34,008 bases of DNA from Sanguibacter suaedae (lineage in GTDB: Bacteria; Actinomycetota; Actinomycetes; Actinomycetales; Cellulomonadaceae): assembly GCF_016342785.1 (NCBI RefSeq), contig NZ_JAEINH010000002.1, forward strand, positions 1-34,008, given 5' to 3'. This document shows, one piece after another, positions 1-34,008 of the stretch (position 1 is its first letter; each line of letters starts with the position of its first letter). The position numbers and the translations under genes were made by a program. The notes beneath the pieces were generated by a model. It was given only the letters and a program-made list of their open reading frames with translations, had not been told where the DNA came from and made no database searches.

Positions 1-30
1 GGGCACTGGGCCAGGGAGGGAGGGGAGGGG

Positions 31-1194
31 TCAGATCTCCAGGGCCGGGATGTCGATGGTGCGGCGCTCGGCGGAGGACTTCAGGCCGAGCTCGGCGAGC
101 TGGACGCCGCGTGCTGCCGACAGCAGGCCGTAGCGGTGCTCGCGCCCGGCGACGACGTCGCGGAGGAACTCCTCCCACTGGGCCTTGAAGCCGTTGTCGA
201 GGTCGCCGTTCGCGGGGACCTCGAGCCACTGGTCGCGGAACGACTCCGTGACCGGGAGGTCGGGGTTCCACACGGGCTTGGGGGTGTGGGCGCGCTGCTG
301 CGCGACGCACTTGTTGAGGCCCGCGACCGCGGAGCCGTGGGTGCCGTCCACCTGGAACTCGACGAGCTCGTCGCGGTACACGCGCACCGCCCACGACGAG
401 TTGATCTGCCCCACCACGGGGTCGCCGTCGGGGGTCTCGAGGTCGAAGATCCCGTACGACGCGTCGTCGGCCGTGGCCGGGTACGGCTGCCCCTGCTCGT
501 CCCACCGGGTCGGGATGTGCGTCGCGGTGCGCGCCGTGACGGACCGCACGGAACCGATGATCCCCTCGAGGACGTAGTTCCAGTGGCAGAACATGTCCGT
601 GGTCATGCCCCCGCCGTCCTCCTTGCGGTAGTTCCACGACGGGCGCTGGGCGTCCTGGTGCTCGCCCTCGAACACCCAGTAGCCGAACTCCCCGCGGATC
701 GACAGGATGCGACCGAAGAAGCCCTCGTCGACGAGGCGGCGCAGCTTGACGAGTCCCGGCAGGTAGAGCTTGTCGTGCACGACGCCCGCGGTGACGCCCG
801 CGTCCTTCGCGATGCGCGCGAGGTCGACGGCCTCGTCGAGGGTCTCCGCCGTGGGCTTCTCGGTGAAGATGTGCTTGCCGGCACCCATGGCCTTCTTGAG
901 CGTCGCGGCACGCAGGCTGGTCATGGAGGCGTCGAAGACGATGTCGACCGTGGGGTCGGCGATGGCGCCGTCGAGGTCGGTGGTCCAGTGCTCGACGTCG
1001 TGCAGCCGAGCGAGCTCGCTGACCTTGGCCTCGTTGCGGCCCACGAGGACGGGCTCCACCTGCACGCGCGTGCCGTCCTCGAGCGTGAACCCGCCGGCGT
1101 CCCGGATCGGCAGGATCGAGCGGACGAGGTGCTGGCGGTATCCCATGCGGCCGGTGATGCCGTTCATGGCGATACGAAGGGTGCGGGTGGTCAT
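31..1194 (-). CDS. Gfo/Idh/MocA family NAD(P)-dependent oxidoreductase
   Basis: This 387-aa protein belongs to the Gfo/Idh/MocA dehydrogenase family, which uses NAD(P) to oxidise or reduce sugars, cyclitols and related substrates in the cytoplasm. The N-terminus has a Rossmann-type glycine motif (MNGITGRMGY, residues 10-19). The family EKP motif with its catalytic lysine is at 112-114. The second catalytic motif (GGGMTTDMFCHW, 194-205) keeps the classical Asp200 and His204. The length is normal. The ATG at 1194 is preceded by a good ribosome site (GGAG, about 9 nt upstream), and a LacI-operator-like palindrome lies 35-48 nt upstream, so catabolite or substrate control is plausible. Its operon partners would lie beyond the left edge. 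The family assignment is firm; the substrate cannot be told from sequence. It differs from the other three Gfo/Idh proteins in this window, two of which lack the Asp. Confidence 0.9.
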   Translation of the reverse strand: MTTRTLRIAMNGITGRMGYRQHLVRSILPIRDAGGFTLEDGTRVQVEPVLVGRNEAKVSELARLHDVEHWTTDLDGAIADPTVDIVFDASMTSLRAATLKKAMGAGKHIFTEKPTAETLDEAVDLARIAKDAGVTAGVVHDKLYLPGLVKLRRLVDEGFFGRILSIRGEFGYWVFEGEHQDAQRPSWNYRKEDGGGMTTDMFCHWNYVLEGIIGSVRSVTARTATHIPTRWDEQGQPYPATADDASYGIFDLETPDGDPVVGQINSSWAVRVYRDELVEFQVDGTHGSAVAGLNKCVAQQRAHTPKPVWNPDLPVTESFRDQWLEVPANGDLDNGFKAQWEEFLRDVVAGREHRYGLLSAARGVQLAELGLKSSAERRTIDIPALEI

Positions 1195-1228
1195 GAGGTG
1201 TCTCCGGTTGCTCGGCGCTGCGCGATTC

Positions 1229-1242
1229 GGAATGCGCTTTCC
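1229..1242. promoter_or_regulatory. LacI-type operator-like palindrome upstream of the 1194 oxidoreductase gene
   Basis: GGAATGCGCTTTCC has six of seven self-complementary pairs around a central CG, the usual form of LacI-family operators. It lies 35-48 nt upstream of the minus-strand oxidoreductase start. Twelve of its 14 bases match GGAATACGCTTACC in front of the second beta-galactosidase gene (12246-12259, minus strand), so the two genes may share a regulator. Confidence 0.5.
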
Positions 1243-1304
1243 ACCTTACGGATCGGCCGCACCACCAGTCAAGACGGCGCCCCTCCGTGCGGAATACTGG
1301 CGCT

Positions 1305-2039
1305 GTGCCCACAGCCTCCACCGCAGCCCCGATCGAAGCCCCCGCCGCCCGCCCTCGCTCCCGCCGCCGCCCGCTCCTGATCGCCCTGCTCGTGGCAGTG
1401 AGCCTCCTCGCCCTCGTGGTCGGAGGGAGCATCGGCTACGTCCGGACGTCGGCCTCCGGGCACATGTATCTCCGGTCCGAGGTCCCGCAGCGTCCCGTGG
1501 CCCTCGTCCTCGGCGCGCGCGTCTACGCCGACGGGCGCCCCTCACCGTCCCTCGCGGATCGCCTCGACCTCGCCAAGGACCTCCTCGACGACGGGTCCGT
1601 CGAGGTCCTCCTGCTCAGCGGCGACGGACACCCGGAACGCTACGACGAGCCGGCCGCCATGCGCGCCTACCTCGTCGAGGCCGGGGTAGACCCTGCACGG
1701 ATCGTCGTCGACCCGCACGGGTACGACACGCACGACTCCTGCGGCCGGGCCGCCGAGGTCTACGCCGTCGACGCCCTCACGGTGGTCTCCCAGAGCTACC
1801 ACGTGCCCCGAGCGATCGCGGCCTGCCGCGCGCTCGGCATCGACGCCGTCGGCGTGGGCGACTCCGCCGCGCGGGACCGCAAGCCGGACCAGTGGCGCAG
1901 CAGCGTCGTGCGGGAGCAGCTCGCCTCCGTGAAGGCGGTCATGGACCTCGTCACCGGTGGCGACACCGTCCTGGACGGTCCGGACCCGGCGGTCCAGGAC
2001 GCCCTCGTCGCGGTCGATGCCGCTGCGCCCGCGAGCTGA
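1305..2039 (+). CDS. DUF218 (ElyC/SanA/YdcF) family membrane-anchored protein
   Basis: This protein of about 244 aa has an Arg-rich N-terminus, one transmembrane helix (about residues 24-42) and an extracytoplasmic DUF218 domain. Recognisable parts are VALVLGARV, LLLSGDG and the SQSYHVPRA stretch typical of SanA/YdcF relatives. Family members are linked to envelope integrity (SanA affects vancomycin exclusion in E. coli), but the reaction is not established. Two GTG starts are possible, at 1287 and 1305. I prefer 1305 because the hexamer AATACT ends exactly six bases before it, the layout of a leaderless actinobacterial promoter, and neither GTG has a Shine-Dalgarno site. The C-terminal extension (about 45 aa after the domain) is low-complexity. 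It diverges from the oxidoreductase gene at 1194. Confidence 0.8.
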   Translation: MPTASTAAPIEAPAARPRSRRRPLLIALLVAVSLLALVVGGSIGYVRTSASGHMYLRSEVPQRPVALVLGARVYADGRPSPSLADRLDLAKDLLDDGSVEVLLLSGDGHPERYDEPAAMRAYLVEAGVDPARIVVDPHGYDTHDSCGRAAEVYAVDALTVVSQSYHVPRAIAACRALGIDAVGVGDSAARDRKPDQWRSSVVREQLASVKAVMDLVTGGDTVLDGPDPAVQDALVAVDAAAPAS

Positions 2040-2104
2040 CGGTCTCGGCAGCGGTCCCGTCCCGGCCGGGTGCGGCGCCGTCGGCGGTCTGCCACTGTGG
2101 GGCG

Positions 2105-2437
2105 ATGGAGAAGTTCTCGCTCACCGCGATCGCCCGTCAGACCCTCGAGACCGCCCGTGCGACGTCGAACGGGCGCACCGCCCAGACGGTGTTCGGCGGG
2201 CACGAGCACGTGCTGCGCCAGACGATCATCGCGATGACCGCCGGGACGCGCCTCGACGAGCACGAGAACCCCGGCGAGGCGACCGTCATCGTCCTCGAGG
2301 GTCGCGTGGTCCTCACGGCCGGTGAGAACTCCTGGGAGGGTGCGCGGGGGTCCCTCATCGCCGTGCCGCAGGCCCGCCACGCCGTCGAGGCGCTCGAGGA
2401 CTCGGCGATCCTGCTCACCGTCGCCAAGCTCCGCTGA
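2105..2437 (+). CDS. Small single-domain cupin protein
   Basis: This 110-aa protein forms a single cupin barrel. Cupin motif 1 is seen around residues 48-66 (GTRLDEHENPGEATVIVLEG) and motif 2 around 82-95 (GSLIAVPQARHAV). Motif 1 keeps only one His of the usual HxH pair, so metal binding may be weak or absent. Small cupins of this type are often annotated as LuxR-associated or stress-response proteins, but no function can be given. The ATG has no clear Shine-Dalgarno site. CACTGT ends six bases before it, a possible leaderless -10. It ends nine bases before the convergent YdeI-family gene. Confidence 0.75.
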   Translation: MEKFSLTAIARQTLETARATSNGRTAQTVFGGHEHVLRQTIIAMTAGTRLDEHENPGEATVIVLEGRVVLTAGENSWEGARGSLIAVPQARHAVEALEDSAILLTVAKLR

Positions 2438-2446
2438 CCCCTCCGG

Positions 2447-3091
2447 TCACCGCGGGTGCGGGACGTCCCCGCGCGCGAGCATCTCCACCAGTCGGGCGCG
2501 GCGACGCTCCCGCACCGTGTCGTCCGGTGCCGTGACGATGCGGTGGAGCACCGCGTAGCGGTTCTGCGAGTCGAGCGTCGCGAACGCCTGCGCGGCCGCG
2601 GGCGACGCGTCGAGCGCTGCCGTGAGGTCCGGCGGGACCTCCATCGTGGCCGCACCGGCGTACGCACGCTCCCACCGCCCGTCGGCCTGCGCTGCCACGA
2701 CCTCGGCGACACCGCGCGCCCGCATCCGGCCCTCCTCCGTGAGCCGCGCCACGAGGCCGACGTTGCGTCGCGACCACATCGACCGGCGACGTCGGGGCGT
2801 GAACCGCTGCACGAAGGTCGAGGCGTCGTGGGACCGCTTCTGCCCGTCGATCCACCCGCTGCACAGCGCCTCGTCGAGCGCCTGCGCGTACGTGAGGGAC
2901 GTGGGGGACGTGGTGCCCTTCTTCGCGAGACGCAACCACACGCCGTCCGAGGCGTCCTCGTGCGTGTCGAGCCACCGCCTCCACGCCCCGACGTCAGGCA
3001 GCACCAGATCTGCCGGACGTGTGGCCCCGGTGACCTCCGCGCTCGTGTCGGCCTCGGGGCTCTGGGGGCTCTCGGCGCTCTCGGTGCTCAT
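2447..3091 (-). CDS. YdeI/OmdA family protein (bacteriocin-protection-like)
   Basis: This 214-aa protein has the hallmark of the YdeI/OmpD-associated family: EALCSGWIDGQ followed by the basic FTPRRRRSMWS stretch in the centre. Relatives have been implicated in protection against cationic peptides or bacteriocins and in envelope stress, but the mechanism is unclear. A longer frame is open back to 3157. I chose the ATG at 3091 (MSTESAESPQ) because GGAGGG sits about six bases upstream. Residues 1-25 are acidic and likely disordered. The gene lies downstream of the beta-galactosidase operon on the same strand, but a strong hairpin at 3144-3178 separates them, so it is probably transcribed on its own. 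Confidence 0.85.
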   Translation of the reverse strand: MSTESAESPQSPEADTSAEVTGATRPADLVLPDVGAWRRWLDTHEDASDGVWLRLAKKGTTSPTSLTYAQALDEALCSGWIDGQKRSHDASTFVQRFTPRRRRSMWSRRNVGLVARLTEEGRMRARGVAEVVAAQADGRWERAYAGAATMEVPPDLTAALDASPAAAQAFATLDSQNRYAVLHRIVTAPDDTVRERRRARLVEMLARGDVPHPR

Positions 3092-3143
3092 GCGGTCCCT
3101 CCGTGGTCGCGTCCGGTCAGGGTACGGGTGGCGACCGACACCC

Positions 3144-3178
3144 GACGGCCCCGGCACCCTGACGGTGCCGGGGCCGTC
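3144..3178 (-). terminator. Perfect 15-bp hairpin, terminator of the beta-galactoside operon
   Basis: GACGGCCCCGGCACC (3144-3158) pairs perfectly with GGTGCCGGGGCCGTC (3164-3178) around a 5-base loop, 29 bases after the GH42 stop codon. There is no T-run, as is usual for hairpin terminators in high-GC actinobacteria. Confidence 0.8.
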
Positions 3179-3207
3179 CCCGTCGCTGCTGCCGTGCGCC
3201 GCAGTCG

Positions 3208-5274
3208 CTACCCCGCGTCGCCGAGCCGCAGGACGACCACGTCGCCCGCCCCCACGGGCACGGTGCCGTCGTGCGTCGTGCCGGTGAGGAGATCCGTCCC
3301 CGAGGCGGCGACGTGGGTGTCCGTGTCGGTGTGGTTGATCGCGAAGAGGAAACGGGCCCCCTCGGGGGAGCGGCGCTCGACGAGCTCGACGCCCGTGCCC
3401 GCCTCGGCGAGCGGGTGGACCCCGGCCTCCGCGAGGAGCGCCGTCGCGAGTGCCGTGCGGCCCTCGTCGTCGAGGTCGGTGCTCACGTACCAGGCGGCAC
3501 CCGTGCCGCGGGCCGCGCGGGTGATCCCCGCCCAGCCGGCGCTCGGCCCGTCCGTGTACGACGCGACGGACTCCGCCCCGACGAGGCCCACGGGCTCGGT
3601 CCAGCCGGACCCGGCGAGCACGCGGCCGGCACCGAGGGGACCGCTCGCCTCGAGGTGGACGACGTCACCCGGCAGGACGGGCGCGAACTCCTCGACGCGC
3701 ACCCCGAGCAGGTCGCGGAACGCCCCGGGGTAACCGCCGAGGTGGATGTGGTCGTCGGTGTCGGCGATCCCGGAGAAGTAGGTGACGAGGACGCTCCCGC
3801 CGGCCTCCGCGAACGCCGTGAGGCGGGCCACGACGGCCTCGTCGGCGAGGTAGAGGTGCGGGACGACGACGAGCCGGTACCCGTCGAGGGGCGCGTCGGC
3901 GGGGAGCACGGCGGTGCCGACCTGCGCCGCGAAGAGCGTCCGGTACCAGTCGAGGGCACCACGGCGGTAGCGGAACGCGTTCGACGGGTGCGAGTCGAGC
4001 TCGCTGGCCCACCAGGACTCCCAGTCGAAGAGCACCGCGACGTCGGCGTGGACGCTCGAGCCCGCGACCTCGCCGAGCGACACGAGGTCGGCGCCGAGGC
4101 TCACCACGGAACGCCACAGCGCCGAGTCGGTGCCCGCGTGCGGGACCATCGCGGAGTGGAACTTCTCCGCGCCCGCCGCGGACTGCCGCCACTGGAAGTA
4201 GCAGACGGCGTCGGCCCCGTGGGCCACGTGCGCGAGGGAGTTGCGGCGCAGCTGGCCCGGGCGCTTCGCGAGGTTGACGTGCTGCCAGTTCACGGCGGAC
4301 GTGGAGTGCTCCATGAGCATCCACGGCTCACCGCCGGCGATCCCGTGCGTGAGGTCCGCGGAGAACGACAGCTCGACGTGGGACTCGGGGTCGGCGGACC
4401 ACACGTAGTGGTCGTTGGAGACGAGGTCGACGTCGCCCGCCCAGGACGCGTAGTCCATGTTGCGGGTCTCGCCCATGACCATGAAGTTGGTGGTCACCGG
4501 GACGTCCGGGGTGATCCGGGTGAGGACCTCGCGCTCGGCGCGCAGCTGCTCGCGGAGCTGGTGGGAGCTGAACCGGGCGAAGTCGAGCTGCGCCGTGGGG
4601 TTGGCGAACGACGTGGACCGGCGCGGTGGGAGGACCTCGCCCCACGCGGTGTACCGCTGCGACCAGAAGTCGGTGCCCCACGCACGGTTGAGCTCGTCGA
4701 GCGTCCCGTACCGGGCCTCGAGCCAGGTGCGGAACGCGGCGGCTGCGACGTCGGAGTAGTCGAGGGCGTTGTGGCAGCCGAGCTCGTTGGACACGTGCCA
4801 CATGGCCAGGGCCGGGTGCGCGCCGTACCGTTCGGCCATCTTCTCGACGAGCGCGAGGGAGTGCTCGCGGTAGACGGGGGAGCTGGGGCTCCACGACTGG
4901 CGTGAGCCGTGGAAGAGGGTGTGCCCGTCGACGTCCACGGGGAGCATCTCCGGGTGGAGGGTGGTGAGCCACGGGGGCGGGCTGGCGGTCGCGGTCGCGA
5001 GGTCCACCGCGACGCCGTGGGCGTGGAGGATCTCGATGACGGTGTCGAGCCACTCGAAGTCCCACACGTCCGGTGCGGGCTGGATGCGCGCCCAGGAGAA
5101 GATCGCGATGCTCACGAGGTTGACGCCGGCCTCCTGCATGAGGCGTGCGTCGTCGAGCCACACGTCGCGCGACCACTGCTCGGGGTTGTAGTCCCCGCCG
5201 TAGGCGATGGGGCCGCGCGGCGTGGGGGCGGTGGTGGCGAGGGGCTCGGGCCAGCGGATCCAGCGGGATGCCAT
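3208..5274 (-). CDS. GH42 beta-galactosidase
   Basis: This 688-aa protein is a complete family 42 glycoside hydrolase that would release terminal beta-galactose (in related actinobacteria also from beta-galacto-oligosaccharides). The TIM barrel opens with GGDYNPEQW (26-34). The acid/base Glu164 lies in WHVSNE and the nucleophile Glu322 in MEHSTSAVNW. A beta-galactosidase trimerisation domain follows (about 400-610) and then a small C-terminal beta domain. No signal peptide is present, so it acts in the cytoplasm on imported sugar. It is the last gene of the importer operon (permeases, binding protein, hydrolase) controlled by the divergent LacI protein. AGGA lies about nine bases before the ATG. 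It is paralogous to the GH42 gene at 10180-12243. Galactoside specificity is inferred from the family. Confidence 0.95.
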   Translation of the reverse strand: MASRWIRWPEPLATTAPTPRGPIAYGGDYNPEQWSRDVWLDDARLMQEAGVNLVSIAIFSWARIQPAPDVWDFEWLDTVIEILHAHGVAVDLATATASPPPWLTTLHPEMLPVDVDGHTLFHGSRQSWSPSSPVYREHSLALVEKMAERYGAHPALAMWHVSNELGCHNALDYSDVAAAAFRTWLEARYGTLDELNRAWGTDFWSQRYTAWGEVLPPRRSTSFANPTAQLDFARFSSHQLREQLRAEREVLTRITPDVPVTTNFMVMGETRNMDYASWAGDVDLVSNDHYVWSADPESHVELSFSADLTHGIAGGEPWMLMEHSTSAVNWQHVNLAKRPGQLRRNSLAHVAHGADAVCYFQWRQSAAGAEKFHSAMVPHAGTDSALWRSVVSLGADLVSLGEVAGSSVHADVAVLFDWESWWASELDSHPSNAFRYRRGALDWYRTLFAAQVGTAVLPADAPLDGYRLVVVPHLYLADEAVVARLTAFAEAGGSVLVTYFSGIADTDDHIHLGGYPGAFRDLLGVRVEEFAPVLPGDVVHLEASGPLGAGRVLAGSGWTEPVGLVGAESVASYTDGPSAGWAGITRAARGTGAAWYVSTDLDDEGRTALATALLAEAGVHPLAEAGTGVELVERRSPEGARFLFAINHTDTDTHVAASGTDLLTGTTHDGTVPVGAGDVVVLRLGDAG

Positions 5275-5424
5275 GTCATCAGTCCTGTGGGTCGGGGTGG
5301 TGCGCGCAGACGTGACGTCCTGGGGCGCGGTGCGGCGGTGGCGGGCCGGGGCTCGGTCGGTTACGGGCCCTGGCCCGCCGGGGTGGTGCGGTGCGGTGCG
5401 CTGAGGTGCAGCTGGTGCTGCGGG

Positions 5425-6789
5425 TCAGTCGGCCATGGTGAAGCCCTGGCCGGCGCCGTACGACACGGCCTCGTCCTGCCAGGTCTGCAGACCGTCGGCG
5501 AGCGGGGTGGCGTTGCTCAGGGCCTGGCCGGCGGTGTCACCGAAGACGGAGTTCGCGTAGACCTGGAAGGGCAGGTACTGCCACCCGGAGGACACGGACT
5601 GCGAGGCCTCGACGAACACCTCGTTGGTCTTCTGGTTGCCGAAGAACGGGTCCTCGGTGCCGAGGAACTCGGGGTCCTCCATGATGCCGGTGGTCGCGGG
5701 GAACAGGCCGGCCTGCGACTGGGAGAGCACGGCCTCGGGGGAGGTGGTCATCCAGCGGGCGAATGCGAGCGCGGCGGCCTTCTTGTCGCTCTGCTGCATG
5801 ACGGTGATGGCGGACCCGCCGTTCTCGGCGTTCATGGGCGTCCCGGCCTCGTACGTGGGCATGGGGGCGGCGCGCCACAGGCCCTCGCTCGTGGGGATGT
5901 TGTTGCGGATGGAGCCGGGCGCCCAGGCGCCGGTGAGCCACATGGCGTACTTGCCGTCGGCGAAGGAGCGCCAGAACGCGTCGTTCCAGCCGGCGGTGAC
6001 GTCGACGAGCTCCTCCTGGACGAGGGTGTCGTAGAGCTCGGTCCACTGCTGGGTCCCCTCGTCGGTGAAGTCGACGCCCACGGTGGTGCCGTCGACGCTG
6101 AAGGGGCGTCCGCCGGCCTGCCAGATGAGGGAGTCGACGCCGCCGGCGTCACCGGGGTCGATCGAGGTGATGTAGTTGTCGGGGTTGTCGGCCTTGATGG
6201 CGCGGGCGACCTCGACGAAGTCGTCCCAGGTCTCGGGGACCTCGACGCCGAGGTCGGCGAGGATGTCCTCGCGGTAGAACATGACCATGGGCCCGGTGTC
6301 CTGCGGGAACCCGTACTGCGCGCCGCTCACGCTCACCTGGTCCCATGCGGACGCGGCGTACTCGCCCTCGAGGTCCCCGAGCCCCACCTCGGAGAGGGGG
6401 ACGACGGCCTCGGAGAGGGCGAACTGCGGGAGGGCGAAGTACTCGATCTGGGCGACGTCGGGCGCGCCGGAGCCGGCCTTCACGGCGTTCTGCAGCTTGG
6501 TGTACTGGTCGGCCGACTGCCCGGCGTTGGTGACGTTCACCGTGATGTGCGGGTAGGTCTCCTCGAAGAGGTCGACCGTGTCCTGGATGTCGGGGACCCA
6601 GGTCCAGTACTCGATGGTGACCTCCTCGTCGGACTCGAGGACTGCGTCGATGTCGGCGACGGTCACGCCGTCGGCGCTGCCCGGGGTGTCGTCGCCGTCA
6701 CCGCCGCCGCAGGCGGCGAGGCCGAGGGTCAGCGCGAGCGTGGCGGCGATGCCGGTGCTGCGCTGGAGTCGTGCTCGGGTGGTGTTCAT
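5425..6789 (-). CDS. Extracellular sugar-binding lipoprotein of an ABC importer
   Basis: This 454-aa family 1 solute-binding protein captures an oligosaccharide outside the cell and delivers it to the permease pair encoded just upstream. The signal peptide ends in the lipobox LAAC with Cys27 as the lipidated residue, followed by a Gly/Asp-rich linker. The body has the usual two-lobe pattern, for example EVTIEYWTWV near the start of the mature protein and NGGSAITVMQQS later. The frame stays open far upstream, but the ATG at 6789 is clear: AGGAG lies six bases before it and the signal peptide starts there. The gap to the GH42 gene (5275-5424) is 150 bases and contains inverted repeats (GCGGGCC 5341-5347 with GGCCCGC 5372-5378) that could set relative expression. 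The substrate is probably a beta-galactoside, by context. Confidence 0.93.
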   Translation of the reverse strand: MNTTRARLQRSTGIAATLALTLGLAACGGGDGDDTPGSADGVTVADIDAVLESDEEVTIEYWTWVPDIQDTVDLFEETYPHITVNVTNAGQSADQYTKLQNAVKAGSGAPDVAQIEYFALPQFALSEAVVPLSEVGLGDLEGEYAASAWDQVSVSGAQYGFPQDTGPMVMFYREDILADLGVEVPETWDDFVEVARAIKADNPDNYITSIDPGDAGGVDSLIWQAGGRPFSVDGTTVGVDFTDEGTQQWTELYDTLVQEELVDVTAGWNDAFWRSFADGKYAMWLTGAWAPGSIRNNIPTSEGLWRAAPMPTYEAGTPMNAENGGSAITVMQQSDKKAAALAFARWMTTSPEAVLSQSQAGLFPATTGIMEDPEFLGTEDPFFGNQKTNEVFVEASQSVSSGWQYLPFQVYANSVFGDTAGQALSNATPLADGLQTWQDEAVSYGAGQGFTMAD

Positions 6790-6863
6790 GGTTCTCCTCG
6801 TACTTCGTCGTCGGTGTGGAGAGGTGGGCAGGAGGGGTGGTGCGGTTCTGGGGCGGGCCCGGG

Positions 6864-7823
6864 TCACTGCTTCACGGAGCCGGCGGCGAGGCCGGACTGC
6901 CAGAAGCGCTGGAGGAAGAGGAAGACGATGACGAGCGGCACGATCGCCACGAGTGACCCGGTGAGGACGAGGTTGTACACCGGCTCGCCCTGACCGGAGG
7001 ACCCGGCCTGGTCGTTCCACTGGTTGAGGCCCACGGTGAGGGGGTAGAGCTTGGGGTCGCTGAGCATGATGAGCGGCAGGAAGTAGTTGTTCCACGTGGC
7101 GACCACCGAGAACAGGAGCACGGTGACGAACCCGGGGGACAGGAGCCGCAGGGACACGGTGAGGAAGGTCCGGAGCTCGCTCGCGCCGTCGAGGCGCGCG
7201 GCCTCGAGGAGCGAGTCGGGGACGGAGTCCTGCGCGTAGACGTACATGAGGTAGAGCCCGAAGGGGCTGGCGAGGGCGGGGACGAGGACGGCCCACACGG
7301 TGTTCGTCAGGCCGAGCTCGGAGAACATGAGGAACGTGGGGACGGCCAGGGCCGTCATGGGGACGGTCATGGCGCCGATGACGATCGCGAAGGCCGCGCG
7401 GCGGCCGGGGAAGTCGTACTTGGCGAGGCCGTAGCCGCCGAGGGTGGCGAGGATGGTGGCACCGACGCCGCCGACCCCGGCGTAGAGGACGGTGTTGGCG
7501 AGCCAGCGCGGGTACACCGAGCCCTGGTAGGTGAAGAGGGCCTTGAGGTTGTCCCAGAGCGCGAAGTCGTCGGCGAACCACAGGCCGAAGGAGCTGAACA
7601 GGCCGCCGTTGGTCTTGGTGGCGTTGATGGTGAGCCACACGAGGGGGAGCAGGACGTAGACGAACATGGCGACCATGACGACCGTCAGGGGGATCGAGGA
7701 CCGGGTGCGGCCGGAGCTCGGTGGCCTGCGGGAGAGCCTGGGGCCACCGGTGCGCGGCGGGTCGCCGGGGGTGGTGGTGTTGTCGGTGGGGACGGGTGCG
7801 GGGGTGCGGGCTTCGGTGCTCAC
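6864..7823 (-). CDS. Sugar ABC transporter permease, MalG type
   Basis: This 319-aa inner-membrane permease is the MalG-like half of the importer. After about 40 disordered N-terminal residues it has six membrane segments, with the EAA loop LLEAARLDGASELRTF that contacts the ATPase. The GTG start at 7823 overlaps the last codons of the MalF-type gene by four bases (GTGA), indicating translational coupling. In-frame sequence upstream of 7823 is an antisense-like shadow of the MalF gene and not part of this protein. No ATPase gene is nearby, so the importer must borrow a shared MsiK-type ATPase, as is common in actinobacteria. A 74-base gap separates it from the binding-protein gene downstream. 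Confidence 0.93.
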   Translation of the reverse strand: MSTEARTPAPVPTDNTTTPGDPPRTGGPRLSRRPPSSGRTRSSIPLTVVMVAMFVYVLLPLVWLTINATKTNGGLFSSFGLWFADDFALWDNLKALFTYQGSVYPRWLANTVLYAGVGGVGATILATLGGYGLAKYDFPGRRAAFAIVIGAMTVPMTALAVPTFLMFSELGLTNTVWAVLVPALASPFGLYLMYVYAQDSVPDSLLEAARLDGASELRTFLTVSLRLLSPGFVTVLLFSVVATWNNYFLPLIMLSDPKLYPLTVGLNQWNDQAGSSGQGEPVYNLVLTGSLVAIVPLVIVFLFLQRFWQSGLAAGSVKQ

Positions 7824-8794
7824 TTGGACTTCCTCCCGGTCTCGGCGCGGTTGCTGACACGCTGCGCTGCGTAGGCGACGAGCACGGTGATGAGGCCGAC
7901 GATCACGGCGACGGCGGCGGAGTAGTTGTACTGCTGGCCGTTGAACGCGAGGTTGTAGGCGTACATGTTGGGTGTGTAGTAGGTGGTGATGGTCGTCGGT
8001 GCGAGGGAGCGCAGGACGTTGGGCTCGTTGAAGAGCTGGAAGCTGCCGATGATGGAGAAGATCACCGTGAGGAGGAGCGCCGGCCGCAGGGCGGGGAGCT
8101 TGATGGACCACGCGGTGCGCAGGGCGCCGGCCCCGTCGATCTCGGCGGCCTCGTAGAGCTCGGTGGGGATGACCCGGAGCGCCGAGTAGAGGATGAGCAT
8201 GTTGTAGCCCATGAACGACCAGGTGACGATGTTCCCGATGGAGGCGAGCATCCACGTGCCCGAGAGGAGCGCGGGGGGTGTGGCGCCGAAGAGGTCGAAG
8301 ACCTGCCCGACGAGCCCGAAGTCCTCGCCGTAGATGTATCCCCACATGAGGGCGGCGACGACGGAGGGCACGGCGTAGGGCAGGAAGAGGGCGATGCGGA
8401 ACCCGCCGGAGCCCCGAAGCCGACCGGAGTCGATCGCGAGCGCCGCGAAGAGCGCGATGCCGATCATGATGGGCACCTGGACGGCGAGGAAGAGCAGGAC
8501 GCGCCCGAGGCCGGCGTGGAGGAGCGGGTCCGCCAGGGCCTTCGTGTAGTTGGCGAGCCCCGTGAAGAACGACCCCCCGATGAGCCGGTCCTGGAAGAAG
8601 GACAGGTAGAGGGCGTAGAGCAGGGGGGCGACGATCGAGAAGACGAACACGGCGAGGAACGGTGCGACGAACCCTGCGCCCGCCCAGTCCTGGCGGGTGT
8701 AGCGGGACCGTCGGGCGGTGCGCCGCGGTGGCTGTGTCGCCTCCGGGGCGGGCGCGCCGGGTGCGGCGTGCTGGGGCTTCGTGGGGGACGTCAT
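7820..8794 (-). CDS. Sugar ABC transporter permease, MalF type
   Basis: This 324-aa permease is the MalF-like half of the importer and the first gene of the beta-galactoside operon. A Pro/Ala-rich cytoplasmic N-terminus (1-35) is followed by six membrane segments. The EAA motif is at about residues 214-235 (YEAAEIDGAGALRTAW), the docking site for the ATPase. The ATG at 8794 is preceded by a weak purine stretch. The promoter region upstream contains TTGACC (8934-8929, minus strand) and the palindromic operator at 8875-8890, so LacI-type repression of the operon is expected. Confidence 0.93.
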   Translation of the reverse strand: MTSPTKPQHAAPGAPAPEATQPPRRTARRSRYTRQDWAGAGFVAPFLAVFVFSIVAPLLYALYLSFFQDRLIGGSFFTGLANYTKALADPLLHAGLGRVLLFLAVQVPIMIGIALFAALAIDSGRLRGSGGFRIALFLPYAVPSVVAALMWGYIYGEDFGLVGQVFDLFGATPPALLSGTWMLASIGNIVTWSFMGYNMLILYSALRVIPTELYEAAEIDGAGALRTAWSIKLPALRPALLLTVIFSIIGSFQLFNEPNVLRSLAPTTITTYYTPNMYAYNLAFNGQQYNYSAAVAVIVGLITVLVAYAAQRVSNRAETGRKSK

Positions 8795-8874
8795 CGTCTC
8801 TCGTTCTTCCGTGCGGCGAGTCGGGACGGCCGCTGCGTACCGGGTGGATCACCACGTCGGTGGAGCAGTGCGGC

Positions 8875-8890
8875 ATGTTTGCGCAAACAT
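8875..8890. promoter_or_regulatory. LacI-family operator in front of the ABC-GH42 operon
   Basis: ATGTTTGCGCAAACAT is a perfect 16-bp palindrome with a central CG, 81-96 bases upstream of the MalF-type start. It repeats at 9019-9034 in front of the LacI gene with one base changed. A TTGACC -35 candidate on the minus strand (8934-8929) would place the operator at or just after the transcription start. Confidence 0.85.
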
Positions 8891-9018
8891 CTTTCGGTGA
8901 GAGCCACCTTCGCAGGCGGGCGGGCTCCGGTCAACTGCTGCGCACGTCTCGATGCGGTAACGGCGGGATCGCGCGGTCCGTGGGAGCGTTCCCGCCCCGG
9001 TTCGCGTCGACAATGGCT

Positions 9019-9034
9019 ATGATTGCGCAAACAT
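9019..9034. promoter_or_regulatory. LacI-family operator in front of the lacI-type gene
   Basis: ATGATTGCGCAAACAT matches the 8875-8890 operator in 15 of 16 bases. A good -10 hexamer TATGAT (9018-9023, plus strand) overlaps its left arm, so repressor binding here would block the repressor's own promoter. A second -10 candidate, TACGAT, lies nearer the start codon. Confidence 0.8.
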
Positions 9035-9075
9035 CAGCGGTCCCACGGTGCGCCGGAGCAGCGGGGCGCAGCCAC

Positions 9076-9081
9076 TACGAT
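9076..9081 (+). promoter_or_regulatory. Candidate leaderless -10 element of the 9088 regulator gene
   Basis: TACGAT ends six bases before the ATG at 9088, where no Shine-Dalgarno sequence exists. The same cacTACGAT plus six bases plus ATG arrangement is found at the GntR gene (30695-30700). Confidence 0.5.
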
Positions 9082-9087
9082 GCCTGG

Positions 9088-10173
9088 ATGGAGCTCGAGG
9101 ACATGTCGCGCACCGAGCCGCCCGCCCCTCCCGCCCAACCCCCCGCCGCGCGTCGGCGAGCGCCCTCCATGGCCGACGTCGCGAAGATCGCCGGCGTCTC
9201 CGCCCAGACCGTCTCCCGCGTCGCCAACGGCCGGCCCAACGTCGACGACGCCACCCGTGACAAGGTCCTCTCCGCGATGCGCGTCGTGGGGTACCAGCCC
9301 AACGGCGCCGCTCGCGCCCTGGCCACCGGCCGCTTCGGGGCGTTCGGCGTCATCTCCTTCTCCGTCTCCCGCATCGGGGACGCGCGGACCATCGAGGCCA
9401 TCGCCACCGCCAGCCGCGCCGCGGGCTTCTCCATCAACCTCGTCACCGTCGAGCGCCCCACGGCCGGACGCGTGAGCGCCGCCATCGCCAACCTCGCCGG
9501 CCAGAACGTCGACGGGCTGGTCATCATCCAGGCCGAGATCCTCGACGCCCCGTCCCTCGTCATCGGCCCCGACCTGCCCGTGGTCGTCACCGACACCTAC
9601 CCCTCGACGCACCCCGACTACCCCATCGTCGACACCGACCAGGAGGGTGGCGTCCGGCGGGCGGTCGACCACCTCCTCGCGATGGGTCACCGCACCGTGT
9701 GGCACGTCGCGGGGCCCCAGACGTCCAGCGCGGCGCACGAGCGCACCGCGGCGTGGCGGTCCGCGCTCGCGGACGCGGGCGTCCCGACGCCGGTACCGCT
9801 GCGCGGGGACTGGTCGGCGGCGTCGGGCTACCAGGCGGGGCGGGAGCTCGCGGACCTGCCGCGCGAGGACCTGACCGCGGTGTTCTGCGCCAACGACCAG
9901 ATGGCCCTCGGCCTCATGCGGGCGTTCCACGAGCGCGGTGTGCGCATCCCCGAGGACGTCTCGGTGGTGGGTTTCGACGACATCGAGGAGGCCGAGTACG
10001 TGTGGCCGCCGCTGACGACGGTGCGCCAGCGCTTCGACACCATCGGGTCGTTGTGCGTGCAGACGCTCCTCGACCAGATGGAGAACGGGCGCGGCACCCA
10101 CCCCATGCGGGTGGTCCCGGTCGAGCTCGTGCTGCGGTCGAGCTCGGGCCCGCCGGGTCGACCCACCACCTGA
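9088..10173 (+). CDS. LacI-family transcriptional repressor of the beta-galactoside island
   Basis: This 361-aa regulator has a disordered N-terminal tail (about 25 aa), a LacI helix-turn-helix (MADVAKIAGVSAQTVSRVANGRP, about 28-50) with hinge, and a periplasmic-binding-protein-like sensor domain ending in the VSVVGFDDIEEAEYVWPPLTTV region. It probably binds the imported sugar or its breakdown product and releases the operators at 8875-8890 and 9019-9034, which flank the divergent promoters of this gene and the importer/GH42 operon. The frame is open from 8662, but upstream sequence contains the operators. ATG at 9088 fits a leaderless start; ATG at 9103 is the alternative. It converges with the second GH42 gene, whose stop is only six bases away. 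Confidence 0.92.
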   Translation: MELEDMSRTEPPAPPAQPPAARRRAPSMADVAKIAGVSAQTVSRVANGRPNVDDATRDKVLSAMRVVGYQPNGAARALATGRFGAFGVISFSVSRIGDARTIEAIATASRAAGFSINLVTVERPTAGRVSAAIANLAGQNVDGLVIIQAEILDAPSLVIGPDLPVVVTDTYPSTHPDYPIVDTDQEGGVRRAVDHLLAMGHRTVWHVAGPQTSSAAHERTAAWRSALADAGVPTPVPLRGDWSAASGYQAGRELADLPREDLTAVFCANDQMALGLMRAFHERGVRIPEDVSVVGFDDIEEAEYVWPPLTTVRQRFDTIGSLCVQTLLDQMENGRGTHPMRVVPVELVLRSSSGPPGRPTT

Positions 10174-10179
10174 TCCTGC

Positions 10180-12243
10180 TCAGCCCTCCTGGACCACGGC
10201 CACCTTCCCCGGGCCCACCGTGAGGGCCTCGGTGACGTGCACGTCCGCGACCAGGTCCGTCCCGGTGACGGGCACGGTGACCGCCGAGTCCGTGTGGTTG
10301 ACGACGAAGAGGAACGACGCGTCGCCACCGTGACGACGTACCACCTCCACGCCCCGCGGCGCGTCGGCCTCTGGCGTCACGCCGGAGTCGGCGAGGAGGG
10401 CGTCCACGAGGGTGGCCGTCCCGGCGCGGTCGAGCCGCGTCGCGGCGTACCAGGCGTGCCCCTGGCCGGCGTCGCGCCGTGTGACGGCCGGGTGCCCGGC
10501 GAGGGCGCCGTCGTCGTACACCGCGACGGAGTGCGCGCCCTCGAGGTGCGTCTTCTCCGTCCACAGGTCCGCCGAGAACGTGCCGCCCAGGGTGCCGGAC
10601 CCGGTCACGGTGACGGTCTCGTCCTCCTGGAGCGTGTAGAACTCCTCGGTGCGGACGCCCAGGAGGTCGCGGAACGCCCCCGGGTACCCTCCGAGGCGCA
10701 CGTGGTCGTTCTCGTCGACGATCCCGGAGAAGTAGGTGACGAGCACGGTCGCGCCGCGCTCCGCGGCGCGCGCCACGGCCGCGGCGTCGTCGTCGGAGAC
10801 GAGGTAGAGGGTGGGGACCACGAGGAGGTCGTAGCCGGTGAGGTCGTGCGAGGGGTGGACGATGTCGACGCTCACGCCCCGGTACCAGAGCTCGCGGTAG
10901 TACGTCAGGGCCTGCTCGGTGTAGCGCAGCGCCTGCGTCGGGTGGGAGTCGAGCTCCGCGGCCCACCATGCCTCGTAGTCGAAGAGGATCGCGGCGCGCG
11001 AGCGCACCCGGGACCCGCGCACCGGGGCGAGCCTCTTCAGGGCGTCGCCGAGCTCGACGGTGCTGCGCCACACGTCGGTGTCCGTCCCGGCGTGGGGCAG
11101 CATCGCGGAGTGGAACTTCTCCGCGCCGGCCCGCGACTGACGCCACTGGAAGAACATCACCGAGTCGGCGCCGCGGGCTACGTGGGCGAGGGAGTTGCGG
11201 AGCATCTCGCCCGGGGCCTTGGTGCGGTTGCGGGGCTGCCAGTTCACCGCCGACGTCGAGTGCTCCATGAGGATCCACGGCGCCCCTCCGGCGATCCCGC
11301 GGGTGAGGTCCGCGGAGAACGCGAGCTCGATGTGACGCTCGGCGTCGTCGGCGGCCGTGTAGTGGTCGTTGGCGACGACGTCGAGGTCGTGCGCCCAGGA
11401 GAAGTAGTCCATCCCCTTGGTGCCGGTGGACGCCATGAGGTTGGTGGTGGTGGGCACGTCCGGGGTGATGCTGCGCAGCGTGTCGCGCAGGTCCCGGTAG
11501 TAGTCCCGCAGGGCGTCGGAGGAGAAGCGGTCGAAGTCGAGCTGCTGGGTCGGGTTCGCGTAGGTGGGGGCGGTCCTCGGGGGGAGGACGTCGTCGAACG
11601 TCGAGTAGCGCTGCGACCAGAAGGCGGTGCCCCACGCCTCGTTGAGGGCGTCGACGGTGCCGTATCGGGTGGTGAGCCAGGTCCGGAACGCGGCGGCGGC
11701 CGCGTCCGAGTAGTCGCGGGGGACGTGGCACCCGATCTCGTTGTCGACGTGCCACAGGGCGAGCGCAGGGTGGTCACGGTAGCGCTCGGCGACCACACGG
11801 GTGGTGCGCAGGGCGTACTCGCGGAACACGGGGTGGGTCACGGAGTAGGACTGGCGTCCGCCCTGCCACAGGACGGTCCCGTCGGCGAGCTGCGGGAGGA
11901 TCTCGGGGTGGCGGGCCGTGAGCCACGGGGGCGGGCTGGCCGTGGCGGTGGCGAGCGCCACCTGGATCCCGGCGGCGTGGAGGCGGTCGAGGGTCTCGTC
12001 GAGCCACCCGAACTCGTAGGTGCCCTCGTCGGGCTCGATCGTGGCCCACGCGAAGATGGCGACGCTCACGAGGTTGACGCCGGCCTCGACCATGAGGTCG
12101 ACGTCCTCGAGGCGGGTCACCTCGGGCCACTGCTCGGGGTTGTAGTCGCCGCCGTACCCGAGGCCGGCGAGGCGTGCGTTCCAGGGGGTGCCTGCGGGTC
12201 GGGGCGTGATGGGTGCGGGGGAGGTCGCGTCGTCGGGAGCCAT
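10180..12243 (-). CDS. GH42 beta-galactosidase, second copy
   Basis: This 687-aa protein is a complete cytoplasmic GH42 enzyme, clearly paralogous to the one at 3208-5274: both share GGDYNPEQW, TATASPPPWLT, the MEHSTSAVNWQ block and FFQWRQS-type segments. The acid/base Glu169 lies in HVDNE and the nucleophile Glu327 in LMEHSTSAVNW. It is not in the importer operon and faces the LacI gene tail to tail. No Shine-Dalgarno sequence precedes the ATG. Instead TACGCT (12255-12250, minus strand) ends six bases before it, suggesting leaderless transcription, and an operator-like motif overlaps that element. A different linkage preference from the first copy is likely but cannot be read from sequence. 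Confidence 0.95.
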   Translation of the reverse strand: MAPDDATSPAPITPRPAGTPWNARLAGLGYGGDYNPEQWPEVTRLEDVDLMVEAGVNLVSVAIFAWATIEPDEGTYEFGWLDETLDRLHAAGIQVALATATASPPPWLTARHPEILPQLADGTVLWQGGRQSYSVTHPVFREYALRTTRVVAERYRDHPALALWHVDNEIGCHVPRDYSDAAAAAFRTWLTTRYGTVDALNEAWGTAFWSQRYSTFDDVLPPRTAPTYANPTQQLDFDRFSSDALRDYYRDLRDTLRSITPDVPTTTNLMASTGTKGMDYFSWAHDLDVVANDHYTAADDAERHIELAFSADLTRGIAGGAPWILMEHSTSAVNWQPRNRTKAPGEMLRNSLAHVARGADSVMFFQWRQSRAGAEKFHSAMLPHAGTDTDVWRSTVELGDALKRLAPVRGSRVRSRAAILFDYEAWWAAELDSHPTQALRYTEQALTYYRELWYRGVSVDIVHPSHDLTGYDLLVVPTLYLVSDDDAAAVARAAERGATVLVTYFSGIVDENDHVRLGGYPGAFRDLLGVRTEEFYTLQEDETVTVTGSGTLGGTFSADLWTEKTHLEGAHSVAVYDDGALAGHPAVTRRDAGQGHAWYAATRLDRAGTATLVDALLADSGVTPEADAPRGVEVVRRHGGDASFLFVVNHTDSAVTVPVTGTDLVADVHVTEALTVGPGKVAVVQEG

Positions 12244-12245
12244 TG

Positions 12246-12259
12246 GGTAAGCGTATTCC
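12246..12259. promoter_or_regulatory. Operator-like motif overlapping the probable -10 of the second GH42 gene
   Basis: On the minus strand this reads GGAATACGCTTACC, matching 12 of 14 bases of the site at 1229-1242. It overlaps the -10 candidate TACGCT (12255-12250). Its own symmetry is poor (only the outer and central pairs match), so the support comes mainly from the repeat and the position. Confidence 0.4.
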
Positions 12260-12303
12260 AGCTCGGTCGTGGCGGCACAACCGGACCGGCGACGCGGCCT
12301 CGG

Positions 12304-12552
12304 TCAGTCCAGGAGGCCGAGCCCGTACCCGAGGAACGCCAGCGCGCCCACCAGCACGACGAGGCCGATCCCGCCGAGCCACGCCCACTGCGTCCACCGC
12401 GCCGGCGCGTCCTCCCCGTGACCCTGGACCGCGCTCACGGAGCTCTCGCCCGGTGGGGTGTCGCCGGGCTCGACGGAACCGCTCCCGGCCCCCGGTGCTC
12501 CTGCGGGCAGCTCGTCCGGGTCGGGATCGGCGTTGTGCGCTTCGGTGGCCAT
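12304..12552 (-). CDS. Small single-pass membrane protein, unknown function
   Basis: This 82-aa protein has an acidic, Pro/Gly-rich N-terminal half (1-50) and one C-terminal transmembrane helix (about 59-80, GGIGLVVLVGALAFLGYG). I do not recognise it. The frame stays open far upstream only as a shadow of the phosphatase gene. The ATG at 12552 is supported by AAGGAG six bases upstream. It lies 60 bases upstream of the second GH42 gene on the same strand, but that gene seems to have its own promoter. Confidence 0.7.
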   Translation of the reverse strand: MATEAHNADPDPDELPAGAPGAGSGSVEPGDTPPGESSVSAVQGHGEDAPARWTQWAWLGGIGLVVLVGALAFLGYGLGLLD

Positions 12553-12642
12553 GGGTCTCCTTGGTGGGACGAGGACGGTCTGCTCCCACAGTAGGCGCGC
12601 CCTCGAGCGGTGTCCCGACGAGCGGCGGACGCACCCTCCCAG

Positions 12643-12648
12643 TAATTT
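12643..12648 (+). promoter_or_regulatory. Candidate leaderless -10 element of the phosphatase gene
   Basis: TAATTT ends six bases before the GTG at 12655. There is no Shine-Dalgarno sequence, and this is one of the few AT-rich spots in the area. Confidence 0.5.
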
Positions 12649-12654
12649 GGGTCC

Positions 12655-14478
12655 GTGACGACGGACTGGCTCACCGAGGCGACGAGCACGAGCGCCCACC
12701 CGAGCAGCACGGGTGCCCTCGCTCGCGAGGTCCGGTGGGAGGACACGCCGCTGGGCGCGCCCGAGACCTGGCCGGAGTCGCTGCGCAACGCCGTCCGTCT
12801 GTGCTTCAGCACGCGGTTCCCCGTCCTGGTCACGTGGGGCCCGGAGCTGACCATGATCTACAACGACGGCTACCGCGACATGCTGGGAAGCCGCAAGCAC
12901 CCCGGGGCGATGGGTTCGTCGGTCGCCGAGGTCTGGGCGGAGATCTGGGACGACGTCCGCCCGCTCTTCGACCAGGTGCTCACCACGGGCAGGCCCACGT
13001 GGTTCGAGGACATCGAGCTCATGGTGAACCGGTCGGGCTTCGACGAGGAGGCCAGGTTCGCCTTCTCCTACAGCCCCCTCACGGACGAGACCGGAGCGGT
13101 CGTGGGCGTGCTCGACATCGCCACGGAGACGACGGCGGCGGTCGTCTCCGGGCGCCGCCTCGCGACCATCGACGCGCTGCACGTCAGGATGCGTGCCCAC
13201 GACGGGGACCTCGCCGGGCTCGCGCAGGGCGTGGTCGAGGTCCTCCGGGACAGTGCCGACATCGCGGCAGGCTCCCTCTACCTCACGGCCGCGGCCCTGC
13301 CCGGCGCGGCCCGCCTGGGCCCGCGGGACGTCGTCCTCGCCGCCTCGACGCACGGGGACGAGGACGCCTGCGGGGTCCCCCTGGACCTGCTCCGCACCGT
13401 CGTGGCCACCGGCATCCCGGCCCAGCGCGGCTCCGCGCTCGCGGCACCGCTCGCCCGCCCCGGCGACGAGACCGTCGCGGGCGTCGTCGTCCTCGAACCG
13501 TCCGACCGCCGACCCGACGACGAGGGCCGCCGCTCCTTCCTCACCGTCCTCGCGTCGGCCGTCGGTGACTCGTTCAGCTCGTCGCTCGCCCAGCGTCGTC
13601 GGCTGGAGTCGCTCCACGACCGTGCCACCCGCTCGGAGCGCGAGGCGCAGCGGGTCCGCGAGGCGACCCTCACGCTCCAGCGCTCCCTCCTCACCCCGCC
13701 GCCGGACCATGACAGGCTCGAGGTCGCCGTGCGCTACCGGCCCGCGTCGGCCGACCTCGCGGTGGGCGGGGACTGGTACGACGCGTTCGTCACGCAGGAC
13801 GGGACCGCGACCGTCGTCATCGGCGACGTCGCGGGGCACGACCAGCACGCGGCCGCGGCCATGGCACAGGTGCGCGGAACCGTCCGGGCCATCGCCTACG
13901 ACACCGGCGACTCGCCCGCACGCGTGCTCGAACGGACGGACGCCGCCATCCACGGCCTGGCCCTCGGTCGCTCGGCCGTCGCGTCGGCGATCGTCGCGCG
14001 CATCGAGGAGACCGACGGGCCGGGCGTCATGGTCCGTTGGTCCAACGCGGGGCACGTCCCGCCGGCGATCGTCCGTGCCGACGGGAGCGTCGAGCTGGTC
14101 CGTCGGAACAACGACCTCATCCTCGGGGTCATCCCGGACCGTGTCCGCACGGACCACACGATCGAGCTGGACGAGGGGGACACCCTCGTCCTCTACACCG
14201 ACGGCCTCGTGGAGCGTCGCGACCGGTCGCTCGTGGACAACCTCGACACCTTCGTCGACGTCCTCGGGCGCACCTGCGGGACGAGCATCGAGGAGTTCTG
14301 CGACGAGGTCCTCGACACGCTCCTGCCCGGGTTCGCGGAGGACGACGTGGCGCTCGTCCTCGTCCGCCCCCGCGCCGGCCGGCCCGCGCAGCACGCATCG
14401 GCGGTCCGAGCCGGTGGCGACCGGACGGACGGGGCGGGGACGGTCAGGACCGTCGGGGCGTCGAGTCCCGCACGATGA
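12655..14478 (+). CDS. PAS/GAF sensor PP2C-type (SpoIIE-like) serine/threonine phosphatase
   Basis: This 607-aa cytoplasmic protein is a sensor phosphatase of the RsbU/SpoIIE kind, which usually dephosphorylates anti-sigma-factor antagonists. The N-terminal PAS-like domain (about 25-160) resembles those of hybrid kinases (VRWEDTPLGAPETWPESL at its start). A divergent GAF-like region follows (165-310) and a helical linker (315-345). The PP2C domain (about 355-590) has metal-binding aspartates in GGDWYD (Asp373), GDVAGHD (Asp391), LYTDGLVE (Asp516) and EDDVALVLV (Asp563/564). No anti-sigma factor or STAS antagonist gene is nearby, so it is an orphan. The GTG start fits a leaderless transcript. 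Its last 35 bases overlap the convergent LacI gene. No transmembrane segment is seen. Confidence 0.9.
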   Translation: MTTDWLTEATSTSAHPSSTGALAREVRWEDTPLGAPETWPESLRNAVRLCFSTRFPVLVTWGPELTMIYNDGYRDMLGSRKHPGAMGSSVAEVWAEIWDDVRPLFDQVLTTGRPTWFEDIELMVNRSGFDEEARFAFSYSPLTDETGAVVGVLDIATETTAAVVSGRRLATIDALHVRMRAHDGDLAGLAQGVVEVLRDSADIAAGSLYLTAAALPGAARLGPRDVVLAASTHGDEDACGVPLDLLRTVVATGIPAQRGSALAAPLARPGDETVAGVVVLEPSDRRPDDEGRRSFLTVLASAVGDSFSSSLAQRRRLESLHDRATRSEREAQRVREATLTLQRSLLTPPPDHDRLEVAVRYRPASADLAVGGDWYDAFVTQDGTATVVIGDVAGHDQHAAAAMAQVRGTVRAIAYDTGDSPARVLERTDAAIHGLALGRSAVASAIVARIEETDGPGVMVRWSNAGHVPPAIVRADGSVELVRRNNDLILGVIPDRVRTDHTIELDEGDTLVLYTDGLVERRDRSLVDNLDTFVDVLGRTCGTSIEEFCDEVLDTLLPGFAEDDVALVLVRPRAGRPAQHASAVRAGGDRTDGAGTVRTVGASSPAR

Positions 14479-15484
14479 CCTGACCGTCGACCGGCACGAC
14501 GCGCGGCTCGTCCCGGGGCGGGGCGAGGGCGAGCTCCGTCGCCATGACGCCGATGTCGGCGAGCGGCAGCCGGATGGTCGTGAGCGAGGGCACGATGTCA
14601 CGGAGCGTGAGGATGTCGTCGAACCCCGCGATGGCGACGTCGTCGGGCACGGACAGGCCTGCCGCCCGTGCGGCGGCCATGGCGCCGACGGCCATGACGT
14701 CGTTCACCGCGAACACGGCGTCCACCGGGCAGGTCCCGTCCGCCGAGCGTCCGAGGAGCGTCCGCATCCCCTCGAAGCCGCCGTCGCGCGTGAAGGGCCC
14801 GCGGACCACGTGGGCATCGTCGATCTCGACGCCCAGCCCGGCGAGGCCGTCGCGCAGGCCCTCGAAGCGGGCCTCGGCGGTGAGGTGGCCCTCTGGTCCG
14901 GCGAGCACGCCGAAGCGGCGGTAGCCGAGGGCGTGCAACCGGCTCGCGAGCTCACCGGTGGCTCGCTGGTTCTCGATGGTCACGGTGTCCACGCCGAGGA
15001 GAGGCTGCCCCACGGCCGCGACCCCGCCACCGCGGCTCCTGTACTCCTCGAGCGCCGACGAGAGCCGGGCGTTCGCCTCCTCGTCGGCGGTGCGGCCGCC
15101 CGCGAGGATGATGGCGCGGGCCCGCTGCCGTTGCATGAGCTCGACGAACGCGAGCTCCCGGTCCCCGTCCCGCTCGGTGCTCGCGAGGGTGACCACGAGC
15201 CCGGCGCGCTCCGCGGCCGACGTCACCCCCGAGGCGATGGTCGAGAAGTAGGGGTCGGCGATGTCGTGGACGATGAGCCCCAGGGCCGTGGTGCGCCCGC
15301 GGGCCATGGCCTGCGCGTTGGCGTCCGGCGAGTACCGGAGGCGACGCGCGGCGTCGAGCACCTTCTCGCGCAGGTCCGGACGGACCGTGCGGTTGGCGCT
15401 GCCGTTGATGGCTCGTGACGCCGTGGCGAGGGAGACTCCTGCTTCGCGGGCGACGTCGCTGAGGGTCACGGTCATAGGGGTCAT
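14444..15484 (-). CDS. LacI-family transcriptional regulator linked to glycerate kinase
   Basis: This 346-aa regulator has a LacI helix-turn-helix (VTLSDVAREAGVSLATASRAING, about 6-28), hinge (about 55-62) and sugar-binding-type sensor domain (LGLIVHDIADPYFSTIASGV to VAIAGFDDILTLRDIVPSLTTI). It starts only 12 bases after the glycerate kinase stop codon, so the two are likely co-transcribed and it may control that gene. ATG at 15484 and ATG at 15475 are both possible; AGGA lies a better distance from 15475. The 3' end overlaps the phosphatase gene by 35 bases on the opposite strand. It could also bind the GGANNGCGCTNNCC-type sites in the window, but nothing in the sequence proves this. Confidence 0.9.
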   Translation of the reverse strand: MTPMTVTLSDVAREAGVSLATASRAINGSANRTVRPDLREKVLDAARRLRYSPDANAQAMARGRTTALGLIVHDIADPYFSTIASGVTSAAERAGLVVTLASTERDGDRELAFVELMQRQRARAIILAGGRTADEEANARLSSALEEYRSRGGGVAAVGQPLLGVDTVTIENQRATGELASRLHALGYRRFGVLAGPEGHLTAEARFEGLRDGLAGLGVEIDDAHVVRGPFTRDGGFEGMRTLLGRSADGTCPVDAVFAVNDVMAVGAMAAARAAGLSVPDDVAIAGFDDILTLRDIVPSLTTIRLPLADIGVMATELALAPPRDEPRVVPVDGQVIVRDSTPRRS

Positions 15485-15496
15485 CCTAGGGGCGCG

Positions 15497-16609
15497 TCAC
15501 GCGGCGGAGGTGGGCCCTCCGAGCTCGCGGGCCGCCCGGGCTCCCGCGTCGAAGAGCCAGCGCTCGGGCTCGGCGACGGCCGCGGCGTCGGACCCGGCGA
15601 TCTCGGAGAGGGCGCAGTGCCAGGTGCCGAGGGCGTCGAGCGCGCTGCGCGCCGCGACGGTCCCTGCGACGACTGCCGTCCGCGGGCCGTGCGCGGCGAG
15701 GGCGAGGGCCTCGCCCACAGCCTTGCCGTGGAGGCTCGTCGCGTCGAACCGGCCCTCGCCGGTGAGCAGCACGTCGGCCCCGGCGAGGAGGTTCTCGAGG
15801 CCGACGAGGCGCGCGATGGCAGCCGCCCCGGGTTCGACGCGGGCCTTCCACGCCACCGTGAATCCGTAGGCGGTGCCGCCTGCGGCGCCCGCACCCGGTG
15901 CGTCGGGCGCCCCGCCGAGGACGCCCGCGAACCGGGAGAGGCCGTTCTCGAGGCGGGCGACGTCGTCCGGGCCGGCGCCCTTCTGGGGGCCGTAGACCGC
16001 GGCGGACCCCGTGGACCCGAGGAGGGGGTTGGTGACGTCGGTGAGGAGGGTGACGCCGCCCGCGGGCGGACGGCGCAGGTCCGTCATGTCCGCGAAGAAC
16101 AGACGCTCGAGGGCGCCGCCGCCGTCGGGCAGGGCCTCGCCCGCCTCGTCGAGGAGCGCGAGGCCGAGGGCGCTGAGCGCGCCGGCCCCGCCGTCGGTGG
16201 ACGCGGAGCCGCCGAGGGCGATCACGAGCGACAGGGCACCCGCGTCGAGCGCGGAGCCGATGACCTCGCCGAGCCCGCGGGTGGAGGCGCCCAGCGCGTC
16301 GGGGCGCTCCATGCGGGGCAGGCCGACCACCTGGGCGAGGTCCACCACGGCGGTGCCGTCGGGCAGGGCGAGCCAGCGGCCCGTGACGGTCCGCCCGTCG
16401 GGGCCGGTGCAGCCGGGGACGTCGTGGTAGGTGGCGCCGGGCACGGAGCGGGCGATCACGTCGAGGGTGCCCTCACCGCCGTCGGCGAGCGGTGCGGAGC
16501 TCACCTCGTCGTCCGGGCGGACGGACGCCCACCCGCGCGCCATGGCGTCGGCGGCGCGGGACGCGTCGACCGTTCCCTTGAACGAGTCCGGGGCGACGAC
16601 GATGCGCAT
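15497..16609 (-). CDS. Glycerate 2-kinase (GarK/GlxK type)
   Basis: This 370-aa protein phosphorylates D-glycerate with ATP, feeding glycerate from glyoxylate or sugar-acid breakdown into glycolysis. Family landmarks are the N-terminal MRIVVAPDSFKGT, ADGGEGT (about 43-49), the glycine-rich ALGGSASTDGGAGAL and LLTGEGRFDATSLHGK near the C-terminal third. The length is typical of the type I glycerate kinase family. The frame is open to 16732, but the conserved start and AGGAG seven bases upstream fix the ATG at 16609. It is followed at 12 bases by a LacI regulator gene. No glyoxylate pathway genes are visible here. Confidence 0.93.
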   Translation of the reverse strand: MRIVVAPDSFKGTVDASRAADAMARGWASVRPDDEVSSAPLADGGEGTLDVIARSVPGATYHDVPGCTGPDGRTVTGRWLALPDGTAVVDLAQVVGLPRMERPDALGASTRGLGEVIGSALDAGALSLVIALGGSASTDGGAGALSALGLALLDEAGEALPDGGGALERLFFADMTDLRRPPAGGVTLLTDVTNPLLGSTGSAAVYGPQKGAGPDDVARLENGLSRFAGVLGGAPDAPGAGAAGGTAYGFTVAWKARVEPGAAAIARLVGLENLLAGADVLLTGEGRFDATSLHGKAVGEALALAAHGPRTAVVAGTVAARSALDALGTWHCALSEIAGSDAAAVAEPERWLFDAGARAARELGGPTSAA

Positions 16610-16681
16610 GACAGGCTCCTCACGAAGGCGGGTGTCCGCGCTCCTCGGCACGAGACCGCTGTCGACGAGAGCGTACGTCTG

Positions 16682-16737
16682 CGGAGGCGACATCGCTGGG
16701 CGCACGGGAGCGTGCCCGACGCGTCGTCGCACCTCCG
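16682..16737. other. Structured intergenic element between trmL and the glycerate kinase gene
   Basis: An outer stem pairs CGGAGG+CGAC (16682-16691) with GTCG+CCTCCG (16726-16737, two-base bulge), enclosing an inner hairpin GCACG-ggag-CGTGC (16702-16715) extended by two G-C pairs across a bulge. It could be the trmL terminator or part of the glycerate kinase leader. The rest of the 182-base gap shows nothing clear. Confidence 0.4.
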
Positions 16738-16791
16738 GAAGGTATGTCGGCAGGTCATGGCCGGATATGAGGGTTCCGGGTGAATGAGTTC

Positions 16792-17322
16792 TCAGACGCC
16801 GTCAGGGAAGCCGATCTGCCGCCACGCCTCGTAGATGACGATCGACGCGCTCGACGTGAGGTTGAGCGAGCGCCGGCTGGGCAGCATGGGGATCTTCACC
16901 TCGGCGGTGACCCGCGGGTGGGCGAGGACCTCCGGGGCGAGCCCTGTGGGCTCGGGGCCGAAGAGGAGGAGGTCGGTGGGTCGGTACTCGATGTCGGAGT
17001 ACCGCACGGTGCCACGGGTCGTGAAGGCGAGGACGCGGGCGTCGGGGGACTCGTCGAGGAGCGCGTCGAGGTCCGGGTGGACGACCACGTGGGCGAGGTC
17101 GTGGTAGTCGAGCCCGGCGCGCCGCAGCCGGGGCTCGGACAGGTCGAAGCCCAGCGGTTCCACCAGGTGCAGAGCGGCACCGGTGACCGCCGCGAGCCGG
17201 ATGGCGTTGCCCGTGTTCTGCGGGATGCGCGGCTCGTGGAAGACGATACGCGGCAGCGCGGACGCAGGTGCGTCCACCCCGGGCGAGGTCGGGCGGGTCT
17301 CTTCGGTGGGCTCGTGGGTCAC
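16792..17322 (-). CDS. trmL: tRNA (cytidine/uridine-34 2'-O)-methyltransferase TrmL
   Basis: This 176-aa SPOUT-class methyltransferase uses S-adenosylmethionine to methylate the wobble ribose of certain leucine tRNAs. Family motifs are IVFHEPRIPQNTGNAIRLAA (about 25-45), LLLFGPEPTGL (knot region) and IPMLPSRRSLNLTSSASIVIYEA near the C-terminus. The core is of normal length with an extra ~20-aa polar N-terminus. The start is a GTG at 17322. GAGAAT ends six bases before it, the leaderless layout; a GGAG lies 12 bases upstream. Longer in-frame sequence above is a shadow of the oxidoreductase fusion gene. It looks like a housekeeping gene placed among sugar cassettes. Confidence 0.93.
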   Translation of the reverse strand: MTHEPTEETRPTSPGVDAPASALPRIVFHEPRIPQNTGNAIRLAAVTGAALHLVEPLGFDLSEPRLRRAGLDYHDLAHVVVHPDLDALLDESPDARVLAFTTRGTVRYSDIEYRPTDLLLFGPEPTGLAPEVLAHPRVTAEVKIPMLPSRRSLNLTSSASIVIYEAWRQIGFPDGV

Positions 17323-17328
17323 CGGTGC

Positions 17329-17334
17329 ATTCTC
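17329..17334 (-). promoter_or_regulatory. Candidate leaderless -10 element of trmL
   Basis: The minus-strand hexamer GAGAAT ends six bases before the GTG at 17322. An overlapping GGGGAG could instead act as a distant ribosome site, so this is less certain than the sites at 9076 and 30695. Confidence 0.4.
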
Positions 17335-17360
17335 CCCGATGCGGCCTGCCCGACGACGAG

Positions 17361-19526
17361 TCAGCGCACCGGGCCGTCGCGGCGGGACCGTGCCATGGCG
17401 CGGGCGAGCGACGCGGCGGCGTCCCGCGACAGGTACCCGTCGGCGACGGCCACGCGGTGCGCGCGCACGGCGGGCGTCCCGCGGGTGACGACGGTAGGGG
17501 AGTCCCACGCGATCGCGGACCCGAAGCCGGGGTACGACGCGACGCGCACCACCCACGGGTCGGTGGCGGCCTCGTCGCACGCGGGCTCGGCGACGAGCGT
17601 GAACGCCCCGCGTGCGGTGCGGGCGGACCACGCGAGCCACGGGGCGGTCGTCCCGTGCACGTCGTCCTCGCCCTCCGCCGCGGCGGTCCGGACCCGCACG
17701 TCGGTGCATGCGGGCAGGCGCCAGAAGAAGCCCCCGTACCCGCCGCCGGTGCGACCGTTGGACCCCGGGCTCCCGAGGGCCACGGCGTCGGTGCGGTCCG
17801 GGTCGACGCTCAGCGCCGACCGCAGCTCCAGGGCCCACGCGTCCGCGCGGACCCGCCACCAGCGCACGGACCGGCGCTCGCGCAGGAGCGGCACCCCGTC
17901 GTGGCCCGTCCAGGCGAGGTTCTCGACGAACCCGTCGTCCCCGCGCGACGCCCACCCGTCGTGCTCGATGCGTCCGTGGTCGTCGCGCCACACGTACCCG
18001 TGGTCGCGCACGTAGGTGCGCCCGCCCCAGAGGTTGTGACCGTCGACGTCCTGCACGCCGGGTGCGACGCCCACGTGCCACGTGTGGTCGGCGGGCGCGG
18101 AGTCGGTGACGACCACGCCGCCGAGGGTCCGGACGGGGTGCAGGTGCGGGCGGGGGGAGTCGGAGGGGCGGGCGCCGGACCCGTCGACGTACTCGGCGAC
18201 GGGGCGTCCCGCGACGTGCGCGACGGCGAGGACCTCGTGCTCGCGGGCCGGTGGCTCGACCGTCCACGGTGCGCCGAGCTCGGTGAACGTCCGGAGCTCG
18301 TGTGCCACCCGCTCGCACCACTCCGCGACGTCCGCGACCACGATGTGGGGGGTCCGGGGAGTGCCGGGCGGTGCGGGCTCGTCGGCCGGCCACGGCTCGG
18401 GGATCTCGGTGCGCAGGTGCTCGGGTGGGATCTCCCGGGGGTCCGGAGCGGCGCGGACCGCGTCGAGCACCCGCATGAACGCCCCCGTCTCCTCGACGGG
18501 GCACAGCAGGGGCGCCCCGGTGCGCACGTGGTCGACGAGGTTCGCGAGCAGGGGCGTCCGCCCGAGACGTTCCGTCGTCGGGGCGTCCGTGCCGTGGGTC
18601 ACCTCGAGGACGTCCTGCGTGTAGTACAGGGTCGCGGTGCCGAGCGTGCCGTGGACGACGACCCGGGGAGCCGTCTGCACGGACGCGCACAGCGTGAGGC
18701 CCAGGGCGACGGTGGTGCCGCGGCGGGTGCGCAGACGCACGCTCGAGGTGTCGTCCGACTCGATGCGGTTGGCGTGGAAGAGGTCCACGTCGATGTCGAG
18801 GACGTCGTCGACGCGCGTGGAGCCGTCCACGGCGAGCGCCGTGGCGACGGCGTGGGCGAGGGGGTTGGTGACGACCCCGTCGACGACGGGCGCACCGTCC
18901 AGGGTGCGGCGTCCGGCCCAGCGTGCGCGGGACCAGTACGCGTCGTCGCGCAGCCACGTGCCCACCGCGCCGATCCCGGTGACCTTGCCGAGGCTGCCGT
19001 CGGCGACCAGGGTGCGCAGGCGGGCGAGCGCGTCCGACCCGAGGGACTGGAAGCCGACCTGGCACGCGAGGCCCGACGCGTCCGCCGCGGCCAGGAGGCG
19101 ACGGAAGGACGCGAGGGACGGTGTCGGGGGCTTCTCGAGCAGGACGTGGCTGCCGGCGGCGAAGGCGAGCTCGGCGAGCTCGAGGTGGGTGTTGATGGGG
19201 GTGCAGATGATGGTCAGGTCGGGGGAGTGCACGGCGAAGAGGTCTTGCGCGGTGCGGAAGACCGCGTCGGGCCCGAGCTCGTCCTCGATACCGGGCGGCG
19301 GTGCGGGGTCGGCGACGGCGAGGAGTCGCACGGGTGGCGGTGCCGACGTCCCGACCGTCGAGGCGGCGAGCTCGCGGACGGCGCGCAGGTGGGAGCGGCC
19401 GTGGCCGCCTGCCCCCAGGAGCGCGACGGTGAGCGTCCGTCCCGGGTCCGCTGGGTCCCCGGGCCCCCCGGGCCCCGGGCTCGTCGTCATGGTTCCGCTC
19501 GGTCGTGTCGTGTCGGAGGTGTGCAC
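17361..19526 (-). CDS. Gfo/Idh/MocA oxidoreductase fused to a PmoA (DUF6807) domain
   Basis: This 721-aa two-part protein has an NAD-binding Gfo/Idh/MocA enzyme at residues 33-420 and a PmoA-family (DUF6807) domain from about 430 to the end. The first part has the Rossmann motif VALLGAGGHGRSH and EKP at 131-133. Its second catalytic motif is of the DGVVTNPLAHAV type (Asp216, Asn221, His225) rather than DxGxH. The second part carries the PmoA-like HPVRTLGGVVVTD and GVQDVDGHNLWGG stretches; despite the name this family is not methane monooxygenase and its role is unknown. The GTG at 19526 has GAGGAG eight bases upstream; ATG at 19490 is the alternative. It diverges from the ABC importer operon at 19676, suggesting joint control and a shared carbohydrate substrate. 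No signal peptide is seen. Confidence 0.88.
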   Translation of the reverse strand: MHTSDTTRPSGTMTTSPGPGGPGDPADPGRTLTVALLGAGGHGRSHLRAVRELAASTVGTSAPPPVRLLAVADPAPPPGIEDELGPDAVFRTAQDLFAVHSPDLTIICTPINTHLELAELAFAAGSHVLLEKPPTPSLASFRRLLAAADASGLACQVGFQSLGSDALARLRTLVADGSLGKVTGIGAVGTWLRDDAYWSRARWAGRRTLDGAPVVDGVVTNPLAHAVATALAVDGSTRVDDVLDIDVDLFHANRIESDDTSSVRLRTRRGTTVALGLTLCASVQTAPRVVVHGTLGTATLYYTQDVLEVTHGTDAPTTERLGRTPLLANLVDHVRTGAPLLCPVEETGAFMRVLDAVRAAPDPREIPPEHLRTEIPEPWPADEPAPPGTPRTPHIVVADVAEWCERVAHELRTFTELGAPWTVEPPAREHEVLAVAHVAGRPVAEYVDGSGARPSDSPRPHLHPVRTLGGVVVTDSAPADHTWHVGVAPGVQDVDGHNLWGGRTYVRDHGYVWRDDHGRIEHDGWASRGDDGFVENLAWTGHDGVPLLRERRSVRWWRVRADAWALELRSALSVDPDRTDAVALGSPGSNGRTGGGYGGFFWRLPACTDVRVRTAAAEGEDDVHGTTAPWLAWSARTARGAFTLVAEPACDEAATDPWVVRVASYPGFGSAIAWDSPTVVTRGTPAVRAHRVAVADGYLSRDAAASLARAMARSRRDGPVR

Positions 19527-19559
19527 CGGGCCGGCTCCTCGATGTGGTGGGTGTCGTCC

Positions 19560-19607
19560 TTGACAGGAGATGTCGTCATTGACATGTGTCGGATATCACT
19601 GTTACAA
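19560..19607 (+). promoter_or_regulatory. Probable promoter of the second ABC importer operon
   Basis: TTGACA (19579-19584) and TTACAA (19602-19607) are separated by exactly 17 bases, placing transcription start just before the palindrome at 19621. A second TTGACA (19560-19565) lies 19 bases upstream with no good -10. Both are part of GACA/TGTC inverted repeats, possibly another regulator site for the divergent genes. Confidence 0.6.
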
Positions 19608-19620
19608 ACTACTACATGGT

Positions 19621-19638
19621 TTGGAGAGCGCTCTCCAA
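19621..19638. promoter_or_regulatory. LacI-family operator of the second ABC importer operon
   Basis: TTGGAGAGCGCTCTCCAA is a perfect 18-bp palindrome with a central CG, of the GGAGCGCTCC class known for LacI-type sugar repressors such as CebR. It lies 13-30 bases after the -10 candidate and 38 bases before the ATG at 19676, a position suited to repression. Confidence 0.85.
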
Positions 19639-19675
19639 CCCCCCGGTCTGTCAACGAAGATTGCCGAGGCATCGA

Positions 19676-20626
19676 ATGTCCGCAGTAGCAGAGCTGCGCT
19701 CCACCACGAAGGGCACGGGCCGACGCGTCCGCCGAGGGCCCACGACCGCCTCGGAGAAGAGGGACGCCCGGGCGGCGATCTTCTTCCTCTCCCCCTGGGT
19801 CGTCGGGCTCCTGCTCATCACCGTCGGGCCCATCCTCGCGTCCCTCTACCTGTCGTTCACCGACTACGGGCTCCTCGCCGCACCCGAGTGGATCGGCCTC
19901 GAGAACTACCAGCGGATGATCGACGACCCCAGGCTGCACAACGCGCTCCTCGTGACCTTCCGGTACGTCTTCATCTCCGTACCGCTCCAGCTCGCGGCAG
20001 CCCTCGCCCTCGCGCTCTTCCTCGACCGGGGGGTCCGCGGCATCGCCCTCTACCGGTCCGCCTACTACCTGCCGTCCCTCCTCGGAGGGTCCGTCGCCGT
20101 CGCCATCCTCTGGCGCCAGGTCTTCGGCACCGACGGCCTCGTCAACCAGGCGCTCGCCGTCATCGGCATCGAGGGCCAGGGCTGGGTCTCCCACCCCGAC
20201 ACGGCGCTCGGCACCCTGATGATCCTCAACGTGTGGACCTTCGGGTCGCCCATGGTCATCTTCCTCGCCGGGCTGCGCCAGATCCCCGAGATGTACTACG
20301 AGGCCGCTTCCATCGACGGAGCCGGGAGGATGCGCCGCTTCTGGTCCATCACCATCCCGCTGCTCACGCCCATCATCTTCTTCAACCTCGTGCTCCAGGT
20401 CATCGGGGCGTTCCAGACGTTCACCCAGGCGTTCATCGTCTCCAGCGGCACCGGCGGTCCCGCCGACTCGACGCTGTTCTACACGCTGTACCTCTACCAG
20501 AAGGGGTTCGGCAGCCTGGACATGGGTTACGCGTCAGCCATGGCGTGGCTCCTGCTCGCCATCGTCGCCGGACTCACCGCCGTGAACTTCTTCGCCTCGA
20601 AGTATTGGGTTTTCTACAATGACTGA
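19676..20626 (+). CDS. Sugar ABC transporter permease, MalF type (second importer)
   Basis: This 316-aa permease opens the second importer operon. It has six membrane segments, beginning with IFFLSPWVVGLLLITVGP near residue 36, and the EAA loop YYEAASIDGAGRMRRFWSI in the last third. An open frame runs from 19586, but it would include the operator. The ATG at 19676 follows GAGG seven bases upstream and the palindrome at 19621. It overlaps the MalG-type gene by eight bases, so the two are translationally coupled. No ATPase is encoded nearby. Confidence 0.93.
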   Translation: MSAVAELRSTTKGTGRRVRRGPTTASEKRDARAAIFFLSPWVVGLLLITVGPILASLYLSFTDYGLLAAPEWIGLENYQRMIDDPRLHNALLVTFRYVFISVPLQLAAALALALFLDRGVRGIALYRSAYYLPSLLGGSVAVAILWRQVFGTDGLVNQALAVIGIEGQGWVSHPDTALGTLMILNVWTFGSPMVIFLAGLRQIPEMYYEAASIDGAGRMRRFWSITIPLLTPIIFFNLVLQVIGAFQTFTQAFIVSSGTGGPADSTLFYTLYLYQKGFGSLDMGYASAMAWLLLAIVAGLTAVNFFASKYWVFYND

Positions 20627-21542
20627 CTCACTGACCGTCGCCCCGACGCCCCCCGTCCACCACGACGACGACGCGAGGAGCACGCACCCCGCCGCCCGTC
20701 GTCCCTCCCCGTGGCGCCGCCGCCTGCGGGCCATCGGCAAGCACGCCCTGCTCATCGGGTTCGGGCTCCTCATGCTGTACCCGCTCCTGTGGCTGCTCGC
20801 GAGCTCCCTCAAGCCGACCTCGCTGATCTTCCGCGACCCGTCGCTCATCCCCGAGACCATCGACCTGAGCAACTACACGGGAGGGTGGAACGCGTTGTCC
20901 CACCCCTTCGGGCACTACATCCTCAACTCGGCCATCGTCGTCGCCGGCTCCCTCCTCGGGAACCTCGTGTCCTGCTCCATGGCCGCCTACGCGTTCGCCC
21001 GCCTGAACTTCCGTGGTCGCGGCTTCCTGTTCGCGATCATGCTCATGACGATCATGCTGCCCATCCACGTGGTGATCGTCCCGCAGTACATCCTGTTCTC
21101 CCAGCTGCAGTGGATCAACACGTTCCTGCCGCTCATCGTGCCCAAGCTCCTCGCCACGGACGCGTTCTTCATCTTCCTCATGGTGCAGTTCTTCCGAGGT
21201 ATACCCCGAGAGCTCGACGAGGCGGCCCGGCTCGACGGGTGCGGGCACATCCGGACCTTCTTCCGCATCATGCTGCCGCTGTCCGTGCCCGCCCTCGCGA
21301 CCACCGCGATCTTCACGTTCATCTGGACGTGGAACGACTTCTTCAGCCAGCTGATCTTCCTCACCAAGCCCGACATGTACACGGTGCCCGTCGCGCTGAA
21401 GACGTTCGTCGACTCCACCGGTCAGACCAGCTGGGGACCGCTCTTCGCGATGTCCATCGTGTCGCTCATCCCCATCTTCATCGTCTTCCTCCTCGGCCAG
21501 AAGTACCTCGTCAAGGGGATCGCCACCACCGGCATCAAGTAG
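20619..21542 (+). CDS. Sugar ABC transporter permease, MalG type (second importer)
   Basis: This 307-aa permease forms a pair with the preceding gene, overlapping it by eight bases. It has a Pro/His/Asp-rich N-terminus (about 1-38), six membrane segments and the EAA loop ELDEAARLDGCGHIRTFF. The C-terminus LVKGIATTGIK is typical of MalG-like proteins. The substrate is unknown. The binding protein follows after a 49-base gap, so this operon has the order permease-permease-binding protein. Confidence 0.93.
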   Translation: MTDSLTVAPTPPVHHDDDARSTHPAARRPSPWRRRLRAIGKHALLIGFGLLMLYPLLWLLASSLKPTSLIFRDPSLIPETIDLSNYTGGWNALSHPFGHYILNSAIVVAGSLLGNLVSCSMAAYAFARLNFRGRGFLFAIMLMTIMLPIHVVIVPQYILFSQLQWINTFLPLIVPKLLATDAFFIFLMVQFFRGIPRELDEAARLDGCGHIRTFFRIMLPLSVPALATTAIFTFIWTWNDFFSQLIFLTKPDMYTVPVALKTFVDSTGQTSWGPLFAMSIVSLIPIFIVFLLGQKYLVKGIATTGIK

Positions 21543-21591
21543 CCGCCCCACCTCACCGTCAGCACTGCCAAGGCACAAGCAAAGGAGCATG

Positions 21592-22977
21592 ATGTCTCAG
21601 CACCCCACCTCCGGCACCACCACGCGGAGTGCAGCCCCCACCGCCCGCCACGGGCGCTCCCGCCGCCGCGGCCTCGCCGCCACCGCGGGGATCGCCGTCA
21701 CCGGGTTCCTCCTCGCCGCGTGCGGCAGCGGGGACGGCGGTCTCGCTCCCGCTGACCGGCCGGCGGGCGAGGCGACCGCGGCCGAGGGCCCCGTCGAGCT
21801 CCGCTTCTCCTGGTGGGGGTCCGACACCCGTCACCAGCTCACCCAGGAGGTCATCGACCTCTTCGAGGCCGAGCACGAGAACATCACGATCGTCGCCGAC
21901 TATGCCAGCTGGGGCGACTACTGGGACAAGCTCTCCACGTCCGTCGCCGCCGGAGACACGCCCGACATCATGACCCAGGAGGAGCGGTACCTGCGCGAGT
22001 ACGCCAGCCGCGGTGTCATCCAGGACATGTCGGCGCTCGACGCCCTCGACCTGTCGGGCATCGACGAGGAGATCCTCGGGGCGGGGAACTTCGACGACGG
22101 CCAGTTCGGCGTCCCCACCGGCATCAACGCGTACGCCCTCGTGGCCGACCCGCAGATCTACGAGCAGGCGGGCGTCGAGATGCCGGACGACACCTCGTGG
22201 ACCTGGGACGACTACCTCCAGATCACCACCGAGATCGCGGCGAACACCCCCGACGGCGTCTACGGCGCCCAGGACTACGGGTTCAACGAGCCGGGCTTCG
22301 CGATCTTCGCCCGCCAGAAGGGCGAGGAGCTCTACACGCCCGAGGGCGAGCTCGGGTTCTCCGAGGAGACCCTCGCCGAGTGGTGGGAGCTCTCGCTCCA
22401 GCTCCAGGAGGCCGGTGCCACGCCGCCCGCGACCAAGAGCGTCGAGGTCGAGAACGGCGGACCCGAGATGTCACTCGTCGGCACCGGGCAGGGCGCCCAC
22501 TCGATGTTCTGGACCAACCAGCTCGAGGCCCTCACGAGCGCCGCGGGCCACGACCTCGAGCTCCTGCGTCACCCCGGCGAGGCGGACGGCGAGCGGACGG
22601 GCATGTACTTCAAGCCCTCCATGTACTACTCGATCTCCTCGACCACCGAGTACCCCGTCGAGGCCGCGATGTTCGTCGACTTCCTCCTCAACAGCACCGA
22701 GGCCGGCGAGCTCATCCTCTCCGACCGTGGGCTGCCCGCGAACACCGACGTCCGTGAGGCCGTCCGGGACAGCTTCACCGACGTCGACAAGCAGGCCGCG
22801 CAGTTCCTCGACGACCTCGGCCCCGTGATCGTCGACAGCCTCGCCACCCCGCCCGAGGGCTCCGGTGAGGTCGTGAACATCATCAAGCGCATCAACGAGC
22901 AGGTCCTCTTCGGGCAGATCACGCCGCAGGAGGCCGCGAGCCAGTTCATGGCCGAGGTCGAGGGCGCCATCGGCTGA
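21592..22977 (+). CDS. Extracellular sugar-binding lipoprotein (second importer)
   Basis: This 461-aa family 1 solute-binding protein has a long Arg-rich signal peptide ending in the lipobox LLAAC (Cys44), then VELRFSWWGSDTRHQ at the start of the first lobe. SRRRGL before the hydrophobic core resembles a twin-arginine motif but lacks its consensus. Two adjacent ATG codons exist. The second (21592) is four bases from AAAGGAG and is preferred over 21589, which is only one base away. It serves the two permeases just upstream. The two Gfo/Idh enzymes downstream presumably act on the imported compound. A very GC-rich structured stretch separates it from them. Confidence 0.93.
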   Translation: MSQHPTSGTTTRSAAPTARHGRSRRRGLAATAGIAVTGFLLAACGSGDGGLAPADRPAGEATAAEGPVELRFSWWGSDTRHQLTQEVIDLFEAEHENITIVADYASWGDYWDKLSTSVAAGDTPDIMTQEERYLREYASRGVIQDMSALDALDLSGIDEEILGAGNFDDGQFGVPTGINAYALVADPQIYEQAGVEMPDDTSWTWDDYLQITTEIAANTPDGVYGAQDYGFNEPGFAIFARQKGEELYTPEGELGFSEETLAEWWELSLQLQEAGATPPATKSVEVENGGPEMSLVGTGQGAHSMFWTNQLEALTSAAGHDLELLRHPGEADGERTGMYFKPSMYYSISSTTEYPVEAAMFVDFLLNSTEAGELILSDRGLPANTDVREAVRDSFTDVDKQAAQFLDDLGPVIVDSLATPPEGSGEVVNIIKRINEQVLFGQITPQEAASQFMAEVEGAIG

Positions 22978-23026
22978 CGCTCCCACCACCTGCGAGACCG
23001 CAGGACCAGCACGACCAGCACCACGC

Positions 23027-23115
23027 CGTCGGGGCCGCCCCCACCCCCCGGCCCCCCGCGGGGTGGGCCCACCCCCCCCACCCCCCCGCGGTGGGCCGGC
23101 CCCCCCGGGCCGCAC
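23027..23115. repeat. C/G-only low-complexity stretch with nested hairpins
   Basis: Runs of C (eight at 23072-23079, seven at 23081-23087) alternate with short G blocks. GGGGTGGGCCCACCCC (23060-23075) is a perfect palindrome, and CGGCCC (23097-23102) pairs with GGGCCG (23107-23112) around four Cs. It lies between the binding-protein gene and the tandem oxidoreductase genes and could trim or stabilise the message there. Homopolymer length errors are possible. Confidence 0.7.
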
Positions 23116-23182
23116 CGACGGCGGTTGCTGCCCGCCCCACCCCTCCCGACAGCCCACGCTGTCCCAGCAAGGAGCGACGACG

Positions 23183-24532
23183 ATGTCCTCTGGCGCGACA
23201 GGCATGATGCGGCGCTACGCCGTGATCGGCACCGGGCACCGTGCCCAGATGTACGTGGACTCGATGCTCGCCGACCACGCCGACGTGGCGGAGATCGTCG
23301 CCTGGTGCGAGCCCAACCCGGTCCGCACGGACTACTTCGACGACCTGGTGCGCGCGTCGGGCCGCACCTCGGTCCCCGTCCGGTACGCCCCGGACCAGAT
23401 CGAGCAGATGGTCGCCGAGCGGCTCGTCGACGCGGTGATCGTCACGAGCCCCGACCACACGCACGCCGAGGTCGCGACCCGTGCCATGCGTGCCGGCGCG
23501 GACGTGATCATCGAGAAGCCGCTCACCACGGACCTCGCGGGCAGCCGCCACTTCATCGAGGCCCTCGAGGACACGGGACGGTCCCTCGTCCTGACGTTCA
23601 ACTACCGGTACGCGCCACGCAACGCCGCCCTCAAGGACGTGGTGGCGTCGGGGGAGATCGGCGAGGTGACGTCCGTGCACTTCGAGTGGCTCCTCGACAC
23701 CATGCACGGCAGCGACTACTTCCGACGCTGGCACCGGGAGCGTGACCGTTCCGGCGGGCTCCTCGTCCACAACGCCTCCCACCACTTCGACCTCGTGAAC
23801 TGGTGGCTCGACGACTTCCCGTCACGCGTGTTCGCCAGCGGTGGCCTGCGCTTCTACGGCGACGAGAACGCCCGCGCGCGTGGGCTCGGCAAGCGCCCCG
23901 AGCGGGGCACGACGACGCCGCCCAGCCACGACCCCTTCGCGCTCGACCTCCGCGACGACCCGCGTCTCAAGGCCCTCTACCTCGACGCGGAGCACCACGA
24001 CGGGTACCTGCGGGACCGCGACCCCTTCGCGCCCGGGATCACCATCGAGGACAACATGTCCGTCCTCGTCGACTACACGCGGGGCGCGTCCCTCACGTAC
24101 TCCCTGAACACGCACAGCCCGTGGGAGGGGTACCGGGTGGGCATCAACGGCACCGAGGGGCGGGTGGAGCTCGACGTCGTGGAACGTGGGTCGCTCCTGC
24201 CGCGCCCCGACGGACGCCGTGACCTCGACGCGTCGAAGACGGGGCACGTCGACGCACCCGGCGAGCTGCGACCGCGGTCGCAGCGCATCCTCGTGCAGCG
24301 CCACTGGGAGGCGTCGCGCGAGGTCGAGATCACCGGTGGCGAGGGCGCCCACGGCGGGGGCGACGCGCAGATGCTCGCCGACCTGTTCCGCGGGCCGGCG
24401 CCCGACCCGCTCGGGCGCCCCGCCGGTTACAAGGACGGCCTGCGGTCCGTCGTCGTCGGCATCGCCGCCACGTCCTCCCTGCACATCGGGCTGCCCGTCC
24501 GCATCGACGACCTCGGGCTCGACCTCGCCTGA
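23183..24532 (+). CDS. Gfo/Idh/MocA family protein, first of a tandem pair
   Basis: This 449-aa cytoplasmic enzyme has an N-terminal Rossmann fold (YAVIGTGHRAQMY, 12-24), the EKP motif at 111-113 and the substrate-binding alpha/beta domain beyond about 140. The second catalytic motif reads GGLLVHNASHHFD (191-203): His196 stands where dehydrogenases of the family have Asp, while His200 aligns with the usual catalytic His. AAGGAG lies eight bases before the ATG. It shares long identical blocks with the next gene, showing a tandem duplication. Context (importer operon, divergent Gfo/Idh-PmoA fusion) suggests NAD-dependent processing of an imported glycoside or sugar. Whether it is a dehydrogenase, an epimerising enzyme or a GH109-like NAD-dependent glycosidase cannot be decided here. 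Confidence 0.88.
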   Translation: MSSGATGMMRRYAVIGTGHRAQMYVDSMLADHADVAEIVAWCEPNPVRTDYFDDLVRASGRTSVPVRYAPDQIEQMVAERLVDAVIVTSPDHTHAEVATRAMRAGADVIIEKPLTTDLAGSRHFIEALEDTGRSLVLTFNYRYAPRNAALKDVVASGEIGEVTSVHFEWLLDTMHGSDYFRRWHRERDRSGGLLVHNASHHFDLVNWWLDDFPSRVFASGGLRFYGDENARARGLGKRPERGTTTPPSHDPFALDLRDDPRLKALYLDAEHHDGYLRDRDPFAPGITIEDNMSVLVDYTRGASLTYSLNTHSPWEGYRVGINGTEGRVELDVVERGSLLPRPDGRRDLDASKTGHVDAPGELRPRSQRILVQRHWEASREVEITGGEGAHGGGDAQMLADLFRGPAPDPLGRPAGYKDGLRSVVVGIAATSSLHIGLPVRIDDLGLDLA

Positions 24533-24569
24533 GACCCGCCACGCACAGCCGACCGAGAGCGAGAGCACC

Positions 24570-26009
24570 ATGACACTGCCGGACAGCACTCCCGGCCCAG
24601 CCCACGCCGCCGACGACGCCGACGACGCCCAAGAGGCCCGGGTGCCGGCCTGCCGACGCTACGCGGTGGCCGGCCTGGGCAACCGTGCCGAGATGTACGT
24701 CGAGGCCGTCGCAGGAGCCCATGCCGACGTCGCCGAGCTCGTCGCCTGGTGCGAGCCCAACCCCGTGCGCGCCGCGTACTACGACGCGCGGGCCGCCGAG
24801 CTGGGCATCTCCACCGTGCCCCTGCCGCGCTACGACCCGGCCGACCTCGAGCGCATGGTCGCCGAGCAGCGGGTGGACGTCGTCATCGTCACCACTCCCG
24901 ACCACACCCACGCCGACGTCGCCGCGCGCGCCATGCGGGCCGGGGCGGACGTCGTCGTCGAGAAGCCGCTGACCACCGACCTCGCGGGGGCGCGGATCTT
25001 CGAGGAGGTGCAGACCGAGACGGGCCGCGACCTCACGGTGACGTTCAACTACCGGTACTCGCCGCGGAACTCCACGCTCAAGGAGGTGGTGGCGTCGGGC
25101 GAGATCGGCGAGGTGACGTCTGTGCACTTCGAGTGGGTGCTCGACACCCGGCACGGGGCGGACTACTTCCGCCGGTGGCACCGGCTCAAGGAGAACTCCG
25201 GCGGGCTGCTCGTCCACAAGTCGAGCCACCACTTCGACCTCGTCAACTGGTGGCTCGACGACCTCCCCACGCGCGTCTTCGCCAGCGGTGGCCTGCGCTT
25301 CTACGGGCCCGACGCGGCCGCCCGGCGCGGGCTGGGGGAGCGACCCGCGCGCGGCACGGGTGAGCATGCCGCGACCGACCCCTTCGCGCTCGACCTCCGT
25401 GACGACCCGCGGCTGCGCGACCTCTACCTCGAGGCTGAGGGGCACGACGGGTACCTGCGCGACCTCGACGTCTTCTCCGGGCCCATCACCATCGAGGACA
25501 ACCTCGCCGTGGTCGTCGACTACGAGCGCGGCGCGACGCTCACGTACTCGCTCAACGCCCACGGGCCCTGGGAGGGGTACACCGTCGCGGTCAACGGGAC
25601 CGCCGGTCGCGCGGAGCTCACCGTCGTGGAGCGCACCTCCGTCCCGGCGTTCCCCGGGGCGGGCGACGTCCTCGACGCGAGCGCCCACGAGGACAAGGGG
25701 TCCGTGTCGCGCGGGCCCGCCGTCGACGCCGGGCCGGGCGCGGCCCGCGTGCGCGGCAACCGTCTGGTGGTGCAGCAGCACTGGGGCGAGGCGCGGGAGG
25801 TGCCCGTCGTCGAGGGTGCCGGTGGGCACGGTGGGGGCGACGCGAAGCTCCTGGCCCACGTGTTCCGCGGCGTCACGGACGACCCGCTGGGCCTGCACGC
25901 GGGCCCGCTCGACGGGTTCCGGTCGCTCGCCGTCGGGATCGCCGCCAACCGGTCGTTGCGGTCCGGGACGTCGGAGCGGGTGGAGCACCTGGGGCTGCAG
26001 CTCCGCTGA
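24570..26009 (+). CDS. Gfo/Idh/MocA family protein, second of a tandem pair
   Basis: This 479-aa protein is a paralogue of the preceding one and has an extra acidic N-terminal tail (about 28 aa) before the Rossmann motif YAVAGLGNRAEMY. EKP is at 131-133. The motif GGLLVHKSSHHFD (211-223) again has His216 in place of the usual Asp, with His220 conserved. Shared blocks include LVAWCEPNPVR, ASGEIGEVTSVHFEW, VFASGGLRFYG and DPFALDLRDDPRL. The ATG has only a weak GAGAG ribosome site, and the 37-base gap from the first copy indicates co-transcription. The C-terminal third differs most, which may mean a different substrate or a heteromeric complex. A bidirectional hairpin at 26015-26050 ends the operon. 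Confidence 0.88.
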   Translation: MTLPDSTPGPAHAADDADDAQEARVPACRRYAVAGLGNRAEMYVEAVAGAHADVAELVAWCEPNPVRAAYYDARAAELGISTVPLPRYDPADLERMVAEQRVDVVIVTTPDHTHADVAARAMRAGADVVVEKPLTTDLAGARIFEEVQTETGRDLTVTFNYRYSPRNSTLKEVVASGEIGEVTSVHFEWVLDTRHGADYFRRWHRLKENSGGLLVHKSSHHFDLVNWWLDDLPTRVFASGGLRFYGPDAAARRGLGERPARGTGEHAATDPFALDLRDDPRLRDLYLEAEGHDGYLRDLDVFSGPITIEDNLAVVVDYERGATLTYSLNAHGPWEGYTVAVNGTAGRAELTVVERTSVPAFPGAGDVLDASAHEDKGSVSRGPAVDAGPGAARVRGNRLVVQQHWGEAREVPVVEGAGGHGGGDAKLLAHVFRGVTDDPLGLHAGPLDGFRSLAVGIAANRSLRSGTSERVEHLGLQLR

Positions 26010-26014
26010 ACCGC

Positions 26015-26050
26015 CCGGGCGCTGCCGGGCGCCGCCCGGCAGCTGCCCGG
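26015..26050. terminator. Bidirectional terminator hairpin between convergent genes
   Basis: CCGGGC+GCTGCCGGGC (26015-26030) pairs with GCCCGGCAGC+GCCCGG (26034-26050) with a single bulged T and a 3-base loop, giving 16 base pairs. It starts six bases after one stop codon and ends ten bases before the convergent gene's stop. Confidence 0.85.
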
Positions 26051-26060
26051 ACGGCGCCCG

Positions 26061-26744
26061 TCAGGCGACCGGGTAGCCCATGGCGTGGAGCTCCGGCAGC
26101 ACCGTCGCCGGGTCGGCGCCGAGCGCACGGACGATCTCGGCGGTCGCCGGGGCGTGCGCGAAGAAGTGCTCGACGACGGTCCGGTCGACGGCGCGCTCGA
26201 AGTAGTCGCGGGCGTGGTCCACGGACGTGTCGGGGTTGCCGTCGAGGCCGCTGAACAACCAGCGCGCCCCGTCGACGTCGAGGTGCTGCTCGTCCCACGT
26301 GCGCGGGTACTCCACGGGGGCGACCGTCCAGGTGTCGGCGTCCGCGAGCCGCCACAGGAGCACGGTGACGAGCGGGACGCCGTCGAGGACGTACGGCGCC
26401 GCACCCAGCGTGTCCGCGAGCCGGGCGGGGACGGACTCGAGGAGCCCGGGGAACGGTGCGGGCGGGTCCTGCGTGAACGGGCTGAGCGGCGCCTCGTGGT
26501 CGAACCCGCGCACGAGGACGCCCGCGGGCGTGAAGAGGATCGCGTACGTGTCACCGGCACCGTTGTCCATGGACGCCATGGCCTCGCCGTCGGCGTACGC
26601 GGCGTCGTAGGAGTACAGCCGGTACTCGCGTTCGGGGCAGAGCACCGCGTCGAGGGCCGCCATGGACACCGACCACGCCCGGAGGTTCGCGGGTCCGGGG
26701 AGGCGTGACGCGAGCAGCGCCGCGCTCGATGGTGCGTCGATCAT
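26061..26744 (-). CDS. Hypothetical protein, 227 aa
   Basis: I do not recognise this soluble protein as a named family. It has no signal peptide or membrane segment. Notable stretches are ASMDNGAGDTYAILFTPAGVLVRGFDHE (about 57-84), a central WRLADADTW region, and a C-terminal part, EHFFAHAPATAEIVRALGADPATVLPELHAMGY, that could be a helical pair. The pattern of a Gly-rich strand followed by RGFDHE looks like a conserved core rather than random sequence. The ATG at 26744 has no Shine-Dalgarno site. CAGACT ends seven bases upstream, a possible leaderless -10. Hairpins on both sides isolate it from neighbouring operons, so it is probably a single-gene unit unrelated to them. Confidence 0.7.
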   Translation of the reverse strand: MIDAPSSAALLASRLPGPANLRAWSVSMAALDAVLCPEREYRLYSYDAAYADGEAMASMDNGAGDTYAILFTPAGVLVRGFDHEAPLSPFTQDPPAPFPGLLESVPARLADTLGAAPYVLDGVPLVTVLLWRLADADTWTVAPVEYPRTWDEQHLDVDGARWLFSGLDGNPDTSVDHARDYFERAVDRTVVEHFFAHAPATAEIVRALGADPATVLPELHAMGYPVA

Positions 26745-26775
26745 GGCGGCAAGTCTGCCAGGACGTCGCCCTGCT

Positions 26776-26818
26776 CTCGACGTGCGGGCCTCGCCTCCCA
26801 CGAGGTCCGCACGTCGAG
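26776..26818 (-). terminator. Long hairpin terminating the sugar-acid operon
   Basis: TCGACGTGCGGGCCTCG (26777-26793) pairs with CGAGGTCCGCACGTCGA (26801-26817) with one G-T wobble and a 7-base loop; one more C-G pair closes the base. It begins eight bases after the stop codon of the dehydrogenase gene on the minus strand. Confidence 0.88.
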
Positions 26819-26826
26819 GCGGTCGC

Positions 26827-27849
26827 TCAGCCGAGGCGGAGCATGACCTTGCTGCTGCCCGTCGAGCGGTCGGCGGCCACGGACATGGCCTCCTCGGCGG
26901 CGTCGAGGTCGAACGTGTGCGTCATGAGGGGGTCGACGTCGAGACCGTCGGCGAGCGCCACGAGCGCGTCGTCCACCTCCTCGGAGAAGCGGTAGGAGCC
27001 GATCCAGGTGAGCTCGCGGGTGACGAGGTCGCCGAGGGTCACGGGCACGGCCGTGCCCGGGAGGTTCCCGACCTGGACGATCGTGCCGCCCTTGGCAGTG
27101 GCTCGCAGGACCGCGGCGAGGGCGGCCGCGGCACCGGAGGCCTCGAAGACGAGCTCGACGTCCTGCGGGAGGTCGGCGGACGTGAGGTCGACCGTCTCGT
27201 CCGCGCCCATGGCGTCTGCGACGGCGAGCGACGACCGCACGACGTCCGCCGCGACGACGTGCGCGGCTCCCGCGTGCTTCGCGGCGGCGACCACGAGGGC
27301 GCCGATCGGGCCGGTGCCGTTGACGAGCACCGTGCGACCGGTGAGGTCGCCCGCGCGCCCGACCGCGTGGAGGGCGACGGCGAGCGGTTCGGCGAGGGCG
27401 CCGCGCCGGGTGCTCACGCCGTCGGGCAGCGGACGCACCTGGCCCGCGCGCACCGCGCGGAGCTCGCTGAAGCCCCCGTCGGTGTGCGGGTCGAAGGCGG
27501 CGGACCCGAAGTACCGAACGTGCGGGTAGAGGTTGGTGCGGCCGGCGAGCCGCTCGGGCATGCGCCCGTCCCCGACGAGCTGGGCGGGCTGGAACGTCAC
27601 GGGCTGCCCGACGTCCACACCGGTCACGCCGCTGCCGAGGCCCACGACCCGGCCTGCCACCTCGTGCCCGAGGACCATGGGGTGCTTGAGCTCGGCGGTG
27701 CCGGAGCGGCCGTGACGCCAGTAGGCGAGGTCGGACCCGCAGATCCCGCCCCACTCCATGGCGACGAGGACCTCCCCCTCGCGGGGGGCGGGATCGGGCA
27801 GCTCGTCGACCCGCAGGTCTCCGGCGCCGTGGACGACGACGGCCCTCAT
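26827..27849 (-). CDS. L-idonate 5-dehydrogenase-like medium-chain dehydrogenase lacking the structural zinc site
   Basis: This 340-aa MDR-superfamily enzyme resembles IdnD/RspB-type dehydrogenases that interconvert L-idonate or L-gulonate with a 5-keto acid using NAD(P). Shared features are GGICGSDL, HPMVLGHEV, VRYFGSAAFDPHTDGGF and RTNLYPH. Catalytic zinc ligands Cys37, His62 and Glu63 and the AEP motif (Glu154) are kept, as is the nucleotide site NGTGPIG (177-183). The loop that normally binds structural zinc with four Cys is at about 87-108. Here it reads PAQLVGDGRMPERLAGRTNLY, with V, G, P and Y in the Cys positions and two extra residues. The ATG overlaps the MHS transporter gene by four bases. 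It is the last gene of the GntR-controlled operon. Confidence 0.88.
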   Translation of the reverse strand: MRAVVVHGAGDLRVDELPDPAPREGEVLVAMEWGGICGSDLAYWRHGRSGTAELKHPMVLGHEVAGRVVGLGSGVTGVDVGQPVTFQPAQLVGDGRMPERLAGRTNLYPHVRYFGSAAFDPHTDGGFSELRAVRAGQVRPLPDGVSTRRGALAEPLAVALHAVGRAGDLTGRTVLVNGTGPIGALVVAAAKHAGAAHVVAADVVRSSLAVADAMGADETVDLTSADLPQDVELVFEASGAAAALAAVLRATAKGGTIVQVGNLPGTAVPVTLGDLVTRELTWIGSYRFSEEVDDALVALADGLDVDPLMTHTFDLDAAEEAMSVAADRSTGSSKVMLRLG

Positions 27850-29252
27850 ACCGCGTCCTCGAGCCGGACGAGGTCGCGGCCCCGGACCTCGGGGGAGACG
27901 ACCGCGGACACGAGCGTGATCGCCGAGTAGGCGACGAGCATCGCGGCGATCGGCCACCAGGAGCCGGTCCACGCCGTGAGCGACGCGGCCAGGAGCGGGC
28001 CGATCGCGGTGGCGAGGATGCCGCCGATCTCCTTGGCGAGGGCGAGCTGCGTGAAGCGGGTGCGGGCACCGAAGAGCTCGGCCATCGTCACGCTCTCGAG
28101 CGAGAACAGGCCGAGGACGGCGAGGTTGTGCAGGAGGATCATCGACAGCGTGACCGCGACCGTGCTGCCCTCGGAGACGAGGTGCATGAGCGGGAAGGCG
28201 AGGATCCCCGACACGACCGTGAGGGCCATGTAGACGGGGCGGCGGCCGACGCGGTCGCTGACGAGGCCGACGAGGGGGACGGTGGCGAAGCCGACGGCCG
28301 AGCTGATGAGCAGGGCGTTCGTCGCGATGCTCCGGTCGAGCAGCAGCGTCGTGGCGAGGTAGCCGACGAGGAACGTCTGGATGAGGCCGGAGTTGCCGGC
28401 CTGGCCGAAGCGCAGGCCGAGGGCGATGAAGAACGCCTTGCCCTTGCGCTGCTTCACTGCGGCGGCGAGGACGTCCGAGCCGCTCGCCTTCGAGGGCGTC
28501 GCAGCGGCGGCCTCGAGCTTCTCACGGCTGATGGCGACGCCCTCCTCGTCGAGGTCGGCGCGGTTCTCGAAGACCGGGCTCTCCTTGAGGTGGGTCCGGA
28601 TCCACAGGGCGAAGAGCATGAGGAAGAAGCTCAGGAGGAACGGCAGGCGCCAGCCCCAGGAGATGAGCTGGTCCTCGGAGAGCACCGCGATGAGGATCGC
28701 CCACAGGCCGGTCGCGGCGAGCGTGCCGGTGTTCGTCCCGAGGCTCACGAGCGACGCGATGACACCGCGGCGCTTGACCGGGGCGTACTCGGCGAGCATC
28801 GTCGTGGCCCCCGCGATCTCGGCGCCGGCACCGAAGCCCTGGACGAGGCGCAGGACGACGAGCAGCGCGGGTGCGGCGATGCCGATCTGCGCGTAGGTCG
28901 GCAGGACGCCGATGAGCGTGGTCGACGCGCCCATGAGGGCGATGGTGATGAACAGGACGCGCTTGCGCCCGATCCGGTCACCCATGCGGCCGAAGTACAC
29001 GGCTCCCACGAGCCGAGCGACGTAGCCGACACCGTACGTGCCCATGGCGGCGATGAGACCGATCGCCGGGCTGACGTCGGGGAAGAAGATGTCGTTGAAG
29101 ACGATCGCTGCCGCGAGGGAGTACAGCTGGAAGTCCATGAACTCCATGGCGGTGCCGAGCCAGCCCGAGACGGCGGCCTTCTTGAGGTCGCTCGTGCTCC
29201 GGGTGGCGGCCGCCGCGGGCGGCGTCGCGGTCGACGGGTCGTGCTGCGTCAT
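27846..29252 (-). CDS. MFS transporter of the MHS (metabolite:H+ symporter) family
   Basis: This 468-aa inner-membrane protein has 12 predicted helices and MHS/MFS signatures: GDRIGRKR in the loop after helix 2 (91-98) and RLVQGFGAGAEIAGAT in helix 4 (135-150). It would import an organic or sugar acid with protons. AAAGGAG lies six bases before the ATG. It sits between the mannonate dehydratase-family gene (upstream) and the idonate dehydrogenase-like gene (4-base overlap downstream), so the substrate is probably a hexonate such as L-idonate, L-gulonate, D-mannonate or D-gluconate. An insertion of charged residues lies in the central loop (about 228-260). Confidence 0.9.
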   Translation of the reverse strand: MTQHDPSTATPPAAAATRSTSDLKKAAVSGWLGTAMEFMDFQLYSLAAAIVFNDIFFPDVSPAIGLIAAMGTYGVGYVARLVGAVYFGRMGDRIGRKRVLFITIALMGASTTLIGVLPTYAQIGIAAPALLVVLRLVQGFGAGAEIAGATTMLAEYAPVKRRGVIASLVSLGTNTGTLAATGLWAILIAVLSEDQLISWGWRLPFLLSFFLMLFALWIRTHLKESPVFENRADLDEEGVAISREKLEAAAATPSKASGSDVLAAAVKQRKGKAFFIALGLRFGQAGNSGLIQTFLVGYLATTLLLDRSIATNALLISSAVGFATVPLVGLVSDRVGRRPVYMALTVVSGILAFPLMHLVSEGSTVAVTLSMILLHNLAVLGLFSLESVTMAELFGARTRFTQLALAKEIGGILATAIGPLLAASLTAWTGSWWPIAAMLVAYSAITLVSAVVSPEVRGRDLVRLEDAV

Positions 29253-29298
29253 CGTGTGCTCCTTTGCCCCGCTGTCGCGGAACGATGCTGCGCGCTGG

Positions 29299-29318
29299 CC
29301 CCGCGGTGCTCCGCGGGG
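29299..29318. other. Intercistronic hairpin between the dehydratase and transporter genes
   Basis: CCCCGCGG (29299-29306) pairs perfectly with CCGCGGGG (29311-29318) around TGCT. It lies 46 bases after the dehydratase stop and 46 bases before the transporter start, so it could reduce read-through or protect the upstream message. Confidence 0.6.
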
Positions 29319-29364
29319 GTGGTCCGGGTGGTCGGTCGGTGGTGGTGCGGCGGTGCCGTGCGGG

Positions 29365-30573
29365 TCACCAGTCGTGGACGGAGCCGTCGAGGCGGCGTGC
29401 GACGGGCAGGTACCGGGGGTCGTAGGGGAAGCGCTCGGCGGCCTTCTCGTCGTACTCGACGCCCAGGCCGGGCTCCTCGCTCGGGTTGAGCATCCCGTCC
29501 GAGAACGTCACGCCGCTGCGGAACACCTCCATGGTCTCGGGCGCGTGCTCCATGTACTCCTGGATGCCGAAGTTGGGCACGGTGAGGTCGAGGTGCACGG
29601 CGGCGGCGAGCGTCACGGGCGAGAGGTCGGTGGCGCCGTGGGAGCCCGTGCGCACCTGGTACAGGGCGGCGAGGTCGAAGATGCGGCGCAGGTGGGTGAT
29701 GCCGCCGGCGTGGACGACGGTGGTGCGGACGTAGTCGATGAGCTGCTCGGTGATGAGCTGCTTGACGTCCCAGATGCTGTTGAGCACCTCGCCGACGGCG
29801 ATCGGCGTGGTCGTGTGCTGGCGGATGAGGCGGTACGCCTCCTGGTTCTCGGCCGGGGTGGGGTCCTCCATCCACAGGAGGCGGACGTCCTCGACGCTCT
29901 TGCCGAACGACGCGGCCTCGATGGGGGTGAGGCGGTGGTGGACGTCGTGCAGGAGGTGGAAGTCGAAGCCGAAGCGGTCGCGCACGGCCTCGAGGTACGT
30001 CGGGGCGTAGCGCAGGTAGGCCTCGGTGGACCAGGGCTGCTCGTCGGGCAGCGACGTGGCGGCGGGCTCGTAGACGGCGCCCTTGCGCACGCCGTAGCTG
30101 CCGGCGATGCCGGGCACGGCGGCCTGTGCGCGCACGGCGTGGTAGCCGCTCTCCCGGAACCTCGCCACGTCGTCGAGGAGGGACTCGGTGTCGGTCCCGC
30201 TGGCGTGGCAGTACACGAGGACGCCGTCGCGCGAGCGGCCGCCGAGGAGCTGGTAGACGGGCAGGCCCGCGACCTTGCCCTTGATGTCCCACAGGGCCGT
30301 GTCGACGGCGGAGATCGCGGTCATGGTGACGGGGCCGCGGCGCCAGTAGACGCCCTTGTAGAGGTACTGCCACATGTCCTCGATGCGGGCGGGGTCCTTG
30401 CCGACGAGGAGGGGGGCGACGTGGTCGCGCAGGTAGCTGGCGACGGCGAGCTCGCGGCCGTTGAGGGTGGCGTCCCCGAGGCCGGTCACGCCGTCGGAGG
30501 TGGTGACCCGGAGGGTGACGAAGTTCCGTCCCGGCCCGGCGACGAAGACCTCGACGCGTTCGATGGTGCTCAT
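29365..30573 (-). CDS. Mannonate dehydratase-family (ManD/RspA) enolase-superfamily enzyme
   Basis: This 402-aa protein belongs to the ManD subgroup of the enolase superfamily, which removes water from D-mannonate (or, in some members, D-gluconate) to give 2-keto-3-deoxygluconate. The metal ligands are Asp210, Glu236 (WMEDP) and Glu262 (VGE). His212 (in DVHH) and Tyr160 are the expected acid/base residues, and His312 lies in GSHGATD. Length and residue spacing match the family closely. Many ManD proteins are weak enzymes with other physiological roles, so D-mannonate activity is a prediction. The ATG at 30573 has AGGAG eight bases upstream. It is the first gene of the sugar-acid operon, divergent from the GntR gene, with an inverted repeat in between. 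Confidence 0.92.
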
Positions 30574-30624
30574 GGTCCTGCTCCTGTCGGACGGCAACGG
30601 TGGCGTCAGCACCGCATCGCTGCG

Positions 30625-30639
30625 ATACAACACTTGTAT
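30625..30639. promoter_or_regulatory. Probable GntR operator in the divergent promoter region
   Basis: ATACAA-CAC-TTGTAT is a perfect inverted repeat with a 3-base spacer, in the style of FadR-subfamily operators (TTGTA/TACAA half sites). It lies 52-66 bases before the dehydratase start and 68-82 bases before the GntR start, so it can serve both. Confidence 0.75.
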
Positions 30640-30694
30640 GTAAGCGCGTGGATGGTAGATCCGTCAAGCCCCGGACGCGAGGGACCAAGGTCAC

Positions 30695-30700
30695 TACGAT
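30695..30700 (+). promoter_or_regulatory. Candidate leaderless -10 element of the GntR gene
   Basis: TACGAT ends six bases before the ATG at 30707, which has no Shine-Dalgarno sequence. The cacTACGAT context is identical to that of the LacI gene at 9088. Confidence 0.5.
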
Positions 30701-30706
30701 GGACGC

Positions 30707-31417
30707 ATGCCCTCCCCGACGACCCGCACCTCCAGCCGCCGAGCCGTCTACGACGCGCTGCGCAACCGGATCATCACGCTGGACCTTCCGCCTGGGAGCC
30801 CGCTGTCGGAGAACGAGCTCGCCGCCACGCTCGGGGTCTCGCGCACGCCCGTCCGGGAGAGCCTCATCCTGCTCCAGCAGGAGGGCCTGGTGCAGGTCTT
30901 CCCCAAGGTCGGGTCCTTCGTCTCGCGCGTCGACCCGGAGCGCGTCGCCGACGCCCAGTTCCTCCGCGAGGCGGTCGAGCTCGCCTCCCTCGACGACCTG
31001 CCGGACGAGCTCGACCCCGAGATCGTCGACGAGATGCGGGAGAACCTCGCCCTCCAGCAGGCGACGACCGACATGGAGACGTTCTTCCAGCTCGACGAGG
31101 CCTTCCACCACGGGCTCCTGCGGCTGGCCGGGCACGGCCGCACGTGGCCGACCGTCTCCGCCGCCAAGGGCCACCTCGACCGTGCGCGCCACCTCGGCCT
31201 CCAGGAGAAGGCCTCCACGCAGGGGTTCCTCGACCAGCACCTGGGCATCCTCGAAGCGGTGCTCACGCAGCAGCGCGAGACGGCGCGCACGCTCGTGCGC
31301 GACCACCTGCGCGCAGTCTTCGCCGACATCGAGAGCGTCCAGCGTCACTCGCCCGAGCTCTTCGCGTCGAACACCGGGACCGCCCCGCGTCGTCGCAGCG
31401 TCGCCGTCTGGTCCTGA
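30707..31417 (+). CDS. GntR-family (FadR subfamily) transcriptional regulator
   Basis: This 236-aa regulator has a winged helix-turn-helix at about residues 10-75 (NELAATLGVSRTPVRESL is the recognition part, with the wing at VQVFPKVGSFVSRVD). An all-helical FCD sensor domain follows (about 88-225) with the metal-linked His residues in FHHGLL, LDQHLG and VRDHLRA. FadR-type regulators of this kind usually sense a sugar acid. It diverges from the dehydratase/transporter/dehydrogenase operon and most likely represses it through the repeat at 30625-30639. The C-terminal ~20 residues are low in complexity. The ATG at 30707 fits leaderless transcription. It converges with the MpaB-family gene. Confidence 0.92.
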   Translation: MPSPTTRTSSRRAVYDALRNRIITLDLPPGSPLSENELAATLGVSRTPVRESLILLQQEGLVQVFPKVGSFVSRVDPERVADAQFLREAVELASLDDLPDELDPEIVDEMRENLALQQATTDMETFFQLDEAFHHGLLRLAGHGRTWPTVSAAKGHLDRARHLGLQEKASTQGFLDQHLGILEAVLTQQRETARTLVRDHLRAVFADIESVQRHSPELFASNTGTAPRRRSVAVWS

Positions 31418-31440
31418 TACCGCTGCTCCTGACCAGGTGG

Positions 31441-31465
31441 GGGGCGGCGCGGGTCGCCCGGCCCC
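31441..31465. terminator. Possible bidirectional terminator hairpin
   Basis: GGGGC (31441-31445) and CGGG (31450-31453) pair with CCCG (31457-31460) and GCCCC (31461-31465) around a 3-base loop, with a 4-base bulge. It lies in the 57-base gap between convergent genes. Confidence 0.45.
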
Positions 31466-31474
31466 TCGGCATGC

Positions 31475-32350
31475 TCAGAGGTGCGGTGTCACCGTCGGTG
31501 CCGGCTGAGCGTCGTTGAGCCACCGCAGGGCACGGGTGCTCGCCTGGCCGGCGGCACGCCCGAGGGTGCGGTCGAGGCGCGGGGAGTCCTTGAGCCGCAG
31601 TGGCTCGCGCGCCCACCGGGGGAGCGTGGCGACCGCCCCGCGGCAGAGCACCGCGTAGGGCGGCTTCGCGACCCAGGGCAGTGGTGCGTCGCGCAGGAGG
31701 AACCGCGCGACGTCGCGCGCGGCCGGGGTGCTCTCGAGCTCCGGGCGGAACGCCTCGAGAGCGGCGGCGAGCCCGGCGCGCGTGGTGGGGACGTCCTCGG
31801 CGCCGAGGCGGAGCGCGACGCCCGACGACTGCTCCACGTACGTGTCGCACTCGGCGTCCGTCAGGGGGCGCGCCCCGAACTTCTGGTGCGCCGTGAGGAA
31901 GCTGTCGACCTCGGCGACGTGCACCCACGTGAGCAGGTGGGGGTCGTCGGCCCGGTACGGCCGCCCGTCGGGTGCGGTGCCCGAGATCCTCCGGTGGACG
32001 GCACGGACGATCTCGACGGCGCGCTCCGCGTGCTCGACCGTCCCGAAGGTCGTGTCGGCGAGGAAGGTGCTGGTCCGGGCGAGGCGCCCCCAGACGTCCT
32101 GCCGGAAGTCCGAGAAGTCGTCGACGCCCGCCATGGCGAGCGGGTGCAACGACTGGAGGAGGAGCGCGCGGATGCCGCCCACGTACATGGACGCGTCGCC
32201 GTGGACGCGGTGGATGGGACTGCCCGGCGCGTGCCAGCGCTCGCCGGGCGTGGTGTGGATCCGCTCGCGAGCCGCGGGTCCCTCGGGTCCGGCGACCATC
32301 GAGAAGAGGCCGTCGCTGAGCCGCTGGCGGAGGGAGTGCGCTGGGGTCAC
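31475..32350 (-). CDS. MpaB/DUF2236 family protein (putative oxygenase)
   Basis: This protein of about 291 aa belongs to the DUF2236 family, related to fungal MpaB and latex-clearing protein, which bind haem. Landmarks are HRVHGDASMYVGGIRALLLQ, the conserved His69 in LHPLAMAGV, His119 in VRAVHRR and LLTWVHVAEVDSF (His144). The ORF continues to 32509, but homology begins near the GTG at 32350. The hexamer GAGACT ends six bases before that codon, which suggests a leaderless start. No signal peptide is visible. The reaction and substrate are unknown. The gene shows no tie to the sugar-acid operon next to it. Confidence 0.82.
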   Translation of the reverse strand: MTPAHSLRQRLSDGLFSMVAGPEGPAARERIHTTPGERWHAPGSPIHRVHGDASMYVGGIRALLLQSLHPLAMAGVDDFSDFRQDVWGRLARTSTFLADTTFGTVEHAERAVEIVRAVHRRISGTAPDGRPYRADDPHLLTWVHVAEVDSFLTAHQKFGARPLTDAECDTYVEQSSGVALRLGAEDVPTTRAGLAAALEAFRPELESTPAARDVARFLLRDAPLPWVAKPPYAVLCRGAVATLPRWAREPLRLKDSPRLDRTLGRAAGQASTRALRWLNDAQPAPTVTPHL

Positions 32351-32419
32351 GTGCCCAGTCTCGCTCCGTGCCCGGCAGCGTGCATCTGGGGTGGAGAGGG
32401 ACCCCACCCCGGAGTAAAA

Positions 32420-32440
32420 CGTTATCGATAACGATTGACG
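32420..32440. promoter_or_regulatory. LacI-type operator and -35 element for the third binding-protein gene
   Basis: CGTTATCGATAACG (32420-32433) is a perfect 14-bp palindrome with central CG, an operator type common for LacI-family sugar repressors in actinobacteria. TTGACG (32435-32440) follows directly, and AAGAGT (32459-32464) lies 18 bases on as a possible -10. No regulator gene for it is in the window. The rest of the 241-base gap holds another inverted repeat (TGGGGT 32387-32392 with ACCCCA 32401-32406). Confidence 0.75.
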
Positions 32441-32591
32441 ATCACCCCGGACTGGTGCAAGAGTGGCGCGTGCGTCCCCCGGACGACGGCGTGCATCGAC
32501 GACGAGCACACCCTGCGCACCAGTGCGGGAGCCGTCATCCCCGGGTCAGAGGCTCTCCATGCTCGGCAACTCGACGATGAGGACTGACACC

Positions 32592-33872
32592 ATGAAGACA
32601 CGGAAGTTCCTGGCGGCGACCACCGCCGCGATGATCGGGGCTGCAGGCCTCGCCGCCTGCGGCGGGGGCGACGAAGGATCCGACGGCGACGTCGCGATGA
32701 CCTTCTGGCACAACTCGACGACCGGCCCGGGCAAGGAGTACTGGGAGAGCACGGTCGCCGACTTCGAGGCGGCCAACCCCGGGGTGACGATCGACATCCA
32801 GTCCATCCAGAACGAGCAGATGGACGGCAAGCTCCAGACCGCCCTCAACTCCGGCGACGCGCCCGACATCTTCATGGCGCGCGGTGGCGGCAAGCTCGCC
32901 GACGTCGTCGCGGCCGGCCAGGTCAAGGACCTCACGGGCGAGATCGCCGACGACGTGCGCGCCGACGTGCCCGAGACCGCGTTCTCGGCCTTCACCATCG
33001 ACGACAAGGTCTACGGGATGCCCATGGCCATCCTGCCCGGTGGCATGTACTACACCGAGTCGCTCTTCGACCAGGCCGGCGTCGCCGAGATCCCGACCAC
33101 GGTCGACGAGCTCGTCGACGTCACCGACACCCTGGACGCGGCAGGGATCCAGCCCATCGCGCTCGGCGGCAAGGACGCGTGGCCCGCCGCGCACTGGTAC
33201 TACTTCTTCGCTCTGCGCGAGTGCCCGCAGGACGTCTTCGAGTCCGCCGACGACCTCGACTTCTCCCACGAGTGCTGGACCAAGGCGGGCGAGGACCTCG
33301 AGGCCTTCGCCGAGACCGAGCCCTTCAACGACGGGTTCCTCACCACCTCCGCCCAGGGCAGCGCCGGCTCGTCCGCCGGCCTCCTCGCCAACTACCAGGC
33401 CGGCATGGAGCTCATGGGCGCCTGGAACATCGGTGTGACCGCAGACCTGACCCCCGACAAGGAGCCGCTCCCCGACCTGCGCTGGTTCCCCTTCCCCGAG
33501 GTCGAGGGCGGCGAGGGTGACCCCGCAGCGCTCATGGGCGGCGTCGACGGGTTCTCCTGCTCCGAGCAGGCGCCCGACGAGTGCGTCGACTTCCTCAACT
33601 TCGCGATGTCGCAGGAGAACCAGGAGGGCTACGCCACCGCGTTCCACACCGTGCCCGCCAACACCGCGGCGCAGGGCGTCGTCGAGGACCCGGCCCTCGT
33701 GTCCGTCCTCGAGGCCTACAACGAGGCGCCCTACGTCGCCCTGTGGCTCGACTCCGCGCTCGGCCAGAACGTCGGCAACGCGCTCAACGCCGCGATCGTC
33801 GAGATGCTCGCCGGCGACGGGGACGCCGCGAGCATCGTCACGGCGCTCGACGACGCCGCCGCCAAGGGTTAG
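32592..33872 (+). CDS. Extracellular sugar-binding lipoprotein (third importer)
   Basis: This 426-aa family 1 solute-binding protein has a short signal peptide (MKTRKFLAATTAAMIGAAGL) with lipobox LAAC and lipidated Cys23. MTFWHNSTTGPGKEYW opens the first lobe, and conserved segments include GDAPDIFMARGGGKL and YGMPMAILPGGMYY. The frame is open further up, but the ATG at 32592 has GAGGA eight to nine bases upstream and begins the signal sequence. The sugar is unknown. A LacI-type palindrome lies 160 bases upstream. Permease genes would be expected next but fall beyond the right edge. It is not a close copy of the other two binding proteins. Confidence 0.93.
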   Translation: MKTRKFLAATTAAMIGAAGLAACGGGDEGSDGDVAMTFWHNSTTGPGKEYWESTVADFEAANPGVTIDIQSIQNEQMDGKLQTALNSGDAPDIFMARGGGKLADVVAAGQVKDLTGEIADDVRADVPETAFSAFTIDDKVYGMPMAILPGGMYYTESLFDQAGVAEIPTTVDELVDVTDTLDAAGIQPIALGGKDAWPAAHWYYFFALRECPQDVFESADDLDFSHECWTKAGEDLEAFAETEPFNDGFLTTSAQGSAGSSAGLLANYQAGMELMGAWNIGVTADLTPDKEPLPDLRWFPFPEVEGGEGDPAALMGGVDGFSCSEQAPDECVDFLNFAMSQENQEGYATAFHTVPANTAAQGVVEDPALVSVLEAYNEAPYVALWLDSALGQNVGNALNAAIVEMLAGDGDAASIVTALDDAAAKG

Positions 33873-33881
33873 TCGAGCACC

Positions 33882-34008
33882 ATGAGCGACCCCACGGGCC
33901 AGAGCTCACGAGCATCCCTGACCATCCCGCCCGGGGGTCGTCCGGTGGTGGGGGGGGGGGCCCCGGCGCCCGCCCCCCCCCCCCCCCCCCCCGGCCCCCC
34001 GCCGCCCC
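33882..34008 (+). CDS. Possible N-terminus of a permease gene, cut by the window edge
   Basis: A frame opens at ATG 33882, nine bases after the binding-protein stop, and runs to the edge (MSDPTGQSSRASLTIPPGGR at the start). Operon logic suggests a MalF-type permease, whose N-termini are often disordered like this. However, 11 Gs (33950-33960) and 20 Cs (33973-33992) make the reading beyond about residue 22 unreliable. No domain can be recognised. Confidence 0.4.
   Translation, partial: MSDPTGQSSRASLTIPPGGRPVVGGGAPAPAPPPPPPGPPPP

Follow-up and report, generated by a model that had tools for sequence, protein, structure and literature searches.

A conserved Gfo/Idh/MocA and DUF6807 locus in Sanguibacter suaedae predicted to take up and process uronate-ended sugar fragments

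The import half of the locus analysed here resembles the YesOPQ system of Bacillus subtilis: set against the portions of PMC7596534 and PMC5730181 drawn on here, the likeness lies in the family of the solute-binding protein, in nine of 11 residues that touch galacturonate, in the two permeases and in a block that contains no ATPase gene for the importer. On the enzyme side, the closest likenesses are to the NAD+-dependent GH109 N-acetylgalactosaminidases, with which two of its proteins share a GGHGG-type loop carrying a proposed acid/base histidine, and to the NAD+-dependent sulfoquinovosidases of GH188, of which SqgA is described in the part of PMC10755693 used here. Gfo/Idh dehydrogenases are also paired with other non-hydrolytic enzymes in the levoglucosan pathway (PMC7676230, in part) and the BT_2158/BT_2159 pathway. 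We compared these systems with a locus in a 34,008-nucleotide stretch of Sanguibacter suaedae DNA, referred to below as the window.

A fusion gene (positions 17361–19490, minus strand; 709 aa, ATG start) encodes a Gfo/Idh protein, GfoF (PF01408 and PF22725 within residues 21–286), joined to a DUF6807 domain (PF14100, residues 425–696, E = 6.4e-59). It is divergent from plus-strand genes for ABC permease 1 (UgpA type, 19676–20626), ABC permease 2 (UgpE/GlcU type, 20619–21542), a solute-binding lipoprotein of the YesO family (SBP, 21589–22977) and the tandem Gfo/Idh proteins GfoA (23183–24532) and GfoB (about 24570–26009), each of ~450 aa and together called GfoAB. The permease genes overlap by 8 bp; both products carry PF00528, and their UgpA-like and UgpE/GlcU scores lie below the cut-offs. 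GfoB is a paralogue of GfoA (64% identical). The GfoA start at 23183 is an ATG with AGGAG upstream; the codon-usage gene caller starts the gene at 23204. After the last gene, a strong GC-rich hairpin (26011–26054) folds at −44.2 kcal/mol, compared with −33.9 ± 3.2 for shuffles (z −3.3), and the terminator scan found no T-run terminator there. Every part named in an earlier note on this DNA, the stable hairpin included, is present. That note had placed the system at 17361–26009, which does contain the named genes; the likely LacI-family regulator (14444–15484, minus strand; Pfam LacI and Peripla_BP_3) lies outside. It had also described the block as having no classical glycoside hydrolase, kinase or isomerase. 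The block is not isolated, however: within the window it has two GH42 genes and a glycerate kinase upstream of it and a D-mannonate dehydratase (29365–30573; 705 bits, cut-off 550) downstream.

The divergent gap holds an 18-bp palindrome, TTGGAGAGCGCTCTCCAA (19621–19638), a putative LacI-type operator; the earlier note had reported one palindromic operator there, and this is the sole exact copy in the window. A scan of 11 related loci besides the window found it in the same gap exactly in L069, with four mismatches in L073, L074, L076, L095 and L097, and with five in L087; the match in L078 sits elsewhere than the divergent gap, and L092, L099 and L101 had no match. By chance, five mismatches are expected about once per 34 kb, and four or fewer occurred in 0 of 20 shuffles. 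The regulator at 14444–15484 is 52–70% identical to LacI proteins near ABC genes in L073, L074, L076, L078, L087, L097 and L101. A palindrome in the promoter gap with an orthologous LacI gene nearby is the pattern of a LacI-regulated operon, and this regulator is the probable repressor of the block.

Among 99 genomes (GfoF by the fusion query at E ≤ 1e-60, GfoAB at E ≤ 1e-40), GfoF occurred in 35, GfoAB in 44 and both in 34 (Fisher 2e-16, uncorrected for kinship), so that the neighbourhood search proposed in the earlier note found strong co-occurrence. At 25 of the 36 GfoF loci, a set that omits seven DUF6807-only rows and one weak row (G072:C18, 35% identity), GfoAB was no more than 15 kb away from GfoF. 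The proposed coupling of DUF6807 to Gfo/Idh proteins held for 33 of these 36 loci, in which it is fused or adjoining; it is less than exclusive, as 19 loci encode LacI regulators with a fused DUF6807 domain. When 296 genomes of the class were sampled evenly, DUF6807 was found in 63, GfoF in 60 and both in 57. Of the 62 GfoF matches in this sample, 43 had a same-strand DUF6807 no more than 500 bp away; 16 had no same-strand DUF6807 within 15 kb, nine of them scoring below 215 bits. Nine of 20 further DUF6807 loci, drawn from 60 DUF6807 matches without GfoF within 500 bp, had no Gfo gene within one gene. The tandem GfoA/GfoB pair, previously taken as a unit, was rejected as a conserved one and reads as a local duplication; just four of the 30 GfoAB loci have neighbouring copies, including one truncated case. 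The idea that the system is driven by replacement of GH88/105 hydrolases was likewise unsupported: PF07470 occurred in 9 of 35 genomes with GfoF and 13 of 64 without it.

The SBP is closest to YesO, a rhamnogalacturonan importer, and is homologous to it over residues 60–455 (PDB 5z6b, E = 1.2e-64). The identical residues among those touching unsaturated galacturonate in YesO are Trp20, Arg25, Trp52, Asn127, Asn254, Gln255, Lys284, Ser286 and Met287; the changes are Asp75 to Glu and Tyr252 to Trp. In contrast, none of the ten YesO residues whose contacts are confined to rhamnose or side-chain galactose (from the portions of PMC7596534 and PMC5730181 drawn on here) is identical, although Trp52 and Gln255, which also touch rhamnose, are kept. 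The SBP therefore appears, from its residues, to resemble YesO at the uronate end. The two other SBPs of the window match the pocket pattern at 3 and 1 of 11 positions. Trp20, Arg25, Asn127, Trp252 and Asn254 are also kept in three of four cluster SBPs from loci without GfoF, so this part of the pocket marks the SBP family as much as the block. Unlike the B. subtilis system, the window has three Gfo/Idh proteins and DUF6807 and no GH88/105 hydrolase, and PF07470 was not found in the window's genome. The rhamnogalacturonan I genes of B. subtilis also include a GH42 gene (YesZ) and a Gfo/Idh gene (YteT), a further likeness to the window.

Foldseek placed GH188 at ranks 1–8 for GfoAB (E 6e-27 to 6e-24). 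However, rank 9, a 1,5-anhydrofructose reductase, exceeds the GH188 chains in target TM (0.83 against 0.76–0.80), and because this is a plain reductase the fold leaves the function of GfoAB unsettled. Lys105, Tyr134 and His193 of GfoAB align to Lys107, Tyr136 and His193 of SqgA, the catalytic Lys/Tyr/His set on the NAD-binding Rossmann fold of GH188, and an acidic 6-substituent on the GfoAB substrate, which we infer, would be a further likeness to the SqgA substrate as described in the part of PMC10755693 used here. GfoAB differs from SqgA in being only 20–22% identical to it, with a model of 442 residues against 339–367 for the matched chains, and in having Leu163 (Val in the consensus) and Gly169 at the sulfonate ligands Arg166 and Lys172; because both ligands are missing, we rejected GfoAB as a sulfoquinovosidase. 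Glu189 of SqgA, which contacts O4 of the gluco-configured substrate (same portion of PMC10755693), is replaced by His. For His383 of GfoAB and His321 of SqgA, C-terminal profile alignment gave only weak pieces, and the suggested role of His383 is based on its spacing to the DG motif (28 residues, 26 in SqgA; manual count). The loop G[GSA]HGG[GS] (GAHGGG, followed by D, in GfoA) is present in 77 of 81 GfoAB proteins longer than 400 aa and in 1 of 38 GfoF proteins; the loop is defined here after the title of a work cited in PMC10755693. The GfoA match to the GH109 structure 2ixa is confined to the N-terminal part (residues 11–163, E = 4e-10), and no GH109 structure was seen in the Foldseek top 50. 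The loop and the GH188-like residues are in line with the link to GH109 and glycoside-oxidising Gfo/Idh enzymes drawn in the earlier note. In GfoF, all 19 of the Gfo halves that were aligned have Lys120 (of EKP) and Asn209, and Asp204 and His213 are kept in at least 90% of them, so that the Lys/Asp/Asn/His set is retained. A plain inositol 2-dehydrogenase was rejected (95 bits, cut-off 355), and the NCBIfam models for levoglucosan dehydrogenase and BT_2158/BT_2159 scored 22–62 bits against cut-offs of 650–750.

In relatives, GfoF and GfoAB lie beside uronate genes, with rhamnose or pectin genes in some. Of the 36 GfoF loci, 23 have a UxaA/GarD-like gene and 25 have at least one member of five uronate gene families; none of the five was called in the remaining 11 or in 10 of 30 GfoAB loci, the window being among both. 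A second set, L109–L188, comprised the best 80 of 567 confirmed DUF6807 candidates. These were picked by similarity to the DUF6807 of the window and so were not drawn at random, and some contigs recur from the first set (L109 is the same contig as L069, and L129 the same as L070). Genes in L069–L108, L109–L188 and L202–L221 were called with a purpose-made codon-usage caller, which missed a DUF6807 found by search in five of these 80 loci (L133, L138, L140, L142 and L185), so the counts are lower bounds: at least 52 have GfoAB, 40 KdgD, 39 a uronate-dehydrogenase-like, 37 an MR/MLE dehydratase-like and 33 a KGSADH-like gene. In L105, a rhamnulokinase-like gene (below cut-off) and a tagaturonate reductase gene (above cut-off) stand beside GfoAB, and Pfam Pectate_lyase_4 was found in L175 and L086. 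Weighing against a uronate product, the window's genome (99.59% complete) shows no UxaC, UxaA/GarD (PF04295) or Pseudarthrobacter-type uronate dehydrogenase. The substrate had been left open among glycosides and cyclitols; because the SBP pocket and the neighbourhoods of many relatives point to a uronate-ended fragment, we narrowed it to that class.

D-mannonate dehydratase belongs to the glucuronate branch, and its presence downstream, together with the two GH42 genes of the window, GH42 in at least 26 of the best 80 of 567 DUF6807 loci and a GH10-like gene seen by eye beside GfoB in S. suarezii (L069), would fit a glucuronide from glucuronoxylan or arabinogalactan rather than a galacturonide. 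We consider this unlikely: the pocket homology is to unsaturated galacturonate, the UxaA/GarD-like, tagaturonate reductase, rhamnose-like and pectate-lyase neighbours in some loci suggest pectin, and GfoAB has His in place of the residue that contacts O4 of a gluco substrate.

Dehydrogenases make up most of the characterised Gfo/Idh proteins, and GfoA and GfoB could simply be NAD-dependent enzymes that dehydrogenate or epimerise free uronates or aldonates, in place of UxaB or uronate dehydrogenase, while an unlinked hydrolase cuts the glycoside. The rank-9 reductase, the scarcity of UxaB (called at 5 of the 36 GfoF loci) and the absence of UxaC, UxaA and uronate dehydrogenase from the window's genome agree with this, but L129, L113 and others pair GfoAB with an apparently complete oxidative uronate operon, in which an extra dehydrogenase is unneeded, and L105 places it beside a tagaturonate reductase. 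As the nearest folds by E-value are glycosidases and the GGHGG-type loop separates GfoAB from GfoF, we rate this reading as distinctly unlikely and retain GfoAB as candidate NAD-dependent glycosidases.

The partners of Gfo/Idh dehydrogenases in the levoglucosan and BT_2158/BT_2159 pathways are TIM-barrel or DUF1080 proteins, whereas the partner here is DUF6807 (17391–18266, minus strand). The domain scores 200.2 bits against a gathering cut-off of 27 for PF14100, of which we take 'PmoA' to be the former name; neither Pfam nor the 50 Foldseek matches listed gave a link to a methane oxygenase. Its AF2 model (pLDDT 95.1, pTM 0.92) and Foldseek predict a supersandwich-like fold. The Foldseek matches are weak (query TM 0.27–0.44 in the top 20, only five at E ≤ 0.001) and include lyases, one epimerase and mutarotases, and also YidC, a membrane insertase. 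Eleven residues (R39, H43, D60, H61, H64, W80, E130, R172, R183, R241 and D276) are invariant in 21 aligned domains spanning the GfoF-fused, free-standing and LacI-regulator-fused architectures, and each is kept in at least 90% of 45 domains.

The LacI fusions and the YidC match would suit a non-catalytic domain, akin to a CBM or a sensor, by which GfoF or LacI would have the same sugar positioned or detected. We regard this as doubtful: the invariant His43, Asp60, His61, His64, Glu130, Asp276 and four arginines are in our judgement more than binding requires, free-standing copies occur, and lyases, an epimerase and mutarotases are among the fold matches. Tentatively, GfoF and DUF6807 may instead be the halves of a new non-hydrolytic uronide-cleaving machine, in which GfoF makes a 3-keto-uronide that DUF6807 eliminates or hydrates, its modelled supersandwich being evolutionarily a lyase/mutarotase fold; the same catalytic domain, grafted with its invariant residues on LacI regulators of other actinobacteria, might yield regulators that chemically process their own inducer.

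That the locus is an ordinary catabolic one, described before by a different name, is very improbable. The SBP is clearly YesO-like and the routes in relatives are textbook, but GfoF, GfoA and GfoB all score below the cut-off of every NCBIfam equivalog, and the open-licence literature, to which the search was confined (subscription papers were outside its scope), mentions DUF6807 in one paper, in a sentence on DUF numbering, and gave nothing relevant among the matches listed. Nor did that literature yield a characterised enzyme of identical architecture with an assigned substrate, which the earlier note had named as a possible refutation.

We therefore lean, with some confidence, towards LacI-repressed uptake and processing of a small uronate-ended oligosaccharide, most likely a pectic galacturonide (rhamnogalacturonan or homogalacturonan), through NAD-dependent GfoAB, with GfoF and DUF6807 as a second, matched pair. 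The YesO-type SBP would hold the fragment by its terminal uronate, which may be unsaturated, for import through the two permeases. GfoA and GfoB, with bound NAD+, would oxidise the uronide at C3, the aglycone would leave by elimination, and addition of water and back-reduction would complete a net glycoside cleavage to free uronate, in the manner put forward for enzymes of GH109 and GH188. GfoF, as a dehydrogenase, and DUF6807 would act on the same or the next intermediate, the proton chemistry of DUF6807 being that of a lyase or hydratase on the 3-keto-uronide or of an epimerase or mutarotase. In many relatives the uronate could then enter UxaC–UxaB–UxaA-type steps or, alternatively, a route of uronate-dehydrogenase-like, galactarate-dehydratase-like, KdgD and semialdehyde-dehydrogenase enzymes. 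Import with NAD-dependent handling by several Gfo/Idh proteins, as first suggested, remains the best reading given the strong gene co-occurrence, the GGHGG loop and the GH188-like residues of GfoAB.

The conserved block thus appears to bring in an acidic sugar fragment from plant cell walls, which NAD-using enzymes and DUF6807, and not ordinary hydrolases, would dismantle. For DUF6807, a family without an assigned function, this provides a testable class of substrates (uronate-ended pectic fragments) and, in the Gfo/Idh proteins, a frequent partner. Cleavage of glycosides with the help of NAD, established for GalNAc and sulfoquinovose, may extend to pectic uronides, which are abundant acidic plant sugars, and the LacI–DUF6807 fusion poses an unusual question, that of a transcription factor with an apparently complete sugar-modifying active site.

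At the centre of the gene block is a 709-aa protein in which a Gfo/Idh oxidoreductase (GfoF) is fused to a PF14100/DUF6807 domain (17361-19490, minus strand). Its gene is transcribed away from a plus-strand row encoding ABC permease 1 (19676-20626), ABC permease 2 (20619-21542), a solute-binding lipoprotein (SBP; 21589-22977) and two Gfo/Idh proteins of about 450 aa, GfoA (23183-24532) and GfoB (24570-26009), together termed GfoAB. ORFs and start codons in the window are computational calls. The layout described in an earlier note was confirmed: divergent fusion, two permeases, SBP, tandem Gfo/Idh proteins, a palindrome in the gap and a hairpin at the far end. The hairpin 3' of GfoB has a value of -44.2 kcal/mol; a simple scan of 19400-26200 found no sigma-70 match, and no T-run terminator at this hairpin. 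The 205-bp spacer between SBP and GfoA (22978-23182) contains long C-runs (about 23030-23110), unusual within an operon. Upstream lies a separate galactoside locus (3208-12243), in which an ABC sugar transporter and a LacI regulator stand between two GH42 beta-galactosidase genes.

The fusion and GfoA served as queries against 99 genomes (the own genome and relatives). GfoF was present in 35 genomes, GfoAB in 44 and both in 34, a strong co-occurrence (Fisher 2e-16, without correction for kinship). Genes were called in 40 stretches (maximum 20 kb): 35 surround the non-window GfoF matches, all of which were included, and 5 surround GfoAB without GfoF. With the window counted there were 36 GfoF loci; in 25 of them GfoAB was no more than 15 kb from GfoF, and in 33 DUF6807 was fused or adjoining, as a GfoF-DUF6807 fusion (6), a free gene only (8) or a LacI-DUF6807 fusion (19); L092 had both a LacI-DUF6807 fusion and a free copy. 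No DUF6807 was found among the called genes of the GfoF loci L078, L082 and L103. The LacI-family regulators with C-terminal DUF6807 form cluster C7, which covers 19 loci, among them L086 (5737-7815); all 8 fusions that were aligned retain the invariant DUF6807 residues, and in several loci the stop of the fusion gene overlaps the GfoF start. The own genome also carries one more GfoAB paralogue, its third, which shares 64% identity with GfoA (C1:342119-343447), and a second Gfo and DUF6807 gene pair (C4:82435-84629, equal to L202 15868-18062), which adjoins cupin-like and esterase-like genes and is divergent from a GH51-like gene (names assigned by eye).

For a broader survey of the pairing, 296 genomes were drawn evenly from the class (thresholds E <= 1e-15 for DUF6807 and E <= 1e-50 for GfoF). 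DUF6807 occurred in 63, GfoF in 60 and both in 57. Of 62 GfoF matches, 43 had a same-strand DUF6807 match no more than 500 bp away, 3 further ones had one within 4 kb, and 16 had none inside 15 kb. Conversely, 60 of 103 DUF6807 matches had no GfoF inside 500 bp. Twenty of these 60 were examined: in 10 a more distant Gfo/Idh gene directly adjoined DUF6807, and in L212 one was a gene away. The other nine of the 20 (L203, L204, L205, L209, L210, L215, L217, L218 and L219) had no Gfo/Idh within one gene of DUF6807; a GfoF-like gene lies at another place in the stretches of L204 and L217, and L218 is a LacI-DUF6807 fusion. The pairing of Gfo and DUF6807 is thus common, not universal.

A LacI regulator gene (14444-15484), beyond the coordinates of the block as first noted, is 52-70% identical to LacI proteins that seven relatives carry near the same ABC genes. 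The divergent gap contains an exact 18-bp palindrome, TTGGAGAGCGCTCTCCAA (19621-19638), a candidate LacI operator, which we sought in 11 related loci. It was exact in L069 and occurred in the same gap with 4 mismatches in L073, L074, L076, L095 and L097; L087 had it with 5 mismatches, and L078 had a 5-mismatch site at another position. Among the 11, it was not found in L092, L099 and L101. In shuffled sequences, five-mismatch sites arose about once in 34 kb, and sites with at most 4 mismatches did not arise.

The best PDB match of the SBP was YesO (5z6b, E 1.2e-64), which serves the Bacillus subtilis rhamnogalacturonan importer, followed by 4r6k, 4ovj and 2uvh. Contacts of YesO with unsaturated-GalUA-Rha-Gal are described in section 9 of PMC7596534. 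The window SBP is identical at 9 of 11 galacturonate contacts (Trp20, Arg25, Trp52, Asn127, Asn254, Gln255, Lys284, Ser286 and Met287), with Asp75 changed to Glu and Tyr252 to Trp, whereas none of the 10 residues touching only Rha or Gal is identical. The uronate end is thus alike and the neighbouring contacts differ. All 32 cluster SBPs from GfoF loci keep Trp20, Arg25, Asn127 and Asn254 with Trp at 252, and 31 of 32 keep Lys284. Of four cluster SBPs whose loci lack GfoF, three retain the same five residues but have Gln at 284; the fourth does not keep them. Four control SBPs from outside the cluster matched the window pattern at 3 of 11 positions at most. Trp20, Arg25, Asn127, Asn254 and Lys284 occur together in 59 of the 81 SBPs of a second locus set. 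This pocket points to a ligand that has a uronate at its end and neighbours unlike those in the YesO ligand. A glucuronide is a possible substrate.

A profile of 17 GfoAB sequences matched the NAD+-dependent GH188 sulfoquinovosidase SqgA best in the PDB (E 3e-24). The AF2 model of GfoA (pLDDT 89.9, pTM 0.89) had GH188 chains as its first eight Foldseek matches (E 6e-27 to 6e-24, target TM 0.76-0.80, 20-22% identity); rank 9 was a 1,5-anhydrofructose reductase (target TM 0.83), and 458 chains reached E 0.001. Passages of PMC10755693 assign roles in SqgA to Lys107, Tyr136, His193 and Glu189, and sulfonate binding to Arg166 and Lys172. In the profile alignment, the catalytic Lys107/Tyr136/His193 correspond to GfoA Lys105/Tyr134/His193, whereas Glu189 is His189 and neither sulfonate ligand is kept in GfoAB. 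A title in the reference list of PMC10755693 places the GH109 acid/base in a GGHGG loop; a like motif, G[GSA]HGG[GS], occurs in 77 of 81 GfoAB sequences longer than 400 aa, and G.HGG in 1 of 38 GfoF. These features would suit an NAD-dependent glycosidase whose sugar bears an acidic C6 group other than the sulfonate, and together with the SBP pocket they suggest a hexuronide substrate.

The second set comprised 80 named DUF6807 loci with our own gene calls, the best 80 of 567 confirmed candidates; among these, the nearest was in Sanguibacter suarezii NBRC 16159, matching contig C9 of the same-genus genome G002. In S. suarezii (L069 14449-17422), GfoB is followed by a ThuA-like gene, one further Gfo gene and a GH10-like gene (by eye); the window carries different genes at that place. 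GfoF and DUF6807 were fused in 62 of the 80 loci; DUF6807 was free with adjacent GfoF in 9, free without it in 4 and not called in 5. The loci contained GfoAB (52), KdgD (40), Udh-like (39), MR/MLE dehydratase-like (37), KGSADH-like (33), GH42 (26) and M24-like (45) genes, the M24-peptidase-like protein commonly following GfoF-DUF6807 in oxidative-pathway loci (L129 10834-11946 and 44 others). L129 (Pseudarthrobacter C4D7) has a row of GfoAB, a Udh-like protein (our own label for a putative uronate dehydrogenase with only weak NCBIfam matches), KdgD (NCBIfam subfamily PRK03620, 397 bits, above cut-off), an MR/MLE protein whose best match, L-talarate/galactarate dehydratase, scores under its cut-off (228 bits), and an aldehyde dehydrogenase that reaches no cut-off among the 25 families shown. 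One record, titled Sporosarcina beigongshangi REN13 (L124), has a contig of 67% G+C, and its class draw has genomes in common with the window's class; the record name looks wrong or contaminated.

In the first set, 23 of 36 GfoF loci had a UxaA/GarD-superfamily gene (375 bits with the galactarate dehydratase model, whose cut-off is 731), and 25 had any of five uronate families. In L105, GfoAB is accompanied by a rhamnulokinase-like kinase (366 bits, cut-off 528), a UxaC-cluster gene and a tagaturonate reductase that passes its cut-off (433 bits against 359). In Streptomyces L175, GfoF and DUF6807 accompany a Pfam pectate lyase, GH43 and, read by eye, a pectin methylesterase-like protein; in L156, also by eye, rhamnose genes adjoin GfoF-DUF6807. 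No uronate gene was found in the window block core, nor UxaC, UxaA/GarD or Udh in the own genome; among the 99 genomes, the Udh query was strong in G083 (its source), G096 and G080 and weak in four more. Absence of GH88/105 did not track GfoF presence among the genomes compared. Downstream of the block, at 0.8-4.6 kb, are a mannonate dehydratase gene that passes its cut-off (705 bits) and an idonate-dehydrogenase-like gene that does not. With an MFS transporter and a GntR regulator, these D-mannonate dehydratase and L-idonate-5-dehydrogenase-like genes (26827-31417) look like a separate hexonate/hexuronate locus that might serve as a uronate sink.

The confident DUF6807 model (pLDDT 95.1, pTM 0.92) gave weak Foldseek matches (best E 5e-5, 5 at E <= 0.001, query TM 0.27-0.44 in the top 20), including heparan sulfate lyase, heparinase III, dermatan sulfate epimerase, alginate lyase, YeaD mutarotase, YidC and GH65-type proteins. 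A supersandwich domain of the galactose-mutarotase type is common to these proteins. In 21 DUF6807 domains (Gfo-fused, free and LacI-fused), eleven charged or aromatic residues do not vary, and the same eleven are kept in at least 90% of 45 second-set domains. We infer an enzymatic role, with a sensor function as a live rival. The NAD-dependent redox handling by three related enzymes proposed earlier is partly supported: GfoAB show GH188/GH109-like features, and the chemistry of DUF6807 is a prediction.

One open-licence paper named DUF6807, in a remark on numbering, and no open-licence work was found joining PmoA (the older name of DUF6807), Gfo/Idh, uronate, rhamnogalacturonan and LacI. Among the open-licence papers matched for Gfo in 3-keto-glycoside chemistry, or for galacturonic acid together with GH109, nothing was seen on this system, and 'Gfo' did not occur in the Paenarthrobacter pectin genome paper (PMC12844168). 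Within this open-licence literature, no characterised enzyme with the architecture of the block came up. The block is conserved; it combines GH109/GH188-like GfoAB enzymes with a recurring GfoF-DUF6807 pair of predicted chemistry and is probably a system for uptake and processing of a uronate-ended, probably pectic fragment, probably under LacI control.
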